NCBI RefSeq assembly: GCF_023544445.1
Contig: NZ_JALPVJ010000001.1
Coordinates: 1-64,000 of the forward strand
Length of the DNA: 64,000 nucleotides
Source of the DNA: Actinoplanes sp. M2I2
GTDB taxonomy: Bacteria; Actinomycetota; Actinomycetes; Mycobacteriales; Micromonosporaceae
Reading direction: 5' to 3'
Shown: positions 1-64,000 of the stretch, piece by piece
Numbering within the stretch: the stretch's first letter is position 1
Layout of the letters: each line of letters opens with the position of its first letter
Notes under the pieces: generated by a model
What the model saw: only the letters and a program-made list of their open reading frames with translations
What the model was told of the DNA's origin: nothing
Databases searched by the model: none
Made by a program: the position numbers and the translations under genes

Positions 1-1
1 T

Positions 2-127
2 GACCGGATCAAGAAGATCCAACTGCTGCGACGCTTTACCCAACGTCATCCCAGCAAACTACTAGATATCGGGGTTAACGATGCCTGCCACACCGGCAGC
101 AGTCATCGTTTAACACCAGTCACCTAG
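2..127 (+). other. possible 3' end of an unidentified ORF entering from the left
   Basis: One frame is open from the window edge to a TAG at 125-127, giving about 41 residues rich in Arg, Lys and Leu at first and His/Ser/Thr-rich at the end. The stop codon lies inside the CTAG that borders the palindromic element beginning at 123. I do not recognise the family, and codon use is less GC3-biased than in the neighbours. It may be the tail of a truncated gene or not coding at all. Confidence 0.2.
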
Positions 128-293
128 GGCGTATCTGATGGATCACGCGGGGCTGCGGCGTGGCCCAGCCCGCGCCTGACGGCGTCCGCAGAACGGCCCA
201 ATACAACACCGGTATTGGACCGCCCTGCGGCCGACGCCAGCCACGACCTGGACCGCGCCTCACTCCCACGTGATCCATCAGATACGCCCTAGG
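123..293. mobile_element. 171-bp palindromic MITE-like element with 25-bp perfect inverted ends
   Basis: Perfect 25-bp inverted arms lie at 123-147 and 269-293. They can be read as 20-bp terminal repeats GGCGTATCTGATGGATCACG (128-147 and complement 269-288) flanked by CTAG on both sides (124-127, 289-292), as expected for a 4-bp target duplication. The interior is also self-complementary: ggcgtc/gacgcc (181-186/233-238), cgcag/ctgcg (187-191/225-229) and ccaatac/gtattgg (198-204/212-218), so the whole element folds into one long hairpin. It has no coding capacity. CTAG targets are known for IS5-type DDE transposons (YTAR preference), so a non-autonomous IS5-like MITE is the likeliest identity; that assignment is inference. 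Confidence 0.7.
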
Positions 294-303
294 GCCACGG
301 CGC

Positions 304-756
304 TCAGGACGCGGCGGCGGCGGCTTCGGCGTCCCACTTGCTGATGACTACGCCCAGGACGAAGAGCTGCAGGGCCGGGGTCAGGGTGGGCAGCTCGACC
401 TCGATGGTGCCGCCCCAGAAGCTCGCCTTGCGGACCGAACCGACCCGGGTGTCGCCCAGGACCAGTTCCTCCTCGGAGCGCCAGAAGGACGCGCGGCGGA
501 ACTCGTAGGTCTGGCCGTCGGCCTCCACGGTCCAGCGTTTGCGGCCCACGCGACCGGCCGAGGCGATGACGGCGCCGGTCTCGTCGGTCATCGTGTACTT
601 GTTGCCCCAGCCGTTGGCCCGGACCTGGAACCGGCGGCCGTCCAGCGTGAGCTCGCCGCCGCTCCTCCAGACCGAGCTGTCCCACGTGGCGACCTCGCGG
701 CCACGGTCGGTGATCAGATACTTGCTCTTCCACGCGCTCTGCTTCCGGGCCTCCAT
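304..756 (-). CDS. small beta-rich protein, LURP-one/tubby-C-like
   Basis: 150 residues from an ATG at 756. The protein is a series of short amphipathic strands with Trp-containing turns (KSKYLITDRGREVATWDSS, then similar SFW/RSEEELVLGD segments) and ends in a hydrophobic stretch (LQLFVLGVVISKWD). This pattern resembles the LURP-one-related/tubby C-terminal fold found in many actinobacterial proteins of unknown function. There are no catalytic motifs and no signal peptide. It diverges from dusB with only 39 bp between starts. A longer frame runs upstream to 2178 but is antisense to dusB, so the short start is preferred. Function unknown. Confidence 0.6.
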   Translation of the reverse strand: MEARKQSAWKSKYLITDRGREVATWDSSVWRSGGELTLDGRRFQVRANGWGNKYTMTDETGAVIASAGRVGRKRWTVEADGQTYEFRRASFWRSEEELVLGDTRVGSVRKASFWGGTIEVELPTLTPALQLFVLGVVISKWDAEAAAAAS

Positions 757-783
757 CCGATGAGCGTACGGAAAAGGGGCAAC

Positions 784-789
784 TATCCT
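784..789 (+). promoter_or_regulatory. -10 box of a leaderless dusB promoter
   Basis: TATCCT lies 7 nt before the GTG at 796, which places the transcription start on the G of the start codon. A poor -35 (tgagcg, 761-766) sits 17 bp upstream. There is no usable ribosome binding site: the GAGG at 791-794 is too close. Confidence 0.5.
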
Positions 790-795
790 CGAGGG

Positions 796-1929
796 GTGAC
801 TGCACCGCTCCTGCTCGGCGATCACGCCGTGAAACCGCCCGTTGTGCTCGCTCCGATGGCCGGGATCACCAATGTGGCCTTCCGGCGGCTCTGCCGTGAG
901 CAGGGCGGCGGCGTCTACGTGTGCGAGATGATCACCACGCGGGCGCTGGTCGAGCGGATCCCCAAGACGCTCAAGATGATCGCCTTCGCCGAGGACGAGG
1001 ACTTCCGCAGCCTGCAGCTCTACGGCGTCGACCCGGACGTGACCGCCGCCGCCGTGCGGATGGTGGGGGAGGACGGGCTGGCCGATCACATCGACCTGAA
1101 CTTCGGCTGCCCGGTGCCCAAGGTGACCCGGCGCGGCGGCGGGTCGGCCCTGCCGTGGCGGCGCAAGCTCTTCGGGCGGCTCGTGCGGCAGGCGGTCGAG
1201 GCGGCGCGGCCCTACGGCATCCCGCTCACGATCAAGATGCGCAAGGGCATCGACGACGACCACCTGACGTACGTCGAAGCGGGCCTGGCCGCGCAGGAGG
1301 CCGGCGTGGCTGCCGTGGCGCTGCACGCGCGCACGGCCGAGCAGCGCTACTCGGGCAACGCCGACTGGGACGCGATCGCCACCCTCAAGCAGGCGCTCGA
1401 CGTGCCCGTGCTGGGCAACGGCGACATCTGGGAGGGCTCCGACGCGCTGCGGATGGTCGAGCACACCGGCGTCGACGGCGTGGTCGTCGGGCGCGGCTGC
1501 CTGGGCCGGCCGTGGCTGTTCGCCGACCTCGAGGCCGCGTTCACCGAGGGCGCCGACTACAAGCCGGTGCTGCCGGCGCTGGGTGAGGTCGCCAAGATCA
1601 TGTCGCGGCACGCGGAGCTGCTGGTCGACGCGCTCGGCGACGAGAAGCACGGCTGCGCCGACTTCCGCAAGCACGTCGCCTGGTATCTGAAGGGCTTCCC
1701 GATCGGCGGGGAGCTGCGGCGCCGGCTCGCGATGATCTCGTCGCTGGCCGAGCTGGACGACCTGCTGGAGAAGCTCGACCCGGGCGAGCCCTTCCCGGTC
1801 GCCGAGCTGGGCAAGCCGCGCGGGCGGGTGAACGCGCCGGGCAAGGTGTCGCTGCCCTACGGCTGGCTCGACAGCCGCGACGACGACACCGTTCCCGAGG
1901 ACGCCGAGATGGAGAACAGCGGCGGCTGA
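796..1929 (+). CDS. dusB: tRNA-dihydrouridine synthase
   Basis: FMN-dependent enzyme that reduces uridines in tRNA D-loops to dihydrouridine, cytosolic. 377 residues from GTG 796. The TIM-barrel FMN region starts with PPVVLAPMAGITN, followed by the active-site block DLNFGCPVPKV with catalytic Cys (about residue 110), the KMRKG and LHARTAEQRYSG substrate/phosphate loops, and GNGDIW and VVVGRGCLGRPW near the FMN phosphate site. A C-terminal helical domain recognises tRNA. Length fits the DusB (nifR3) family. An upstream ATG at 760 is in frame, but conservation starts only after the GTG and the -10 spacing suits a leaderless GTG start. It is convergent with the DUF2786 gene. Confidence 0.93.
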   Translation: MTAPLLLGDHAVKPPVVLAPMAGITNVAFRRLCREQGGGVYVCEMITTRALVERIPKTLKMIAFAEDEDFRSLQLYGVDPDVTAAAVRMVGEDGLADHIDLNFGCPVPKVTRRGGGSALPWRRKLFGRLVRQAVEAARPYGIPLTIKMRKGIDDDHLTYVEAGLAAQEAGVAAVALHARTAEQRYSGNADWDAIATLKQALDVPVLGNGDIWEGSDALRMVEHTGVDGVVVGRGCLGRPWLFADLEAAFTEGADYKPVLPALGEVAKIMSRHAELLVDALGDEKHGCADFRKHVAWYLKGFPIGGELRRRLAMISSLAELDDLLEKLDPGEPFPVAELGKPRGRVNAPGKVSLPYGWLDSRDDDTVPEDAEMENSGG

Positions 1930-1957
1930 CCCGTGCGGCGCGAGCCGGGCGCACCTG

Positions 1958-3043
1958 TCAGCGCAGTTCCGCCTCGTCGGCGGCGGCCCGGCCCGACTCC
2001 CAGCCTTCGAGGCTGTCGATGCGGCTGCCGCGCGTGCGTACCGTACGCGGGAAGGACTTCCGCATCGCCTCGCGCACCTGGAGGTCGCGGTCGCGCAGCA
2101 CCGGGAGCAGATCGGCGGTCTGCTGCGCGATCTCGTGCCGCGTCGCCGAGGAGAGGCGCTGCCCGATGCGTACGGCATAGGCCACCAGGAAGCTGCGCCG
2201 GAACGCCTTGATCCGGGCCTTGCCCTTGACCGGCTCGTCGCGCGCCATCGCCCGGTTGGCCTGCACCAGCAGCGAGGTGTAGAGCAGCTCGACCCCGTCG
2301 ATGTCGGCGTCGAAGCCGAAGACCGTCGAGAAGCCCAGCTCGGGTGACCACACCGTGTGGCAGTGGTTGGCCCGGGCCACCGCGTCGAGCAGGCTGGCCT
2401 TCTCGCTCTCGTAGGGGTGATCGACGCCGATCCGTCGCGCGAACGGCACCACCTCGGTGCGGTTCGCGCTGGTCAGCGCCTCGGAGATGCTGTGCCGGGC
2501 GATCAGTTCCTGCGCCTTGGCCGAGTACGCCTCCGCCTCGGCCGGGAAGTCGGTCGCCTCGGCCTTGGCCAGCAGGGCGCGGACCCGCTCGAGCATCCGG
2601 TCGTCCGTCCGGTCGGTCCGGGTCCAGGCGGGGGTGCCCGGCGGCGGGATCAGCACCTCGACCGCCGGCAGCTGCCGCAACTCCCGGAGCAGCCCGAGCG
2701 AGGAGTCCAGCAGGGTGATCCGGTCGGGCCGGCGGGACGGCCCGGGCGGGAGCGACGCGACCTGGTGCTGCCAGCGCGCATCCACGTCGGCGAACGTCGA
2801 CGCGTACGCCGCCGCGCCGGAGGCGACCAGCCCGGCCTTCACCGGATCGCCGAGCCGGGCCACGACGCGATGCAGCTCGGCCGGCTGCCACCCGCCCCGG
2901 AAGAGCCGGTCGAAAGCCTCCCGCAGCGCGGCGCCGAGCGCCGCGTCGACTTCCGCGGCGGGCGCGACGGTCAGGGCGTCCAGCCCGGCCTCGTACCCGA
3001 TCGCGCCGCTGACGACGTCGCGCACGACTCCAGGCACAGACAC
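1958..3043 (-). CDS. DUF2786 domain protein
   Basis: 361 residues. The middle (about 150-190) carries the DUF2786 signature, a short helical motif RVRALLAKAEATDFPAEAEA followed by AQELIARHSI. The C-terminal part (KGKARIKAFRRSFLVAYAVRIG) belongs to the same actinobacterial family. The biochemical role is unknown; there is no signal peptide or membrane segment. The start is GTG 3043, with a -10-like TAGTGT (3057-3052) 8 nt upstream and no clear Shine-Dalgarno sequence, so it may be leaderless. It is transcribed separately from the roadblock operon, whose last stop is at 3114. Confidence 0.8.
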   Translation of the reverse strand: MSVPGVVRDVVSGAIGYEAGLDALTVAPAAEVDAALGAALREAFDRLFRGGWQPAELHRVVARLGDPVKAGLVASGAAAYASTFADVDARWQHQVASLPPGPSRRPDRITLLDSSLGLLRELRQLPAVEVLIPPPGTPAWTRTDRTDDRMLERVRALLAKAEATDFPAEAEAYSAKAQELIARHSISEALTSANRTEVVPFARRIGVDHPYESEKASLLDAVARANHCHTVWSPELGFSTVFGFDADIDGVELLYTSLLVQANRAMARDEPVKGKARIKAFRRSFLVAYAVRIGQRLSSATRHEIAQQTADLLPVLRDRDLQVREAMRKSFPRTVRTRGSRIDSLEGWESGRAAADEAELR

Positions 3044-3113
3044 ATCTCAAGACACTAGATAACGCGGTGGGGAGGGCCGACGTGGCCCTCCCCACCAAGC
3101 GACGCGTCGAAGG

Positions 3114-3485
3114 TCAGACGTCCATGTCGTTCTCGATGCGCTTGAGCTGGTGCCGGGCCATGGCCAGGTTCGACCGGTCGCGGCGCAGCGCCACGTAGAG
3201 GAACAGGCCCTTGCCGGCCCGGCTGGTCAGCGGCCGGATCAGGTGATACTGGGTGTCCAGGGTGATGAGGATGTCCTCGATCTTCTCCGTGATGTTGAGC
3301 ATCTCCATCGCCCGCAGCTTGGCCCGCACCACGTCGGTGTTGCCGGCGGCGGCGACCGTCAGGTCGAGATCCTTGCCGCCGCCGACCGTGCCGAGGGCCA
3401 TGCCGCTCGTGTGGTCGACCAGCGCGACGCCAACGGCGCCGTCGATCTCCATGATCTCTTTGAGTGCGGTGTCCATGTCGGCCAT
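3114..3485 (-). CDS. roadblock/LC7 domain protein (third copy in the operon)
   Basis: 123 residues forming a single roadblock/LC7 alpha-beta fold. It opens with MADMDTALKEIMEIDGAVGV, has the central dimer strand/helix (DVVRAKLRAMEMLN) and ends with strand ILITLDTQYHLIRPL and FLYVALRRDRSNLAMARHQL. In this superfamily such proteins dimerise and regulate small Ras-like GTPases (MglB, CvnB). The sequence aligns end to end with the copy at 5198-5701. It is last gene of a five-gene minus-strand operon and has a good RBS (ggaggacaa before ATG 3485). No GTPase lies in the operon. Confidence 0.8.
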   Translation of the reverse strand: MADMDTALKEIMEIDGAVGVALVDHTSGMALGTVGGGKDLDLTVAAAGNTDVVRAKLRAMEMLNITEKIEDILITLDTQYHLIRPLTSRAGKGLFLYVALRRDRSNLAMARHQLKRIENDMDV

Positions 3486-3575
3486 GGAATTGTCCTCCGT
3501 TGCGGTGGGATGGCGGTCCGCCGTCCTCCGGCGGATCCGTTCGAACGCGGCGGGTGCCGCATGGGGGGCGGGCTC

Positions 3576-4061
3576 TCAGCCCGCTGCCTGCCGCCGGCGG
3601 GCGTTGGTCGGCAGGGTGGCCATCGGGGTGCGGCGCGTCAGCGGGGCCGGTCCCGGCTGGTGCGGGATCTCCGGCCGGGCGAGCGGCTTGTTGTCCAATC
3701 TCAGGATCCGCACCAGCCGGCGTACGCATCGGCGCGCCTCGAGATGCACCATGGCGAGGTTCGCGTCGCCGGAGGTGACCAAGGTGAGCAGGGCGTTCGG
3801 GCCGGCCGTGTACGAGGTGATGTAGCCGCGGTCGCACTCCACCACCGATTCGCGCAGCTCGCCGTGGTTCACGGCGTGCGCGAAGCGGCGAGCGAGCGCC
3901 AGGTGCGCGGCGGCCAGCGCGGCGATGCTGTCCGGTTCGATGTCGTGCGCGTCGTGCGCGACCACCAGCCCGTCGGTGGTGGCGAGCACGCTGCCGGCGA
4001 GCTCGTGCAGCCGGCCGCGCAGGCGGTCGAGCTCCTCGAGCACTGCCGGATCCACGGTCAT
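3576..4061 (-). CDS. roadblock/LC7 domain protein, CvnB-like
   Basis: 161 residues from ATG 4061, preceded by a strong RBS (ggagaggaga). Roadblock/LC7 fold over about residues 5-125: helix LEELDRLRGRLHELAGSVLA, strands DGLVVAHDA and GYITSYTAGPNALLTLVTS, then ANLAMVHLEARRCVRRL. A basic, Pro-rich disordered tail follows. It belongs to the predicted regulators of Ras-like GTPase activity and is closer to conservon CvnB than the two shorter copies here. It follows the PATAN gene by 35 bp. The partner GTPase is not in this window. Confidence 0.8.
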   Translation of the reverse strand: MTVDPAVLEELDRLRGRLHELAGSVLATTDGLVVAHDAHDIEPDSIAALAAAHLALARRFAHAVNHGELRESVVECDRGYITSYTAGPNALLTLVTSGDANLAMVHLEARRCVRRLVRILRLDNKPLARPEIPHQPGPAPLTRRTPMATLPTNARRRQAAG

Positions 4062-4096
4062 CCTCGGTCTCTCCTCTCCGTACGGGGGTGCGCGGG

Positions 4097-5167
4097 TCAC
4101 CGCAAGGCCCGCAATGCGGTGCGGATGCGCTTGAGCAGCACTTCGTCGGTGCCCGGATGCTCCGGCGGGGGTTCGCCGGCGACCTCCTTGGGCAGCCTGG
4201 CCCCGGGTTTGCGGCGGGCCAGCCGGCCCGGCCGGTAGACCATCTGGTTGGCGCCGCTCTCCTCGGCGAGCGAGTGCCGGGGCGGGTCCGGCGCCGGGGG
4301 TGCGTCCGAGGCGGGCGGCGGTGGGGCGACGACGGCCGGCGCGGGGACCGAGGCGGCCGCCCGGGCGCCCGCGACCACCGGCACGGTCGGCGCGTCGTCC
4401 GGCCGCACCACGGGGCGCCGGACGTCGACCGCCGGGCCCCGCTCCCGGGGCAACCGCACGAACTCGGGGCCCTCGGTCCGTACCTCGGGCAGCTCGAGCA
4501 GGCCCATCGCCGCCATCCGGCGCAGCTCCTGGACCGTGGCGTAGCCGGCCCGGCCCAGCAACAGGGCCAGGTCGGCCGGGGTGCGCTGGCCGTCCGCGTT
4601 CACCAGCAGCTCCCACTGCGGCGACGTGAGCGTCACCCGTTCGCGCGGCGGGCGCGGCACGGGGGCCACCGCGGCCGTGTCCACCCGGCCGTCCGGGAAG
4701 ATCTCGTCGAGCAGGCGCACCCGGCGGCTCACCTCCCGGTCGACCGCGGCCGGATCGACGTGCACGACCGGGCCGAGCCAGTGCGTGGCCCCGGCCAGGA
4801 ACTCGACCGGCGCGGAGCCGGGGGAGAGCGCGAAGTAGGCCGCGTCGTAGATCGCGCCCAGCACGCACAGTTCCAGCTCGCCCTGGGTGAGATGGCCCTG
4901 CTCGACCAGCAGCCGTCCCACCCGGGCGGTCGAGGTGCCCAGGTCGAGCGCGTTCTGCCAGGTCCGCGCGGCCAGCCGGCCCGACGTGGTGAGCAACTCG
5001 CCGACGCCGGGCGCGGCCGGCGACTCGGCGTAGATGACCCGCCCCTCGAGGACGTAGACGGCGCCGCCCGGGTTGCCGCCGACCACCAGCACGCCGGTCT
5101 GCCGCTCGCCGGCCACCTGCTTGAGCAGGCGCCCCGGCGCGGCGGTCTTCGCGGCTGTCACGGTCAA
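4097..5167 (-). CDS. PATAN/DUF4388 domain regulator with C-terminal extension
   Basis: 356 residues. The N-terminal PATAN (DUF4388) domain covers about 10-130: LLKQVAGERQTGVLVVGGNPGG, GRVIYAESPAAPGVGELL, VGRLLVEQGHLTQGELELC and a FALSPGSAPVEF strand. A second part (about 195-245, SPQWELLVNADGQRTPADLA) looks like a winged-helix unit. A Pro/Ala-rich linker and a basic tail end the protein. PATAN domains occur in PatA-type signalling proteins and are thought to mediate protein interaction. It is paralogous to the shorter gene at 5723-6283; both are followed by a roadblock gene, so the operon carries a duplicated PATAN-roadblock module. Confidence 0.75.
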   Translation of the reverse strand: MTVTAAKTAAPGRLLKQVAGERQTGVLVVGGNPGGAVYVLEGRVIYAESPAAPGVGELLTTSGRLAARTWQNALDLGTSTARVGRLLVEQGHLTQGELELCVLGAIYDAAYFALSPGSAPVEFLAGATHWLGPVVHVDPAAVDREVSRRVRLLDEIFPDGRVDTAAVAPVPRPPRERVTLTSPQWELLVNADGQRTPADLALLLGRAGYATVQELRRMAAMGLLELPEVRTEGPEFVRLPRERGPAVDVRRPVVRPDDAPTVPVVAGARAAASVPAPAVVAPPPPASDAPPAPDPPRHSLAEESGANQMVYRPGRLARRKPGARLPKEVAGEPPPEHPGTDEVLLKRIRTALRALR

Positions 5168-5197
5168 GCTCCCATCCCCGGCTTTCAGCGAACGTTG

Positions 5198-5701
5198 TTA
5201 CGAAGCGACGAGTTCGTCGGCGAGCTTCTGCATGCGGCGGCGGGCCACCGCGAGGTTCCCCAGCCCCCGGTCCAGCCAGACGTAGAGCACCAGCCGGCTG
5301 TCGAAGTCGGTTCGCACCATCCGCAGCAGGTGGTAGCCGCCGGAGGTGGTGATGATCAGGTCTTCGAGCAGGTCGTGCGGAACGGCCGAGACGAACAGCG
5401 CGCGGCTGTTCGCGGCCTGCACCACGTCGGCCGTGCCGGCCGCCGCGGCCTCGTGGTCGGAATTGGGTGCGGCTCCCGTCGTGGCGACCGGGAAGCCGGT
5501 GGTGTAGTCGACGATGCTGGCGCCGACAGCGCCAGGGATCGCCATGGCCTCCTGTAGACAGTGGTCGACGCCGGGCACATCTCTCCTCAGCGCTGCGCTG
5601 CTTCCGCCCGGGCCGTGCGTCGTTGCCGCGGCCACCGGCGTGCCTCCGGTCGGTTCGGGCGACGCGACGCTCACCGTCGTACCGCCGTCACCGTGGGCCA
5701 T
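5198..5701 (-). CDS. roadblock/LC7 domain protein (first copy in the operon)
   Basis: 167 residues from ATG 5701. The fold begins at about residue 45 (VDHCLQEAMAIPGAVGASIV) and ends with LITTSGGYHLLRMV and LGNLAVARRRMQKL, matching the 3114-3485 protein along its length. The first 45 residues are low-complexity. A GTG at 5578 with the well-placed SD tgaggaga would give 126 residues, almost the size of the paralogue, while the ggagg before ATG 5701 is too close; 5578 may be the true start. Predicted dimeric regulator of a small GTPase encoded elsewhere. Confidence 0.75.
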   Translation of the reverse strand: MAHGDGGTTVSVASPEPTGGTPVAAATTHGPGGSSAALRRDVPGVDHCLQEAMAIPGAVGASIVDYTTGFPVATTGAAPNSDHEAAAAGTADVVQAANSRALFVSAVPHDLLEDLIITTSGGYHLLRMVRTDFDSRLVLYVWLDRGLGNLAVARRRMQKLADELVAS

Positions 5702-5722
5702 CCTCCGTCCGGGGGAAGTCGG

Positions 5723-6283
5723 TCAGTCGCACCCGCTGTGCGTCATGGTCGGCGGCCGGGGAGCGTGGCCGGGCCGGAAGGGCCCGCCGCCGCGGCCGAT
5801 CCGCAGGCGGCGGGCGGTGACGTGCCCGAGCGAACCGAGATCGACGCCCCGCACCGGGCCCAGCCAATGCCGTTCGCCGGGCACGAACCGGACCGGCGCC
5901 TCGATCGACTGGAGCAGTTCGTGGGTCGCGTCGGCGATGGTCGCCACCACCCGCGAGGCCAGCTCGTTCTGCCCGATCAGGCCGTCGCGCATCAGCAGGC
6001 GGCCGACCCGGTGGGCTCCGCGGCCCTCGGCCAGCACCGTGCGCCAGGCCGCGGCGGCGACCCGGCCCGACGCGACCAGGCGTTCGCCCAGGCCGGGGCA
6101 GGCGGGCGTCTCGGCGTACGCGATGCGGCCGGCCACCAGATAGAGGACGCCGCCCGGACGTCCGCCGACGTGCAGCGCGCCGGTACGGGCCGACTCGCCC
6201 AGTTCGGTCAGCTGGCGCCGCAGGCTCGCGGTGGCCTTGGAACCTGGAATCACGATGACATCCTCGGCGGCATCGAGGAGCAT
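5723..6283 (-). CDS. PATAN/DUF4388 domain protein, short form
   Basis: 186 residues from ATG 6283. PATAN/DUF4388 domain: SLRRQLTELGESARTGALHV, GGVLYLVAGRIAYAETPACP, GLGERLVASGRVA, RVGRLLMRDGLIGQNELASR, APVRFVPGERHWLGP. The last phrase is nearly identical to EFLAGATHWLGP in the paralogue at 4097-5167. It lacks the winged-helix-like part and ends in a basic tail. It is first gene of the operon PATAN-RB-PATAN-RB-RB and diverges from the VOC gene by 90 bp. Likely a non-enzymatic signalling adaptor; no partner is known from sequence alone. Confidence 0.7.
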   Translation of the reverse strand: MLLDAAEDVIVIPGSKATASLRRQLTELGESARTGALHVGGRPGGVLYLVAGRIAYAETPACPGLGERLVASGRVAAAAWRTVLAEGRGAHRVGRLLMRDGLIGQNELASRVVATIADATHELLQSIEAPVRFVPGERHWLGPVRGVDLGSLGHVTARRLRIGRGGGPFRPGHAPRPPTMTHSGCD

Positions 6284-6373
6284 CGCGGCGGACCGTCAGT
6301 GCGCCGTTTCGGGCAAGGCACAATCGGCATGGCGGCGTAACATGATCGCCACTTCTCGATGAAGGGACCGTGT

Positions 6374-6727
6374 ATGCCGAGCCAATGGGAGCAGATCGTC
6401 GTCGACGCGGAGGACCCCGCGCGGCTGGCCCGCTGGTGGGCCGAGGCGCTCGGCTACGTCATCGTGCACGAGCAGCCCGACGAGGTGGAGATCCGCCGCA
6501 GCCGCGACGAGCTGCCCGGCCTGCTCTTCGGTGTGTGCCCGGACACCAAGACGGTGAAGAACCGGCTGCACATCGACCTGCGCCCGGACGACCAGGAGGC
6601 CGAGGTCGAGCGGCTGGTCGACATGGGCGCCCGGCACGTCGACGTCGGTCAGGGCGACGTGAGCTGGGTGGTGCTGGCCGACCCCGAGGGCAACGAGTTC
6701 TGCGTGCTGTCCTCGAAGCGCGGATAG
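6374..6727 (+). CDS. glyoxalase-like (VOC superfamily) protein
   Basis: 117 residues from ATG 6374; RBS gaaggga at 6361-6367. One VOC domain of the Glyoxalase_6 type: QIVVDAEDPARLARWWAEAL, GYVIVHEQPDEVEI, NRLHIDLRPDDQEAEVERLV and VLADPEGNEFCVLSS. The His of HIDL and the Glu of GNEFC are usual metal-ligand positions. Substrate unknown; family members range from dioxygenases to resistance proteins. An in-frame ATG at 6359 is possible but would overlap the RBS. Confidence 0.82.
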   Translation: MPSQWEQIVVDAEDPARLARWWAEALGYVIVHEQPDEVEIRRSRDELPGLLFGVCPDTKTVKNRLHIDLRPDDQEAEVERLVDMGARHVDVGQGDVSWVVLADPEGNEFCVLSSKRG

Positions 6728-6753
6728 CCGGTCCGCCCGTCACCGCGCCCGCA

Positions 6754-6759
6754 TAGGGT
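6754..6759 (+). promoter_or_regulatory. -10 box of a leaderless dgt promoter
   Basis: TAGGGT ends 7 nt before ATG 6767, so transcription should begin at the start codon. No Shine-Dalgarno sequence precedes the ATG. Confidence 0.5.
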
Positions 6760-6766
6760 TGATCCC

Positions 6767-7981
6767 ATGACGGCGTTCGAGGCCCAGCGGTGGATCCCCG
6801 AGCCGGCCAAGGACAGCGGCTACGGACGGACGCCCTATCAGCGCGACCGGGCCCGGGTGCTGCACTCCGCCGGGTTCCGCCGGCTCGCCGCCAAGACCCA
6901 GGTGCACACCGCGGGCTCGGACGACTTCCTGCGCACCCGCCTGACCCACTCGCTCGAGGTGGCGCAGATCGCCCGCGAGATGGGCGAGCGCCTCGGCTGC
7001 GACCCCGACGTGGTCGACGTCGCCGGTCTCGCCCACGACCTGGGTCACCCGCCGTTCGGCCACAACGGCGAGCACGCGCTGCACCAGGTCGCCGAGTCGT
7101 GCGGCGGGTTCGAGGGCAACGCCCAGACCCTGCGCGTACTCACCCGGCTCGAGGCCAAGGTGCCCGGGGCCGGGCTCAACCTGACCCGGGCGTCGCTCGA
7201 CGCGACCTGCAAGTACCCGTGGCCGCTCGAGCCCGGACGGCGCAAGTTCGGGGTGTACGCCGACGACCACCCGGTCTTCGACTGGGTGAGGCCGCCCGGG
7301 CTGGGCGAGCGGCGCTGCCTCGAGGCGCAGGTCATGGACTGGGCCGACGACGTGGCCTACTCCGTGCACGACGTCGAGGACGGGGTGCACGGCGGATACC
7401 TCAGGCTGCGACCGCTGCTCGACGACCAGGCCGAGCGGGACGCCCTCTGTGCCGACGTCGCCGCCACCTACTCCGACGAGCCGGCCGGCGAGCTGGCCGC
7501 CGCCCTCGATCACCTGCTGGCCGACCCGGTGGTGAGCGAGGTCGCCCGATACGACGGCAGCTACCGCACCCAGGTCGCGCTCAAACGGATGACCAGCGTG
7601 CTGACCGGCCGTTTCGTCGCCTCGGCGGTGGGCGCGACGCAGAGCCGGTACGGGACCGAGCCGGTGCGCCGCTACGACGCCGACCTGATCGTGCCGCGCA
7701 CCGTCCGTAATCAATGTGCGCTGCTCAAGGGCATGGCGTTGCGCTACGTGATGCGTACCCGGGCGGCCGAAGGCTGGTACGAACAGCAGCGCGTGATCCT
7801 GATCGAGCTGGTGGAGGCGCTGTTGCGGACGCCCTCGGCCCTGGACCCGGTCTTCGGCCCGCTCTTCGAGGCGGCCGGCAGTGATGCCGAGGCGTTGCGC
7901 GTGGTGATCGACCAGGTGGCTTCGCTCACCGACACGGCCGCGGTGACCTGGCACGGCACCCTGGTGGCAGCCCGGGCCTGA
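6767..7981 (+). CDS. dgt: deoxyguanosinetriphosphate triphosphohydrolase-like protein
   Basis: 404 residues. HD-domain dNTPase that releases triphosphate from dNTPs. Metal ligands His61 (RLTHSLEV), the His90-Asp91 dyad and following histidines in AHDLGHPPFGHNGE are intact, as is the VMDWADDVAYSVHDVEDG segment. The N-terminal RTPYQRDRARVLHSAGFRRL block is typical of the family. Length is normal for the shorter actinobacterial form. It is followed after 11 bp by dnaG, an order common in actinobacteria, which links nucleotide pool control with primase expression. Confidence 0.93.
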   Translation: MTAFEAQRWIPEPAKDSGYGRTPYQRDRARVLHSAGFRRLAAKTQVHTAGSDDFLRTRLTHSLEVAQIAREMGERLGCDPDVVDVAGLAHDLGHPPFGHNGEHALHQVAESCGGFEGNAQTLRVLTRLEAKVPGAGLNLTRASLDATCKYPWPLEPGRRKFGVYADDHPVFDWVRPPGLGERRCLEAQVMDWADDVAYSVHDVEDGVHGGYLRLRPLLDDQAERDALCADVAATYSDEPAGELAAALDHLLADPVVSEVARYDGSYRTQVALKRMTSVLTGRFVASAVGATQSRYGTEPVRRYDADLIVPRTVRNQCALLKGMALRYVMRTRAAEGWYEQQRVILIELVEALLRTPSALDPVFGPLFEAAGSDAEALRVVIDQVASLTDTAAVTWHGTLVAARA

Positions 7982-7992
7982 GGCGAGGCAGG

Positions 7993-9858
7993 ATGTATGC
8001 CGTGGCAGGCCGGGTCAAGGACGAAGACATCGCGCTCGTCCGCGACCGCACGTCGATCGCCGACATCATCAGCGAGTCGGTGACGCTGCGTCCCGCGGGC
8101 GGCGGCAACCTCAAGGGACTGTGTCCCTTCCACGACGAGAAGACTCCGTCGTTCACCGTCGCGCCGGCCCGCGGCGTCTATTACTGCCACGGGTGCGGGC
8201 AGGGCGGCGACGCCATCAAGTTCCTGATGGACGCCGAGCACCTGTCGTTCATCGAGTCGATCGAGCGGCTGGCGTCGCGGTCCGCCATCCAGCTCCGGTA
8301 CGAGACCGACACCTCGCCCAGCGCCCCCCGGCCCCAGACCGGGCAGCGGCAGCGGCTGCTCGCGGCCAACCTCGCCGCGGCCGACTTCTACCGCGACCAG
8401 CTCGGCACCCCGGGCGCCCGCAAGGCCCGCGAGTTCCTGGCCCAGCGTGGCTTCGGGCGCGACGCGGCCGAGCGGTACGGCTGCGGTTTCGCCCCCGACT
8501 CGTGGGACGCGCTGGCCAAGCACCTGCGGCAGAAGGGCTTCACCGCCGAGGAGCTCAACAGCGCCGGACTGACCAAGCCGGCCCGCTCGGGCTCGCTGAT
8601 CGACCGGTTCCGGCGCCGGCTGCTGTGGCCGATCCGCGACCTGTCCGGCGACGTGATCGGTTTCGGCGCGCGCAAGCTGTTCGACGACGACGACGGCCCG
8701 AAATACCTGAACACCCCCGAGACGCCGCTCTACAAGAAGTCGCACGTGCTCTACGGCATCGACCACGCCAAGCGCGAGATCGCCAAGCGCGGCCGGGCGG
8801 TGATCGTCGAGGGCTACACCGATGTGATGGCCTGCCACGAGGCCGGCGAGCCGACCGCCGTCGCCACCTGCGGCACGGCGTTCGGGGTCGACCACATCGG
8901 GGTGCTGCGGCGGCTGCTGATGGACAGCGACAGCTTCACCGGCGAGATCATCTACACCTTCGACGGCGACGCCGCCGGGCAGAAGGCGGCGCTGCGGGCC
9001 TTCGAGGAGGACCAGCGCTTCGTCGGGCGCACGTTCATCGCGGTCAGCCCGGGCAACATGGACCCGTGCGAGCTGCGCCTGGCCCGCGGCGACCTGGCCG
9101 TGCGCGACATGATCGCCGGGCGGGAGCCCCTGGTCGACTTCGCGCTGCGCCAGACGCTCAAGCGGTTCGACCTCGACACCGTCGAGGGCCGGGTCGAGGC
9201 GATGCGCCGCACCGCCCCGCTGGTCGCCAAGATCAAAGACCGGGAGAAGCGCCCCGAGTACGCCCGTAAGCTCGCGGGCGACCTCGGGATGGACCTCGAA
9301 CCGGTGCAGCGCGCCGTGAACTCGGCCATGCGCGGCGACGCCGCCTCCTCGTCGTCCGGTGCGCCGGTGCGACCGGCCGTCGAGGCCCCGCAGCGGCTCG
9401 TCGAACGCGAGGCCCTCAAGCTGGCTCTGCAGGAACCGGTCCTGGCCGGCCCGATGTTCGACGTGGTCGGCGCCGACAACTACGCCGACCCGGTCTATCA
9501 GGCCATCCGGGTGGCGGTCGACGGCGCCGGCGGCGCGTCGTCGGTGTCGTCGGGCGGTGTCGTGTGGATCGAAAAGGTGCGCGACACCTGCACCGACCTG
9601 GCCGGGCAGGGTCTCATCTCCGAGCTGGCGGTCGAGCCGTTGCGCGTCGACGGCGCGGTCGACCCGATCTACGTCCGCAAGACGCTGGCCCGGCTGCAGT
9701 GGGGCGCGGTGACCACCCGGATCCGCGATCTCAAGTCCAAGGTGCAGCGGATGAACCCGGTGGCCAACAAGGACGCTTATCTGGCCCTGGCCGGTGAGCT
9801 CTTCTCGCTCGAACAGCAGGCGCGCGCTCTGCGCGAACAAGCGGCAGGTGGACTGTGA
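7993..9858 (+). CDS. dnaG: DNA primase
   Basis: 621 residues. Synthesises RNA primers at the replication fork. The CHC2 zinc finger has Cys44, His47, Cys65 and Cys68 (LCPFHDEKTPSF, YYCHGCGQGGD). The catalytic core carries FGARKLFDDD, and the TOPRIM motifs are VIVEGYTDVMA (about 270) and FDGDAAGQKAALRAF (about 323). The C-terminal DnaB-binding helical region follows a short Ser-rich linker near 450. ATG 7993 or GTG 8002 could start it; the upstream gaggcagg is better spaced for GTG 8002. It overlaps the next gene by 4 bp (GTGA). Confidence 0.96.
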   Translation: MYAVAGRVKDEDIALVRDRTSIADIISESVTLRPAGGGNLKGLCPFHDEKTPSFTVAPARGVYYCHGCGQGGDAIKFLMDAEHLSFIESIERLASRSAIQLRYETDTSPSAPRPQTGQRQRLLAANLAAADFYRDQLGTPGARKAREFLAQRGFGRDAAERYGCGFAPDSWDALAKHLRQKGFTAEELNSAGLTKPARSGSLIDRFRRRLLWPIRDLSGDVIGFGARKLFDDDDGPKYLNTPETPLYKKSHVLYGIDHAKREIAKRGRAVIVEGYTDVMACHEAGEPTAVATCGTAFGVDHIGVLRRLLMDSDSFTGEIIYTFDGDAAGQKAALRAFEEDQRFVGRTFIAVSPGNMDPCELRLARGDLAVRDMIAGREPLVDFALRQTLKRFDLDTVEGRVEAMRRTAPLVAKIKDREKRPEYARKLAGDLGMDLEPVQRAVNSAMRGDAASSSSGAPVRPAVEAPQRLVEREALKLALQEPVLAGPMFDVVGADNYADPVYQAIRVAVDGAGGASSVSSGGVVWIEKVRDTCTDLAGQGLISELAVEPLRVDGAVDPIYVRKTLARLQWGAVTTRIRDLKSKVQRMNPVANKDAYLALAGELFSLEQQARALREQAAGGL

Positions 9859-10385
9859 ACTTCCTTCGGCGACGACCGTCCCTCCCGGCGGCGCTCAAGC
9901 CGCGGCTCTCTCCCGACGAGCGCGTGGTGGCGTGGGCGCTGGTCTCCGACGACCAGGCGGTCGTGGCGACCAACCACGGCCTCTGGCTGCCCGGCTCGCC
10001 GGCCTTCCTGGGCTGGCACGACATCCACAAGGCGGGTTGGTCGGGCCGCGAGCTGCGGATCACGCCGGCCGAGATCGCCGAGGAGCGCGAGGACTACACC
10101 GTCTTCGTCGACGGGCCGGTCCTGACGTTCCTGCTGCTCTCGCCGGGCGACCTGCCCGACCAGGTACGCACCCGGGTGACCAAGTCGGTGGCCTACACGA
10201 CCCACCACCCGCTGCCGTCCGGCGCGGGCGGGGTGCGGGTCGTCGGGCGCCGGGTCGCCGGCCGCAACGGCCTCACCTGGGCGGTCCGCTACGACTCGGG
10301 TACCCCGGTGGAGCTGCCCGCCGTCACCGAGCTGACCGATCAGCTCGTGGCGACGGCGCGGAGCACGATGGCCGCGCCGGACTGA
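9855..10385 (+). CDS. conserved actinobacterial protein downstream of dnaG
   Basis: 176 residues, translationally coupled to dnaG (GTG 9855 overlaps the dnaG stop). The protein is mixed alpha/beta: RLSPDERVVAWALVSDDQAVVAT then GLWLPGSPAFLGWHDIHKAGW, reminiscent of small PH-like or beta-barrel domains in actinobacterial proteins. It has no signal peptide, membrane span or catalytic motif. Orthologues next to dnaG are common in the order, so it may act with primase, but no function is known to me. Confidence 0.75.
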   Translation: MNFLRRRPSLPAALKPRLSPDERVVAWALVSDDQAVVATNHGLWLPGSPAFLGWHDIHKAGWSGRELRITPAEIAEEREDYTVFVDGPVLTFLLLSPGDLPDQVRTRVTKSVAYTTHHPLPSGAGGVRVVGRRVAGRNGLTWAVRYDSGTPVELPAVTELTDQLVATARSTMAAPD

Positions 10386-10415
10386 ATTCCGGTCGTTTCT
10401 GTCGTACCCCGTCTC

Positions 10416-10421
10416 TAGGGT
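10416..10421 (+). promoter_or_regulatory. -10 box of a leaderless ABC-exporter promoter
   Basis: TAGGGT lies 7 nt upstream of GTG 10429, the same hexamer and spacing as dgt. No Shine-Dalgarno sequence is present, so the exporter operon mRNA probably starts at its first codon. Confidence 0.5.
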
Positions 10422-10428
10422 CGTCAGC

Positions 10429-11409
10429 GTGGACCCAACCAACCACCCCGCCACCGGATCGACGGGCACCACCCTTCACCCGGCCGAGGGCTCCCTCATC
10501 CACGCGCGTGGCCTGATCAAGCGGTTCGGCGACTTCACCGCGGTCGACGGCATCGACGTCGACGTGCGCCGCGGCGAGGCGTTCGGCTTCCTCGGGCCCA
10601 ACGGCGCGGGTAAGAGCTCGACCATGCGCATGATCGGGTGCGTGTCCCCACCGACCGCCGGCGTCCTCGAGATCCTCGGTCTCGATCCGCGGCGCGACGG
10701 CCCGCGCATCCGGGCCAAGCTCGGGGTCTGCCCCCAGCTCGACAACCTCGACCTCGAGCTGACCGTGCGGGAAAACCTCACGACCTACGCGCGCTTCTTC
10801 GGCATCGCGCGCAAGGAGGCCCGCCGCCGCGCCGACGAGCTGATCGAGTTCGTCCAGCTGACCGAGCGGGCCGACAGCAAGGTCGAGCCGCTCTCCGGCG
10901 GCATGAGACGACGGCTGACCATCGCCCGGGCACTGGTCAACCAGCCCGAGATCGTGCTGCTCGACGAGCCCACCACGGGCCTCGACCCGCAGGCCCGCCA
11001 CCTGGTGTGGGAGCGGTTGTTCCGGCTCAAGCAGCAGGGCGTCACGCTGGTGCTGACGACGCACTACATGGACGAGGCCGAGCAGCTCTGCGACCGGCTC
11101 GTGGTGATGGACGGCGGCCGCATCGTCGCCGAGGGCTCGCCGCGGACGCTGATCGAGCGGTACTCGACCCGCGAGGTGGTCGAGCTCCGCTTCGACACCG
11201 CGGGGCAGGAGGCGTACGCCGACAAGCTGGCCGGCATCGGCGAACGGCTCGAGGTGCTGCCCGACCGCATCCTGCTCTACGTGGCCGACGGCGACGCGGC
11301 GACGGCCGAGGTGCAGCGGCGCTCGCTGAGCCCGGCCGGGGTGCTCGTGCGGCGGTCCGGTCTCGAGGACGTCTTCCTGCACCTCACCGGCCGGACGCTG
11401 GTGGACTGA
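10429..11409 (+). CDS. ABC transporter ATP-binding protein, DrrA/NodI type
   Basis: 326 residues. Energises an ABC-2 exporter formed with the next two genes. Walker A GPNGAGKS at 56-63, signature LSGGMRRRLTIARALV near 155, Walker B IVLLDEPTTGLD near 175, switch His in LTTHYMDEAEQL. The C-terminal 90 residues form the extension typical of DrrA/NodI proteins (YSTREVVELRF, then LEDVFLHLTGR). The stop is 1 bp from the first permease start. The substrate (drug, lipid or saccharide) cannot be read from the sequence. Confidence 0.9.
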   Translation: MDPTNHPATGSTGTTLHPAEGSLIHARGLIKRFGDFTAVDGIDVDVRRGEAFGFLGPNGAGKSSTMRMIGCVSPPTAGVLEILGLDPRRDGPRIRAKLGVCPQLDNLDLELTVRENLTTYARFFGIARKEARRRADELIEFVQLTERADSKVEPLSGGMRRRLTIARALVNQPEIVLLDEPTTGLDPQARHLVWERLFRLKQQGVTLVLTTHYMDEAEQLCDRLVVMDGGRIVAEGSPRTLIERYSTREVVELRFDTAGQEAYADKLAGIGERLEVLPDRILLYVADGDAATAEVQRRSLSPAGVLVRRSGLEDVFLHLTGRTLVD

Positions 11410-11410
11410 C

Positions 11411-12169
11411 ATGGCCGCCGCGCTCTCCGTCCTCGAGTATCACCTGGTCAACTACCGCCGCACCTGGCAGTCCAGCGCCCTGTCGACGCTGGTCATGCCG
11501 CTGCTGACCGTGCTCGGCTTCGGGGTCGGCGTGGGGGCTTACGTCTCGTCCGGGGTCGACGGCGTGCCCTACCTCGACTGGATCGTGCCCGGGCTCATCG
11601 CGTCCACGGCGTTGCAGGCGGCGGTCGGCGAGGCCACCTGGCCGGTGCTGAGCTACTTCGAGTGGATCAAGGTCTATTTCGCGCAGGCCGCGGCGCCGTT
11701 GCGGGTGGTCGACATCCTCGGCGGCCACCTCGCCTTCATGCTGTTCCGCGTCCTGGTCACGTCGACGGCGTTCCTGGCCGTGGCGGCCGCCTTCGGCACG
11801 CTGCACTCCTGGTGGGCCCCGCTCACGCTGGTCGTCTCGCTGGTCGTCGGGCTGGCCGTGGCCGCGCCCACCGTGGCCTACGCGGCCGGCATCACCAGCG
11901 ACAGCTACCTGATCATCCTGATGCGGTTCGCGGTGCTGCCGATGTCGCTCTTCTCCGGCGTCTTCTTCCCGGTCGAGTCGCTGCCCGAGGTGCTGCGCTG
12001 GGTGGCGTACGCCTTTCCGCTGTGGCACGGCGTCGAGCTCAGCCGTGACGCGACCCTCGGCACCGCCCCCGGCTGGATGGGCCTGGTCCACGCGGCCTGT
12101 CTGGTGGCCTGGTGTGCCGCCGGCTTCCTCCTCGCCCACTCCCGCTTCCGTCGCAGGCTGGTGATCTGA
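11411..12169 (+). CDS. ABC-2 type transporter permease (first)
   Basis: 252 residues with six predicted membrane segments of the ABC2_membrane/NodJ family. The N-terminal amphipathic part (EYHLVNYRRTWQSSALSTLV) precedes TM1 (MPLLTVLGFGVGVGAYV). The ending FAVLPMSLFSGVFFPVESLP and VAYAFPLWHGVELSRD is characteristic of ABC-2 permeases. It is encoded immediately after the ATPase and 2 bp before a second permease, so the exporter is probably a heterodimer of the two permeases with two copies of the ATPase. Confidence 0.88.
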   Translation: MAAALSVLEYHLVNYRRTWQSSALSTLVMPLLTVLGFGVGVGAYVSSGVDGVPYLDWIVPGLIASTALQAAVGEATWPVLSYFEWIKVYFAQAAAPLRVVDILGGHLAFMLFRVLVTSTAFLAVAAAFGTLHSWWAPLTLVVSLVVGLAVAAPTVAYAAGITSDSYLIILMRFAVLPMSLFSGVFFPVESLPEVLRWVAYAFPLWHGVELSRDATLGTAPGWMGLVHAACLVAWCAAGFLLAHSRFRRRLVI

Positions 12170-12171
12170 GC

Positions 12172-12981
12172 ATGGTGACGCTGGTGATGCCCCGGCTGAT
12201 CTCGTTCGAGGGGACGGGCCGGCGGGCCGCCTCGGTGACCGAACGCAACATCGCGACGCTGCGGTCGGCCTACTGGGTGGTGATGATCTCGGGCTTCCTC
12301 GAGCCGGTCCTCTACCTGCTCTCGATCGGCGTCGGGGTGGGCGCGCTGATCGGCGACATCACGCTGCCCGGGGGCGAGGTGGTCGGCTACGCCGAGTTCG
12401 TGGCCCCGGCCATGCTCGCGGCCTCGGCGATGACCGGCGCGCTGTCCGAGACGACGTTCAACTTCTTCGGCAAGATGAAGTTCGTCCGGCTCTACGAGGG
12501 CATCCTGGCCACGCCGGTGCGGCCGATCGAGATCGCGCTGGGCGAGCTGGCCTGGGCGATGGTCCGCGGCGTGATCTATTCGGCGGCCTTCGTGGTCATC
12601 ATGACCCTGATGGGCCTGACCACGTGGGCCCGGGCCGTCGTCATGCTGCCCGCGACGTTCCTGGTCGGCCTGGCCTTCGGCGCGCTCGGCATGGCGGTCT
12701 CCACGATCATCCGCAGCTGGCAGGACTTCGACCTCATCGCCGGCGGCCAGTTCGCGCTGTTCCTCTTCTCGGGCACGTTCGTCCCGCCGACGGCCTATCC
12801 CGACGTGCTGCGCTGGCTGATCGAGGTGACGCCGCTCTATCGCTCGGTCGACCTCGTCCGGGCGCTGAGCACCGGCACGCTCGGCTGGTTGCAGCTGGTC
12901 GACGTCCTGTACCTTCTGGCGCTGCTGGCCGCCGGCCTGACCATCGCCGGCCGCCGCATGGCCAAACAACTCTGCAAATGA
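12172..12981 (+). CDS. ABC-2 type transporter permease (second)
   Basis: 269 residues from ATG 12172. Same family as its neighbour: RNIATLRSAYWVVMISGFLE, GVGVGALIGDI, then FALFLFSGTFVPPTAYPDVL and VTPLYRSVDLVRAL. Six membrane segments are predicted. It completes a compact ATPase-permease-permease operon. A GC-rich hairpin at 13004-13040 separates it from the convergent phosphatase gene. Confidence 0.88.
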   Translation: MVTLVMPRLISFEGTGRRAASVTERNIATLRSAYWVVMISGFLEPVLYLLSIGVGVGALIGDITLPGGEVVGYAEFVAPAMLAASAMTGALSETTFNFFGKMKFVRLYEGILATPVRPIEIALGELAWAMVRGVIYSAAFVVIMTLMGLTTWARAVVMLPATFLVGLAFGALGMAVSTIIRSWQDFDLIAGGQFALFLFSGTFVPPTAYPDVLRWLIEVTPLYRSVDLVRALSTGTLGWLQLVDVLYLLALLAAGLTIAGRRMAKQLCK

Positions 12982-13003
12982 TCAACCGCTCGGGTGAGCC
13001 GCG

Positions 13004-13040
13004 CCGGGGGCCGGCCGTGACCGACGGGACCGGCCCCGGG
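13004..13040. terminator. hairpin between convergent exporter and phosphatase genes
   Basis: GGGGCCGG (13007-13014) pairs with CCGGCCCC (13030-13037), and the stem extends outward with one bulge. It lies in the gap between stops at 12981 (+) and 13046 (-) and could terminate both. No T-run, as is usual for actinobacterial terminators. Confidence 0.5.
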
Positions 13041-13045
13041 CGGTG

Positions 13046-14323
13046 TCACCGACGGGTCAGCGCCGGCTCCAGCACGTCGTGCACATAGGTGTTGGGGAAG
13101 GTGCCCGCCAGCCGGTCAGCCCCCGGCCCACTGGCGGTCAGCGGCAGCGGCGTGCCCGTGTGGCTGGTCGTGGTCCAGTCCATGACGAAGGTCTTGTCGC
13201 TGCCCTTGACCGTGAAGGGCCCGTCCTCGGCCGATTCGCCGGTGCCCGACTCGTCCTCGTCGTCGACGTCCTCGATGGTCAGGCCGCCGCACTCGTGATC
13301 GCCGACCACGATGAGCAGCGTGTCCGGGTGCTTCGCGACGTAGGAGCGGACCAGCGCCACGGTGCGGTCCAGCGCGGCCATGGCCTGCAGCATGCGAGTG
13401 CCGTTGTTGTTGTGCGCGAACTCGTCGACGGCCTCCTCCTCGACCAGCAGGAAGAAGCCGTTGCGGCTGTCGTCGAGGTGATCGAGCGCGGTCCGGGTCA
13501 TCGTGGGCAGGTCCACCACCGGCGCATAGACGTCGCCCTCGCCCTCCGGCCGCTGCTGGAACATCTCCTCGTTGCTGAACAGCCCGAGCAGCCGGTCCCG
13601 CTCGGGCGCGGCCGTGAGCTGCTGCCGGTCGGTCACGTAGGTGTAGCCGGCCCGCCGGGCCTGCTGGATCAGGTTCCCCTGGGTGCCCCGGCTGCCCTCG
13701 GACGGGTCGGCCGGCGGCTGGTCGGGATGGGCGCCGGGCGTGCCGGCCGGAAGCCACCAGTCCTCGCCGCCGCCGAGGATGACGTCCGGCTTGCTGACCT
13801 GCAGGTATTGCCGGGCGATGTCGTCCTGCCGGGCCCGGTCGGGGGTGTTGGCGTAGAAGGCGGCCGGAGTCGCGTCGGTGACCTGCGCCGTGGTCACCAA
13901 CCCGGTCCGCTTGCCGGCCGCCTTGGCCCGCGCGCCCAGCGTCGGCAGCGGGTTGCCGGCGGGGTCGACGCTGATCGCGCCGTTGAAGGTGCGCCGGCCG
14001 GTCGCCCACGCGCTGGCCGCGGCGGCCGAGTCGGTCACGACGGCCTCCGGGTCGTCGGGGGTCGTGGTCATCAGACCGGTCTGGGGCAGGCTGTCCATGG
14101 CGAGTTTTCCGGTCAGACCGGTGAGGTGGAGGCGGGCTGCCTCCCGGTGAGCGGCGGCCATCCCGTCGCCGACCATGAAGATGACGTTGCGTGCCGTACC
14201 GCGATCCTGACCCGCGCCGCCCGCGACCGCGCTCGGCAAGGGGTTGATCGCCGCGACCACCGCGGTGGCGAGGGCGGCGGCGCTCAGCGGGGTGGCCCAG
14301 CGGCCGATTCTGCTTCGAGACAT
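13046..14323 (-). CDS. phoA: secreted alkaline phosphatase
   Basis: 425 residues, PhoA family; hydrolyses phosphate monoesters outside the membrane. A Sec signal peptide occupies about the first 33 residues (MSRSRIGRWATPLSAAALA...). Metal and catalytic motifs are intact: IFMVGDGM (Asp53), nucleophile Ser99 in VVTDSAAAASAWATG, EEEAVDEFAHNNN, VVGDHECGG and TSHTGTPLPL. An acidic insert (EDVDDEDESGTGESAEDG) lies between the last two. Strong RBS aggagg before ATG 14323. It diverges from the YihY gene; PHO-box-like repeats lie 79-111 bp upstream, pointing to phosphate-starvation control. Confidence 0.93.
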   Translation of the reverse strand: MSRSRIGRWATPLSAAALATAVVAAINPLPSAVAGGAGQDRGTARNVIFMVGDGMAAAHREAARLHLTGLTGKLAMDSLPQTGLMTTTPDDPEAVVTDSAAAASAWATGRRTFNGAISVDPAGNPLPTLGARAKAAGKRTGLVTTAQVTDATPAAFYANTPDRARQDDIARQYLQVSKPDVILGGGEDWWLPAGTPGAHPDQPPADPSEGSRGTQGNLIQQARRAGYTYVTDRQQLTAAPERDRLLGLFSNEEMFQQRPEGEGDVYAPVVDLPTMTRTALDHLDDSRNGFFLLVEEEAVDEFAHNNNGTRMLQAMAALDRTVALVRSYVAKHPDTLLIVVGDHECGGLTIEDVDDEDESGTGESAEDGPFTVKGSDKTFVMDWTTTSHTGTPLPLTASGPGADRLAGTFPNTYVHDVLEPALTRR

Positions 14324-14401
14324 CGATCCTCCTGATCATGATGTCGGCCCCTACCTGGGGAACGACGATCCGGATACCGTCGGCCCCGGCCGGCAAACCC
14401 C

Positions 14402-14434
14402 GGTCATCCGACGGTCACCCGACGGTCATCCGGC
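14402..14434 (+). promoter_or_regulatory. three 11-bp direct repeats resembling a PhoP PHO box
   Basis: Contiguous units GGTCATCCGAC (14402-14412), GGTCACCCGAC (14413-14423) and GGTCATCCGGC (14424-14434) match the 11-nt direct-repeat consensus known for actinomycete PhoP (G-G/T-TCAYYYR). They lie in the 302-bp gap between alkaline phosphatase and the YihY gene. The repeats read on the plus strand, opposite to the phosphatase, so which gene they control is uncertain. I see no gene in the rest of this gap. Confidence 0.6.
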
Positions 14435-14625
14435 GGCCGGCCGACGTTTCGGCGTTTCCCGCACTCGCGAGGCCTTTCCGGTCACGGCGGGTGATTGGGG
14501 CAGGGGAAGTTGGTTAAGCCGGCCCGGTGGCGGGCATCACCTCTACGGGTCGTTGATGCACGTGGCGGGGCTGTGGCGGCGGCAGGACGACCCACAACGA
14601 GCACGCTGGGCGCCGGAGGAAGACG

Positions 14626-15738
14626 ATGAAGTTGGGTCACAAGCACGACGACGAGAAGGCGACCGCCTCGCCCGACGCTGAGCGAGCCCGGTCGAAGGGT
14701 CAGAAGGACTACGACGTGGCTGCCGCATCCAGCACGCGCACGGGCGAGGACAAGGCGAACGACCTGTCCGCGCCGTCGCCCGATGCCGGTCCGGACAGCC
14801 CGGCCGAGCTCAAGGGCAAGGGCTTGTTCGCCGCCGTGAAGCGGACGTTCAAGCAGTTCTCCGAGGACAACATCTCCGACTGGGCGGCCGCCCTGACCTA
14901 CTACGGCGTGCTGTCGATCTTCCCCGGCGCGCTGGTTCTGGTGTCGATCCTCGGTCTGCTCAGCGACAACGGCCAGCAGACGGTGCAGGACACGGTCGGC
15001 GAGATCGCCAACAACCAGCAGATCGAAGAGCTGGTCAACACCGTCCTGAGCCAGGTCAAGGACACCGGCACGGCCGGCTTCGCCGCGATCATCGGTCTGG
15101 TGCTGGCGTTCTGGTCGGCCTCCGGTTACGTGGCCGCTTTCATGCGCGCCTCGAACGCCGTCTACGACGTGCCGGAGGGTCGCCCGATCTGGAAGACGCT
15201 GCCGATCCGGGTCGGCGTGACCGCGGTGATCGGCATCATGCTCATCCTCTCGGCCGTGATCGTCATCTTCACCGGGGACCTCGCCCGGGTCGTCGGTGAG
15301 CAGATCGGGCTCGGCGGCGTGGCCGTGACGGTGTGGAGCATCGCCAAGTGGCCCGTGCTGATCCTGCTGGTCAGCCTGATGTTCGCGATCCTCTACTGGG
15401 CCTCGCCGAACGCCAAGACCGGCGGCTTCCGCTGGGTCAGCCCGGGCGGCATCTTCGCCGTCCTGCTGTGGCTGGTCGCGTCGGGCGCGTTCGCGATCTA
15501 CCTGGCCAACTTCGCCAACTACAGCAAGACGTACGGGACCCTGGGTGGCGTCATCGCCTTCCTGGTCTGGCTCTGGATCTCGAACATCGCGATCCTGCTC
15601 GGCGCCGAGCTCGACGCCGAGCTGGAGCGGGGGCGCGCCATCGCGGCCGGCCACGACCCGTCGGACGAGCCGTTCCTCGAGCTGCGGGACGACCGCAAGC
15701 TCAAAAAAGGCAGCGAACAGGGCCTGAGTACGAACTGA
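14626..15738 (+). CDS. YihY/virulence factor BrkB family membrane protein
   Basis: 370 residues. A charged, disordered N-terminus (about 1-65) precedes the YihY core: VKRTFKQFSEDNISDWAAAL, TYYGVLSIFPGALVLVSILG, GYVAAFMRASNAVYDVPEGR and FAILYWASPNAKTGGFRWVS, then SKTYGTLGGVIAFLVWLWIS and an ILLGAELDAELERGR motif. Six membrane spans. The molecular role of the family is not settled (transport or envelope homeostasis has been proposed). The start is ATG 14626 with gaggaaga upstream. A strong hairpin follows the stop. Confidence 0.88.
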   Translation: MKLGHKHDDEKATASPDAERARSKGQKDYDVAAASSTRTGEDKANDLSAPSPDAGPDSPAELKGKGLFAAVKRTFKQFSEDNISDWAAALTYYGVLSIFPGALVLVSILGLLSDNGQQTVQDTVGEIANNQQIEELVNTVLSQVKDTGTAGFAAIIGLVLAFWSASGYVAAFMRASNAVYDVPEGRPIWKTLPIRVGVTAVIGIMLILSAVIVIFTGDLARVVGEQIGLGGVAVTVWSIAKWPVLILLVSLMFAILYWASPNAKTGGFRWVSPGGIFAVLLWLVASGAFAIYLANFANYSKTYGTLGGVIAFLVWLWISNIAILLGAELDAELERGRAIAAGHDPSDEPFLELRDDRKLKKGSEQGLSTN

Positions 15739-15748
15739 CCCGCGACGA

Positions 15749-15783
15749 AAGACCCCCGGCCGGCACTCTCGGCCGGGGGTCTT
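15749..15783 (+). terminator. strong rho-independent-like hairpin after the YihY gene
   Basis: Arms AAGACCCCCGGCCG (15749-15762) and CGGCCGGGGGTCTT (15770-15783) pair perfectly over 14 bp around a 7-nt loop, 10 bp after the YihY stop. Confidence 0.8.
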
Positions 15784-15849
15784 CTCGTGTGCCCGCCGGT
15801 GGGTCGCGACGGACAAAGCAGAGTGAGGTCAACGACCGGTAACGAACCG

Positions 15850-15880
15850 AACTTTTGCTCCAATAGACAAAAGTTAGGAT
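15850..15880 (+). promoter_or_regulatory. palindromic operator overlapping the ROK/sugar operon promoter
   Basis: AACTTTTG (15850-15857) and CAAAAGTT (15868-15875) are perfect 8-bp inverted arms with a 10-nt spacer. The -10 hexamer TAGGAT (15875-15880) begins at the last base of the palindrome, so a bound repressor would cover the -35/-10 interval. The ROK repressor encoded just downstream is the obvious candidate ligand; this is inferred from position and symmetry. Start codon 15917 lies about 30 nt after the predicted transcription start, with RBS cggagg. Confidence 0.65.
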
Positions 15881-15916
15881 TGATCTTCGAGAAGGTATGG
15901 ACTCCGGAGGCACAAC

Positions 15917-17229
15917 GTGCCTACTGTGACGGGCACAACACCGAGGGGTTACCCCGGTGTTAAGCGTCTCCGGAGGTCTTTCGTGCACGTGGCCGATGCT
16001 CCCCACCTGCGGGTCCTGCGCCTGCTGCGCGACGAGGGACCAGTGTCCCGCGCCGAGCTGGGGGACCGTCTCGAGCTGACCCGGCCGCGTTTGCTGGCCG
16101 AGGTCGAGCGTCTCGTCGCGGCCGGTCTGATCGCCGAAGCGGGCATGGCGGCGTCGCGTGGCGGGCGCCGTTCGACGCTCGTCGAGCTGCACCCGCGCCT
16201 GCGGTTCGCCGCGGTCGATCTGGGCGCCAGCTCGATCGACATCGAGGTGACCAACGGCCGGCTCGAGCCGGTGGCGACCTACCGCGAGCCGGCCGACATC
16301 CGGTCCGGCCCGCGTCACATACTGCAACGGGTCAACGAACTTCTGCACAAGGCGCGCACCGACGGCGCCTTCGACCGGCTCGACGCGGTCGGCATCGGCG
16401 TTCCCGGTCCGGTCAGCTACCGCGACGGTGTCCCGGTGTCGCCGCCGATCATGCCGGGGTGGGACCGCTATCCCGTCCGCGAGCTTCTCGCCCGGGAACA
16501 CGGGTGCCCGGCCGTGGTCGACAACGACGTCAACATCATGGCGATCGGCGAACGGCACGGCGGCGTCGCCCACTCGGTCGACGATTTCCTGTTCGTCAAG
16601 ATCGGCACAGGCATCGGCTGCGGCATCCACCTGGGCGGCGCGGTCTATCGCGGGGTCGACGGCTGCGCGGGCGACATCGGCCACATCCAGGTCGACCCCA
16701 ACGGGCCGGTCTGCTCGTGCGGCAACGCCGGCTGCCTCGAGGCTTTGTTCAGCGGGTCCGCCCTGGCCCGGGAGGCGCTCGCGGCGGCCCGCTCGGGCGA
16801 GTCCCCGGCGCTGGCCGAGCGCCTCGCGGCGTACCAGGCCGCCGCCAATCAGGCCGCCGCCGAGAACTCGGCCGGCGGCGAACCGGACGACGACCGCCCC
16901 GAGCCGGTCGTCGCCATCACCGCCCGTGATGTCGCCGACGGCGCCGCCGAGGGCGACGTCACCTGTATCCGCCTGATTCGTGAGGGCGGCCGCCGCGTCG
17001 GCGGCGTGCTGGCCACGCTGGTGTCCTTCTCCAACCCTTCGATGATCGTCATCGGCGGCGGTCTGGCGCTGCTGGGCCACGTGCTGCTCGCCGAGATCCG
17101 CAGTGTGGTCTACCGCCGGTCGCTGCCCCTGGCCACCGGCAACCTCCCCGTTGTCCTTTCGGAGCTGGGCAGCCGGGCCGGCGTCACAGGCGCCGCCGTG
17201 CTGGCCAGCGACACGGCTTTCGAGCAGGC

Positions 17230-17233
<4 letters not shown>
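15917..17233 (+). CDS. ROK family transcriptional repressor of the sugar operon
   Basis: 438 residues. N-terminal winged HTH (about 25-85: LRVLRLLRDEGPVSRAELGD, LTRPRLLAEVERLVAAGLI) joined to a ROK sugar-kinase fold: FAAVDLGASSIDIEV, GIGVPGPVSYRDG, VVDNDVNIMAIGE and the zinc motif CSCGNAGCLEALFS (about 268-281). The Asp in VVDNDVN corresponds to the catalytic base of ROK kinases. An Ala/Asp-rich insert (about 295-330) is unusual in length. GTG 15917 follows RBS cggagg. It overlaps the transporter ATPase by 4 bp and almost certainly controls it, with the bound sugar as inducer. Confidence 0.9.
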
Positions 17234-18860
<1,627 letters not shown>

Positions 18861-18864
<4 letters not shown>

Positions 18865-19877
18865 CTACCCAGACGGCGCCCCCTGTGGCGCCCGCCAAGC
18901 AGGAACGCCGGAAGATCGACGAGGGGGTCCTGCGTAATCTGGGCCTCGTCGGCGTGCTGGTCCTCCTGATCGTCGTCGGCATCATCACCAAGCCCGACCT
19001 CTACAGCGACCCGACCTGGGTCAAGAACAACTTCCTGACGATCCTGCAGCAGGCGTCGGCCATCGGCGTGGTCACGGTCGGCATGACCTTCGTGATCATC
19101 GGGGGCGGCATCGACCTGTCCGTCGGCGCGATCATCGCGCTCGCCGGTGTCTGGGCCACGACGCTCGCGACCCAGAGCTACGGCGCCGGCGGCATGATCT
19201 TCACGGCGCTGATCGTCGGCATCGCGGTCGGCCTCGTCAACGGAGTGCTGATCTCGTACGGGAAATTGGTGCCCTTCATCGCCACGCTGGCGATGCTGGT
19301 CGCCGCCCGGGGCCTGGCCGCCCAGATCTCCGGCAAGCAGACGCAGATCTCGGCCAACACCTTCATCAACGACCTGGCCAGCACGCGGCTGCTCGGCATC
19401 CCGCTGCTGGTCTGGATTCTCGGCCTGGTCGTGGCCGCCGGCTGGGTGCTGCTCAACCGCACCACCTTCGGCCGGCGCACGGTCGCGGTCGGCGGCAACC
19501 CCGAGGCGGCCCGGCTGGCCGGCATCAACGTCAAGCGGCACACGATGCTGCTCTACGCGCTCTCCGGCCTCTGCTGCGGCATCGGCGCGATCATGCTGAC
19601 GTCGCAGGCGACCAGTGCCCAGGCCGCCATGGCGAACCTGTACGAACTGGACGCGATCGCCGCCGCGATCATCGGTGGCACGCTGCTCAGCGGTGGCCGC
19701 GGCACCATCGTCGGCGCCCTCTTCGGGGTGCTGGTCTTCTCCACCATCACCAACCTGTTCGCCATCAATAACCTCTCCACCGAGGTCCAGAACATGGTGA
19801 AGGGCGCGATCATCGTGGCCGCCGTCCTGATCCAGCAGTTCCGCTACAAATCCCTCACGCAACTGTTCAAGCGCTGA
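18861..19877 (+). CDS. sugar ABC transporter permease, RbsC type
   Basis: 338 residues, 8-10 predicted membrane segments of the CUT2 (BPD_transp_2) family. Typical motifs: VGMTFVIIGGGIDLSVGAII, GLVNGVLISYGKLVPFIATL, GRRTVAVGGNPEAARLAGIN and AIAAAIIGGTLLSGGRGTI. The permease probably forms a homodimer with the ATPase encoded upstream. The substrate is unassigned; the family carries pentoses, hexoses, inositol and autoinducer-2. Confidence 0.93.
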
Positions 19878-19925
19878 TCTCTTTCGCCCGGATCCGCTCG
19901 ACCGGGTACCCCCTTGGGAGGATTC

Positions 19926-20972
19926 ATGTCCGCTTTGTCCCGTAGGCGCATTCTGTTCGGCGGCGCGGCCGTCGGTGCCGGCGCCCTCCTGACCGCCTGC
20001 ACGAGCAACGAGCCCGACAACAACGCGCAGGTGAACACCAACACCGACGCGAGCGCCAACCCGAACGCGGCGGCCGGTGCGAAGGTCGTCATCGGCTTCT
20101 CGGCCCCCGCCGCCGACCACGGCTGGCTCGCCGCCATCACCAACAACGCCAAGGCCCAGGCCGCGGCGTACCAGGACGTGGAGTTCAAGGCCGTCGAGTC
20201 GGGCGCCGACGCGGCCGCCCAGCGCGCCGCGATCTCGACGCTCGTCGCGCAGAAGCCGAACGTGATCGTGATGCTGCCGGCCGACGGCAAGGAGCTCGAC
20301 GCGGCCGGCCTCGAGGCGATGCGGGCCGGCATCCCGGTCATCAACCTCGACCGGGCGTTCCCTTCGCGGGCGGCCTACCGGCTGCAGATCAAGGGCGACA
20401 ACTACGGCATGGGGCTGGCCGCCGGCCACTACATCGGCGAGCAGCTCAAGGCCAAGAACGCCGCCAACCCGATCATCGGCGAGATCCCCGGCATCGACTC
20501 GCTCGAGCTCACCCAGGAGCGCAGCGAGGGCTTCAAGGCCGCCCTGGCCCAGTACGGCTTCAAGGTCGCCAACCGGCGCCCGGCGGAGTTCACCGCCGAC
20601 TCCGGCCAGGCCGCCGCGACCGCTCTGCTGCAGGCGCTGCCCAAGATGGACGCGCTCTGGAACCACGACGACGACCAGGGCATCGGCGTGCTGGCTGCGA
20701 TCAAGCAGACCAACCGCAGCGAGTTCTTCATGGTCGGCGGCGCGGGCTCGAAGCAGGCCATCGACGCGATCACCAAGGACGACTCCGTTCTCAAGGCGAC
20801 CGTGACGTACAGCCCGTCCATGGCCTCCTCGGCCATCTCGCTGGCCCGGCTGATCGGGCAGGGCAAGGGTATGAGTGACCTGGTCGAGCTGCAGGTGCCG
20901 ACGGACATCACTCTCACCTCCGAGACGATCACCAAGGACAACGCCGCGCAGTACGCCAAGCTCGGCTTCTGA
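19926..20972 (+). CDS. sugar-binding lipoprotein (Tat-type) of the ABC transporter
   Basis: 348 residues from ATG 19926 (RBS gggagga). Twin-arginine signal SRRRILFGG with lipobox LLTAC, Cys25 lipidated. A Thr/Asn/Asp-rich linker leads to a periplasmic-binding-protein fold of the Peripla_BP_4 family: KVVIGFSAPAADHGWLAAIT, NVIVMLPADGKELDAAGLEA, GIPVINLDRAFPS, GEIPGIDSLELTQERSEGFK. Delivers the sugar to the RbsC-type permease. 48 bp separate it from the permease gene, typical for boosting binding-protein expression. Confidence 0.92.
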   Translation: MSALSRRRILFGGAAVGAGALLTACTSNEPDNNAQVNTNTDASANPNAAAGAKVVIGFSAPAADHGWLAAITNNAKAQAAAYQDVEFKAVESGADAAAQRAAISTLVAQKPNVIVMLPADGKELDAAGLEAMRAGIPVINLDRAFPSRAAYRLQIKGDNYGMGLAAGHYIGEQLKAKNAANPIIGEIPGIDSLELTQERSEGFKAALAQYGFKVANRRPAEFTADSGQAAATALLQALPKMDALWNHDDDQGIGVLAAIKQTNRSEFFMVGGAGSKQAIDAITKDDSVLKATVTYSPSMASSAISLARLIGQGKGMSDLVELQVPTDITLTSETITKDNAAQYAKLGF

Positions 20973-21000
20973 GCTGGGCTTTCCACACAGAGGAGATTCG

Positions 21001-22185
21001 ATGTCGGAGCAGCTGCGGGTCGGCATGGTCGGCTACGCGTTCATGGGCGCCACACACTCGCTGGCGTGGCGCACCGTCAACCACGCTTTCGATCTGCCGC
21101 TGTCGGCACGGATGACCGCGGTGAGCGGCCGTTCCCCGGAAGGGGTGGCGGCCGCCGCCGCGAAACTCGGCTGGGCCGAGCACACCACCGACTGGCGCAC
21201 GCTGATCGATCGGGACGACATCGACCTGATCGACATCTGCACCCCGGGTGACACCCACGCCGAGATCGCGCTGGCTGCCCTGGCCGCGGGCAAGCACGTG
21301 ATGTGCGAGAAGCCCCTGGCCAACTCGGTGGCTGAGGCGCGGGAGATGGCGGCGGCCGCGGCCAAGGCGGCGGCTTCCGGGGTACGGGCGATGTGCGCCT
21401 TCAACTACCGCCGGGTGCCGGCGGTGGCGCTGATGCGCAAGTTCGTCGAGGACGGCCGCATCGGCACGATCCGCCACGTCCGGGCCAGCTACCTCCAGGA
21501 CTGGATCATCGACCCGGAGTTCCCGCTGGTCTGGCGTCTGCGCAAGGAGCTGGCCGGCTCGGGCGCGCTGGGCGACATCGGCGCCCACATCATCGACCTG
21601 ACCCAGTTCGTCACCGGGCAGTCGATCAGCTCGGTGTCGGCGCTGACCGAGACGTTCGTCAAGCAGCGGCCGCTGCCCGGCGCCTCGTCCGGCCTCTCGG
21701 CCTCGGCCGACGGGAACGGTCTGGGCGACGTGACGGTCGACGACGCGGCCCTGTTCCTGGCCCGCCTCGACGGGGGAGCGATCGGCACGTACGAGGCCAC
21801 GCGGTTCGCCACCGGCCGCAAGAACGCACTGCGCGTCGAGCTGAACGGCTCACTCGGCTCGCTGGCGTTCGACTTCGAGCGGCTCAACGAACTCGAGTAC
21901 TACGACGGCACGCGGCCCAGCAGCGAGCAGGGCTTCAGCCGGATCCTGGTCACCGAGGCCGACCACCCGTACATCGCGGCGTGGTGGCCGCCCGGCCACG
22001 GCATCGGCTACGAGCACACCTTCACCCACGAGGTCCGCGACCTGATCGAGGCGATCGCCACCGGTCAGCAGCCGACTCCGTCGTTCGCCGACGCGCTGCA
22101 GGTGCAGCTCGTCCTGGACGCGGTGAGCCGGTCGGCCGAGTCGGCCCAGTGGACCTCGGTGGAGCCGGCCCTGCAGCCGGTGTGA
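21001..22185 (+). CDS. Gfo/Idh/MocA family oxidoreductase
   Basis: 394 residues from ATG 21001 (RBS agaggag). NAD(P)-dependent sugar or inositol dehydrogenase. N-terminal Rossmann domain: LRVGMVGYAFMGATHSLAWR, DLIDICTPGDTHAEIALAAL, and the EKP motif in HVMCEKPLANS. The C-terminal alpha/beta domain contains GSGALGDIGAHIIDLTQFVT with the catalytic Asp/His, and TVDDAALFLARLDGGAIGTYEATR. 28 bp after the binding-protein gene, so it is part of the sugar operon and likely oxidises the imported sugar. Confidence 0.92.
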   Translation: MSEQLRVGMVGYAFMGATHSLAWRTVNHAFDLPLSARMTAVSGRSPEGVAAAAAKLGWAEHTTDWRTLIDRDDIDLIDICTPGDTHAEIALAALAAGKHVMCEKPLANSVAEAREMAAAAAKAAASGVRAMCAFNYRRVPAVALMRKFVEDGRIGTIRHVRASYLQDWIIDPEFPLVWRLRKELAGSGALGDIGAHIIDLTQFVTGQSISSVSALTETFVKQRPLPGASSGLSASADGNGLGDVTVDDAALFLARLDGGAIGTYEATRFATGRKNALRVELNGSLGSLAFDFERLNELEYYDGTRPSSEQGFSRILVTEADHPYIAAWWPPGHGIGYEHTFTHEVRDLIEAIATGQQPTPSFADALQVQLVLDAVSRSAESAQWTSVEPALQPV

Positions 22186-22256
22186 GAGACGTCCGTCGCG
22201 GGCCGGCGAGGGATCGGCGCGGTTGCGCCCCGCGCCGGGCCGGCCCGTGACGGAAC

Positions 22257-22326
22257 TTTCTCACGGCCTTCTTGTGGCCGCTTGTTTCTCACGGTCTATT
22301 TGTGGCCGCTTGTTTCTCACGGTCTC
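22257..22326. repeat. 28-bp tandem repeat (2.5 copies) at the 3' end of a minus-strand gene
   Basis: Units 22257-22284, 22285-22312 and a partial third from 22313 share TTTCTCACGG at the start and TTGTGGCCGCTTG at the end. On the minus strand every unit carries TGAGAAACAAGCGGCCACAA, so the TGA stop of the gene ending at 22317 is itself repeated downstream. Confidence 0.85.
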
Positions 22327-22628
22327 TGGTAGCCGCAGACGTCGAACAGCCAGTGGTCGTAATAGAGGCGTACGGCCTCGCGATCGCCGTGGTCGAGGGC
22401 CAGCCACTCCCGGGCGGCGTCGGCCGCCCGCTCCGGCTCCCACGCACTCTCGCCCAGGCAGCCCCAGACCAGGTAGAGACTGGTCGCGAACTCCTCGGTC
22501 TCCAGATGGTCGTGCAACGCCGCCATGATCGAGGCGGCCGGGATCGAGGCGTCGGCGGCCGACACCACCTGCCCCATCAGCACGCGCATCTCGTCCAGGT
22601 AAGCCGGCCCCTGGTGATGATCCTTCAC
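22317..22628 (-). CDS. small helical protein beside secretion-target genes; orphan immunity candidate
   Basis: 103 residues from GTG 22628, no recognised family. Acidic and helical (YLDEMRVLMGQVVSAADASI, ALHDHLETEEFATSLYLVWG, EPERAADAAREWLALDHGDR). It sits directly after the WXG-like gene, where a toxin domain's immunity gene is normally found in such loci, which suggests an orphan immunity protein; this is positional inference only. The stop codon lies within a 28-bp tandem repeat. Confidence 0.5.
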   Translation of the reverse strand: MKDHHQGPAYLDEMRVLMGQVVSAADASIPAASIMAALHDHLETEEFATSLYLVWGCLGESAWEPERAADAAREWLALDHGDREAVRLYYDHWLFDVCGYQRP

Positions 22629-22692
22629 CAGCGAACCATGACACGGTCACCCGGCGAAGTGACGACCGGCCTCACACGGCGGAGTGACGGGA

Positions 22693-23385
22693 TCACCCGT
22701 TCACGAGGCGGCTCAGGTTGGTGAGGCTCGTGACCAGCGCCATTGTGTAGCCGAGGATGCGACCGGCCCACTTGACCACCGCCGACGCGATCTGCGCGGC
22801 GACGATCGGGATGGTCACGACCAGCAACGCCTCGGCCGCCCACACGATCACCCGGGCCACGAGGTCGGCGATCAGATCCCGTACGAGATCCCGGGTGAAC
22901 ATGACCAGGTTGCCCGCCGCCTGCGTCGCTGACGACATCGTCGTGGCCAGCGACGACAACCCGCCGAGGGCGTCGACGTTGTTGGCCATCAGGCTCTGGT
23001 AGGTCAGCGCGGCCGGCCCGGTCCAGTCCGGCACGTCCGCGGCCAGGGCGCCCTGCAGATCACCGGCCATCGCGGCCAGTTCGCGGCCCATGTTCTCCCA
23101 GGTCGCGGCGTGCGCGGCCACGCGTGCGGGGATGCCGGCCAGCTTGTCGAGGACCTCACGCAACGGCTCGAAGTACTCCATCGCCCAGCCCAGCCCGTTC
23201 GCCAGCAACGTGCCGAACGGGTCGAGCACCGCCGCGCCGGCCTCCAGGGCGAACGCCCCACCGGCCAGCGCCTGATCGACCCAGCCGCCGCCCGCGATCG
23301 ACTGCTGCAACCCCTGGAAGCTGTCGACCAACGAGGCGCCCGACGTGCCCGGCCCGGTCGAGGCGACGGCGATCAGGTTGGTCAT
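22693..23385 (-). CDS. WXG100-like type VII secretion target protein lacking a toxin domain
   Basis: 230 residues from ATG 23385. The N-terminal half (about 20-130) is helical with DSFQGLQQSIAGGGWVDQAL and a WENMGRELAAMAGDLQGALA segment followed by DWTGPAALTYQSLMANNVDA, the WxG-type hairpin turn of ESX substrates. The C-terminal half has hydrophobic helices (LVARVIVWAAEALLVVTIPI). In related loci such N-termini carry polymorphic toxins at the C-terminus; here it stops without one. It overlaps the EspC-like gene by 4 bp. Confidence 0.65.
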   Translation of the reverse strand: MTNLIAVASTGPGTSGASLVDSFQGLQQSIAGGGWVDQALAGGAFALEAGAAVLDPFGTLLANGLGWAMEYFEPLREVLDKLAGIPARVAAHAATWENMGRELAAMAGDLQGALAADVPDWTGPAALTYQSLMANNVDALGGLSSLATTMSSATQAAGNLVMFTRDLVRDLIADLVARVIVWAAEALLVVTIPIVAAQIASAVVKWAGRILGYTMALVTSLTNLSRLVNG

Positions 23386-23696
23386 GGCAGCCCACCGGCC
23401 TTCCGCAGCCGCTCGGCCGCGGCATCGTCGGCGACCTCGTAATCCTGGCTCGTCCGCAGAAGCGCGTCCGACGCGAGGCGCAAGTTCTCCTCGACGTACG
23501 CGTAGAGCTCGTCCTGCTTGGCGTGCCGGGCCTCGAGAATGCCGGCCATCCATCCGCAGAGCATCCCGTACGCGGCGTCGTCCTGAACGATGGCCGTGCT
23601 CGCCGCCTTCACCGCCGCGAACCGCTGCTGGATCGCGTCGACCTTGGCGGCGTGCGCCCGGATCTGCCCCGCGTCGACCTGGAACCCGTCACTCAT
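23382..23696 (-). CDS. EspC-like type VII secretion target
   Basis: 104 residues, helical: GFQVDAGQIRAHAAKVDAIQ, then YGMLCGWMAGILEARHAKQD and LRLASDALLRTSQDYEVADD. The N-terminal pattern and the terminal YxxxD (YEVAD) match the ESX-1 secretion-associated/EspC family (DUF2580), where YxxxD/E is part of the T7 export signal. Overlaps both neighbours, so the three genes are translationally coupled. Confidence 0.7.
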   Translation of the reverse strand: MSDGFQVDAGQIRAHAAKVDAIQQRFAAVKAASTAIVQDDAAYGMLCGWMAGILEARHAKQDELYAYVEENLRLASDALLRTSQDYEVADDAAAERLRKAGGLP

Positions 23697-24078
23697 CCGC
23701 CGTCCCCCGCAACTGCCGCAGGACCTGTTCCTCGATCACGCGTCCCGCCGTGGACCCCGGCCCCATCGTCTCGTCGATGATCCGCCGGCTGATCTCGGCC
23801 GCCTCCCGCCGGGCGATCCCCAGCGCGGTCATCACAGCCCGGGACACGGCCTCGGGCGCAACCCGCTGGATCCGCTCGGTGAACGCCACCGAGACAAGCA
23901 CCCCACTCGAGTCGATGGTCACCTCGACCAGCCCGTTCCCGTCGGCGGCACTGATCCGCAGCCCCTCGAGGCGCTCGCTCAGGGCCTGAGCGGTGGCCGC
24001 GGCCCGATCGACACGCCCCTTCCAGTCCCGCAGGTACTCCCGCGAACTGTCCGGATCCAAGAGAGGCTCGGTCACCAC
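23689..24078 (-). CDS. YbaB/EbfC-family protein linked to secretion-target genes
   Basis: 129 residues from GTG 24078 or GTG 24075. Helix AATAQALSERLEGLRISAAD, strands GLVEVTIDSSGVLVSVAFTE and a C-terminal helix correspond to the YbaB/EbfC fold (DNA-binding nucleoid-associated proteins). In actinobacteria paralogues often precede EspC/WXG genes and may act as secretion chaperones or regulators; the role is unproven. The stop overlaps the EspC-like gene by 8 bp. Confidence 0.65.
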   Translation of the reverse strand: MVTEPLLDPDSSREYLRDWKGRVDRAAATAQALSERLEGLRISAADGNGLVEVTIDSSGVLVSVAFTERIQRVAPEAVSRAVMTALGIARREAAEISRRIIDETMGPGSTAGRVIEEQVLRQLRGTADE

Positions 24079-24101
24079 TTCTTTCTACCGCGCCACGTCA
24101 A

Positions 24102-24485
24102 TCATCGATCTGTACGTTCTTGTTCGGCCTGGTCGATCGCGGCATGAACCCACCCGGCCAACTCCCCGAGAAACACCGTCGCACCGTCATCAGTCGGATC
24201 GTGATCGAGCGGCCAGCCTCCGTCGACGGAGACCAGGAGGAACAGCGTTCCTTGCGGAAGATCGGCGGTGAGGATCTCTTCGAGCGCGGCCACCTCTTGG
24301 CGAAGGTAGTAGGTGTTGTAGCGCGCTGTTGCGAGGAGCTGCTCTCGGATCTCATCTGTGCCGTCTGTGTCAACGACGTAGCTTCGCAGGAGCGAGCGCG
24401 CCTTCTCCATGGCCGGGCGCGCCTCACGCTCAGCGATTCGCGCCCGCAGCGGCTCCGGAAGCCGGGAGGTGTCCATGGGCCTCAC
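24102..24485 (-). CDS. probable immunity protein for the RNase A-type toxin
   Basis: 127 residues from GTG 24485; an ATG nine bases in would give 124. No recognised family. Acidic, with helical ARPAMEKARSLLRSYVV and a strand-rich middle (GTLFLLVSVDGGWPLDHDPT). The start overlaps the stop of the toxin by 4 bp (GTGA), the usual arrangement of CdiA-CT/CdiI pairs, and this is the evidence for the immunity call. Confidence 0.55.
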   Translation of the reverse strand: MRPMDTSRLPEPLRARIAEREARPAMEKARSLLRSYVVDTDGTDEIREQLLATARYNTYYLRQEVAALEEILTADLPQGTLFLLVSVDGGWPLDHDPTDDGATVFLGELAGWVHAAIDQAEQERTDR

Positions 24486-24979
24486 CGTAGTATCCCGGCT
24501 GGAAAAGCGCTCACGACAAAGGCCTTCGCCGGATCGGAGTTCGGAACGAGCTCGATCCTGATGAGCATCAGTTTCGTCACCATGTAGTGCGCTTGGCGTG
24601 GCCCGGTCCCGTACATGCCGCCGTTGAGAAATCCTTCGCCCACTCGATTGTCGGACGTGAAGTAGTCCTCGTGCCGCCCACCCAGAGCTAGATCACTGCG
24701 GATGGCTTCCCAGTTCTGCCGGACGTACCTGTTGATCTCTCGCGTCATGACAGCCGGGCTGTCCCATCGAAACGACTGGTTCTCCGGTCTTCTCCAGCCC
24801 GTGTCCTTATAGATGCGTCCCTCGATGGTCTGCACATCGGGATCTCGACGGAGCGGAACATCAGGACCGTGCCGGGCGATCGTGTGTGCCGTGCTGTTGT
24901 CGTGATCGTTCTGCGCGAGATTGATCCGCGGAGGTTCCGGGCCAAGCTGATCGTAGGTCCTCAAAGCGGCGCTGAGCAT
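24482..24979 (-). CDS. CdiA-CT RNase A-like toxin domain (orphan module)
   Basis: 165 residues. Motifs of the bacterial CdiA-CT RNase A domain: an N-terminal His in STAHTIARHG, the middle block VGEGFLNGGMYGTGP and a last strand KAFVVSAFPAG. In this family the first His and late basic/polar residues cleave RNA. ATG 24979 is the first start in this frame, with a TAG 18 codon positions before any linker. The Pro/Asp-rich linker expected upstream exists at 24961-25230 but in another frame, so the toxin has been detached from its delivery protein by a frameshift or was captured as an orphan. Confidence 0.65.
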   Translation of the reverse strand: MLSAALRTYDQLGPEPPRINLAQNDHDNSTAHTIARHGPDVPLRRDPDVQTIEGRIYKDTGWRRPENQSFRWDSPAVMTREINRYVRQNWEAIRSDLALGGRHEDYFTSDNRVGEGFLNGGMYGTGPRQAHYMVTKLMLIRIELVPNSDPAKAFVVSAFPAGILR

Positions 24980-25230
24980 GCGTCTTCCGCAGTTTGGGAG
25001 CTAGGCGAATCAGTGGTGCCGCTGCTTGACCCGCCTTGCGCGCTCGGATCCGCTCGTCCGAGTGCGGCTCTTCGATGCACGGCGTTCTGGCCTCCGCCGA
25101 TACTTCCTTCATCGCCGCCAGGCGGTGGATCACTGCGGTCGGGTGGATCCGGAGGGTCGTTGCGATCGGGTGGATCAGGGCCGTCGCCGTCGCCGTGGTT
25201 CCTGGGGCGTGACGTCACGGATCGATACAT
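24961..25230 (-). pseudogene. Pro/Asp-rich linker fragment of a lost polymorphic toxin
   Basis: An 89-codon frame with DGDGPDPPDRNDPPDPPDRS followed by a Gly/Ser-rich stretch, typical of the region preceding C-terminal toxin domains. It ends by running 19 bp into the RNase A-like toxin in a different frame. A stop codon closes the frame just upstream of 25230 and no delivery domain follows, so this looks like the remnant of a larger protein. Confidence 0.45.
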
Positions 25231-25567
25231 TTCTCCGACCTGAGGTCAGCGTCGAGGTCATCCACCGGTCAATGCGGAGAATAGCAATCGTCATCAATCA
25301 ATTCGATGGTGCAATATGGATCTTGCGCAGTGATCGGTTCGATCATGAAATCGGTAGGTCCCGATCGAATGGCAAGGAGAGCGACGCATCGGCGAGGCCA
25401 AGGTCGGTGGGCCCGGCCGCGGCAATCGGCCGTTCGGTGGGAAAAGGATCACATCTGCGCTATGGCGCCGGCCGGTGGTGATTCGTAGGCTGTCCGGGGC
25501 GTACGGATCCGGGTCGGAAAGGGTTGAGAACACTGATCACCGCGGCTGTGGCTGTTTCGATCGCCGC
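25231..25567. other. AT-richer intergenic stretch between toxin remnant and nuclease operon
   Basis: No convincing gene. Base composition from about 25240 to 25380 is clearly more AT-rich than the neighbourhood (tcaatcaattcgatggtgca), consistent with foreign or decayed DNA. The nuclease operon promoter must lie here; I see no strong -10/-35 pair. Confidence 0.4.
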
Positions 25568-26674
25568 ATGATCGGGGCGGGGATTCCGGTCGACCGGGTC
25601 GTCTCGCTTCCCGGGGTCGCGGTCGACGATCTCGCTCGGGCGCTGGCCGAGGCGGGGGAGCTGGCGCCGCTGGTGACTCGCGTGCCTGCTTCCTGTGCCA
25701 GCCCGGGAGCGTTCGCCGAGGCTGCGGTCGGGGCGCTCGAGAAGGCGGCCGTCGAACTGCTGCCGGCCTGGCTTCCCGAGGCGGGTGGGAGCCGGGCCGA
25801 TGTGGGCGGGATCGCCGCCGCGCGTCTGCTGGCCGCTGACCTCGCGCGCAAGAGCCACTACCCGCGGACGTTCCTGACCGATCTTGCCGTTCTGGCACTG
25901 ACCGGCCACCGGCCGCACCGGCTGCCACCGCTGCGAATCCGGGCGCGGGAGCTGGCCCGGCTGGTCGCCGAGGCGTTCGGCCGACGCCGGACAGTGCTGC
26001 TCGTCGATGGCACCGGCGGACTCGATCGAGCCGGTGGGGTTGAGCGGACCGGCGGACTCGATCGAGCCGGTGGAGTCGAGCGGACCGGCGGAGTTGATCG
26101 AGCCGGGGAAGTCGATCGCACCGACGAAGTCGATCCCGCCGGGGGAGCCGACCGGGTCGGCGGCGTCGACGCTGTCGTCGCCGGGGCCGAGTGGCTGGTG
26201 AGCAACGGCGGCCCCGCAGTCTGGTTGCTCGGCGCCGGCAGTGAGCGCGTCCCCGCAGTACATCTGGGGCTGCCTGCTCGGAAAGCCAGCACCGCGGAGG
26301 CGGGCCGCCCACACCCCGCGAGCACGGTCGAGGCCAGGCTCGAGGCGGCGCTGGCCAAGGAGGCGTGGGCGACCGGGCGCCGCTGGAATCAGGATCACCG
26401 GTCGAATGCGCTCACCCCGACCGTACGGTTGGATCTCCTGTGGCCGCGGGAGCGGTGTGTCGTCGAGATCGACGGGCCCGAGCACTGCCATCCGCTGCGC
26501 TATGAGCAGGACAGGCGGCGTGACGTGCAATTGACTCTCGACGGTTATGCCGTCCTGCGTTTCACCAATGCCCGGATCATTCATGACGTCGGCGCCGTGG
26601 TTCACCAGATCGGCACGTATGTGCGGGGACGGCGGCGCGATACAGCGGAAGGACACCACCATGGCCGGCGATGA
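25568..26674 (+). CDS. DUF559/VSR-fold endonuclease with repeat linker
   Basis: 368 residues from ATG 25568 (an in-frame GTG at 25475 would add 31). The C-terminal domain (about 255-345) is a PD-(D/E)XK nuclease of the DUF559/very-short-patch-repair type: helix VEARLEAALAKEAW, TVRLDLLWP (Asp289), CVVEIDGPEH (Glu300, Asp302), RRRDVQLTLDGYAVLRFT. The N-terminal helical domain (1-145) is unrecognised. Four 12-residue repeats (151-198) join them. The gene overlaps the next by 14 bp. No cytosine methylase lies nearby, so a Vsr repair role is unlikely. Confidence 0.75.
   Translation: MIGAGIPVDRVVSLPGVAVDDLARALAEAGELAPLVTRVPASCASPGAFAEAAVGALEKAAVELLPAWLPEAGGSRADVGGIAAARLLAADLARKSHYPRTFLTDLAVLALTGHRPHRLPPLRIRARELARLVAEAFGRRRTVLLVDGTGGLDRAGGVERTGGLDRAGGVERTGGVDRAGEVDRTDEVDPAGGADRVGGVDAVVAGAEWLVSNGGPAVWLLGAGSERVPAVHLGLPARKASTAEAGRPHPASTVEARLEAALAKEAWATGRRWNQDHRSNALTPTVRLDLLWPRERCVVEIDGPEHCHPLRYEQDRRRDVQLTLDGYAVLRFTNARIIHDVGAVVHQIGTYVRGRRRDTAEGHHHGRR
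26018..26161 (+). repeat. 36-bp in-frame tandem repeats (4 units) in the nuclease gene
   Basis: Units at 26018, 26054, 26090 and 26126 encode GLDRAGGVERTG, the same again, GVDRAGEVDRTD and EVDPAGGADRVG. The first two DNA units are almost identical, showing recent slippage or duplication; the last two have diverged. Multiples of 36 bp keep the frame. Confidence 0.85.
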
Positions 26675-27299
26675 CCTGACCCCCACCGAGGGCGCGATCC
26701 TCATGGTCCTGATGGTCGAGGCCCGCGAGGTCCTCAACACCGAGCTCAAGGCCCGGTACGGGCTCGACGTACGCAAGGAGCAGCGGGACAAGCTGGGCCG
26801 GCTGCACTACGTGTCGAGCCGCCGGAGCGGGCGCACCGTGGCGATGCAGCTGGACGACAAGGGCTGGGTGCGCATGCAGAGCGACTTCGACTTCAAGGCG
26901 CGCGGGGCCACGGCGCTGGGGGCCGCACTGACCGCGCTGCACGCCGACCTGCGTGACCGCCTCCTCGAGCGCAGCGGCGCGGCCAACCTCACCGAGTTGT
27001 TCGCGCAGACCGAGATGCGCGCGACGTCGGCCGCTCCCGGTGATCTGGGTCCGCGTCTGGTCAGCGCCTATCACGCGCTCGCGCGGGAGCCCGGCGCGTG
27101 GGTGAGCCTGGCCCGGCTGCGCCCGTTCTTCGCCGACGTGCCCCGGGCCGACCTGGACGAGGCCCTGCGGCGGCTCAGCCGGGAGGACGGCGTGAACATC
27201 GTTCCGGAGTCCAACCAGAGCTCCCTGACGGCGGCCGACGACGAGGCCGCCCTCCAGCTCGGCGGTCAGCGGAACCACCTGCTGGCGATCGGCGTGTGA
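26661..27299 (+). CDS. winged-helix-like protein of the nuclease/HerA operon
   Basis: 212 residues from ATG 26661 (RBS ggaagga). The N-terminal part (about 5-75) looks like a winged helix: LTPTEGAILMVLMVEAREVL, NTELKARYGLDVRKEQRDKL and a GRTVAMQLDDKGWVRM wing. A second helical block (about 135-195) repeats a PEST-free HTH-like pattern (LRPFFADVPRADLDEALRRL). No known family name. Its end overlaps the ATPase start (TGATG), so production is coupled. Possibly a specificity or DNA-binding subunit for the ATPase. Confidence 0.65.
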   Translation: MAGDDLTPTEGAILMVLMVEAREVLNTELKARYGLDVRKEQRDKLGRLHYVSSRRSGRTVAMQLDDKGWVRMQSDFDFKARGATALGAALTALHADLRDRLLERSGAANLTELFAQTEMRATSAAPGDLGPRLVSAYHALAREPGAWVSLARLRPFFADVPRADLDEALRRLSREDGVNIVPESNQSSLTAADDEAALQLGGQRNHLLAIGV

Positions 27300-30200
27300 T
27301 GGACGAGGCGCAACGAGCGGCGCTGGCGTCCCTGCGGTTCAACTGGGCGCCGGTTCCCGACGACATCTGGCGTCCGCTGCCGTTCCACGTCGACGGCCTG
27401 CATCTGCCGGCGCTGCGTGACATCGCCGACGGCTACGCCGAGGCCGGGGCCAGCCGGGACGCCAGCCCGATCGGGCTGGTGGTGCAGGGGCAGCGCGGGT
27501 CGGGCAAGACCCACCTGCTCGGCTGGGTGCGGCAGCAGGTGCAGGGCCAGGGCGGGTACTTCTTCCTGGTCAGCCTGCTCGACGCGGGTGGCTTCTGGGA
27601 CAGCGTGCTCGCGGCGATGCTGGACGGACTGTCCCGCCCGATCCCGGGCACCGATCAGACCCAGCTGACCGTGCTGCTGCGCCGGCTGTCGGCGATGGTC
27701 GGCGCGCCCCGCAAGTCACGGCGTGCGGTCATGGGGGAGACCGAGCTGACCCGGGCCGACCTCGACGCGTTCATCGAGGGGCTGGGCGAGTACGACCGGC
27801 AGGTGGCGCGGTCGAGCCAGGAGACCGCCCGGGCGCTCGCGCTCAGTGCCTCCGAGGACGTCGCGCACCGTGACCTCGCCGAGAACTACTTCGTCTCGGG
27901 TGAGGAGAACGTGGCGGGCGAGCGCAACGCGTGGGGCATGCGCCGCGCGGCCCGGCCGGCGCAGCTCATCGTCCAGGACCTGTCCTGGCTGCTGGCGCTC
28001 ACCGGGCCGTCGGTGATCGCGATCGACCAGATCGACACGCTGATCGCGCAGGTGGCGGTCCAGAGCGATCCCACCCTGGCCGCCGCGGCGGTCGTCGACC
28101 CGGAACAGGCGCTGATGCTGGCGCGGATGGCCGACGGCCTGATGACCCTGCGGCAGATCACCCGCCGGACGCTCACCGTCCTGGCCTGCATCCCCAACTC
28201 GTGGACCATCGTCTCGTCGACGGCGGCGGACACCGTGGCCGACCGGTTCCGGCTGACGCCGCAGCTCAAGCGGATCAACGACGACGACCTCGCCCGCGCC
28301 ATCATCGAGAAGCGGTTCGGGCTGCGCTATCAGGAGGCGGGTTTCGAGCCGCCGTTCCCGACCTGGCCGATCGCGGCGGGGGCGTTCGCCGAGGCCGGCC
28401 AGTTCACGCCGCGCCAGCTGCTGATGGAGATCGACCAGCACGTCCGGGCCTGTCTCGCGGACGGCGAGGTGCGCATCCTCGAGCGCCTCGGCGAGCCGGT
28501 CGTTCCCCGGTCGGTGTCGACGGTTCCGGCGGGCGACGGGCTGGAGGCGTACGACGCGAGGTTCGCAGAGCTGCGGAAGGCGGCCGACGTGGTCACGCCG
28601 CTGGGGCGTACGACCGAGGATCGGGCCATGCCGGCGCTGCTGGCCGCCGGGCTCACCGCCTGGATCCTCGAGCGGGGCGACGAGGCCTTCAGCGTGGACC
28701 CGCCGCCGAGCGCCGATCCGCCGCTGCACGCGCGGCTGCGGCTGACCCTGGACGAGCGTACGGAGGATCAGGCGCACTGGTGCTTCCGGGCGATCAGCGA
28801 CGAGCACCATCCCAGCGCGGCCCTGGCCCGGATCCGCAAGGCGTCCCGGGCGGCGGCGGTCGACGCGGGCACCCCGAAGAGGCGCCTCTTCCTGTTGCGC
28901 AACGGTAAGTGGGGGGCGGGGGAGCGTACGCGGGATGCGGTGTCCGAGTTGGAGCGTCGGGGCGGACGGACGCTCGCGCTGAGCGAGGACGACCTGCGGA
29001 CGTTGTCGGCGCTGCACGTCATGCTGGCCGAGACGACGATGGACCTGCAGGGCTGGCTGGCCGAGCGCCGTCCGGCCCACGGTCTCACTGTTCTGCAGGA
29101 AGCCTTGTCCGATGTGGCAGCTTGGATCGCGCCGGCCGCGGTGAGCTCAGCGCCCGCTGTCGATGCGCCCGCTGTCGATGCCCCCGCTGTCGATGCGCCC
29201 GCACAGGCCGCGACCGCCCCTGACAGCTCCGAGCCGGCCTTCACCGTCGGGTACGACTACCAGGACGGGTCGCCGGCCCGCCTGCCCCTCGAGGCGCTGC
29301 GGAAGCACGCGACCATCTTCGCCGGCTCGGGCTCGGGCAAGACGGTGCTGATCCGGCGCGTGATCGAGGAGTGCGCGCTGCAAGGCGTCTCGGCCATCGT
29401 GCTCGACCCCAACAATGACCTCGCGCGCCTGGGCGAGGCCTGGCCGGAACCGCCCGCCCCATGGCGTCCCGACGATCCGGCCCACGCCGCGGAATACCTG
29501 GAGAACACCGACGTGGTGGTCTGGACGCCCCGGCGTGCGTCCGGTCGGCCGCTCAGCTTCCAGCCCCTGCCCGACTTCCGCAGCGTCCGCGACGACGAGG
29601 ACGAGTTCAACGAGGCGGTCGAGGCCGCCGTCGCGTCGCTCGCGCCCCGCGCCGGTGTCACCGGCCGCACCACCAAGGCCGCACTGGGCCTGGCCGTGCT
29701 GCGCAAGGCGGTCGAGCATTACGGCCGCCGGGGCGGCACCCGCCTCAAGGGGCTCATCGACACCCTGGCCGCCCTGCCCGACGGCACGATCGACCTGGAC
29801 GACGCCGACAAGATCGCGCTGGGTCTGGCCCAGACGCTCACCGCGGCGATGGTCAACGATCCGCTCTTCGGCGGGCACGGCACCCCGATGGACCCGGGCC
29901 TGCTGCTCACCCCGGCCCCCGGCAAGCGCGCCCGCGTCTCGGTGATCAGCCTGGTCGGGCTGCCCTCCGACGACGTACGGCAAAGCTTCGTCAACCAGCT
30001 GCAGATGGCCCTGTTCGCGTGGATCAAGAAGAACCCGGCCGGCGACCGCCCCCTGCTCGGCCTGCTGGTCATGGACGAGGCCCAGACGTTCGCCCCGTCC
30101 GGCGCGATGACCGCCTGCACCCAGAGCACCCTGGCGCTGGCCGCGCAGGCCCGCAAGTACGGCCTCGGCCTGATCTTCGCCACCCAGGCGCCCAAGGGCC

Positions 30201-30559
30201 TGCACAACCGCATCCCCGGCAACGCCGCGACCCAGATGTACGGCCTGATGAACAGCCCCATCCAGATCGAGGCCGCCCGCGACATGGCCAAGGCCAAGGG
30301 CGGCGACGTGCCCGACATCTCCCGCCTCACCGTCGGCGAGTTCTACCTGGCCGCCGAGGGCGCACCCCCACGCAAGATCCGTACGCCGCTCTCGCTCACC
30401 CACCACCCGCGCAGCCCGCTGACCGCCGAGGAGGTCCTCGCCCGGGCCCGCCCCGGCGATCAGCCCAGGAACGATCTGCCCGGCGAGGCCCGGACGGTCA
30501 GGCTCACGCCCGGTGTGATCCCGGGAGAACGGGAGGGCCGGTTACCATCGGCGCAATGA
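27299..30559 (+). CDS. double P-loop ATPase: N-terminal AAA, C-terminal HerA-like translocase
   Basis: 1086 residues. N-terminal ATPase: Walker A GQRGSGKT at 63-70, Walker B-like VIAIDQIDTL near 240. The middle region (about 400-615) is unrecognised. A repeat linker (618-635) leads to a HerA/FtsK-type domain: Walker A AGSGSGKT near 675, AIVLDPNNDLARL, Walker B LLVMDEAQTFAPS near 921, sensor-like GLGLIFATQAPKGLHNRI and a C-terminal brace. HerA ATPases work as hexameric DNA translocases with nuclease partners in repair and phage defence. The gene overlaps both neighbours. I know of no named system with this exact fusion. Confidence 0.82.
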   Translation: MDEAQRAALASLRFNWAPVPDDIWRPLPFHVDGLHLPALRDIADGYAEAGASRDASPIGLVVQGQRGSGKTHLLGWVRQQVQGQGGYFFLVSLLDAGGFWDSVLAAMLDGLSRPIPGTDQTQLTVLLRRLSAMVGAPRKSRRAVMGETELTRADLDAFIEGLGEYDRQVARSSQETARALALSASEDVAHRDLAENYFVSGEENVAGERNAWGMRRAARPAQLIVQDLSWLLALTGPSVIAIDQIDTLIAQVAVQSDPTLAAAAVVDPEQALMLARMADGLMTLRQITRRTLTVLACIPNSWTIVSSTAADTVADRFRLTPQLKRINDDDLARAIIEKRFGLRYQEAGFEPPFPTWPIAAGAFAEAGQFTPRQLLMEIDQHVRACLADGEVRILERLGEPVVPRSVSTVPAGDGLEAYDARFAELRKAADVVTPLGRTTEDRAMPALLAAGLTAWILERGDEAFSVDPPPSADPPLHARLRLTLDERTEDQAHWCFRAISDEHHPSAALARIRKASRAAAVDAGTPKRRLFLLRNGKWGAGERTRDAVSELERRGGRTLALSEDDLRTLSALHVMLAETTMDLQGWLAERRPAHGLTVLQEALSDVAAWIAPAAVSSAPAVDAPAVDAPAVDAPAQAATAPDSSEPAFTVGYDYQDGSPARLPLEALRKHATIFAGSGSGKTVLIRRVIEECALQGVSAIVLDPNNDLARLGEAWPEPPAPWRPDDPAHAAEYLENTDVVVWTPRRASGRPLSFQPLPDFRSVRDDEDEFNEAVEAAVASLAPRAGVTGRTTKAALGLAVLRKAVEHYGRRGGTRLKGLIDTLAALPDGTIDLDDADKIALGLAQTLTAAMVNDPLFGGHGTPMDPGLLLTPAPGKRARVSVISLVGLPSDDVRQSFVNQLQMALFAWIKKNPAGDRPLLGLLVMDEAQTFAPSGAMTACTQSTLALAAQARKYGLGLIFATQAPKGLHNRIPGNAATQMYGLMNSPIQIEAARDMAKAKGGDVPDISRLTVGEFYLAAEGAPPRKIRTPLSLTHHPRSPLTAEEVLARARPGDQPRNDLPGEARTVRLTPGVIPGEREGRLPSAQ
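29150..29203 (+). repeat. 15-bp in-frame tandem repeats in the ATPase linker
   Basis: Three near-identical 15-nt units (29150, 29165, 29180) plus a partial fourth encode APAVD repeats between the two ATPase halves. The units differ at a single base. Confidence 0.85.
30543..30548 (+). promoter_or_regulatory. -10 box of a possible leaderless internal promoter
   Basis: TACCAT inside the end of the ATPase gene lies 7 nt before ATG 30556, the same geometry as other leaderless starts in this window. The methyltransferase may thus be made independently of the operon. Confidence 0.4.
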
Positions 30560-31146
30560 GTGATCAGAACGGCTGGCTCAAGCTCCTGGGCGAGAACCCC
30601 AACCACTCCCAGTGGTACATCGACCGTTTCCGGTCGATGGCCGAGGCCGGCGCCGACCTGGCCGGCGAGGCCCGCCTGGTCGACGCGATGCTGCCCCGCG
30701 GGGCGAAGGTGCTCGACGCCGGCTGCGGTACGGGACGCGTCGGCGGCCACCTGGCCGCCGCCGGTCACGAGGTCGTCGGCGTCGACCTCGACCCGGCCCT
30801 GATCGCCGAGGCGCGCGCCACCCACCCGGGCGCCCGCTGGCTGACCGGCGACCTGAGCGAGCTCGACCTGCCCGACCGCTTCGACCTGATCGTCAGCGCC
30901 GGCAACGTCATGACGTTCGTGGCGCCCAGCACCCGCGCCGAGATCCTCCGCCGGTGCGGGCGCCACCTCGGCGACGGCGGACGCCTGGTCGTCGGCTTCG
31001 GCGCCGGCCGCGGTTACGCCTTCGACGACTTCCTGGCCGACGCGGCCACCGCGGGCCTGACCAGCGACCTGCTGCTAGCGACCTGGGACCTGCGCCCGTT
31101 CACCCCGGACGCCGACTTCCTCGTCGCAGTGCTCCGCGCCGCCTGA
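30556..31146 (+). CDS. class I SAM-dependent methyltransferase
   Basis: 196 residues. Rossmann methyltransferase: motif I VLDAGCGTGRVGGHLAAAG, acidic motif II VVGVDLDP, then GDLSELDLPDRFDLIVSAGN and GRLVVGFGAGRGYAF. There is no D/N-PP-Y/F motif, so it is not a recognisable DNA adenine or N4-cytosine methylase; a small-molecule or protein substrate is more likely. Its ATG overlaps the ATPase stop by 4 bp, but a possible leaderless promoter also precedes it, so membership in the nuclease operon is uncertain. Confidence 0.82.
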   Translation: MSDQNGWLKLLGENPNHSQWYIDRFRSMAEAGADLAGEARLVDAMLPRGAKVLDAGCGTGRVGGHLAAAGHEVVGVDLDPALIAEARATHPGARWLTGDLSELDLPDRFDLIVSAGNVMTFVAPSTRAEILRRCGRHLGDGGRLVVGFGAGRGYAFDDFLADAATAGLTSDLLLATWDLRPFTPDADFLVAVLRAA

Positions 31147-31249
31147 TCCGCTCGTTTCTCGGTCGCCTTTTTTGGTTATCGGTCGCGCCACCCCACGTCT
31201 CCCTAGCCAGTGATCAACGCCGGGCGGCGTTCTGGTGAGGAGTGACCCT

Positions 31250-32470
31250 GTGTCGTATGCGACGAACAGCCGGCCCGACGACGGCGTGCCGCAGTCCCGT
31301 CATCGGCGCCGGCCCAGGCGGGCAGCGGCAGTGTTCTGCGCCGTCGCCGTGGCCGCTGTCGCTGTGACGGCTGGGGCCGTCGCTCTGGCCGGCACGGGCG
31401 GTGACCCCGCGCCCGGCCCGGCTCAGGTGGCCGCCGTCGCTGCGGTGGCGACGTCGGCCCCGGCCGTCGCCCCGCCGGCAGCCCGGCGAGCGACCACGCC
31501 TCCCGCGACCGCCGCGACCAAGTCGGCCTCCGCCTCGGCCTCGACCGCCCCCGGCTCCACGCCGACGACGCGTACGGTGGCCAAGCCCGGCTGGATCGCG
31601 GTGGATCAGGCCGCGTGGCAGAAGCAGCTGTCGGCGTACAAGGGCAGGAAGATCGATCCCGCGCCCGGCAGCGTCGGCAACCTTCCCGAGTTCCGGGCCG
31701 ACTGCAAGTACAGCCACCGGCTGGCCGACGACCCGATCGTCCTGCCCGGTCTGCCCGGCGCCTCGCACATGCACTCTTTCGTCGGCAACAAGGCGGTCGA
31801 TGCCGGCACGACAGCCGCGGATCTGATGAAGTTCACGGCCACCACGTGCAAGCCGGTGCAGGACCACTCGTCCTACTGGGTGCCGACGCTCTACGACAAC
31901 GCGACCGGCAAGCCCGTCGAGACCACCGGTTTCCGGGTCTACTACCGCTCGCTCCGCAACAAGTCGGCCGACGTGAAGCCGATGCCCAACGGCCTGCGCA
32001 TGGTCGCCGGAGACGCCAAGAAGAAGGTGCCGACCCCGCGCGGGGCGCAGGGTCAGTTCTACTGCGCTTTCTACGGTCCTGGTGACCTGGACGGCATCGC
32101 CCGCAGCGACAACGGCAACTGGCCGATCTGCGGCGAGGGGGCCACGCTGCATTTCATGATGCAGTTCGCGGACTGCTGGGACGGCAAGAACCTGGACAGC
32201 CCCACCCACAAGGCACACGTCGCGTTCGGCTCCGACCAGGCCTGCCCGTCCAGCCACCCGGTCCGCATCCCGGCGATCACCTTCGACATCCAGTACGGCG
32301 CGAAGGGCACGAAGGCCGGCTACTACCTGTCCTCCGACAAGGTGGGCAAGAGCGCCTCCTCGATGCACGGCGACGCCTTCGTCATGTGGGACCCGGCCTT
32401 CATGAACAAGCAGACCAAGAACTGCATCCTCCAGCGCCGCACCTGCGACAACAACGGCTATCTGAGGTAG
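31250..32470 (+). CDS. secreted DUF1996 domain protein
   Basis: 406 residues from GTG 31250 (RBS gaggag at 31237-31242). A basic N-terminus ([13 protein letters not shown]) precedes a single hydrophobic segment (AVFCAVAVAAVAVTAGAVAL), then an Ala/Thr/Pro/Ser linker to about 115. The DUF1996 domain follows: FRADCKYSHRLADDPIVLPG, GASHMHSFVGN, SSYWVPTLYDNATGKPVE and NWPICGEGATLHFMMQFADC. It is found mostly in secreted fungal and actinobacterial proteins; the catalytic role is unknown, though conserved His residues (SHMHSF) suggest a metal site. Membrane-anchored or released. Confidence 0.85.
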   Translation: MSYATNSRPDDGVPQSRHRRRPRRAAAVFCAVAVAAVAVTAGAVALAGTGGDPAPGPAQVAAVAAVATSAPAVAPPAARRATTPPATAATKSASASASTAPGSTPTTRTVAKPGWIAVDQAAWQKQLSAYKGRKIDPAPGSVGNLPEFRADCKYSHRLADDPIVLPGLPGASHMHSFVGNKAVDAGTTAADLMKFTATTCKPVQDHSSYWVPTLYDNATGKPVETTGFRVYYRSLRNKSADVKPMPNGLRMVAGDAKKKVPTPRGAQGQFYCAFYGPGDLDGIARSDNGNWPICGEGATLHFMMQFADCWDGKNLDSPTHKAHVAFGSDQACPSSHPVRIPAITFDIQYGAKGTKAGYYLSSDKVGKSASSMHGDAFVMWDPAFMNKQTKNCILQRRTCDNNGYLR

Positions 32471-32481
32471 CGCCCCGCCGC

Positions 32482-32510
32482 TAAAGTCCGTATCGAGATG
32501 TCTCGATACG
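32482..32510 (+). promoter_or_regulatory. 22-bp perfect palindrome at the promoter of the second toxin-like pair
   Basis: CGTATCGAGA (32489-32498) and TCTCGATACG (32501-32510) form perfect 10-bp arms around TG. The -10-like TAAAGT (32482-32487) lies immediately before, so the palindrome covers the predicted transcription start. A dimeric repressor site is likely; no regulator gene is adjacent. RBS gtgaggcga and GTG 32527 follow. Confidence 0.6.
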
Positions 32511-32526
32511 GGCGGGTGAGGCGAGC

Positions 32527-32949
32527 GTGGCGAAAAAGCCCCACGGACCTGGGCCCCGGCGGGATCCTGTCGCCAGTGTGGCCGAGGGTCAGGACGCCGT
32601 GCTCGCCGAAGCTCGAACAGGGCGCGCCGACGGAAGTGGCTCGGAGACGACCGCGGCTGGACCCGTGACGCCTCAGGTGGGGCGCCAATGGCAGTCCGAT
32701 TTCGAGGGCTTGCCTGCGGGCCGGCAGAGCCACGTGCGCACAGCCGCGAGCGGTGCGGAACTCCGCGGGCTCTTCGACCGGTGGACCGAGGGTGCGGAGG
32801 CTCAGCCGGCACGCGGTCCCAAGATCCACGAGGTCTATAGGCTGGCCGACGGCACGATCATTCAGTGGCGGCTGAGCTCTCGTTCCGGTGGCGAGACGAT
32901 AGACATCTTCAGGCCCGGCGAGAGAGACCGGAAGGTTCATCTGGAATGA
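32527..32949 (+). CDS. putative small toxin (C-terminal-domain type)
   Basis: 140 residues from GTG 32527. A basic, disordered N-terminus (KKPHGPGPRRDP) and a linker precede a compact domain (about 55-140) ending KIHEVYRLADGTIIQWRLSS then RSGGETIDIFRPGERDRKVH. A terminal strand of the type DGT-x-R-x-S-SGG-TIDI followed by K-x-H recurs in BECR-fold RNase toxins of polymorphic toxin systems. No secretion domain is attached. Its stop overlaps the next gene by 4 bp, as in toxin/immunity pairs. Assignment is by resemblance and context. Confidence 0.5.
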   Translation: MAKKPHGPGPRRDPVASVAEGQDAVLAEARTGRADGSGSETTAAGPVTPQVGRQWQSDFEGLPAGRQSHVRTAASGAELRGLFDRWTEGAEAQPARGPKIHEVYRLADGTIIQWRLSSRSGGETIDIFRPGERDRKVHLE

Positions 32950-33284
32950 ACACCGACTCCATGGCGAATGAGATCCTCATCGAGGGGCTCGACGACTGGG
33001 TGCCCGTCGACACGGTGATCGGGGCGGCCCATGAGGCGGCGGACGAGGCCGGGCTCGACTTTCGGGCGCTGACTGTCGCGCTGCTCGAACAGCTCATTCT
33101 CGGTGGCCTGATGACCGCCGGCGACATCGGCGACACCGGTTTCCAAAGCTGGCCCGACCCGGAGCCCGCGATGGTGCGCAAGGTTGTCGCCCAGGTCGAG
33201 TCGTTCGGGTGGGCTCCCCTGGGCGGGGCGTGCTGGTTGGCCAACACGGCCATCGGGGACGAGCGGGCCCGTGCGGCGCTCTGA
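32946..33284 (+). CDS. putative immunity protein for the adjacent small toxin
   Basis: 112 residues from ATG 32946, overlapping the previous stop (ATGA). Acidic and helical (DDWVPVDTVIGAAHEAADEA, FRALTVALLEQLILGGLMTA), with a WPDPEPAMVRKVVAQVESFG segment. No named family. The acidic character opposite a basic partner and the overlap support an immunity role. Confidence 0.5.
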   Translation: MNTDSMANEILIEGLDDWVPVDTVIGAAHEAADEAGLDFRALTVALLEQLILGGLMTAGDIGDTGFQSWPDPEPAMVRKVVAQVESFGWAPLGGACWLANTAIGDERARAAL

Positions 33285-33764
33285 AGGCTCGTCGGATGGC
33301 GAACGCGAACGTCGTGCGTCCCGTTGCGGACGCTTGTCATGGCGTGATCCACGGACGCACGCGGCAAGATCGAGTGCGGGCGCACGGGTGATCGTTTCGT
33401 GCATGCCCGAATATTCAGATCGTGCACAGCGATCGACTCTCGTGGAACCGTTCGGGGGCCACCCTTTCCGGTTCTACTGGCTGGTCACTACGGGCGTGAC
33501 GATCGACCCCTACCAATTGGGCGAGGTCTCACCGATCATGTTCTTGCCGGTCACGGCGTCGCACGGTTCGTACGCCGCTGATCCTGAGAACGCATGACTC
33601 TCGTATCCGTGGGCAGGTGATCCCACGGATGGAGATGACATGACCACGCGCAAGCCCGCCACGCGCGCGTCGAGCACAAGCCCCCACATGGTCCATACTG
33701 GACCAGTGAGCACGTGCGAATGCACGTGCAGATGCGCCGGTGCACTCGTCCGGGGAGGACTCTG
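33285..33764. other. 480-bp intergenic region with two inverted repeats
   Basis: No credible gene. ATCCGTGGG (33605-33613) pairs with CCCACGGAT (33622-33630) around an 8-nt loop: a terminator-like or operator element. A second palindrome at 33689-33705 is listed separately. A weak frame from 33403 lacks family resemblance and was not called. Confidence 0.45.
33689..33705 (+). promoter_or_regulatory. GntR/HutC-type palindrome upstream of the EboE-like gene
   Basis: TGGTCCA (33689-33695), tac, TGGACCA (33699-33705). The TGGTC...GACCA form resembles operators of the HutC subgroup of GntR regulators, including DasR (TGGTCTAGACCA-like). It lies 60 bp before ATG 33765. No GntR gene is in the window. 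Confidence 0.5.
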
Positions 33765-34679
33765 ATGCGGCTGAGACATCCATCCGGCCGCATCGTGCAT
33801 CTTTCCTGTGAGATCACTCCGGGGACGGCAGGCAATCTACCCGCCGTCGTCGCACAACTCGACACGTACGGCGCGGTCCGCGCCCGGCTCGGCGCCGACT
33901 CCCTCGGCGTGAGCCCCTGGCTTCCCCCCTCGCTCGCCGCCGCCCTCGCCGTGGAGAGCCGCGCCCGTACCCGGCTTCGTGCCGAACTCGACGCCCGTCG
34001 GCTCGAGGTCGTCGCGATGAGCGGCGCGCCCTTCGACGAGGGCGGCGGCGAGGCTCCCGCCTGGAACGAGCCGGCCCGCCGGGAGTACACCCTCGATCTT
34101 GCCCGCATCCTGCTCGACCTGCTCGACGAGGACGCGGTGCGCGGCAGCGTCAGCACCATCGGCCTCGGCCCGCGGGACGGGTGGGGCGAGCCGGAGGAGA
34201 AGGCCACCACCGGCATCCTGCGCCGCCTCTCGCACGGCCTGGCCGACCTGGCCTGGCAGAACGGCCGCGCGGTGCGGGTCGGCTTCCGGCCCGCGGCCGG
34301 ACGGGTGCTCGACAGCCCGGAGCAGACGGTCGCCGCGCTCAGCCGCATCGACAAGGACCGGCTCGGCGTGTGCCTCGACCTCGGCCACGCCGCCGAGTGC
34401 TGGCCCGACCCGGCCGCCGGCATCGAGACCCTCACCGACGCCGGTCTGGCCATCGTCGAGGTACGCCTGAGCGCCGTGGCCGGGTCGACGACCGGCGCCT
34501 GGCGGGACGGGCTGAGCCGGCTGTTCGGCCGGCAGGGACCGCTCACCGAAAATCTCACCCTGGTCGGCCGCGCGCCCGGTCAGCCGGTCGAGCAGATCGC
34601 CGGCGACGTCGCGTACCTGCTGGCCGAGCTGGCCGCCCTCGGCCTCGCGCCGGAAAATGAGCCCTGCCCCGTACGGTGA
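33765..34679 (+). CDS. TIM-barrel sugar isomerase-like protein, EboE type
   Basis: 304 residues from ATG 33765 (RBS ggggagga). The N-terminus MRLRHPSGRIVHLSCEITPG and LDTYGAVRARLGADSLGVSP with LDARRLEVVAMSGAPFDEGG resemble EboE, the xylose-isomerase-like TIM-barrel protein of the ebo metabolite-trafficking operon. Barrel strands STIGLGPRDGW and RLGVCLDLGHAAECW follow. No eboA, B, C, D or F gene is seen here, so it is an orphan or a divergent sugar-phosphate isomerase. It lies just before a second TIM-barrel gene. Confidence 0.65.
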   Translation: MRLRHPSGRIVHLSCEITPGTAGNLPAVVAQLDTYGAVRARLGADSLGVSPWLPPSLAAALAVESRARTRLRAELDARRLEVVAMSGAPFDEGGGEAPAWNEPARREYTLDLARILLDLLDEDAVRGSVSTIGLGPRDGWGEPEEKATTGILRRLSHGLADLAWQNGRAVRVGFRPAAGRVLDSPEQTVAALSRIDKDRLGVCLDLGHAAECWPDPAAGIETLTDAGLAIVEVRLSAVAGSTTGAWRDGLSRLFGRQGPLTENLTLVGRAPGQPVEQIAGDVAYLLAELAALGLAPENEPCPVR

Positions 34680-34687
34680 AATCCGTC

Positions 34688-34835
34688 TAGAGTCGGTCCT
34701 GGCACCACAGTGACGGGCCGGCCGGGTCGTGGGGGGCGCAACCCCCGCCGGTCATGCGGCCCAGCACGGTCGTGCCATCGGGCGGCCTTCCCTCGCCGCC
34801 CACCTTTACCTGCTCTTCTGCGAGGGAGAAACACC
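34688..34835 (+). promoter_or_regulatory. promoter and long GC-rich leader of the sugar isomerase gene
   Basis: A -10-like TAGAGT at 34688-34693 leaves a leader of about 136 nt before ATG 34836, long for this genome. The leader contains hairpin-forming segments, including GGGGG (34732-34736) with CCCCC (34742-34746). No known riboswitch family is recognised. Confidence 0.35.
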
Positions 34836-35840
34836 ATGGCGCGACCCATCACGCTGTTCACCGGCCAGTGGGCCGACCTGCCCTTCGACGAGGTCTGCCG
34901 GCTGGCCTCCGAGTGGGGCTACGACGGGCTCGAGATCGCCTGCTGGGGTGACCACTTCGAGGTCGACCGGGCTCTCGCCGAGCCCGACTACATCGACCGC
35001 AAGCGCGAGCAACTCGCCAAGTACAACCTCAAGGTCTTCGCCATCAGCAACCACCTGGTCGGCCAGGCGGTCTGCGACCACCCGATCGACGAGCGGCACC
35101 AGGACATCCTGCCCGCCGACATCTGGGGCGACGGCGACGCCGAGGGTGTACGCCGGCGGGCCGCCGAACGGATCAAGGACACCGCTCGCGCCGCCGCGCG
35201 CCTGGGGGTCAAGACCGTCGTCGGCTTCACCGGGTCGTCGATCTGGCACACGGTGGCCATGTTCCCGCCCGTCCCGCCGGCCATGATCGAGCGCGGCTAC
35301 CAGGACTTCGCCGACCGGTGGAACCCGATCCTGGACGTGTTCGACGAGGTCGGCGTGCGGTTCGCGCACGAGGTCCACCCGAGCGAGATCGCGTACGACT
35401 ACTGGACGACCCGCCGCACGCTGGAGGCCATCGGCGACCGGCCGGCGTTCGGGCTCAACTGGGACCCGTCGCACTTCGTGTGGCAGGACCTCGACCCGGT
35501 CAACTTCATCCTGGAGTTCAAGGACCGGATCTACCACGTCGACTGCAAGGACGCCAAGGTGCGCACCGGCGACGGGCGGCGCGGGCGGCTCAGCTCCCAC
35601 CTGCCCTGGGCCGACCTGCGGCGCGGCTGGGACTTCGTCTCGACCGGTCACGGCGACGTGCCCTGGGAGGACTGCTTCCGGGCGCTGAACGCGATCGGCT
35701 ACGACGGCCCGATCTCGATCGAGTGGGAGGACGCCGGCATGGACCGCCTGCTCGGCGCGCCCGAGGCGTTGCAGTTCGTCCGGAAGCTCGCCTTCGACGC
35801 TCCCACCTCGGCGTTCGACGCGGCCTTCTCCCGGTCCTAG
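34836..35840 (+). CDS. sugar phosphate isomerase/epimerase (TIM barrel)
   Basis: 334 residues from ATG 34836 (RBS gagggag). AP endonuclease 2/xylose-isomerase-like barrel: [47 protein letters not shown], then metal-ligand segments [45 protein letters not shown] and [14 protein letters not shown] (Glu, Asp/His, His, Glu). Such enzymes usually sit beside Gfo/Idh dehydrogenases and RbsABC transporters. Here the matching operon ends 12.6 kb upstream, suggesting the pathway was split by the accessory stretch. Confidence 0.88.
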
Positions 35841-35888
35841 AGCCGGCCGGACCGGTCGTAGGGCCGGCCGGAGCAGCCGGGACATGGC

Positions 35889-35920
35889 TGAGGCCGCCCT
35901 CGACGTCGAGGGCGGCCTCA
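35889..35920. terminator. perfect 32-bp palindrome between convergent genes
   Basis: TGAGGCCGCCCTCGAC (35889-35904) is followed directly by its exact complement (35905-35920). It lies between the isomerase stop (35840) and the YtxH gene stop (35955) and probably ends both transcripts. Confidence 0.7.
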
Positions 35921-35954
35921 GGGCCTCACGCTGTACTCAGGTGACGCAGTTCGC

Positions 35955-36266
35955 TCAGAGCGCGGGCTTGCTGTTCGACGACGTGGCCAGCGGCTCGGTG
36001 AAGGTCGAGTCGGTGGTGCTGGTCGTGCTGGTCGTGTCGCTGGTGTGCAGCTTCTCACCCAGCTTCGACGACTGCAGCTTGTCCTTGCTCTCGCTGTAGA
36101 GCTTGTTGGCCTGCGCCTGGGCGACGCCGGCGGCCTCCTGGACCGTCGGGTGCTCCCACACCTTCTTGGCGTTGGCCGTGATCTCTTCGTACTTCTCCCG
36201 GCCGGCGCGGCTGCCCAGGACGAAGCCCGCCGCGAGACCGGTGATGAACATCAGCTTTCCGCGCAT
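35955..36266 (-). CDS. YtxH-like small membrane protein
   Basis: 103 residues. N-terminal hydrophobic segment KLMFITGLAAGFVLGSRAGR followed by EKYEEITANAKKVW is the YtxH pattern: one glycine-rich membrane anchor then a helical cytoplasmic part. The tail is Ser/Thr-rich (SDTTSTTSTTDSTFTEPLAT). YtxH proteins are linked to general stress responses in Firmicutes; the role in actinobacteria is unknown. RBS aaggagc precedes ATG 36266. Confidence 0.8.
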   Translation of the reverse strand: MRGKLMFITGLAAGFVLGSRAGREKYEEITANAKKVWEHPTVQEAAGVAQAQANKLYSESKDKLQSSKLGEKLHTSDTTSTTSTTDSTFTEPLATSSNSKPAL

Positions 36267-36384
36267 GATGGCGGCTCCTTCCGTTCGTGACGCGCGTGCG
36301 TCGATGCTTTGTGCATACCCATGCTGCCGGTTTCGTACTCCTGCGCGCTGCGTTTCACCCTGCTTCGGCGCGCCCGGGAACCCC

Positions 36385-36415
36385 TTGGCACCCCGCCCGC
36401 CGGGTCATGTACTCT
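36385..36415 (+). promoter_or_regulatory. promoter of the tRNA-Asn gene
   Basis: TTGGCA (36385-36390) and TACTCT (36410-36415) with a 19-bp spacer lie 37 bp before the tRNA. Confidence 0.5.
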
Positions 36416-36452
36416 GTTCTCCGGCACCGAGAAAGATGCGGTGCTGCAGCAG

Positions 36453-36525
36453 TCCCCTGTAGCTCAATTGGCAGAGCAGCCGGCTGTTAACCGGCAGGTT
36501 ATTGGTTCGAGTCCAATCGGGGGAG
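36453..36525 (+). tRNA. tRNA-Asn (anticodon GTT)
   Basis: 73 nt, CCA not encoded. Acceptor TCCCCTG (36453-36459) pairs with CGGGGGA (36518-36524), with one T-G pair. D arm GCTC/GAGC, anticodon stem GCCGG/CCGGC with loop CTGTTAA, anticodon GTT at 36486-36488. T arm ATTGG/CCAAT with loop TTCGAGT. Followed by a hairpin terminator at 36540. Confidence 0.95.
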
Positions 36526-36536
36526 CTTTACCCAGG

Positions 36537-37010
36537 TCAGGGCCACTTCGGTGGCCCTTTTCCCGTTTCTGGCGCCGTCGCGGCCTCCCGGGCACCGGTG
36601 GCGATGGTGGCGAACGGGATCGGGCAGCGTGGCTCTTCGGCGCAGCTGAGGAGGTCGTCGCATCCGGCGTCGGCCGCGGCCCGCAGGGTGTCGGCGATGA
36701 CCGTGAGGTCGGCGATCCTGGTCTCGACCTCGGCGAGTTTGGCCCGGGCGCGGGCCCGCAGCCCGGCGTCGGGGCGCCGATGCCGGTGGCGGCCGGCCTC
36801 GAGCAGGCCGGCGACCTCGTCGAGGGTGAAGCCGAGCCGCTGCGCCGCTTTGATGACCCGGAGCATCGTGACCGCCTCGGCCGGGTACAGGCGGTGCCCG
36901 CCCAGGCTGCGTCCGGGTTCGGCGAGCAGTCCGCGCCGCTCGTAGTAGCGCAGCGTCTGGAGGTTCACGCCCGCGGCGGCGGCCACCTCGCTGCTGCGCA
37001 GGCCGGTCAC
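36537..37010 (-). CDS. MerR family metal-responsive regulator
   Basis: 157 residues. Winged HTH SEVAAAAGVNLQTLRYYERR, GLLAEPGRSLGGHRLYP, then the dimerisation helix and a C-terminal metal site AGCDDLLSCAEEPRCPIPF with three Cys, as in MerR/ZntR-type heavy-metal sensors. The usual MerR function is to untwist a promoter with a 19-20 bp spacer; exactly such a promoter precedes the gene upstream (37325-37356). It overlaps that gene by 4 bp, so the regulator is second in an autoregulated operon. Confidence 0.87.
   Translation of the reverse strand: MTGLRSSEVAAAAGVNLQTLRYYERRGLLAEPGRSLGGHRLYPAEAVTMLRVIKAAQRLGFTLDEVAGLLEAGRHRHRRPDAGLRARARAKLAEVETRIADLTVIADTLRAAADAGCDDLLSCAEEPRCPIPFATIATGAREAATAPETGKGPPKWP
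36540..36561. terminator. hairpin with T-run after tRNA-Asn
   Basis: GGGCCAC (36540-36546), TTCG tetraloop, GTGGCCC (36551-36557), then TTTT. It lies inside the last codons of the convergent MerR gene (stop 36537-36539). Confidence 0.85.
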
Positions 37011-37318
37011 GTCGTCAGGCGGGCGGTGGCCCGGCCGGCGAGCGCGTCCAGGACGGCGACGTGCGCTTCGGGAACCCGCACGTCGACTTCCAGCCGGTCG
37101 CCGTACGGCGTGAAGGTGAACGAGAAGAACGAACAGCAGGAGCTTTCCCGTACGGCGAGGTCACGGGCGATTTTCTCGGCATCCGCGCGGAACTGCCATC
37201 TCAGCGTGGTGGGGGAGAGGCGGGTCTGCTCCCGCAGCGAGGTGGTGAACAGGTCGTCGAACTCGGCCAGCCGCAGCGACCGGTCGGCGGTGGGAAGGGT
37301 GCACGCTTCGGGCGTCAT
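37007..37318 (-). CDS. small Cys-containing protein co-transcribed with MerR
   Basis: 103 residues from ATG 37318. Mixed alpha/beta: RSLRLAEFDDLFTTSLREQT, LRWQFRADAEKIARDLAVRE, SSCCSFFSFTFTPYGDRLEV. The Cys-Cys pair followed by aromatic residues is conserved in actinobacterial proteins encoded beside MerR regulators and suggests metal or thiol chemistry. No named enzyme family. First gene of the MerR operon; the promoter geometry indicates a leaderless mRNA beginning at its ATG. Confidence 0.7.
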   Translation of the reverse strand: MTPEACTLPTADRSLRLAEFDDLFTTSLREQTRLSPTTLRWQFRADAEKIARDLAVRESSCCSFFSFTFTPYGDRLEVDVRVPEAHVAVLDALAGRATARLTT

Positions 37319-37324
37319 GCCCTG

Positions 37325-37356
37325 ACGGTAAGCCCGTACCCAGGTACCGGATGCAA
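37325..37356 (-). promoter_or_regulatory. MerR-type promoter with 20-bp spacer and dyad
   Basis: On the minus strand TTGCAT (37356-37351) and TACCGT (37330-37325) are separated by exactly 20 bp. The spacer contains the dyad CCCGTACCCAGGTACCGG (37333-37350 on the plus strand), imperfect at one pair and the centre. Extended spacing with a dyad is the hallmark of MerR-activated promoters. The -10 box lies 7 nt before ATG 37318. Confidence 0.7.
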
Positions 37357-37373
37357 GTACAGTCTTCGCTGTA

Positions 37374-37389
37374 TACACGATCTGGTGTA
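37374..37389 (+). promoter_or_regulatory. candidate operator of the ArsR/CmtR-type regulator
   Basis: TACAC (37374-37378) and GTGTA (37385-37389) form an inverted repeat with a 6-nt spacer, overlapping a TATACA -10-like sequence, 11 bp before GTG 37400. ArsR proteins bind AT-rich imperfect dyads of this kind at their own promoters. Confidence 0.5.
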
Positions 37390-37399
37390 CGGTCAGGCC

Positions 37400-37729
37400 G
37401 TGGAAACCCTGGCGCACGGGCAGGTGATGGCCCGTTTCGGTCATGCTCTGTCCGACCCGACGCGGGCCCGGCTGCTGCTCGTCCTGCGCGACGGCCCGGG
37501 TTATCCCGCCGAGCTCGCCGATCAGCTCGGCGTGACCCGGCAGAACCTCTCCAACCATCTCGCCTGCCTGCGCGGCTGCGGCCTGGTCGTGGCCGTGCCC
37601 GAGGGCCGGCGCACCCGGTACGAGCTCGCCGACGCCCGGCTGACCCATGCGCTCGGTGACCTCCTGGGCCTCGTGCTGGCGGTCGACCCGACGGCGTGCC
37701 CGGAGGCCGACGAGAAGGACTGCTGCTGA
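37400..37729 (+). CDS. cmtR: ArsR family metal sensor, CmtR-like
   Basis: 109 residues from GTG 37400. Winged HTH: MARFGHALSDPTRARLLLVL, PAELADQLGVTRQNLSNHLA, then CLRGCGLVVAVPEGRRTRYE and LTHALGDLLGLVLAVDPTAC. The CLRGC pair plus the Cys after AVDPTA correspond to the Cd/Pb ligands of mycobacterial CmtR (two Cys in the recognition region, one near the C-terminus). A further CC ends the protein. Its stop overlaps the transporter start (TGATG), so it most likely controls the exporter. Confidence 0.85.
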   Translation: METLAHGQVMARFGHALSDPTRARLLLVLRDGPGYPAELADQLGVTRQNLSNHLACLRGCGLVVAVPEGRRTRYELADARLTHALGDLLGLVLAVDPTACPEADEKDCC

Positions 37730-38439
37730 TGAGCCTGCCGTTGATCCCGCCGGCGCCGTCCGGGCCGTCGCCGGACCGCCGGGCGATCCTCACCCGCCGC
37801 GTGCGGCTGCTGGTCGCGGCGACCATCACCTACAACGTGATCGAAGCCGTCGTGGCCATCAGCGCGGGCACCGTCGCCTCGTCGACCGCGCTGATCGGCT
37901 TCGGCCTCGACTCCGTCATCGAGGTCTCCTCGGCCGCCGCCGTGGCGTGGCAGTTCGCCGGCCGCGACCCGGAAGCCCGCGAGAAGGTCGCGCTGCGCGT
38001 CATCGCGATCTCGTTCTTCACCCTGGCCGCCTACGTGTCGTTCGAGTCGGTCCGGGCGCTGATCGGCGGCTCGGAGGCCGAACACTCGAGCGTCGGTCTC
38101 GTGCTCGCGGGGCTCTCCTTGCTGATCATGCCGGGACTGTCCTATGGGCAGCGTCGCGCGGGCCGCGAGCTGGGTTCCCGGTCCGCGGTCGCCGACTCCA
38201 AGCAGACCCTGCTCTGTACGTACCTGTCCGGTGTCCTGCTCGTCGGTCTGGCCCTCAACAGCCTGTTCGGCTGGTCGTGGGCCGACCCGATCGCCGCCCT
38301 GGTCATCGCCGTCGTCGCCGTCCGGGAGGGCCGCGAGGCCTGGCGCGGCGACGCGTGCTGCGCGCTCCCGGTCACCCCGGCCGGCCGGGGTGACGAGCCT
38401 TGCTCCTGCTGCTCGACCGACGTGCCGGCCCGGGGCTGA
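37729..38439 (+). CDS. cation diffusion facilitator-like transporter
   Basis: 236 residues with five to six membrane helices. RRVRLLVAATITYNVIEAVV, STALIGFGLDSVIEVSSAAA (Asp of the metal site) and VADSKQTLLCTYLSGVLLVG with GWSWADPIAALVIAVVAVRE match the CDF/cation transporter family, lacking the usual cytoplasmic C-terminal domain. A Cys-rich tail (EPCSCCSTD) may bind thiophilic metals. Coupled to the CmtR-like gene, which points to Cd, Pb or Zn efflux. Confidence 0.85.
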   Translation: MSLPLIPPAPSGPSPDRRAILTRRVRLLVAATITYNVIEAVVAISAGTVASSTALIGFGLDSVIEVSSAAAVAWQFAGRDPEAREKVALRVIAISFFTLAAYVSFESVRALIGGSEAEHSSVGLVLAGLSLLIMPGLSYGQRRAGRELGSRSAVADSKQTLLCTYLSGVLLVGLALNSLFGWSWADPIAALVIAVVAVREGREAWRGDACCALPVTPAGRGDEPCSCCSTDVPARG

Positions 38440-38441
38440 CG

Positions 38442-38843
38442 GTGCGCGACTGGCTCATCGCCCTGGTCGTCGGGATCGTCTGTGTCATCGCGAGCTGGCT
38501 CGTGCTCATCGTGCTGGCCCGGCGGCTGCCGCCCGGCCTCCTGCGCGACCTCGCCGCGTTCATCCCCGACTGCGTGACCACCGTGCGCCGGCTCCGGAAG
38601 GACCCGAGAGTCCCGCGCCGGGCCCGGATCGCGATCGTCATCGCCGGGCTCTGGGTCGCCAGCCCGATCGACCTGATCCCCGAGTTCCTCCCGGTGATCG
38701 GCCCGCTCGACGACATCGTGGTCGTCGCGCTGGCGCTGCGCTACGCCGCCCGGCAGGTCCCGCGGAGCGTCATCCTGGCCGCGTGGCCCGGCGACACCCG
38801 GCTGATCCAGCGCCTTCTCGGACCCGGCCGGACTCGCAGCTGA
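38442..38843 (+). CDS. DUF1232 membrane protein
   Basis: 133 residues from GTG 38442, 2 bp after the transporter stop. An N-terminal membrane helix (WLIALVVGIVCVIASWLVLI) and the DUF1232 (YkvA-like) motif RRARIAIVIAGLWVASPIDL, then PEFLPVIGPLDDIVVVALAL. The SPIDLIPEFLPVIGPLDD core is diagnostic. Function unknown. Probably part of the cmtR operon. Confidence 0.82.
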   Translation: MRDWLIALVVGIVCVIASWLVLIVLARRLPPGLLRDLAAFIPDCVTTVRRLRKDPRVPRRARIAIVIAGLWVASPIDLIPEFLPVIGPLDDIVVVALALRYAARQVPRSVILAAWPGDTRLIQRLLGPGRTRS

Positions 38844-38856
38844 GGCCGGGTGGCCG

Positions 38857-40242
38857 TCAGACCGGGAGCCCGGCCAGTCCGGCCACCAGACCGAGGGCCG
38901 CGCAGACGCCCAGGACCCGCAGGACCGACCACTTGAGCCGGAAGGTCAGCAGGGCGGCGACGATCGCGATGACGACCGGGACCGGCCGGACCGTGGTCAC
39001 GTCGGGCAGCTGGAGGTGGAGCGGGCCGGCGCCGGCCTCGCGGACCTCGGCGAACAGGGTGTGCAGGGCGAAGTACAGCCCGAGGTTGGCGATGACGCCG
39101 ACCACGGCCGCCGTGATGCCGGCCAGGGCCGCGGACAGGGCCTGATTGCCGCGCAGCTTCTCGACGTACGGGGCACCGAGCAGGATGAACAGGAAACACG
39201 GCACGAAGGTGACCCAGGTGGTGAGCAGCGAAGCCAGGACGCCCGCGGTCCACGGGTCCAGCGGCCCGGGGTTGTGGTAGGCGCCGAGGAACGCGACGAA
39301 CTGGACGACCATGATGAGCGGACCGGGCGTGCTCTCGGCTAGCGCGAGACCGCGCACCATGTCGCCCGCGGAGAGCCAGCCGTAGTGCTCGACGGCGCGC
39401 TGGGCCACGAAGGCCAGCACCGCGTACGCGCCGCCGAAGGTCACCACCGCGGTGCCCGAGAAGAACAGGCCCTGCTGGGTGTAGACGCTGCCGGTCCCGG
39501 TGAGCAGGGCGACCGCGGCCACGGGGACCAGCCAGACGAGCAGGCCCACGGTCAGGATGAGCGCGGCCCGGCCGGTGCTGGGCTCGTTGTGGTGCAGGGC
39601 GTCGTCGGAGATCAGCGGTTCGGGGCCGTCCTGGGCCGAGCCGTGCCCCCGGCCGCCGGTGACCAGCCGCGGTCGCCACCGGTGCAGGGCCCAGCCGGCC
39701 AGCGCGGCCGCCGCGACGACGATCGGGAACGGCACGGCGAACAGCGCCAGGGCGGCGAACGCGACGACGGCGAAGCCGACCAGGACACCGTTGGTCAGCG
39801 CGCGGCTGCCGACCCGCCAGACGGCCTGGGCGACGACGGCCACGACAGCGGGCGCCAGGCCGGCGAACAGCGCGGTGACGACGGTGGTGTCGCCGAATCC
39901 CACGTAGACGGCCGACAGCGCGAGCAGCGCGACCACGCCGGGCAGCACGAACAGCGTGCCGGCGACCAGACCGCCGCGCAGTCCGTTGAGCAGCCAGCCG
40001 ACGTAGATGGCGAGTTGCTGGGCCTCCGGGCCGGGCAGCAGCATGCAGTAGTTGAGGGCGTGCAGGAACCGCTTCTGGCCGATCCAGCGCCGTTCGTCGA
40101 CGAGGTGCCGCTGCATGACGGCGATCTGCCCGGCGGGCCCGCCGAAGGTCTGCAGGGAGATGAGGAACCAGGCCTTCGTCGCCTCGCGGAACGGGACGAC
40201 GTCCCGGGCCGGCTGCGCGGCGGCGGGGTCGGTGGTGGTCAC
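38857..40242 (-). CDS. chrA: chromate transporter
   Basis: 461 residues, long-chain CHR family with two homologous halves. The first half has REATKAWFLISLQTFGGPAG and LLPGPEAQQLAIYVGWLLNG; the second has FFSGTAVVTFGGAYAVLAFV and GLALAESTPGPLIMVVQFVA. FGGP/FGGA and PGP motifs are the conserved CHR signatures. Exports chromate from the cytoplasm. The last gene of chrB(N)-chrB(C)-chrA. Confidence 0.92.
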   Translation of the reverse strand: MTTTDPAAAQPARDVVPFREATKAWFLISLQTFGGPAGQIAVMQRHLVDERRWIGQKRFLHALNYCMLLPGPEAQQLAIYVGWLLNGLRGGLVAGTLFVLPGVVALLALSAVYVGFGDTTVVTALFAGLAPAVVAVVAQAVWRVGSRALTNGVLVGFAVVAFAALALFAVPFPIVVAAAALAGWALHRWRPRLVTGGRGHGSAQDGPEPLISDDALHHNEPSTGRAALILTVGLLVWLVPVAAVALLTGTGSVYTQQGLFFSGTAVVTFGGAYAVLAFVAQRAVEHYGWLSAGDMVRGLALAESTPGPLIMVVQFVAFLGAYHNPGPLDPWTAGVLASLLTTWVTFVPCFLFILLGAPYVEKLRGNQALSAALAGITAAVVGVIANLGLYFALHTLFAEVREAGAGPLHLQLPDVTTVRPVPVVIAIVAALLTFRLKWSVLRVLGVCAALGLVAGLAGLPV

Positions 40243-40263
40243 GAGCTTTCCTCCGGGCGGGGA

Positions 40264-40695
40264 TCAGGCGGGTGGCCGGTCGAGCAGCAGGGCCCGACGG
40301 TGGTACTCGTAGAGGCCGTCGAACAGCGGTGCGGTGTGGGCGAGGGTCTGGTCGTCGGTGCACACCAGCGACAGCCCGCGCAGGACGACGTCGAGGCCGG
40401 GCGCCTCCGGGGCGTCGTAGCGCTCGTCGTCGAGGTCGGCCTCGTGCACGATCTCGGCGATCTTCCACAGCACCGGATCGGCGAGGTCGTAACGGCGCAG
40501 GATGGTCTCGAACGTGCAGTCCCCGCCGTGATGCCCCAGGTCGACCCCGCGCATGTCGAACGGGGTGGCGTCGCCCGGCACGTGGCTCGGGTCGCCGACG
40601 AAGACGAACGTCGCCTCCGGATCGACGTGCCGGCGGATCAGCCAGGCGCAGGCGGCCCGGTCGATGTGCACGCCGGCGCGGGTCGCCCACTTCAC
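40264..40695 (-). CDS. chrB: chromate resistance protein ChrB, C-terminal domain as a separate gene
   Basis: 143 residues from GTG 40695. MKWATRAGVHIDRAACAWLI, RRHVDPEATFVFVGDP, FDMRGVDLGHHGGDCTFETI and KIAEIVHEADLDDERYDAPE match the ChrB C-terminal (PF09828-type) domain; the His/Cys cluster HHGGDC is a plausible metal/chromate sensor site. GTGA overlap with the N-terminal domain gene shows co-translation. In many proteobacteria both domains form one polypeptide. Confidence 0.85.
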   Translation of the reverse strand: MKWATRAGVHIDRAACAWLIRRHVDPEATFVFVGDPSHVPGDATPFDMRGVDLGHHGGDCTFETILRRYDLADPVLWKIAEIVHEADLDDERYDAPEAPGLDVVLRGLSLVCTDDQTLAHTAPLFDGLYEYHRRALLLDRPPA

Positions 40696-41201
40696 GACCG
40701 CACCCCGTCCCGGGCGGCCTGATCGGCCAGCTCCTGGACGGCGAGCCGGGCGGCGTCGCGTTCGGGTGGCGGGAAGTAGTCGCGCTGGTTGATGCGGCGC
40801 AGTTCGCCCCGCAGCCGGCGAGCCGCCCGGGCCTGCTCGCCGGTGTCCCCGTCCCGGGCGGCCTGAGCCTGCTCGGCGACCGCCTGATATTCCGCCGCCC
40901 GGGCCAGGCGCAGGGCGGTGGCGATCTGCCGTTCCTGCGCGACCGAGGTGGGCTCGGCCAGCCAGATCGTGGCGGTTCCGCCGTTGTCGGTGACCTCCTC
41001 GGCGACCCATTCGAGGCGCTCCCGGGTGCGGGCGTCGGCGGGCAGGCTGACCAGGCCGTCGCCCAGCCGGGCGACGCCCAGGCGCTCCAAGGTGCGCCAG
41101 ACCGCGATGCGCGGGCGGGACGGCTCGCGGGGTATCCGGTACGCCAGCAGCACCCACCGTCCGGCCCGCGCCCCACCAGGAGACGTGACTTCTTCCGACA
41201 C
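40692..41201 (-). CDS. chrB: chromate resistance protein ChrB, N-terminal domain as a separate gene
   Basis: 169 residues from GTG 41201. GRWVLLAYRIPREPSRPRIA, VWRTLERLGVARLGDGLVSL, WVAEEVTDNGGTATIWLAEP, then INQRDYFPPPERDAARLAVQ match the N-terminal ChrB domain, which in complete ChrB proteins carries the DNA-binding/regulatory role. A -10-like TTACAT lies 7 nt before the GTG and overlaps a 14-bp palindrome, so autoregulation is likely. Confidence 0.83.
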   Translation of the reverse strand: MSEEVTSPGGARAGRWVLLAYRIPREPSRPRIAVWRTLERLGVARLGDGLVSLPADARTRERLEWVAEEVTDNGGTATIWLAEPTSVAQERQIATALRLARAAEYQAVAEQAQAARDGDTGEQARAARRLRGELRRINQRDYFPPPERDAARLAVQELADQAARDGVRS

Positions 41202-41207
41202 CCCTGC

Positions 41208-41223
41208 ATGTAACCACGGTTAC
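41208..41223 (-). promoter_or_regulatory. palindromic operator/promoter of the chr operon
   Basis: GTAACC (41210-41215), AC, GGTTAC (41218-41223) is a perfect 6-bp-arm palindrome. On the minus strand TTACAT (41213-41208) forms a -10 box whose spacing makes the chrB mRNA leaderless. A ChrB binding site is inferred. Confidence 0.55.
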
Positions 41224-41422
41224 TTCGAAGCTGTCCACGGGGGTTGCCCAGCTCAGGGTGATTACGGTGCGACAGGTGCCGCAGTCACCGTGCGGTCCGA
41301 TCCATGTTGCCCTCGAATCCGGGCCATCCTTGCCCGTCCGTCGCGCAACAAAGTGCTGACCTGCGAAGACGGCCTCCATCGGGGGTGCGCGGTGGCATGT
41401 GCTATAGCGTGACGGGCATCGA

Positions 41423-41465
41423 TTGACACGGTGCGGTAGCGGGGTGAGGGTGTGAGAGCGCTCTC
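41423..41465 (+). promoter_or_regulatory. promoter with LacI/CebR-type operator for the GH64 glucanase
   Basis: TTGACA (41423-41428) and a weak -10 (gagggt, 41446-41451) precede the palindrome GAGAGCGCTCTC (41454-41465), which resembles CebR-type operators (TGGGAGCGCTCCCA). Position at the transcription start suits repression. The rest of the 394-bp gap to the chr operon shows no gene; about 130 nt of leader precede the ATG. Confidence 0.6.
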
Positions 41466-41595
41466 GTGCATGACGGAGCGTCACGGCCGGGGCGCAACCC
41501 CCTTCCCAGTCCGCCCCCGAAGCGTTCCGGCCGACGCGGGATCCCCTCCGGCACGCCGGGCCCGTGTCACCCGGGGGCCGGACTGTGGAGTGCCT

Positions 41596-42783
41596 ATGCG
41601 TACCAAGCGCAAATCCCTGCTCGGAGCGGCCGTCGCCGCTGTCGCCGTCTCCGCGGCCGTGGCGGTCGTTCCCGCCGCCGACGCGGCCGGGCCGGACTTG
41701 CTGCCGCTGACCGTCACCAACGACTCCGGTCGTGGCGAGGCCGTGCACCTCTACGTGCTCGGCGAGTCCGGCGGCCGGCTCGGCTATGTGACCGAGGCCG
41801 GCACGTTCACCCCGTGGCCGGCCGGGGGCAATCCGCCGGTGGTTGCGCCCGATGTGGCGATCGACGGGCCGGGCAACGGGGCCGCCAAGACGATCCAGGT
41901 GCCCAAGGGGCTGTCCGGGCGCATGTACATGGCGTTCGGCGACAAGCTCGACTTCAGGCTGGCCCAGGACGGCGGCCTCGTGCAACCCGCTCCGTGGGCG
42001 GCCGGCGATCCCAACAGCGACATCCTGTTCGACTGGAGCGAGTTCACCTACAACGACTCCGGGGTGTTCCTGAACAGCTCCCAGGTGGACATGTTCGCCG
42101 TGCCGCACAAGGTCAGTGTGACCGGATCGGACGGCCGGACGCTGGAGACCGGCGAGCTCAAGCCGGGCGGCCACCGGGCCGTGATCGACGGGCTCCGGGC
42201 CGACGCCGACTTCGCCAAGCTGGTGCAGACCCGCGACGACGGCACCGTGCTGCGGGTGCTGTCACCCGGCAAGGGCGCCGACGCCGGTGGCTTCGACCCG
42301 AACTATCTGGCCGGCTCCATCGACCGGGCCTGGAGCGCGTACGAGAACGCCGACCTGACCGTCAGGCCGTTCCTCGACCAGCCCGACAAGGCCTTCACCG
42401 GGCGCACCTCGGGCGACGTCCTGAACTTCACCGACAGCACGGGCGCACGGGTCGCGAGCTTCACCAAGCCGACGACAGCGAACGTGTGGGGCTGCGACGG
42501 CAACCTCGGCGCGCCCAACGACCTGGTCGTCGGTCCGATCGCCCGCAGCCTCTGCGCGGCGCTGACCCGCGGCACCCTCGGGACGCTGCCGGTCGAGCCC
42601 GGCACCGACCCGGCCACGTTCTACCGCAACGAGCCCACCAACGAGTACGCGAAGCTCATCCACGCCAACATGGTCGACGGCAAGGCCTACGCGTTCGCCT
42701 TCGACGACGTGGCCAACCAGGAATCACTCGTGCACAGCGGTGACCCCAGCGCCATCGGCATCACGCTGTCGCCCTTCAACTGA
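41596..42783 (+). CDS. secreted beta-1,3-glucanase, GH64 family
   Basis: 395 residues from ATG 41596. Sec signal peptide to about residue 33 (KRKSLLGAAVAAVAVSAAVA...ADA). GH64/thaumatin-like domain: LLPLTVTNDSGRGEAVHLYV, GRMYMAFGDKLDFRL, FDWSEFTYNDSGVFLNSSQV with the catalytic Glu, DMFAVPHKVSV, then NVWGCDGNLGAPNDLVVGPI and a C-terminal FYRNEPTNEYAKLIHANMVD. Family members release laminaripentaose from fungal beta-1,3-glucan. The gene's last codons are the first unit of a 21-bp tandem repeat. With the adjacent chitinase it suggests attack on fungal walls. Confidence 0.93.
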   Translation: MRTKRKSLLGAAVAAVAVSAAVAVVPAADAAGPDLLPLTVTNDSGRGEAVHLYVLGESGGRLGYVTEAGTFTPWPAGGNPPVVAPDVAIDGPGNGAAKTIQVPKGLSGRMYMAFGDKLDFRLAQDGGLVQPAPWAAGDPNSDILFDWSEFTYNDSGVFLNSSQVDMFAVPHKVSVTGSDGRTLETGELKPGGHRAVIDGLRADADFAKLVQTRDDGTVLRVLSPGKGADAGGFDPNYLAGSIDRAWSAYENADLTVRPFLDQPDKAFTGRTSGDVLNFTDSTGARVASFTKPTTANVWGCDGNLGAPNDLVVGPIARSLCAALTRGTLGTLPVEPGTDPATFYRNEPTNEYAKLIHANMVDGKAYAFAFDDVANQESLVHSGDPSAIGITLSPFN

Positions 42784-42897
42784 GCGCAGTCGCCCTTCGA
42801 CTGAGCGCAGTCGCCCCTCAACTGAGCGCTGTCGCCCTTCGACTTGGCGCTGTCGCCCTTCGGATTTTCGGATGGGCGCGCAGTCGCCCTTCACCTG
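42763..42897 (+). repeat. 21-bp tandem repeats running out of the GH64 gene
   Basis: Units begin at 42763, 42784, 42805, 42826 and (partial) 42847, with a last copy near 42877. The core is GTCGCCCTTCGACTGAGCGC with small variations. The first unit encodes the last residues LSPFN and the stop, so the stop codon and its surroundings have been copied downstream several times. Confidence 0.88.
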
Positions 42898-42914
42898 AGC
42901 ACAAGGAGCTGAGC

Positions 42915-43625
42915 ATGAGCAGAAGAATTCTCGCCGCGGCCGGCGCCGCCGCGGTGGCCGTCGTGGCCGGTCTGGCCGCCCTGCTTCCCGGTACGGGAGC
43001 CTCGGCCGCGACCCTGCCGGTGTCCGAGACCCAGTTCCAGCAGATGTTCCCGAACCGGATCCCGTTCTACACGTACACGGGGCTGCTCGACGCGATGCAG
43101 AAGTTCCCGGAGTTCACCGGCGGCGGTGAGGACGTGGCCAAGCGTGAGGCCGCCGCGTTCCTGGCCAACGTCGGCCACGAGTCCGGCGGGCTGGTGCACG
43201 TCGAGGAGCTCGACCGGAATGTCTGGGAGCACTACTGCGACACCACCCAGCCGTACGGGTGCCCGGCCGGTACGGCCGCCTATCACGGGCGCGGTCCGAT
43301 CCAGTTGAGCTGGAACTTCAACTACAAGGCGGCCGGCGACGCGCTCGGCGTCGACCTGCTGAACAATCCGGACCTGGTGCTGAACGACGCGTCGGTGGCC
43401 TGGCAGACCGCGCTCTGGTACTGGATGACCCAGACCGGGCCGGGCTCGATGACCCCGCACGCCGCGATGGCGGGCGGCGCCGGCTTCGGCGAGACGATCC
43501 GCAGCATCAACGGCGCTATCGAGTGCGGCGGCGGCAACCCGGGGCAGGTGCAGAGCCGGGTCGATTCCTATCGGCAGTTCGCGCAGATCCTCGGCGTGGA
43601 CCCGGGCGGCAACCTCTCCTGCTGA
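42915..43625 (+). CDS. secreted chitinase, GH19 family
   Basis: 236 residues; RBS aaggag. Signal peptide to about residue 31. GH19 catalytic domain without a carbohydrate-binding module: LPVSETQFQQMFPNRIPFYT, AAFLANVGHESGGLVHVEEL (catalytic Glu89, second Glu98), YHGRGPIQLSWNFNY, WYWMTQTGPGSMTPHAAMAG, FGETIRSINGAIECGG. Cleaves chitin with inversion. Loops are short, as in the bacterial ChiF/ChiG type. Follows the glucanase by 131 bp; the tandem repeats lie between. Confidence 0.94.
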   Translation: MSRRILAAAGAAAVAVVAGLAALLPGTGASAATLPVSETQFQQMFPNRIPFYTYTGLLDAMQKFPEFTGGGEDVAKREAAAFLANVGHESGGLVHVEELDRNVWEHYCDTTQPYGCPAGTAAYHGRGPIQLSWNFNYKAAGDALGVDLLNNPDLVLNDASVAWQTALWYWMTQTGPGSMTPHAAMAGGAGFGETIRSINGAIECGGGNPGQVQSRVDSYRQFAQILGVDPGGNLSC

Positions 43626-43643
43626 CCAGCTGACCCGCTGACG

Positions 43644-43678
43644 TCCGGCCGGCACCGTGATGAACGGGGCCGGCCGGA
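43644..43678 (+). terminator. hairpin after the chitinase gene
   Basis: TCCGGCCGGC (43644-43653) pairs with GCCGGCCGGA (43669-43678) around a 15-nt loop. Confidence 0.6.
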
Positions 43679-43745
43679 TTGCTCTGGTGCTCTACTCACT
43701 CGGCGTATACGCTGAGAGAATAGTCAGCCGGCACGGGGAGGCAGC

Positions 43746-44906
43746 ATGAAGGTCAGCCGTCGGAGTTTGATCGCCGGAGCGTTGGCGACGGTCGTCGCGG
43801 CGCCGGCCGGGCGGGCGGTGGCGGCCCCGGCGGCCGTCGCTCCGGCCCGGCTCCGGCTGCCCGCGCCCACCGGGCCCTACCAGGTGGGCTCGGTGCCGCT
43901 GCATCTGCTCGATCCGTCCCGTCCCGATCCCTTCACGGGTACGGAGCATCGGCGCGAGCTGATGGTCGGGGTCTGGTATCCGGCCCGCGACACGGCCCGC
44001 TACCCCCGAGTGCCGTGGATGGAGCCGGCCGTGATGCGGCGCTACCTGACCGACGCCGGGTACGCGCCGGACGTCCTGGCGTCGCCGCTCACGGCCGGGC
44101 ACGAAGGGGCGCCGCTCCGGCGTACGGGAAAGAAGTTGCCGGTCGTCGTCTTCTCCCACGGGGCTGGCGATCACCGCAACGGTGACTCGATCATGATTCA
44201 GCAGCTGGCCAGTCACGGGTATGTGGTCGTCACGATCGACCACCTCGGCGACGCCTACAGCCGGCTGCCCGACGGGCGGGTCGTCGTGCCGACCGAGCAG
44301 TCGCTGTATCCGGCGGACTTCGAGCGGGACGCCCGCTTCGTCCTCGACAAGATCGGCGACCTGGCCGCCGGACGCAACCCCGACATCGACGGCCGCCGGC
44401 TCCCGGACGGCCTGGCCGGTGCTCCGGACCTGGGGCGGATCGGCATGTCCGGGTGGTCGAAGGGCGGAACGGCCACGGCGCGGGTGCTGCTGGCCGACCG
44501 GCGGGTGAAGGCCGGTCTGGCCATCGACCCACCGCTGCTGCCGGCCCTGACCGGTCACACCGGACGGCCGTTCCTGCTGATGACGGCCGAGTTCACCCGG
44601 GCCGCCGAGCCCGCCGTGGCCGCGTTCTGGACCCAGCTGCGCGGCTGGCGGCTCAACATCGAGGCAGCCGGCGCGACACATACGGCGTACCACGATCTGC
44701 AGGCGCTGATGCCCCAGGTGGCGAAGGTGGTCGGGATGAGCGACGAGGAACTGCACGGCTGGATCGGCGACCTGGACCCGGCCCGGGCGGTGCGCATCGA
44801 CCAGGCGTACCCGGTGGCGTTCTTCGACCAGCACCTGCGAGGCCGGCGTCGGCGGCTGCTCGACGGGCCGAGCCGGGCCTTCCCCGAGGTCGCCTACCTG
44901 CCGTGA
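43746..44906 (+). CDS. Tat-exported alpha/beta hydrolase, PAF-acetylhydrolase-like
   Basis: 386 residues; RBS ggggaggcag. Twin-arginine signal KVSRRSLIAGALATVVAAPA. The hydrolase core matches the platelet-activating factor acetylhydrolase/dienelactone hydrolase group: RRELMVGVWYPARDTARYPR, KLPVVVFSHGAGDHRNG (oxyanion), nucleophile elbow IGMSGWSKGGTATA (GxSxG), AIDPPLLPALTG with the acid, and GATHTAYHD with the catalytic His. Likely an esterase or lipase acting outside the membrane; the substrate is unknown. Confidence 0.87.
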   Translation: MKVSRRSLIAGALATVVAAPAGRAVAAPAAVAPARLRLPAPTGPYQVGSVPLHLLDPSRPDPFTGTEHRRELMVGVWYPARDTARYPRVPWMEPAVMRRYLTDAGYAPDVLASPLTAGHEGAPLRRTGKKLPVVVFSHGAGDHRNGDSIMIQQLASHGYVVVTIDHLGDAYSRLPDGRVVVPTEQSLYPADFERDARFVLDKIGDLAAGRNPDIDGRRLPDGLAGAPDLGRIGMSGWSKGGTATARVLLADRRVKAGLAIDPPLLPALTGHTGRPFLLMTAEFTRAAEPAVAAFWTQLRGWRLNIEAAGATHTAYHDLQALMPQVAKVVGMSDEELHGWIGDLDPARAVRIDQAYPVAFFDQHLRGRRRRLLDGPSRAFPEVAYLP

Positions 44907-44996
44907 GCCGCCGCCGGTCTTGGTCTTTCCGCTGCCGCGATCACCGACCACCGTTACTCTTGGGGCCTGCCTGGTTCGTCCCCTTGTGAGGTGCAC

Positions 44997-46259
44997 GTGT
45001 CGCAACCTGTTGAGGTGGACGTCGTCATCGTCGGCGGCGGTCTCGCCGGACTCGCCGCTGCCCGGCGGCTGGACCGCGCCGGCGTCGAGTGGCTGCTCGT
45101 CGAGGGCTCCGACCGCATCGGTGGCCGCGTCGCCACCGACGTCGTCGACGGCTGGCACTTCGACCGCGGGTTCCAGGTGCTCAACACGGCCTACCCGCGG
45201 GTGCCCGCCCTGGTCGACATCGACGCGCTCGACATGCGCTACTTCACCGCGGGCGCCCTGGTGCGCCGCGGCGGGGAGCTGCACCGGCTCGAAAACCCGC
45301 TGCGCGAACCGCTGTCCGCCGCGCAGACCCTCAACGCGCACGTCGGCACGCTCAGCGACCGGCTCAAGTTCGCGGCGCTGGCCGCCCGCTGCGCGACACT
45401 GCCCGCTTCCCGGCTGCTCGACGCCCGCGAGACGACGGCGCAGGAGATGATGCGCAAGGCCGGCCTGTCCCACCGCATGATCGAAGAAGTGCTGCGGCCG
45501 TTCTTCTCCGGCGTCTTTGCCGACCGCTCGCTCGACACGTCCAGCCACGTCTTCGCGATGGTGCTGCGCTCCTTCGCCCGCGGCCGGATCGGCGTCCCGG
45601 CCGCCGGGATGCAGGCCCTGCCGGCCGCCATCGCCGGCCCCCTGCCGTACCCCCAGCTGCTGATCGGCGCCCGCACCCTGTCGGTCGCCCCCGGCGTGGT
45701 CGTCACCGAGGGCGGCGAGATCCGCTGCCGGGCCGTGATCGTCGCGACCGACCCGTCCTCGGCGTCGGCCCTGCTGCCGCAACTGCCGCACACCGACATG
45801 CACGGCCTGACCACGTTCTACTTCGGCGCCGACCGCGCCCCCATCGCCGAGCCCACCCTGCTGCTGGACGGCGACCGCCGCGAGATCATCGCCAACACGG
45901 TGGTGATCAGCAACGCCGCACCCGAATACGCGCCGCCCGGCAAATCCCTGATCGCCGCCTCGGTGGTCGGCGTCTCGGCCCCGTCCTCAGCCTCCGAGAC
46001 AGTGATCAGGGTCGAGCTGTCCCGCTTGTACGGCGTACCGACCGACGACTGGGAGATGCTCGAGATGATCAGCATCCCCGAGGCCCTGCCCGCGGCCCGC
46101 GTCCCGCAAGCTCAACTGCGCAAACCCGTCGACCTGGGCGACGGCCTCTTCGTGGCCGGCGACCACCGCGACAGCCCCTCGATCCAGGGCGCGCTGGCCG
46201 GCGGCTGGCGGACGGCCGGGGCTGTGCTGTCCCGGCTAGGGGCGCGAGTCGGCGTCTGA
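44997..46259 (+). CDS. FAD-dependent amine oxidase/phytoene-desaturase-like protein
   Basis: 420 residues from GTG 44997 (RBS gtgagg; GTG 44991 also in frame). N-terminal dinucleotide motif VDVVIVGGGLAGLAAARRLD followed by VEGSDRIGGRVATDVVDGWH, the GGR-type FAD site of amine oxidases. C-terminal FAD motif LFVAGDHRDSPSIQGALAGG. The middle resembles the NAD(P)-binding/phytoene-desaturase-like branch. The substrate is not indicated; no carotenoid genes are nearby. It ends 55 bp before the tRNA. Confidence 0.87.
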   Translation: MSQPVEVDVVIVGGGLAGLAAARRLDRAGVEWLLVEGSDRIGGRVATDVVDGWHFDRGFQVLNTAYPRVPALVDIDALDMRYFTAGALVRRGGELHRLENPLREPLSAAQTLNAHVGTLSDRLKFAALAARCATLPASRLLDARETTAQEMMRKAGLSHRMIEEVLRPFFSGVFADRSLDTSSHVFAMVLRSFARGRIGVPAAGMQALPAAIAGPLPYPQLLIGARTLSVAPGVVVTEGGEIRCRAVIVATDPSSASALLPQLPHTDMHGLTTFYFGADRAPIAEPTLLLDGDRREIIANTVVISNAAPEYAPPGKSLIAASVVGVSAPSSASETVIRVELSRLYGVPTDDWEMLEMISIPEALPAARVPQAQLRKPVDLGDGLFVAGDHRDSPSIQGALAGGWRTAGAVLSRLGARVGV

Positions 46260-46296
46260 GCGGGGAGATCGCTGGCTGTGGGTACGCGGCACGGGT

Positions 46297-46302
46297 TAGT
46301 AT
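46297..46302 (+). promoter_or_regulatory. -10 box of the tRNA(CAT) promoter
   Basis: TAGTAT lies 12 bp before the mature tRNA 5' end; no good -35 match is visible 17-18 bp upstream. Confidence 0.4.
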
Positions 46303-46314
46303 CGCCGCCGGTAA

Positions 46315-46388
46315 GGGGCGGTAGCTCAGTGGGTTAGAGCAGGGGACTCATAATCCCTCGGTCGCGGGTTCGAGTCCCGCCCGCCCCA
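46315..46388 (+). tRNA. tRNA with CAT anticodon (elongator Met, or Ile2 with lysidine)
   Basis: 74 nt, CCA not encoded. Acceptor GGGGCGG (46315-46321) pairs with CCGCCCC (46381-46387). D arm GCTC/GAGC, anticodon loop CTCATAA with CAT at 46349-46351, T arm GCGGG/CCCGC. The first base pair is G-C, so it is not an initiator. The anticodon arm (GACTCATAATC) and the following GGTCGC closely resemble bacterial tRNA-Ile2, whose C34 becomes lysidine, but elongator tRNA-Met cannot be excluded by eye. Confidence 0.85.
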
Positions 46389-46396
46389 CGGGTAGG

Positions 46397-46416
46397 ACCA
46401 GGGCATTCGCCCTGGT
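46397..46416 (+). terminator. hairpin after tRNA(CAT)
   Basis: ACCAGGGC (46397-46404), ATTC loop, GCCCTGGT (46409-46416), 8 bp after the tRNA. Confidence 0.65.
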
Positions 46417-46507
46417 TCGCCGAAGGCTCCTCAGTCGCCGGACCCGTTTCAGGTCCGCTCGTGTCGTCCGATGCGGTCCGTCCAGCGGCATCTGAGTCCA
46501 AGCCGCC

Positions 46508-47656
46508 TCAGAACGGCGGATCATCCCAAGGATCGCGGTACGACGCGGGTTCCGGCCACGGGTCCTCTTCTGGCTCCGGCCAGTACTCCTCCACGTCTCG
46601 CTCGCCTTCGTCCTCGCCATCCGCATCGGTGAGGGCAAACGAGCCCTCAGCGCCCTCGATCAAGTCTGCGAACGTCATCACCTCGATGCGGGAGAGATGG
46701 CTGTTGTAGGTACGGATTGCCTCGTTGATAGCTTCCTGCGGAATTCGGCTCTCAACGAACATCGGATGGCCAATGACCACCGTCGCTGACGCACGACGCG
46801 GATCCACCTTGAAGCGGTTGAGGATGAAGTCACGCTGCTCGTCCAAGCTTCGCAGGTAGTTGGCCGCCTGCGAGACCGCCTCGTGCACTTCGTTGCCGAC
46901 CCGATAGTGGCTCCGGTGCTCCCGAATTAACTTGGGGATATTCGCCTGCTTGATCTCGACTACATGCAGCGATCCATCTGACCGGACCAGCAGGAGATCC
47001 ATCTCGTCCCCCGGCACGAGTTGCCGGCGAACGTCGGCCTTGATGTAGCGACCTCCGAACACCCACCACTCTTGGTCCAGAACCTTCTGGATGTCTCCTT
47101 CCAGGCTGGCGGGATCTTCGACAACCTGGCGCCATCTGCGGAGGCCCTGGAGCTGGCGATTTCGCTCGATGACGTCCGCGAGCACCCCCGCCTCGTCCAT
47201 CCGTGCGAGGGCCTCCGCTAAATCGGGTGCGTTGCAGATTGCCGTAACCACACGGTGGACAGCTTCCGCATCGACGCGACCCTCATCGATACCTGCAATC
47301 AGCTGCTGGACGGCTGAATCGTGCGCGGGAAATTGGTAGACGCCAGCGGTTGGGAAAGCGTTGTTGAGCAGATCCCTGACTGCCTCGATCTCCCGATCCT
47401 CGCAATACCACCGATGCTCCGCCCTGTCCTCGAAGCTGAAGCCAGGACCATTGAGGCTCCTGCCGAAGGTTTGCACCTTGAACTCGCGCCGTTTGATTTC
47501 GCCGGTTTCCTCATCCGAGATAGTCAGGATGGTGGCCGACTCGAAGACCCGCCTGCCCTGCTTGACGTCAACCGTCGTGAAGTCAAGAACGTTGGGAGGC
47601 TGATGCTTTGTAGTTGTACGAACTCGAAACGCCTGGGCCGCCGCATCCTGGCTCAT
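46508..47656 (-). CDS. sduA: Shedu-type anti-phage nuclease (DUF4263)
   Basis: 382 residues from ATG 47656. The C-terminal half is the Shedu/DUF4263 PD-(D/E)XK domain: SLEGDIQKVLDQEWWVFGGR, DEMDLLLVRSDGSLHVVEIK with catalytic Asp220, Glu234 and Lys236, then Q237 and VGNEVHEAVSQAANYLRSLD, ATVVIGHPMF. The N-terminal half is a target-sensing region that varies among Shedu proteins. SduA alone confers phage protection in characterised examples. The tail is acidic and Pro/Trp-rich (EEYWPEPEEDPWPEP). It faces the tRNA gene and is more AT-rich than the core genes, which suggests transfer. Confidence 0.82.
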   Translation of the reverse strand: MSQDAAAQAFRVRTTTKHQPPNVLDFTTVDVKQGRRVFESATILTISDEETGEIKRREFKVQTFGRSLNGPGFSFEDRAEHRWYCEDREIEAVRDLLNNAFPTAGVYQFPAHDSAVQQLIAGIDEGRVDAEAVHRVVTAICNAPDLAEALARMDEAGVLADVIERNRQLQGLRRWRQVVEDPASLEGDIQKVLDQEWWVFGGRYIKADVRRQLVPGDEMDLLLVRSDGSLHVVEIKQANIPKLIREHRSHYRVGNEVHEAVSQAANYLRSLDEQRDFILNRFKVDPRRASATVVIGHPMFVESRIPQEAINEAIRTYNSHLSRIEVMTFADLIEGAEGSFALTDADGEDEGERDVEEYWPEPEEDPWPEPASYRDPWDDPPF

Positions 47657-47770
47657 TAGCGCACCGTAGCGACGGACGCACCATACGTCGATGGAACGGG
47701 CGTTCGATGGCGATGCGCCGTCGCGCTGACGAGCGGGAACTCAAGACTGTCACTCACAATCAGGCAGCAG

Positions 47771-47953
47771 TCAGCTGCACCGAGCGCCTAACTCAAGAAC
47801 GATGCCGGCACACTCCGCCCGGCCGCACGGGGACCACTCCCGGCATGTGACGCAGAAGCCCGTCGAGTCCGGCCGGTGGTCGATGGCCACTTGCCGGGTG
47901 AGCGTCCAGACGATCGGATCGGCATCGGCTGGGGGTAATTCCGGAGGCATCAT
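47771..47953 (-). CDS. small zinc-ribbon-like protein of an integrative element
   Basis: 60 residues. PIVWTLTRQVAIDHRPDSTG followed by FCVTCREWSPCGRAECAG gives four Cys in a compact ribbon (C-x2-C-x5-C-x4-C). Very similar short proteins with CxxC motifs occur in actinomycete integrative elements and plasmids; function unknown. The neighbouring frames have no comparable motif, which supports this one. Confidence 0.55.
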   Translation of the reverse strand: MMPPELPPADADPIVWTLTRQVAIDHRPDSTGFCVTCREWSPCGRAECAGIVLELGARCS

Positions 47954-48049
47954 CGCTCGGTCCCTTCGAATGACGAGATGCTAGCTTAAGCCTTTCATTG
48001 GTATATACCTACAATAGTTTCCTGGTAGCGGCTCTGCATTCTTGGCCCG

Positions 48050-48610
48050 ATGGTCCATCCTGGACCAAAACCCGGCATGCCGACGGAGGGCAAGTTGATC
48101 CTCTTCCTGGTTGGCCTTGCGGCCTCCATCCCGCTTTCAATTCTTGCCAACATCTTGACGCCGAAATGGCAGGTGTTCTGGGCGCGTCGATCAGAGGCTG
48201 CGCAGCTAGCGGAAGCTGAAATGTGGAATGAGCACGAAAGAATCATCCAATGGTTCAAAGAAAATCCTGTTTCCTTCAATAGCTATCTCCTGCGCGCAGG
48301 CTTCGTCGCATTGCGCCACTTGGTTGCGATACTTTTCGCTGCCGGCCTTTCCATCACGATCTTTGTGGTGAAAGGCGAACTCGACGGCTGGGCGAGGGCA
48401 TGGCTCTTGGGGTTGGCAGTCGTCTCGATGATTCTTGGCTACGTCTGGTTGATCTGGCTGCTCGGCACTCTAGGTCAAGCTCGCAATATGGTGGCCTGGG
48501 TCGGCAACCGAGCGGACTGGCCCGTCAACGCGGCCATGACGCGGTACATGGCGCCGCTCGAAGATGAGCCAGGTGCTGGCGGCCTCGACCCGTCCGCGCC
48601 AGTTACGTAA
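48050..48610 (+). CDS. hypothetical membrane protein in the element remnant
   Basis: 186 residues from ATG 48050, or 177 from ATG 48077. Three membrane segments: KLILFLVGLAASIPLSILAN, LVAILFAAGLSITIFVV and LGLAVVSMILGYVWLIWLLG. Between the first two is a charged helical stretch (WARRSEAAQLAEAEMWNEHE). Codon use is markedly less GC3-rich than the core genes. No family recognised; foreign origin is likely. Confidence 0.6.
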   Translation: MVHPGPKPGMPTEGKLILFLVGLAASIPLSILANILTPKWQVFWARRSEAAQLAEAEMWNEHERIIQWFKENPVSFNSYLLRAGFVALRHLVAILFAAGLSITIFVVKGELDGWARAWLLGLAVVSMILGYVWLIWLLGTLGQARNMVAWVGNRADWPVNAAMTRYMAPLEDEPGAGGLDPSAPVT

Positions 48611-48750
48611 CGGCCGGACGCAGGAGTGGCCGACCTGCGTCTTCGTTGACGCGGCAAACTCGTTGTACCTACATTCCAATTACCTGGCGTAGCGTATTTG
48701 GTGACGGAGCGTGACTGTTCCGGTTTCGACCCCAACCGAAGGGACCAACC

Positions 48751-49182
48751 ATGACTGCCGCCGCTACGGAGCTGCCGACCACCGTTCCCGCCCTCCGCAG
48801 CCTCGCCAAGGACCTGGGTCTCAAGGGAATGTCCGCCGCCAAGAAGGATGCGCTGGTGCCGGCCATCACCGAGGAACTGGAGCGCCGCGCCGTCGCGGAG
48901 AGGGCAGCTGCCCAGGCGGGCAAGGCTCCCAAGCTGTGCGTGATCTGCGGGAAGCGCCGCCCCACCTCGAAGAACGGCAAGAGCTTCAACGACCAGTGCG
49001 ACCCTTGCCACGTCGAGGCGGGCTGGGAGAACACCCACAGCGACGCCAACCACGCGGCGGTCCTGGCGGTTGCGGAGGCCGAGCGCACCGAGCGGAGATC
49101 GCCGGGTGCTGGATCTGCTTCCCAGAGCTCAGTCGGGCGCGCCGGGAGCCGACTCCCGGCCAGTCCCGAGCCGGTCAGGTAA
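48751..49182 (+). CDS. SAP/Rho-N-like zinc-ribbon protein, frameshifted near its end
   Basis: 143 codons from ATG 48751. The N-terminal Rho-N/SAP-like helices (TVPALRSLAKDLGLKGMSAA, KKDALVPAITEELERRAVAE) are followed by the zinc ribbon CVICGKRRP and FNDQCDPCHVEAGWENTHSD. Phage- and element-borne relatives end with a further CWxC motif; here EIAGCWICFPELSRA occurs at 49095-49139 in another frame. A 1-2 nt indel between about 49060 and 49095 has therefore replaced the native C-terminus with an unrelated tail. Confidence 0.65.
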   Translation: MTAAATELPTTVPALRSLAKDLGLKGMSAAKKDALVPAITEELERRAVAERAAAQAGKAPKLCVICGKRRPTSKNGKSFNDQCDPCHVEAGWENTHSDANHAAVLAVAEAERTERRSPGAGSASQSSVGRAGSRLPASPEPVR

Positions 49183-49446
49183 TCGTCGCTTGATCAGGCC
49201 GGTGAGGCGGTAGTCGGATCCGTTCATGGCTCGCTGGCTGTGGGCGTCGGAGCGTGAGTCGGCGATCTCGCGGATGTGGTCCCAGGTGGCGCTGTCGTTG
49301 AGCGCGGGGTGGGCGTCAGGGACGTGGGTGTCGCCGTACACGATGTCGCCGGTGTAGGCGGGGTTCTCCAGGAGGCGGCCGATCGTCTTTGCAGGGAAGG
49401 CGACCGGACCGGGCGTCTGAAGGCCGAGAACCCGATCGCTGGGCGT
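49129..49446 (-). pseudogene. fragment of a large serine recombinase
   Basis: The frame reads AKTIGRLLENPAYTGDIVYG, then DAHPALNDSATWDHIREIAD and RAMNGSDYRLTGLI. This is the recombinase-domain segment of serine integrases that precedes the zinc ribbon. The catalytic N-terminus is missing, the zinc-ribbon Cys residues (expected after LTGLI) are gone and a stop follows at 49129. It overlaps the end of the zinc-ribbon gene on the other strand. Confidence 0.7.
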
Positions 49447-49803
49447 TCATGAGGAAGTGCTTTCGCTTCCGACTGCGGGGTGTGGCCTCGGTTCGTCCTC
49501 GCCGTGGGTGCCGTAGCAGACGCGACAACGGGCGTGCAGGGCGTCGGCCGGCTGGTCGTCGCTGGCGACGTAGCGATGTGGTCGGTAGTCGAGTCGTTCC
49601 ACGGTGACCATCGGGACGATGCCGTCACGGATGACATGAGCGGCCGTGACGGTGGCGAGGTGGTAGCCGGCCTCGGCGAAGCAGAAGTGGAATCGGTGGC
49701 TGTAGAAGCCGGTTTCCAGGACGGACGCCATGACCGCAGGAAGCGCGGACCCCTCCATGCACTCCGGTACGTGGACGAGCACTGCGGGCGGGTAGTGCCG
49801 CAT
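49447..49803 (-). CDS. conserved protein of the element cluster
   Basis: 118 residues from ATG 49803. MRHYPPAVLVHVPECMEGSA, then LETGFYSHRFHFCFAEAGYH, RDGIVPMVTVERLDYRPHRY and ARCRVCYGTHGEDEP. The strand-rich middle and late CxxC pair recall accessory proteins of actinomycete integrative elements. Function unknown. Six bases after the preceding gene, so co-transcribed. Confidence 0.55.
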   Translation of the reverse strand: MRHYPPAVLVHVPECMEGSALPAVMASVLETGFYSHRFHFCFAEAGYHLATVTAAHVIRDGIVPMVTVERLDYRPHRYVASDDQPADALHARCRVCYGTHGEDEPRPHPAVGSESTSS

Positions 49804-49808
49804 GATCG

Positions 49809-50099
49809 TCAGGCCGCCCGTCGCGTCGCGCGGTGGACCGGAGCAGGCGGGGACGTGTCGAGCCATCCGAGGACGCGGTCGTAGATCGCGTCGTCACGGC
49901 CGCTGACGTGGTGCCCGTCGGCTCGGTCGTCGATCATGTCGATCGCGCAGGACTCGAGGTAGAGCCGCAGCGATCGTCGATTCACCGAGACCTGTTCGGC
50001 CAGTTCGACCTTGCCGGGCGCGCACGGCCACGGTTCACCGCAGGCCAAGCAATCCCACGTCGGCCGGTCGGGCTGATGTGGCGTCCTCGGTATCAGCAT
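49809..50099 (-). CDS. small Cys-containing protein of the element cluster
   Basis: 96 residues from ATG 50099. The N-terminal RPTWDCLACGEPWPCAPGK has a Cys trio, followed by a helical region (VSVNRRSLRLYLESCAIDMI). Closely similar short proteins accompany integrative elements in Micromonosporaceae and Streptomyces; none has a known role. Start overlaps the preceding stop by one base. Confidence 0.6.
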   Translation of the reverse strand: MLIPRTPHQPDRPTWDCLACGEPWPCAPGKVELAEQVSVNRRSLRLYLESCAIDMIDDRADGHHVSGRDDAIYDRVLGWLDTSPPAPVHRATRRAA

Positions 50100-50350
50100 C
50101 AATGGCCACCGTTCGCGCGGCGCCGCTGAGCCGGAGTGAGTGCTCCCGCCCGCCCGACCTGGTTGTAGGACTGCGTCGGCTGCGTCGCCCAACTTGGCGT
50201 ACTCGGAGGGTGTGGTGGAGTGGTCGCGGCGGGCAGGTCGGCGGTGGTCATCGCGCCGCAGTGCGGGCACCATCGGCTCTTGACCTTGAAGCTGATCAGG
50301 CCCGCGAGGAACCCCGCCAGGAGCGCGCTCGTCGCCGCTATCGCCACCAC
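50099..50350 (-). CDS. small membrane protein with CxxC (element cluster)
   Basis: 83 residues from GTG 50350. One membrane helix (MVAIAATSALLAGFLAGLIS) followed by KSRWCPHCGAMTTADLPA, then a disordered tail. The single-span plus CPHCG arrangement is common among small proteins of actinomycete conjugative elements. First of three coupled minus-strand genes. Confidence 0.6.
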   Translation of the reverse strand: MVAIAATSALLAGFLAGLISFKVKSRWCPHCGAMTTADLPAATTPPHPPSTPSWATQPTQSYNQVGRAGALTPAQRRRANGGH

Positions 50351-50690
50351 CGGGCTTCACCTCCGCGAACGAGGTCGTTCGTGGTCGTCGCCATGTCCTG
50401 CCTTCCGTGATGGGCGAGGGCACATCGATCTGTGACGTACCGTCACGGTGGTCCCGCTGACCCGGGTGTTTCTGTGGTTCGGCGGGGACCGTGTGCCCGG
50501 TCTCGATCCAAGGGGTGGCGGCCGTCGTCGTGCGGCGGTCGCCGTGGGCTTAGCTGTGATTTACCAGGTGTTTCGGTCACAGCGTGGCGGTCCGGTGACC
50601 CAGATTTGAAGGCGGCAGGCGTCAGCCGCTGTCAGCCGACGCGACAGGTGTCGGAGTACAACCCGGAAGGCGTACGGCTACAGTGCGCTG
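50351..50690. promoter_or_regulatory. divergent regulatory region with two inverted repeats
   Basis: GTGACG (50432-50437), tac, CGTCAC (50441-50446) is a perfect palindrome upstream of the element cluster. GGTCAC (50575-50580) and GTGACC (50595-50600) form a second with a 14-nt spacer, nearer the Nudix gene. TACAGT (50679-50684) is a leaderless -10 box for ATG 50691. No gene is seen in this gap. Confidence 0.5.
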
Positions 50691-51254
50691 ATGAGCATTG
50701 AGCCGAAAAGGGCCAGTGAGTGGACCATCCACGGGGAACGGGTCGTCGACGACACCCGCAAGGCGGTGCTGAGCATCGCGGACGTGGAGCTACCCGACGG
50801 CGTCCGCTTCGAGCAGTACGTCCTGCGCATTCCGGCCGCCGCGATGGTCATCGTGCTCGACGACAACGAGCGCGTGCTGATGATGTGGCGGCACCGCTTC
50901 ATCGTGGACCGCTGGGTCTGGGAACTGCCCGGCGGCTACCTCGACCCGGCCGAGGACTCCATGACCTGCGCTGCTCGCGAGGTCGAGGAAGAGACCGGCT
51001 GGCGGCCTCGGAGCATCGAGAAGCTGATCAGTTTCCAGCCGATGGTGGGCACCATCGACCAGGAGAACATCGTCTACCTCGCGCGTGGGGCCGACTTCAC
51101 CGGCGCGGCCCCGGACATCAACGAAGCAGAGCGCCTCGGCTGGATCCCGCTCGACGAGATCCAGCAGCACATCGACAGCGGCACCATCGTCGGTGCCGGC
51201 TCCGTCTCCGGGCTGCTCGCCCTGCTGCTACGCAAGGCGGCCGGCAAACTTTAG
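50691..51254 (+). CDS. Nudix hydrolase
   Basis: 187 residues. Hydrolyses nucleoside diphosphate-linked substrates. The Nudix box GYLDPAEDSMTCAAREVEEE then TGW fits G-x5-E-x7-REUxEExGU exactly. N-terminal strands (SEWTIHGERVVDDTRKAVLS) resemble ADP-ribose pyrophosphatases. Nudix genes are frequent in actinomycete integrative elements (pSAM2 Pif belongs to this superfamily), which fits the surroundings. Leaderless start; the end overlaps the convergent XRE gene by 4 bp. Confidence 0.88.
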   Translation: MSIEPKRASEWTIHGERVVDDTRKAVLSIADVELPDGVRFEQYVLRIPAAAMVIVLDDNERVLMMWRHRFIVDRWVWELPGGYLDPAEDSMTCAAREVEEETGWRPRSIEKLISFQPMVGTIDQENIVYLARGADFTGAAPDINEAERLGWIPLDEIQQHIDSGTIVGAGSVSGLLALLLRKAAGKL

Positions 51255-52627
51255 GCGCTCGCCAGGACCGGTCGGGCCCGCTCGGCGAAGTCCTGCACCG
51301 CGGGTAGCCCGACATGCTTGGAGAGACGATCGGCGAGGTCGGTCAGGTAGTCGCGGGCGCGTGACGAGTGCAGCCCTTCCGTGGCTTCGACCGCGTCGAC
51401 ACCGACACGCGCGGCTTCTTCCGGCTCGTCGTTCTGCGCGTGCGCCACGGCCAGCAGGACGAGGTTGAACTGCCGTCCCCGCGCATACTGCCGACCGTCC
51501 ATGTCCAGCGACCGAGTGGCGAACCGCGTAGCGATATCGCCCCTGCCCAGAGCGGTGAAGCAATGACCGAACTTCGCTGCCAGGTACGACTCGTCGAAGT
51601 AGCCGATCCACTGCGGCTCGCTGGTCCGGTCAGCCTTGTCGAAAATCATCTCTGCCCTGTTCAACGCCGATGCGCAGGCCTTCTCGTTGCCGCCGACGGC
51701 ATGACCTTGGGCTTCGAGGACCGCTGATTCCGCCTCGATCGCGGCGATACCCGCCTCGGCTGCCGCGCGGCCGGCGGCCTTGGCGAGATCCACCGCTTCG
51801 CCGGACGCGCGCAGGAACGCGGCCTGATGGCTCATCGCCGCCAGAATCTCGGCTCCCAGCGCCCGATCACCGGCACCCGCCGCGAGGCGCAGAGCCTGGA
51901 TCAGGTATCGCTGGGCCATCCCGTGCAGCCCGGCGTCATACGAAGCCCAGCCCGCGAGCTGGGTCGTCTCCGCGACGGCGGACAGCAACTGGCGGCCGGT
52001 CGCCGCGTCGTAGCGGCCGCTGATCAGCTCGGTGACATCGGCGTTGAGGAACCGGACCAGGCTGTCGCGGATGTGGCCGCCGCCGAACTGGTTGTCCAGT
52101 GATCGGTACGTCGAGGTCATCCGGCGCACGGTCTCGACGTCGGCGGCCCCGATCAGCCGCTCACCGTTGCCGGTCGGGCGCTCGTCGAGCGACGACATCA
52201 GCCACCGCATCGCCGCAGGCAGAAAGGCCGTCGCGCTGAAGCCGACCTGTCGAAGAAGGTCCCGCCGCTGCATATCGCCTCGCCAAAGATCAACAGCGAC
52301 ATCTATGCCGTGCCGCCAGTCCGGCGCGAACTCTAGCCCGGACGGCACGGCCACCACCGCCTGTGCGAGCGCGACCGGCCGGGCATCGGTGTCGGCTGAC
52401 ACCTCGGACACCATGGCGGACAACTGCCCACCCGCCTCGAGCGACTGATCCAGCAGAACCGCGACCGACAGACTCGGACGTTTCAGTCCCGACTCGAGAT
52501 CCCATAGGTGGCCGTGCGAACAATGGATCATCCCGCCGAGTCGGCGCAGCGACAGTCCATGCTGTTCACGCAGCTCCTTGAGCTTGCGACCGAAGTCGGG
52601 ATGGGCCACAACAGTCCGTCGCGGCAT
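51251..52627 (-). CDS. XRE-type regulator with C-terminal TPR-like region
   Basis: 458 residues from ATG 52627. N-terminal HTH (about 10-65): FGRKLKELREQHGLSLRRLG, MIHCSHGHLWDLESGLKRPS. The C-terminal 300 residues are helical repeats of TPR type (AAVAETTQLAGWASYDAGLH-like segments, GRGDIATRFATRSLDMDGRQ). Such regulators are abundant in actinomycetes and often sit beside small element or signalling genes; the ligand is unknown. An upstream extension to 52759 is in frame but lacks HTH-family similarity. Confidence 0.82.
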   Translation of the reverse strand: MPRRTVVAHPDFGRKLKELREQHGLSLRRLGGMIHCSHGHLWDLESGLKRPSLSVAVLLDQSLEAGGQLSAMVSEVSADTDARPVALAQAVVAVPSGLEFAPDWRHGIDVAVDLWRGDMQRRDLLRQVGFSATAFLPAAMRWLMSSLDERPTGNGERLIGAADVETVRRMTSTYRSLDNQFGGGHIRDSLVRFLNADVTELISGRYDAATGRQLLSAVAETTQLAGWASYDAGLHGMAQRYLIQALRLAAGAGDRALGAEILAAMSHQAAFLRASGEAVDLAKAAGRAAAEAGIAAIEAESAVLEAQGHAVGGNEKACASALNRAEMIFDKADRTSEPQWIGYFDESYLAAKFGHCFTALGRGDIATRFATRSLDMDGRQYARGRQFNLVLLAVAHAQNDEPEEAARVGVDAVEATEGLHSSRARDYLTDLADRLSKHVGLPAVQDFAERARPVLASA

Positions 52628-53035
52628 CGGCCACCCCCAACGATTCGATGAACGGCGCCCCCGGAACCGGGTATCTCCGGACACCATAGCTCTCAGTTGG
52701 ACGTTCGGACCCGACCCGACCTGCGGATCCGGCAAGACGTGCCCAGCGGATGCCACCATCGCCCGGCGCTGCGCATGGGGTGCCGATCGCAGCCAGCGCC
52801 ATATCTCCGTGGCGGGCCACCGCTGCAGTTACCGGTACTGGCGATGCTGCACTGCCCGCGCCTCCCTCTGCCCCTCAAGACGGCTCCGAGTTCTTGAAGG
52901 CGCAGACATTTGTGGCATGACGCAAGGAAGGCTGTCTATGCGCGTCGCGCACGTCTGGGTGTGGACGAGAAGTCGCCAGCGGCACCATCGGCATGTTGAT
53001 CGCCTTTGTCGGCGTCGAGGTTGCCGGGAGGTCTC

Positions 53036-53049
53036 GGGAAGCGCTCTCC
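53036..53049 (+). promoter_or_regulatory. LacI/CebR-like operator (distal)
   Basis: GGGAAGCGCTCTCC, imperfectly symmetrical about the central GC, resembles the GAGAGCGCTCTC site of the GH64 gene. It lies 513 bp before the ThuA-domain gene, so it may be non-functional or act by looping. Confidence 0.4.
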
Positions 53050-53253
53050 GCCCAGTGGGACAGTCGGAGGTTGCGTTGCCTTAACGAGCAGGTGTGGCGT
53101 GCGCTTGTGTCGCACCTGCTCGGTCGACGTTGAAGCGATGGTAGGCGGGGCCTGGCCAGTTCGTACTCGTCGCAGTGGTTCGTCGATCGGCGTCCTGCGT
53201 TCTCGGGCGAGGGGAACTTCGGCTGCCTGGTTTCATGACGGTCGATGAAGGCA

Positions 53254-53309
53254 TTGATGGGCGATGACGAATCTGTTAACTTTTCAGCACCTCTGAGAAA
53301 GCGCTCTCC
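53254..53309 (+). promoter_or_regulatory. promoter with LacI/CebR-like operator for the ThuA-domain gene
   Basis: TTGATG (53254-53259), 16-bp spacer, TTAACT (53276-53281), then AGAAAGCGCTCTCC (53296-53309) just after the expected transcription start. Same core (AGCGCTCTC) and same placement as the glucanase operator, giving a leader of about 270 nt. Confidence 0.5.
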
Positions 53310-53561
53310 GAGGCTTTGAGCTCCAAGACTTGACGGCACCGCATCCCCGATCAGGTGCCGTCGCAGCCGCCCACGACCACCTCCATCCCCCATCGCGGCG
53401 CCGCGCGACGTCCCCCGATGCGCGACGTGCCGACCCTCCACCGCTGGGACCGACGCGGCACTGTCATGCGCGCTCAGGGACCCATCGCGGGGGCGCCTAC
53501 CGCGGCCACGTTCGAGACGTGATCGGCGCACGTCTCGGCTGCTTCCTCACGAGAGGACCCC

Positions 53562-56500
53562 ATGATTCGCAGAGTGCTACTGATCGTCGCCCTTGTCCTG
53601 GCCGGGATGGGTGTCAACGCCGCCCCGGCCTTCGCTGCCGACTTCTCGGTGCTGATCTTCAGCAAGACCGCGGGGTTCCGGCATGACGCCATCCCCGCGG
53701 GGATCGCCGCGATCCAGCAACTGGGCGCGCAGAACAACTTCACGGTCGAGGCGACCGAGGACGCCGCACAGTTCACCGACACGAACCTGGCCCGGTTCAA
53801 GGCGGTGATCTGGCTGTCCACCACCGGCGACGTGCTCGACGCGACCCAGCAGGCCGCGTTCGAGCGTTATCTTCGCGCTGGCGGCGGCTATGTCGGCGTA
53901 CACGCGGCTTCCGACACCGAATACGACTGGCCCTGGTACGGCAATCTCGTCGGGGCCTACTTCGCCAGTCACCCCGCGATCCAGCCGGCCACCGTTCGCA
54001 TCGAGGACACCGCTCACCCGTCCAACGCGGGCATCCCGGTGAACTGGAACCGCACCGACGAGCTGTACAACTACCGCACCAACCCCCGCCCGCAGGTGCA
54101 CGTCCTCGCGAATCTCAACGAGGCCACGTACACCGGCGGCAGCATGAACGGCGACCACCCGATCTCGTGGTGCCGGCCCTACGACGGCGGCCGATCCTGG
54201 TACACCGGCCTCGGCCACACTCAGGAGAGCTACACCGAGGCCCACTTCCGCACCCACCTGCTCGGCGGCATCAAGTACGCCGCGCAGAACCTCGGCAACT
54301 GCTCGGTGCAGGGTCCCGCCGGCACGTTCAGCCAGGTCAATCTGGCCAAGGGCGCGGCGGAGACCGGTGAGCCGATGGGCCTCACCGTGCTGCCCAACCG
54401 GGGTGTGCTGCACACCTCGCGGAACGGCGTCATCCGGTACACCGATGTCAACGGCAACACCAAGGTCGCGCTGACGCTGCCGGTCTACAGCCACGACGAG
54501 GAGGGTCTGCAGAGCATCAAGGCCGACCCCAACTTCGCCACCAACCGCTGGGTGTACGTCTATTACGCGCCACCGTTGAGCACGCCCGGCGGCGACGCTC
54601 CGTCCACGGGTACGGCGGCGCAGTTCGCTCCGTTCAACGGCTCCAACAAGCTGGGCCGGTTCACCGTGCGGGACGACAACACGATCGACCCGGCCTCGCT
54701 GGTGACGATCCTCGACGTGCCGACCAGTCGTGGGCTGTGCTGCCACGTCGGTGGCGACATCGACTTCGACGCCGCCGGCAACCTGTACCTGTCCACCGGT
54801 GACGACACCAACCCGTTCGAGTCGGCCGGGTTCGCGCCGCTCGACGAGCGGGCCGACCGCAATCCCGCCTACGACGCGCAGCGCACCTCGGGCAACAGCA
54901 ACGATCTGCGTGGCAAGGTGCTGCGGATCAAGCCCGGCGCGACCGGCGGCTACACCATCCCGGGCGGCAACATGTTCGCCCCGGGCACGCCGAACACCAG
55001 GCCCGAGGTGTATGCCATGGGCTTCCGCAACCCGTTCAAGATGAGCGTGGACAAGGCCACCGGCGTCGTCTACCTCGGTGACTACGGCCCCGACGCCGGC
55101 GCTGCCGACCCGCAGCGCGGGCCCGCGGGCACCGTCTCGTTCGAGCGGATCACCCGGCCGGGCTTCTTCGGCTGGCCCTACTGCTCCAACTACAACACCC
55201 CCTACCAGGAGTACGCGTTCCCCACCGGGCCGTCGTCCGGTGCGTACAACTGTGCTGGTGGGCCGACGAACAACTCGCGGAACAACACCGGTGTCACGGC
55301 GCTGCCGGCGTCGCAGGCGGCCTGGCTGCCCTACGGTGGGCAGGGTCCCTGGCGGCCCGAGCTGGGTGGGGGCGGACCCATGGGCGGCCCCGTCTACAAC
55401 TACAACCCCGCACTGGCGTCCGATGTGAAGTTCCCGGCGTCGTACGACAAAAAGGTCTTGCTCGGGGAATTCACGAGTCGCTGGATCAAGGCGGTCACCC
55501 TGAACGGCGACGGCACGGCCGGCGCGATCGAGCCGATCCCGTGGACCGGAACGGCGATCATGGACATGGAGTTCGGCCCGGACGGCGCCCTGTACGTTCT
55601 CGACTACGGCACGACCTGGTTCGGCGGAGATGAGAATTCGGCTCTCTACCGGATCGAGTACAACAGTGGCGGCAATCGGGCTCCGATCGCCCAGGCCGGC
55701 GCCACCCCGTCCTCCGGTGCGGCCCCGCTGACCGTGCAGTTCAGCTCGGCGGGCAGCAACGACCCGGACGGCGACCCGATCACGTACGCCTGGGACTTCA
55801 CCAGCAACGGCAGCACCGACTCCACGGCGGCCAACCCGACGTTCACCTACCCGGCGAACGGCGAATACACCGCGACGCTGACGGTACGGGATTCCGGCGG
55901 CAAGACCTCGACGGCCAGTACGGTCGTCGGAGTCGGCCGGCCGTCCATCCAGTTGATCGCACCGCCCGACGGATCGGTGTTCCAGTTCGGCGACCTGGTG
56001 CCGTACGAGATCAGGGTCACCGACCCGAATGCCGGCACCATCGACTGCAACCGGGTCGTGCTCAACTACGTGCTCGGCCACGACAGCCACGGTCACCCGA
56101 TCACCAGCAAGAACGGTTGCAGCGGCGCGATCCAGACCACTGTGGATGGTGAGCACGACGCGAGCGCGAACATCTTCGGGGTGCTCGCCGCGGAGTACAC
56201 CCCCGTCACCGGGGTCGCGGTCTCGGCTCAGCACCTGCTGCAACCGCGGACCCGGCAGGCCGAACACTTCAGCACCATGAACGGCGTCCAGGTCGCCGCG
56301 AAGGCCAACGCGCACGGCGGCAATGCCATCGGTTACATCGAGAACGGCGACTGGATCTCCTTCGCCCGGTACAACCTGGCCGGCGTGACCGGCATCAAAG
56401 CGCGAGTCGCCTCGGCCGGCGTCGGTGGCACGCTGACCGTGCGGACCGGCTCACCGACCGGCCCGGTGGCCGGCACGGTGCAGGTCGCCCCGACCGGCGG

Positions 56501-57434
56501 CTGGGAGACGTGGGCCGACGTCACCGGGACGGTCAGCCCACCGGCCGGCACGCAGCAGTTGTACCTGGTGTTCACCGGCGGCGCGGGATCGCTGTTCGAC
56601 CTCGACGACTTCACGTTCACCTCTGGCGGCACCACCCCGCCGCAGACGGGCAACCTGGCCTTGAACAAGCCGGTGACGGCGTCGAGCACGGAGTCCGTCG
56701 CCTACCCGGCGTCGGCCGCGGTGGACGGTTCGCCGAGCACCCGATGGGCGAGCACGGCCGGCGATCCGCAGTGGATCCAGGTGGACCTCGGCCAGTCGAC
56801 CGCCATCGACCGGGTCAAGCTGACCTGGGAGGCGGCCTACGGCTCCGGCTACCAGATCCAGACGTCGGCCAACGGGACGACCTGGACCACGGTACGGACG
56901 GTCGCCGGCGGCGACGGTGGGGTGGACGACAACACAGCGCTGGGCGCCACCGGTCGCTACGTGCGGATCAACGGCACCGCCCGCGGCACCGCCTGGGGCT
57001 ATTCGCTGTTCGAGTTCGAGGTGTACGGCGGCGGCGTCGTGCAGCCCTCGGGCAACCTGGCGGTGAACAAGCCGGCGACGGCGTCGAGCACCGAGGCGGT
57101 CGCCTACCCGGCCTCCGCGGCGGTGGACGGTTCGCTGACCAGCCGGTGGGCGAGCGCCTTCGCCGACCCGCAGTGGATCCAGGTGGACCTCGGTCAGTCC
57201 TACCCCGTCAATCGGGTCAAACTGACCTGGGAGGGGGCGTACGGGTCCGCGTACCAGATCCAGACGTCGGCCAACGGGACGACCTGGACCACAGCCCGGA
57301 CGATCACCGGCGGTGACGGTGCGGTCGACGACCACACCGCGCTGGCCACCACCGGCCGGTATGTGCGGATCAACGGCACGGCCCGGGCCACCGCCTGGGG
57401 CTACTCGCTGTTCGAGTTCGAGGTCTACAGCTGA
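53562..57434 (+). CDS. large secreted ThuA/sugar-dehydrogenase/PKD/CBM6/double F5-8C protein
   Basis: 1290 residues; RBS gagagga. Signal peptide 1-25. ThuA-like domain about 29-247 (FSVLIFSKTAGFRHDAIPAG, GYVGVHAASDTEYDWPWYGN, NGDHPISWCRPYDGGRSWYT). PQQ-type glucose/sorbosone dehydrogenase propeller about 260-700 (GGDIDFDAAGNLYLSTGDDT, RNPFKMSVDKATGVVYLGDY). PKD domain about 705-790. CBM6-like domain about 897-1020 (RQAEHFSTMNG, IENGDWISF). Two F5/8-type C (CBM32) domains about 1029-1158 and 1164-1290, mutually very similar. Predicted extracellular sugar oxidation on a polysaccharide surface; the electron acceptor and true substrate are unknown. Confidence 0.9.
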   Translation: MIRRVLLIVALVLAGMGVNAAPAFAADFSVLIFSKTAGFRHDAIPAGIAAIQQLGAQNNFTVEATEDAAQFTDTNLARFKAVIWLSTTGDVLDATQQAAFERYLRAGGGYVGVHAASDTEYDWPWYGNLVGAYFASHPAIQPATVRIEDTAHPSNAGIPVNWNRTDELYNYRTNPRPQVHVLANLNEATYTGGSMNGDHPISWCRPYDGGRSWYTGLGHTQESYTEAHFRTHLLGGIKYAAQNLGNCSVQGPAGTFSQVNLAKGAAETGEPMGLTVLPNRGVLHTSRNGVIRYTDVNGNTKVALTLPVYSHDEEGLQSIKADPNFATNRWVYVYYAPPLSTPGGDAPSTGTAAQFAPFNGSNKLGRFTVRDDNTIDPASLVTILDVPTSRGLCCHVGGDIDFDAAGNLYLSTGDDTNPFESAGFAPLDERADRNPAYDAQRTSGNSNDLRGKVLRIKPGATGGYTIPGGNMFAPGTPNTRPEVYAMGFRNPFKMSVDKATGVVYLGDYGPDAGAADPQRGPAGTVSFERITRPGFFGWPYCSNYNTPYQEYAFPTGPSSGAYNCAGGPTNNSRNNTGVTALPASQAAWLPYGGQGPWRPELGGGGPMGGPVYNYNPALASDVKFPASYDKKVLLGEFTSRWIKAVTLNGDGTAGAIEPIPWTGTAIMDMEFGPDGALYVLDYGTTWFGGDENSALYRIEYNSGGNRAPIAQAGATPSSGAAPLTVQFSSAGSNDPDGDPITYAWDFTSNGSTDSTAANPTFTYPANGEYTATLTVRDSGGKTSTASTVVGVGRPSIQLIAPPDGSVFQFGDLVPYEIRVTDPNAGTIDCNRVVLNYVLGHDSHGHPITSKNGCSGAIQTTVDGEHDASANIFGVLAAEYTPVTGVAVSAQHLLQPRTRQAEHFSTMNGVQVAAKANAHGGNAIGYIENGDWISFARYNLAGVTGIKARVASAGVGGTLTVRTGSPTGPVAGTVQVAPTGGWETWADVTGTVSPPAGTQQLYLVFTGGAGSLFDLDDFTFTSGGTTPPQTGNLALNKPVTASSTESVAYPASAAVDGSPSTRWASTAGDPQWIQVDLGQSTAIDRVKLTWEAAYGSGYQIQTSANGTTWTTVRTVAGGDGGVDDNTALGATGRYVRINGTARGTAWGYSLFEFEVYGGGVVQPSGNLAVNKPATASSTEAVAYPASAAVDGSLTSRWASAFADPQWIQVDLGQSYPVNRVKLTWEGAYGSAYQIQTSANGTTWTTARTITGGDGAVDDHTALATTGRYVRINGTARATAWGYSLFEFEVYS

Positions 57435-57455
57435 TCGGACAGACCGCGTACGACG

Positions 57456-57487
57456 GGGTGCGGGGACCTTCGGGGGTCCCCGCACCC
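57456..57487 (+). terminator. strong hairpin after the ThuA-domain gene
   Basis: GGGTGCGGGGACC (57456-57468), 6-nt loop, GGTCCCCGCACCC (57475-57487): 13 perfect pairs, 22 bp after the stop. Confidence 0.8.
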
Positions 57488-57506
57488 TGGCCTGTCAGGA
57501 CCGCTC

Positions 57507-57543
57507 TAACAGTTGTCTCAGGATCGCTCGGTATGAACTAGGC
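57507..57543 (+). promoter_or_regulatory. 37-bp motif shared with the MmpL promoter (copy upstream of the orphan regulator)
   Basis: Matches 59684-59720 at 30 of 37 positions, including GTCTCAG and TCGCTCGGTA in the same spacing. TCAGGACCGCTC (57495-57506) and TCAGGATCGCTC (57518-57529) also repeat here 23 bp apart. Probably a shared transcription-factor or sigma-factor site; ATG 57664 lies 120 bp downstream. Confidence 0.55.
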
Positions 57544-57663
57544 ATCGCCGGGCGACGCGGGTCTCGGCCTCGTCGGCATGGCCGGACGCGCCGCGCTTCA
57601 CGGCAGCACGGGTTCAGCGTCGGCCCCTTACCGGACGGCCGCGATCCTGGAAGGCAGCCATTC

Positions 57664-58329
57664 ATGATCTCTGTGTTCGTGGCGGACGCCCAGCCGTTGC
57701 AGCGGTTCGGCTTTCGCATGCTGCTGGAGAGCACCGCCGACACCGAGATCGTCGGCGAGGCCGGGAACGGTGGCGAGGCGGTTCGCCGGATCACCGAGCT
57801 GCGTCCCGACGTGGTGCTGATGGACATCCGCCTGCCGGGCGTCGACGGGATCGAGGCGACCCGGCGCATCGTCGCCACCGGTGGGCGTTCGCGGGTCCTG
57901 GTGCTGACGACGCTCGACTCGGACCGGTCCGCGTTCGCCGCGCTGCGGGCCGGGGCGAGCGGCTTTCTGCTCAGGGACATCCGCCCCGAGGAACTGCTCG
58001 CCGGCATCCGGGCCGTCGCCGCCGGGGACTCGGTGATCGCGCCGGCGTTGACCCGGCGGCTGCTCGACGCGTTCGCCGACCAGCTCGACGATGACCTCTG
58101 CGGGCCTGTGCGGGCGGATCCCCGGCTGGACTTTCTGACCGATCGCGAACGCGAGGTGCTCGTCGCCATCGGCCACGGCCTCACCAACGGCGAGATCGCG
58201 CAACGGTTCACGCTGTCGGAGTCGACGGTGAAGACCCACGTCGGGCGGGTCCTCGCCAAGATCGGGGCACGGGACCGGATCCAGGCCGTCATCCTCGCCT
58301 ACAACCTGAGACTCACCCGGCCGGTTTAG
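57664..58329 (+). CDS. orphan NarL/FixJ-type response regulator with altered receiver
   Basis: 221 residues from ATG 57664. Receiver domain 1-120: MISVFVADAQPLQRFGFRML, phospho-acceptor Asp54 in VVLMDIRLPGVDG, Thr82-Thr83, and GFLLRDIRPEELL. Two canonical residues differ: the second acidic residue is Ala9 (ADAQ instead of ADDQ) and the conserved Lys is Arg104. LuxR-type HTH about 155-215: LTDREREVLVAIGHGLTNGE, LSESTVKTHVGRVLAKIGAR. No kinase is adjacent. Phosphorylation may be altered or dispensable. The upstream motif links it to the MmpL gene. Confidence 0.88.
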   Translation: MISVFVADAQPLQRFGFRMLLESTADTEIVGEAGNGGEAVRRITELRPDVVLMDIRLPGVDGIEATRRIVATGGRSRVLVLTTLDSDRSAFAALRAGASGFLLRDIRPEELLAGIRAVAAGDSVIAPALTRRLLDAFADQLDDDLCGPVRADPRLDFLTDREREVLVAIGHGLTNGEIAQRFTLSESTVKTHVGRVLAKIGARDRIQAVILAYNLRLTRPV

Positions 58330-58335
58330 CACCCG

Positions 58336-59544
58336 TCAGGACTTGCGGGGGGAGACCGTCATGATGCCGATGCACATCTCGTCGCTGGTGCCGTCGCCCC
58401 ACACGACGTAGCGGGGCGGCAGCTTCCTCAGCTGCGGCAGCAGTTTGCGCAGCCCCGCGTCGTGCGTACACGTCACCCGCAGCGTGTCCCCGGGACCGAT
58501 CTCCACCGGCGACGGCAGCTTCATCAGCCGCTGATTGTCGAAGTCGAACTGCGGCACGTCCAGCACGACCTCGGCGTTCGGCGTGCCCGGGTTGAGTTCG
58601 ACCTTCATCGCCCGCCCGAGCATGTGCATGTGACCGAAACCGGCGAACAGCGTCGCCGGCGCCTCCACCTCGTGGTCGCAGGTCTGGGTGTCACCGGGCT
58701 TCGGCGCGCCGCCCGGGTTGCATTCCTCCACCTGATCGTCCGCCATGTCGCCGACCTCCGGCCCGAACCGCTTCGTCACGTCCGTGATCGATGCCGCCCG
58801 GTCACAGAGCGGACCCGATTCACCGGCGGCGCAGGGCAGGTCGGTCGGCGCGTCGAGCGACCATGTTTCGAGTTCCCGGGTCCGGGGCGTGCCGTCCGTC
58901 AGCCGCAGCCGCACCGCCGAGCGGTCCGATCCGGTCGGCTTGCCGTCGGTCGCGAGCAGGTTGTAGTGGATCTGGAGGACGACCAGGCTGCCCGGCTCCA
59001 GCTTGTGGCCGGCGTCCTGGTCGAGCAGCGTCTCCGTGGCACCCGGCGCCCAGGTGTCCACCCACGCCGCGTCCCCCTCTTCGACCTGGGCGCCGGCCAC
59101 GCCGGTTCCGCCGAAACACTGCCAGCCGATACCGGGGGTCTTCGCGTCCTGCTCACGCACCGCGGGAGCGCCGCCCGGCGGCACCGCGTAAACGATGGCG
59201 TGGTGCGCGATGGCGACGTTCTCCGGTGCGAACTGGGTCCCGGTCAGGAACGCGGTCCTGGTCAGGCCCGGATCGATCAGCTGGCACCGGTACTCGTCCG
59301 AGCCGCCGCCCTCCGGCGGCGTGGGCGTGTAGGCCTCGGCCATCTTCAGGTCCAGGAACCGCTCGCCGGCGCGCACCGGCTGCGGTGGAGCCGACGACCC
59401 GCCCGCGTGCGCGCCGTGCGGGCCGGTCGCTGAGGGCGCCGCACTGTCGGCGTCCGATCCGCAGGCTCCGACAGCAGCGAACGCTGTCACCAGTGTCATG
59501 GCGCCCGCCACGAACTTCCACCGTGGACTGTCAGATTTCCTCAT
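58336..59544 (-). CDS. copper type II monooxygenase-like lipoprotein
   Basis: 402 residues from ATG 59544. Lipoprotein signal with lipobox AVGAC (Cys28), then a Ser/Gly/His-rich spacer. Two domains resemble eukaryotic peptidylglycine/dopamine monooxygenases: VAIAHHAIVYAVPPG (His pair), VVLQIHYNLLAT (third His), FAGFGHMHMLGRAMKVELNP (HxH) and TSDEMCIGIMTV (Met ligand). All copper-ligand positions appear intact. Several Cys could form disulfides. Probably oxidises an unknown substrate outside the membrane. It ends 6 bp from the convergent response regulator gene. Confidence 0.85.
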   Translation of the reverse strand: MRKSDSPRWKFVAGAMTLVTAFAAVGACGSDADSAAPSATGPHGAHAGGSSAPPQPVRAGERFLDLKMAEAYTPTPPEGGGSDEYRCQLIDPGLTRTAFLTGTQFAPENVAIAHHAIVYAVPPGGAPAVREQDAKTPGIGWQCFGGTGVAGAQVEEGDAAWVDTWAPGATETLLDQDAGHKLEPGSLVVLQIHYNLLATDGKPTGSDRSAVRLRLTDGTPRTRELETWSLDAPTDLPCAAGESGPLCDRAASITDVTKRFGPEVGDMADDQVEECNPGGAPKPGDTQTCDHEVEAPATLFAGFGHMHMLGRAMKVELNPGTPNAEVVLDVPQFDFDNQRLMKLPSPVEIGPGDTLRVTCTHDAGLRKLLPQLRKLPPRYVVWGDGTSDEMCIGIMTVSPRKS

Positions 59545-59683
59545 AGCCCGAACGCTAGGACCGATTCCGTCAGTTCTCGTCGTACCGCGGTCGTCATCGT
59601 CGGGAGCGAGGCGGTACCGCGGTACTACTCCCGGTCCGGCGGCTGTGTTGCCTGGGCCTCGCCGGCCGGCCTGATCACCGGAT

Positions 59684-59720
59684 TAACGGTCGTCTCAGAT
59701 TCGCTCGGTACGAATTCGGC
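59684..59720 (+). promoter_or_regulatory. 37-bp motif shared with the orphan regulator (copy upstream of MmpL)
   Basis: Partner of 57507-57543. GTCTCAG (59692-59698) and TCGCTCGGTA (59701-59710) are identical in both copies. It lies 37 bp before ATG 59758, consistent with a promoter element. Confidence 0.55.
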
Positions 59721-59757
59721 CTCAGACAAAGTGATGCGACCCGTCAGGAGGCTATTG

Positions 59758-61893
59758 ATGTCAGTCAACGGAGCGCCAGCCAGGGAAGCGCCACCCGGCC
59801 GGTGGGTGCCGTGGCTCGTGATCGGCTTGTGGCTGGTGCTGGCCGCGGTCATGGTGCCGTTGAGCGGAAAGTTGAGCTCGGTCACCACCGACAGAGCCGT
59901 GGACACCCTGCCCGCCGGCGCCGAGTCCACCAAGGTGGCGGTGCTGGAGGACAGTCTCCCCGGCGGTGAGGACAACACGTTCGTCTTCGTGTACCACCGC
60001 GCCGGCGGCTTGACCGGCGCCGACCGCGCGACGGTCGAGCGCCACTACGACGCCTTTGCCAAGCAGTACCCGCCGAAGGTGCCGGCCCCGGCCGGTGAGG
60101 ACGACGAGGGACCACCGACGAGACCCTCCACCGACGGCCAGGCGATGATGTTCACCCTCGATGTGAGTACGACCTACGGCGCACCGGAGACCATCGTCGG
60201 TCCGTTGCGGGACGCCGCGAAGGACCGCCCCGCCGGTTTGGAACTCGAGGTGACCGGCCCCGCCGCGATCGACGGCGACCTGGACGCCGTCTTCGACGGC
60301 ATCGACCTGCAGGTCTTCCTCACCACCGTCATCGTCGTCACGCTCCTGCTCATCCTCACCTACCGCAGCCCGGTGTTGTGGTTCATCCCGCTCGTGGCCG
60401 TGGGCGCGGCCGCGCTGACCGCGATGGCGACCGTCTACCTGCTCGTCAAGGGCTTCGGCATCGTGGTCAACGACCAGAACTCGGCGCTGCTGACGATCCT
60501 CGTCTTCGGCGTCGGCACGGACTACGCGCTGTTGCTCATCGCCCGATATCGGGAGGCACTGCACCACCACGAGAACGTCCGGGTCGCCATGGTCCACGCT
60601 CTACGCGGCGCGGCGCCGGCCATCGTCGCGTCCGCGGCGACCGTGGTCGCCGGCCTGCTCTGCCTGCTCGTCGCGGACCTGAACAGCACCAGCGGGCTGG
60701 GCCCGATCGGGGCGGCCGGCATCCTGTGCGCGCTGGTGGCCATGCTGACGCTGTTCCCGGCGATGCTCGTGGTGCTCGGCCGGCGGGTCTTCTGGCCGGC
60801 CATCCCGCGGTTCAGCACGGCCGTACAGGAGAAGCCGGGGCTGTGGGGACGGCTCGGCACTGCCATCAGCCGCCGCCGGTGGGTGGCGACGCTTGGCTCG
60901 CTCGGTGTCCTCGGCGTGCTGGCCATCGGGCTGACGGGCAACACCGGCGCCCTGCGGGAGCAGGACCAGTTCCTGAACGCGCCGGAGTCGGTCACCGGCT
61001 TCACCGTTCTCCGCCAGCACTTCCCGGAGCTGGGCGGCCAGCCGATGACGATCTTCACGCGGCCGGCGTACCAGGAACGGGTCCTCGACATCGTCAAGGG
61101 GACTCCCGGTGTGGCAGTGGCCGTGCCGGGAGGGACCAGCGGTGGCTGGGCCGACATCTCCGTGTTCCCGACGGACGCGCCGGACACCGTCGCCGAGTAC
61201 GACACCATCAAACGGATGCGCACCGCCGTGCACGCGGTGAACGGGGCGGAGGCGATCGTCGGCGGGCCGAGCGCGGAGAACCTCGACACCGAGGTGACCA
61301 CCAGCCGCGACGAGAAGCTGGTGATCCCGCTCGTGCTCGCCGTCGTCCTGATCATCCTCGGGCTGCTGCTGCGCGCGATCGTGGCCCCGCTGATCCTGAT
61401 GGCCACGGTGATCGTCTCGTTCGCCGCGGCCTTCGGCGGCAGCGTGTTCGTCTTCGACACGATCCTCGGGTTCAAGGGCGTCGACTATTCGGTGCCGCTG
61501 CTGGCCTTCCTGTTCCTGGTGGCACTCGGCGTCGACTACAACATCTTCCTGGCCAGCCGGGCCCGTGAGGAAACCGTGCGTCTCGGCACCAGAGACGGCA
61601 TGCTCAAGGCCCTCTCCGCCACCGGTGGTGTCATCACCTCGGCCGGCCTGGTCCTGGCAGCCACGTTCGCGGTCCTGGCCACCCTTCCGCTGGTGATGCT
61701 GATCGAGGTCGGGTTCCTGGTCGCCTTCGGCGTGCTGCTCGACGCCCTGCTGGTGCGGTCGGTCCTGGTGCCCGCCCTCACCCTGCTGATCGGCCGGCGG
61801 ATGTGGTGGCCGAGCCGGCTGTCCCGACCGGTGGAACCGCCGGACCGTCGACGGCCGCTCGTGGAGGATGAGGAGCCCGCGCTGCAACGGTGA
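59758..61893 (+). CDS. MmpL/RND-type membrane transporter
   Basis: 711 residues from ATG 59758 (RBS caggagg). Two repeated halves, each with an extracytoplasmic loop and a membrane bundle. First half: VPWLVIGLWLVLAAVMVPLS, loop to 180, TTVIVVTLLLILTYRSPVLW, FGVGTDYALLLIARYREALH (Asp-Tyr proton-relay motif). Second half: VIPLVLAVVLIILGLLLRAI, LVALGVDYNIFLASRAREET. The GTDYALLL and GVDYNIFL motifs are diagnostic of MMPL proteins. Exports lipids or drugs using proton motive force. A neighbouring MprAB-like pair may regulate it. Confidence 0.92.
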   Translation: MSVNGAPAREAPPGRWVPWLVIGLWLVLAAVMVPLSGKLSSVTTDRAVDTLPAGAESTKVAVLEDSLPGGEDNTFVFVYHRAGGLTGADRATVERHYDAFAKQYPPKVPAPAGEDDEGPPTRPSTDGQAMMFTLDVSTTYGAPETIVGPLRDAAKDRPAGLELEVTGPAAIDGDLDAVFDGIDLQVFLTTVIVVTLLLILTYRSPVLWFIPLVAVGAAALTAMATVYLLVKGFGIVVNDQNSALLTILVFGVGTDYALLLIARYREALHHHENVRVAMVHALRGAAPAIVASAATVVAGLLCLLVADLNSTSGLGPIGAAGILCALVAMLTLFPAMLVVLGRRVFWPAIPRFSTAVQEKPGLWGRLGTAISRRRWVATLGSLGVLGVLAIGLTGNTGALREQDQFLNAPESVTGFTVLRQHFPELGGQPMTIFTRPAYQERVLDIVKGTPGVAVAVPGGTSGGWADISVFPTDAPDTVAEYDTIKRMRTAVHAVNGAEAIVGGPSAENLDTEVTTSRDEKLVIPLVLAVVLIILGLLLRAIVAPLILMATVIVSFAAAFGGSVFVFDTILGFKGVDYSVPLLAFLFLVALGVDYNIFLASRAREETVRLGTRDGMLKALSATGGVITSAGLVLAATFAVLATLPLVMLIEVGFLVAFGVLLDALLVRSVLVPALTLLIGRRMWWPSRLSRPVEPPDRRRPLVEDEEPALQR

Positions 61894-61913
61894 GCGCGGC
61901 GGCACGTACGAGA

Positions 61914-61949
61914 TCCGGGACGGGAACCAGACCCGTCCCGGACCTTTTT
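61914..61949. terminator. hairpin with T-run between MmpL and the kinase gene
   Basis: TCCGGGACGGG (61914-61924), 7-nt loop, CCCGTCCCGGA (61932-61942), then CC and TTTTT (61945-61949). The run touches the stop of the convergent kinase gene. Confidence 0.85.
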
Positions 61950-63412
61950 CATCGGCCCGACGGCCGCCGCCCTTCGGTCCCGGTGGTGAGCCGCGCGCCC
62001 GGGTCGGGCGGGGCCGCGGCCGGAAGGTCGACCCGGAGCAGCGCGCCACCGCGTGCGGAGCGAGCGACGGTGACCCGGCCTCCGTGGGCGTCGACGACCC
62101 GCCGCACGATCGACAGCCCCAGACCGGATCCCGGCAACGCCCGGGCGCTGTCGGCACGGTAGAACCGGTCGAACACCCGCGGTACGTCGGCGGCGTCGAT
62201 GCCCGGCCCGGCGTCGTCGACCTCGAGCACCGCCGACGCGCCCTCGGCACGAAGCCGGACCTGGACCGGCTGGTCCGCGGGGGACCACTTGCCGGCGTTG
62301 TCGACGAGGTTGAGCACCGCCCGTTGGAGCGCGGCGGGACGCCCGCTCACCCACACGGAGGTCACGTCGAGCGCGACCTCGATGTCGGGTACGCGGGAAC
62401 GCGCCTGAATCGCGGCGGTCGCCACCACGTCGGCGAGGTCGAGCACATCGGTGCTCTCGTCGCTGACGTCACCGCGCGCCAGGTCGGTCAGCTCGGCGGC
62501 GAGGGTGCTCAACTCGGCCACCTGAGCGCCGAGATCGTTGAGCAGCCGGGTCCGGCTCTCCGCCGGCAGCGCGCTGTCCAGGGTGCCGCGCCGATCGAGC
62601 CGGATCAGCAGCTCGACGTTGAGGCGCAGGCTGGTGAGAGGGGTCTTGAGCTCGTGGGCGGCGTCCTCGGCGAGCAGCCGCTGCGCCCGCCGGGAGTCGC
62701 GGAGCGCGGCCAGCATGTCGTTGATCGCCTGGATCAGCCGCCGGATCTCCCCACCGCCCTCATCCGGGATGTCGGCGTCGAGATCCCGGGTGTGCGCGAC
62801 CCGGACCGCGGCCGCGGTCAGCCGGTCGATCGGCGCCAGCCCGGTCCGCGCCACGGTCCGTCCGACGAGGGCGCCGCCGACCACGCAGAGCAGCCCGATC
62901 AGCAGCATGCCGAACCCGAACTGGTTGATCGGGCTGTCGTCGGCGACGCGGGCCACCTGGACCGCGCCGCCGCCCGCCCGCAGCGTGTAGATGATGTGGC
63001 CGTCCTCGTCCCGGTCGCCCGACTCCATCAGGTCGGCCGGCCCGCCCTGCGCCACGCGCCCGGCGGGCCCGCTGACCGGAGGCAGCGCGGGTTGGCCGTA
63101 CGGCGTCCGGGTCGAGCCGTCGGGCAGGATGACCCGTACCAGCTGACCGGATCCGGGATATGGCGGTAGCTCCACCTGCGCCGGACCGGCCCGCTCGGCG
63201 TTCGCCGCCAGAGCGCGGGAGTCGGCGCGCAGCTGATCCTCGGTGGCGTCCTGCAGTTCCCCGTCCAGCAGCTCGCTGGCCACCTGGAAGGACACGAACA
63301 CGCTGACCGCGATGGCCGTCGCCGCGATCACCGTCAGCCTGGTCCGCAGGGACCGCCGGCGCCACCAACGGGTCAGCCGGCGCGAGGCCCGGCCGGCGGC
63401 CCTCCAGCTCAT
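61949..63412 (-). CDS. sensor histidine kinase, MprB-like
   Basis: 487 residues. Two membrane segments ([20 protein letters not shown] and [20 protein letters not shown]) enclose an extracellular sensor of about 120 residues. HAMP region about 185-235, H-box [20 protein letters not shown] with His253, N-box [33 protein letters not shown] and [21 protein letters not shown] 63412 overlaps the response-regulator stop by 4 bp. Closest in layout to actinobacterial MprB-type envelope-stress kinases. Confidence 0.92.
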
Positions 63413-64000
63413 GGAGGAGTCTCCCGCAAGGTGTATCCCAGGCCCCGCAGGGTGTAGATCAATCGCGGCTCACCCTCGGCCTCCATCTTGCGGCGCAGGT
63501 AGCTCACGTACACCTGGAGGTTGTTGGCGGTGGCGCTCATGTCGAATCCCCAGATCGCCTCGAACAGCGCGTCGCGGGTCAGCACCCGGGTCGCGTTGCG
63601 CACGAGGACCTGCAGCAGGGAGAACTCGGTCCGGGTCAGGCGCAGCGGCCGCCCGCCCCGCCACGCCTCGAACCTGTCGGGATCGAGCCGGACATCGGCG
63701 TACGACAGAATTTGCGACTCCCCGTCGCCCGGCGTGCGCCGGCGCAGCAGGGCCCGCACCCGGGCCAGCAGCTCCTCGGTGGCGAACGGCTTGGGCAGGT
63801 AGTCGTCGGCGCCCGCGTCCAGCCCCGCGACCCGGTCGGAGACCTGGTCACGGGCGGTCAGCATCAGCACCGGCAGATCCCGGCCCGCGGCCCGCAACCG
63901 CCGGCAGGTCTCCAGGCCGCCGAGGCGGGGCATCATCACGTCGAGGATGAGCAGATCCAGCGCGTCACCGCCGGCCCCACCGACCCCGTCGAGCACATCG
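63409..64000 (-). CDS. OmpR-type response regulator, MprA-like (5' end beyond the window)
   Basis: At least 196 residues are visible; the N-terminus continues past 64000. Receiver: [20 protein letters not shown] with the phospho-Asp, [20 protein letters not shown] (Thr), [20 protein letters not shown] (Lys). Winged-helix DNA-binding domain: [56 protein letters not shown]. All key receiver residues in view are intact, unlike the orphan regulator at 57664. Operon order regulator then kinase. Confidence 0.92.

Follow-up and report, generated by a model that had tools for sequence, protein, structure and literature searches.

Actinoplanes sp. M2I2 carries a three-gene cassette composed of a DUF559 nuclease, a winged-helix protein and an ATPase in which AAA+ and HerA modules are fused. 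It lies in a 64,000-nucleotide stretch of DNA, referred to here as the window. We consider it probable (about 0.67) that this is a counter-invader cassette subject to gain and loss, in which a fixed two-gene core, the winged-helix protein and the ATPase, triggers exchangeable effectors. The winged-helix protein is probably a sensor that binds DNA, and the ATPase probably a motor that pumps it. The operon appears to represent a new branch of the HerA-type systems that defend against phages and plasmids. Although the core is widespread in its own family of bacteria, where 122 of 200 genomes have it, we found no name for it.

Gene organization

Direct reading of the open reading frames at 25568-31146 on the + strand gives four overlapping genes, with the same coordinates and coding overlaps (14 bp, 1 bp and 4 bp, in order) as in the preliminary description. 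The first gene (25568..26674, +) encodes a 368-aa PD-(D/E)XK, Vsr-like nuclease of the DUF559 family, the putative effector. It is followed by genes for a 212-aa tandem winged-helix protein (26661..27299, +) and a 1086-aa AAA+/REase-like/HerA fusion ATPase (27299..30559, +). The last gene (30556..31146, +) encodes a 196-aa class I methyltransferase (Pfam methyltransferase, E 3.5e-19), which had been proposed as a fourth operon member. We reject a four-gene operon and place the methyltransferase outside the system, as a flanking chromosomal gene, because 57 of the genus's 60 genomes contain it and two relatives retain it at syntenic sites from which the three-gene cassette is absent. The cassette is present or absent as a unit. 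No PADLOC model matches any of ten neighbouring genes, six on the upstream and four on the downstream side of these four. The Shedu gene said to lie about 20 kb away is real (46511-47656, minus strand; SduA_C, E 3.4e-18).

The operon encodes a predicted active restriction-type nuclease. Its product matches Pfam DUF559 (E 7.7e-11) and, in a profile comparison with the PDB, the 'endonuclease-like protein' 3hrl (E 1.7e-13). The catalytic domain occupies residues ~250-350, behind an N-terminal region of ~250 residues, and the catalytic residues are intact, with D289, E300, D302 and H306 invariant in 24 of 24 aligned homologues.

The winged-helix protein and the ATPase

A Pfam scan of the 212-aa protein returned just a sub-threshold winged-helix match. 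Its AlphaFold2 model (mean pLDDT 91.4) has two winged helices in tandem with helices in between, in keeping with the winged-helix-like protein first described. The matches that Foldseek gave for this model, MarR/ArsR-type regulators, TubR and plasmid AspA, all fall short of E <= 0.001. The C-terminal winged-helix domain (27012..27296, +) also stands alone in prophage and conjugative-element proteins, and one phage protein, encoded between the portal and the head protease, has two copies of it. That the core shares a winged-helix domain with proteins of phages and plasmids hints at a possible arms race over the entry of DNA.

The two P-loops and the Walker B motif claimed for the ATPase are all present, as Walker A motifs GQRGSGKT (residues 64-71) and AGSGSGKT (675-682) and a DEAQ box (926-929). 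An alignment of 57 homologues shows no variation at motif residues of both domains: G64, G67, G69, K70, T71, D243 and D246 on one side, and G678, G680, K681, T682, D926 and E927 on the other. Pfam identifies AAA_22 (E 3.4e-8) and the HerA central domain DUF87 (E 4.1e-7), and the AlphaFold2 model has a mean pLDDT of 88.5 and a pTM of 0.62. When 28 members were profiled, the N-terminal AAA+/STAND-like domain (residues 1-400; 27299..28498, +) matched AAA_16 in 28, AAA_22 in 21 and an ORC-CDC6-like profile in one (E 0.008). The C-terminal HerA/FtsK domain (641-1045; 29219..30433, +) has a HerA fold. In VIA-align, residues 641-1042 superpose on HerA 4d2i (Z 30.6, 322 aligned, 3.5 Å) and on the DndH C-domain 7es4 (Z 29.5, 327 aligned, 3.6 Å). 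VirB4 4ag6 (Z 28.9) ties with the second of these; the HerA part fills this fold list, which barely covers residues before 634. The top Foldseek matches include HerA-NurA structures.

The middle domain (412-612; 28532..29134, +) shows a PD-(D/E)XK-like order of strands and helices in the whole-protein model and the alignment, apparently without catalytic residues, and may be an inactive REase-like fold. Sequence and profile searches gave no significant match for it (PDB profile matches included a restriction endonuclease at E 0.84), and a comparison with the DUF559 alignment reached a probability of 0.2. In the one predicted model of the ATPase, residues 578-646 form short helices alone, with no strands, which argues against a cis winged helix at this position.

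The winged-helix gene is immediately 5' of the ATPase gene in 141 of 143 loci. The two exceptions are L103, which lies at a contig edge, and L100, where the ATPase is in two frames and the winged-helix gene is still upstream. The gap between the two matches is at most 20 bp in 128 of 141 loci, and this holds with every partner type. In the reverse direction, 50 of 51 winged-helix matches (E <= 1e-40; 61 family genomes, read by eye) adjoin an ATPase match. The expectation that ATPase homologues would keep conserved neighbours was thus borne out: the winged-helix gene is fixed, and a nuclease or other immune-type partner occurs in most of the loci examined.

Exchangeable partner genes

Partners were counted in 136 non-redundant loci using gene clusters built regardless of position. 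The DUF559 nuclease is the commonest partner (57 loci), followed by a P-loop/TPR protein (20 loci, seven of them with DUF559 alongside), a DUF4365/p360-type module (17), a divergent trypsin-STAND-WD40 gene on the opposite strand (15) and a KGGVGR-ATPase with TIR (nine). Six loci have an AIPR gene 3' of the core, and 11 of the 136, nine of them mycobacterial, have no recognised partner beside it. None of the DUF559, P-loop/TPR, DUF4365/p360, trypsin-STAND-WD40 and KGGVGR+TIR families was found elsewhere in the stretches fetched around the loci. In all 17 of its loci the p360 gene occupies the same slot and strand, with 15-65 bp separating it from the winged-helix gene; an additional match there, at 873 bp, is a second fragment. 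Large antisense ORFs at L057, L104, L127, L135 and L152 were dismissed as gene-caller artefacts, and profile searches located the true partners. The end of the L104 antisense ORF reads like a genuine TIR/SEFIR protein.

Genome-wide adjacency was counted in 61 genomes for four of these families. The core adjoins 25 of 29 DUF559 copies, the best 7 of 14 P-loop/TPR places, the best 8 (end-to-end) of 15 trypsin-STAND places, and none of the 15 places of p360 (PDC-M02B), the partner protein of DUF4365, which occurs in 13 of the 61 genomes. Exclusivity of the partner families to the core therefore holds only in part. The p360 count implies that the DUF4365 module can exist without the core; it may be a separate system lying next to it.

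At least six genomes hold several copies of the core with different partners. Mapping the partner label onto the ATPase tree requires at least 14 changes (the minimum possible is 6 and the shuffled mean 75.1); swaps are few because partner type follows ATPase clades. The DUF559 partner is also present in the ATPase branch farthest from the window under midpoint rooting (Methylobacterium, Leptolyngbya).

Partners have precedents in defence. PADLOC models identify the DUF4365/p360 pair as PDC-M02A/B (E 1.1e-69 and 9.8e-133), KGGVGR as PDC-M28B (E 3.6e-26) and AIPR as AbiU (E 3.5e-76); no PADLOC model matches the P-loop/TPR protein. DUF4365 serves as the DREN effector in SPARDA (PMC12205087), and Trypco1/trypsin domains occur in conflict systems (PMC7159879). 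An adaptor domain common to the partners was not detected in 78 hhalign profile comparisons.

Comparison with known systems

The closest known kind is that of the Orc/Cdc6-linked 'HerA/FtsK capture systems' predicted by Rakesh, Aravind and Krishnan in 2024 (PMC10853773). Our comparison rests on the text description in section 22 of that paper, and the ATPases of the two sets may overlap. The section describes a class with an Orc/Cdc6-type AAA+ ATPase, HerA, a winged helix and a restriction nuclease of either of two families, in which an inactive REase follows the AAA+ core and the cis winged helix C-terminal to it is said to be invariable. The present operon likewise combines HerA/FtsK and AAA+ ATPases with a winged helix and a predicted active restriction-type nuclease, and an REase-like middle domain is plausible in its ATPase. 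It differs from that description in that AAA+ and HerA are fused in a single chain, the tandem winged helices form a protein of their own, a cis winged helix after the middle domain appears to be lacking (in one predicted model), and relatives have TIR, DUF4365, AIPR, P-loop/TPR or trypsin-STAND genes in place of the nuclease. The system had initially been called undescribed. This stands for the winged-helix/ATPase core with these partners, of which we found no description in a literature search that covered few subscription papers, and it does not stand for the general class, which is already predicted in section 22.

A precedent for an ATPase-nuclease defence complex is HerA-DUF4297, whose structure is solved (PMC11291478). 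Like it and HerA-SIR2 (Nezha), both two-gene systems whose output is a nuclease or NADase, the present system pairs a HerA ATPase with an effector; unlike them, where HerA is alone, it has HerA fused to AAA+ and an additional tandem winged-helix protein. Neither DUF4297 nor SIR2 was matched in the four window proteins (Pfam, PADLOC) or in the scanned partner representatives, and membership is ruled out by the missing partner and the fused HerA. The PADLOC candidate PDC-M02 resembles our loci in that both its proteins, A and B, match the DUF4365/p360 pair of 16 loci, but the pair is absent from the window and PDC-M02 also occurs without the present core; a literature search found no paper naming it. 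The HerA domain resembles the DndH C-domain of DndFGH. PADLOC, which presumably includes DndF and DndG models, matched neither in the four proteins or the ten flanking ones, and with no DndF or DndG beside the ATPase, membership in DndFGH is excluded. MADS is a methylation-associated defence system with the gene set mad1-mad8. The HerA part is matched by its mad8 profile (E 7.1e-22), whereas mad1 and mad3-mad7 have no match in the four proteins or the ten flanking ones, and the mad2 match falls in the methyltransferase portion of the flanking gene. On these missing partners we also exclude MADS.

Proposed function and alternative explanations

We infer a defence role, DNA sensing and effector activation by the core. 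The winged-helix protein and the AAA+/HerA ATPase would recognise and load on invading double-stranded DNA, and assembly of the HerA ring or its ATP-driven movement would activate the effector present at the locus. In the window this would be the DUF559 nuclease, cutting DNA; in relatives it could be a TIR protein (probably causing NAD+ loss), a DUF4365 or AIPR nuclease, or the trypsin-STAND protein. Several observations weigh against this reading: p360 lies away from the core in the genome-wide count, 11 loci have no recognised effector, trypsin-type genes are on the opposite strand, the partners have no detected adaptor domain in common, PADLOC lacks a model for the P-loop/TPR protein, swaps are few, IMG/VR and phage records gave no ATPase match, and the winged-helix protein may be just a regulator of the operon. 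The nuclease had previously been taken as the effector and the ATPase as a translocating sensor. The nuclease turns out to be one partner among several, albeit the most frequent, which makes a mere motor feeding it an unlikely role for the ATPase. If one core works with nuclease, TIR, AIPR, protease and STAND-type partners, the signal from HerA ring to effector would be directly testable by partner swaps.

A real possibility, if somewhat short of even odds, is that the operon belongs to the predicted Orc/Cdc6-type capture systems, the AAA+ and winged-helix parts localising to invader DNA and HerA pumping it towards the nuclease, with no general signalling involved. The domain inventory is near that in section 22 of PMC10853773, the top fold matches include the DndH C-domain, and DUF559 is the commonest partner, reaches the farthest branch and is the most tightly tied to the core. 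However, DNA is not the expected target of TIR/KGGVGR and trypsin-STAND-WD40 partners, and the cis winged helix that this section places after the inactive REase seems absent from our predicted structure. It is rather doubtful that the winged-helix protein is the transcriptional regulator of the operon, leaving a machine of ATPase and effector only. The 1 bp overlap with the ATPase gene, the close spacing kept across all partner types (at most 20 bp in 128 of 141 loci) and the divergent trypsin partners, which are not on the winged-helix transcript, speak against a regulator, even though the best fold matches are MarR/ArsR-type repressors and CapK/CapS is a known repressor-controlled immune pathway (PMC13373217).

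Side-by-side systems, in which the core is one and the DUF4365/p360, trypsin-STAND and AIPR partners are independent neighbours, appear unlikely. The p360 places away from the core (15 of 15, in 13 of 61 genomes), the divergent trypsin partners and the 11 cores without a recognised partner fit this arrangement, but it accounts poorly for the constant slot, strand and spacing of p360 in 17 of 17 loci, for the adjacency of DUF559 (25 of 29) and of the best 7 P-loop/TPR and best 8 trypsin-STAND places, and for a partner type that tracks the ATPase clade. That this is a housekeeping system for DNA repair or segregation, of the HerA-NurA type, is very improbable: HerA-NurA structures do rank among the best Foldseek matches and the core is common in the family, but its occurrence is patchy (38 of 61 and 122 of 200 family genomes, and 2 of 198 across the phylum), the cassette is absent from two syntenic sites, and single genomes hold several copies with different partners, TIR and AIPR among them. 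The cassette with a fixed core and exchangeable effectors remains our preferred reading. An extension of it, which we regard as speculative and doubtful, is a general immune platform. Here the AAA+-HerA/winged-helix core would detect a step in the entry, ejection or transfer of DNA and activate effectors of at least six unrelated types, through assembly and not by DNA hand-over, and the lone C-terminal winged-helix domain carried by phages and conjugative elements might serve as bait or decoy.

Distribution

Carriage of the ATPase by phages or viruses was rejected, as no match was found in IMG/VR (scans with short peptide patterns) or in phage records. A plasmid collection gave three ATPase matches, of which two look chromosomal and one is on a 1.57 Mb mobilizable plasmid. 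At five mycobacterial loci, reading of the neighbourhood places FAD oxidoreductase and DUF72 genes 129-287 bp away. A divergent Pif1-like helicase gene lies 464-812 bp upstream in three mycobacterial loci and behind another gene in a fourth. We judged these neighbours of mycobacterial cores to be probable chromosomal background.

A conserved core of two adjoining genes

The DUF559 nuclease gene (25568-26674), the winged-helix gene (26661-27299), the ATPase gene (27299-30559) and a methyltransferase frame (30556-31146) all lie on the forward strand. Read directly, these frames overlap by 14, 1 and 4 bp and carry the motifs given in the preliminary description. Pfam places the first product in DUF559, the third in the AAA and HerA central domains and the fourth among class I methyltransferases; the sole match of the second is a sub-threshold winged helix. 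The genome has a single full copy of the ATPase and one weak HerA-type match elsewhere.

We compared 143 loci that encode a homologue of the ATPase. Three came from the plasmid collection, 80 were the best of the 113 confirmed in named genomes and 60 were stretches from the same family (Micromonosporaceae); together they do not form a random sample. Hosts among the named-genome loci are mostly Actinomycetota, but include Methylobacterium and two cyanobacteria. The winged-helix gene, whose co-occurrence with ATPase homologues had been proposed as a check, immediately precedes the ATPase in the same orientation in 141 of the 143. As for the two exceptions, the contig of L103 begins within the ATPase, and in L100 the ATPase is split in two frames with a winged-helix gene upstream. 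Conversely, among 51 winged-helix matches (E <= 1e-40) in 61 family genomes read by eye, 50 lie next to a match to the ATPase; the lone exception, genome G051, has no ATPase match and carries the nuclease only in pieces, in two frames. Excluded from the 51 were 16 weaker or partial matches (domain-alone cases, pieces beside counted copies and two adjoining an ATPase).

The ATPase occurs in 122 of 200 family genomes (E <= 1e-20) and in 2 of 198 genomes across the phylum (E <= 1e-60), including that of the window, and none was found in phage records. No published description of this core with these partners was found in the literature searched, which excludes most subscription papers. The nearest report found there is PMC10853773, with its follow-up PMC12839542.

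Partner genes beside the core

Dropping seven duplicate pairs (ATPase identity >= 97%) left 136 loci, whose genes were clustered regardless of position; the cluster profiles were then searched in all open frames. Beside the winged-helix gene lies a DUF559 nuclease alone (50/136 loci), a DUF559 nuclease with a P-loop/TPR protein (7), the P-loop/TPR protein alone (13), a DUF4365 protein paired with p360, a protein of about 360 residues (16), p360 alone (1), a trypsin-STAND-WD40 protein, always on the opposite strand and in ten cases with Trypco1 (15), or a KGGVGR-motif ATPase with a TIR protein (9). In 21 loci none of the profiled partner families is beside the winged-helix gene, two have a contig end at the partner place and two lack a winged-helix match in place. 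The profile search of all open frames found none of these families in other parts of the fetched stretches. Second pieces excepted, the distance from match end to winged-helix gene is 5-53 bp (DUF559), 15-65 bp (p360) and 13-39 bp (KGGVGR). Partner names rest on representatives examined with Pfam and PADLOC. The latter returned PDC-M02A/B, PDC-M28B and AbiU, and gave no match for the P-loop/TPR representative. The P-loop, WD40 and KGGVGR labels were read from the sequences, and the TPR and STAND matches fall below Pfam cut-offs.

In five of the 21 loci (L075, L166, L169-L171), and also in L100, the gene directly downstream encodes a protein of the AIPR family, the name coming from Pfam and PADLOC run on L171 only. 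Four others encode related CBS-domain proteins, before the core in L097, L164 and L168 and after it in L165, with a C-terminal motif that may be read as HEPN-like; Pfam detected CBS in the L165 protein but had no match to that of L168. Upstream of the core in L164, L168 and L097, the CBS-like protein is accompanied by a protein of about 480 residues that looks CARF-like, and the two are possibly a further signalling module. In L069 a divergent gene at a distance of 686 bp encodes an Abi_2 protein. Eleven of the 136 loci have no recognised partner, and nine of these are from Mycobacterium or Mycolicibacterium, where effector loss or domestication is possible. These nine core pairs (L050, L051, L053, L055, L058, L064, L066, L078, L093) fall near DUF559-bearing loci in the tree. 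In L104, besides the KGGVGR and TIR pair, a miscalled frame of 1142 residues has an end (about 5899-7000, reverse strand) that resembles a TIR/SEFIR protein.

Attachment and exchange of partners

For four partner families, adjacency to the core was counted by eye in the 61 family genomes. The DUF559 nuclease adjoins the core in 25 of 29 places, the other four being one contig end and three broken copies in one genome. The P-loop/TPR protein has 14 places, of which the seven best adjoin it and the seven weaker ones are away; likewise, the eight best of 15 trypsin-STAND-WD40 places, the only end-to-end matches, adjoin it and the seven partial ones do not. These three families thus have core-specific subfamilies. 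p360 (PDC-M02B) adjoins the core in 0 of 15 places, so the DUF4365 pair also lives without it.

At least six genomes (G103, G106, G061, G042, G133, G196) hold copies with different partners. A phylogeny of 135 ATPases built with FastTree, in which some long branches were flagged, requires 14 changes among the seven partner labels (minimum 6; mean after shuffling 75.1), and the TIR and trypsin types are each confined to one side of a branch. Partners thus track the lineages of the core, with occasional replacement. Where DUF559 and the P-loop/TPR protein occur together, the locus may be an exchange intermediate.

Structure and possible mechanism

Three domains make up the ATPase model (pLDDT 88.5): AAA+ at the N-terminus, a middle domain, and a C-terminal domain whose predicted fold is firmly that of HerA (Z 30.6 against archaeal HerA, 29.5 against the DndH C-domain and 28.9 against VirB4). 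AAA_16 matches the AAA+ domain in 28 of 28 members, and an Orc/Cdc6 assignment is not secured. As read from the model, strands and helices of the middle domain appear to be ordered as in a PD-(D/E)XK fold, with the catalytic residues missing; sequence searches gave no support for PD-(D/E)XK. The winged-helix protein is modelled as two winged helices (pLDDT 91.4) and in Foldseek resembles regulators of the MarR/ArsR type as well as TubR and AspA, which are plasmid partition proteins, with no match reaching E 0.001. AspA was also recovered by profile (E 0.0029), where unrelated calmodulins score equally.

From gene content and folds, we infer that the tandem winged helices and the AAA+ domain are likely the recognition part of the core. 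Since TIR, trypsin and STAND-type genes accompany the same core, it more probably gives a generic activating signal than hands DNA over to a nuclease. HerA-DUF4297 is a case in which assembly can let a HerA hexamer and its nuclease activate one another (PMC11291478).

The C-terminal winged-helix domain in mobile elements

The C-terminal winged-helix domain also stands alone in mobile-element proteins. In L204, a prophage protein encoded between portal and head protease genes (3262-5325, reverse strand) has two tandem copies (E 3.5e-46), and the IMG/VR record L215 holds the same protein. Other copies belong to a 1735-residue open frame that follows a terminase gene (L208), to proteins near an endolysin gene (L206) and next to a TrwC relaxase (L207), and to small proteins encoded in two similar regions of a single genome (L209, L210). 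The domain also stands alone in L205 and L214. All these copies share 31 to 45% identity with the window domain, compared with 18 to 71% for aligned family members, and the window's domain had no significant match in phage records. The mobile copies may serve as decoys or triggers, or may be no more than DNA-binding domains held in common. The N-terminal half occurs alone in L212, among metabolic genes, and in L213.

The methyltransferase and the cassette site

The methyltransferase (METHYLTRANSFERASE), initially taken as the fourth part of the operon, is outside the unit: just 4 of 103 loci have it behind the ATPase, all of them close relatives and two the same locus, yet 57 of 60 genomes of the genus carry it, including that of the window. 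Among 17 stretches compared around it, seven have the window's upstream flank and the other ten show no upstream synteny with the window. All three cassette genes are matched between the same flanks in five of the seven (L187-L190, L192), and likewise in L035, L036 and L117; L188 and L036, with the same distances, look like one genome. L191 and L193 keep the flanking genes and the methyltransferase with 0 of 3 cassette genes matched, and L191 is also without three of the small upstream genes. DNA similarity between L193 and the window ends inside the gene at 24485-24979 and restarts some 20 bp ahead of the point where the methyltransferase gene begins.

The small-gene run at 22696-24979 (reverse strand), which includes a WXG100-like protein (E 2.6e-4, below the Pfam cut-off), is syntenic in relatives. 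Its genes at 24105-24476 (46-73% identity) and 24485-24979 (55-60%) diverge more than 22696-23696 (84-94%).

The Shedu-type gene noted earlier is present at 46511-47656 (reverse strand; SduA_C, E 3.4e-18), shortly after tRNA-Met (46315-46389), where G+C is lower (63-64%). Two plasmid-labelled records look chromosomal, L032 (NZ_LT559118.1, 11.85 Mb) and L033 (NZ_LR134464.1, 224 kb), the latter carrying ribosomal protein genes, between which its cassette lies beside VapBC.
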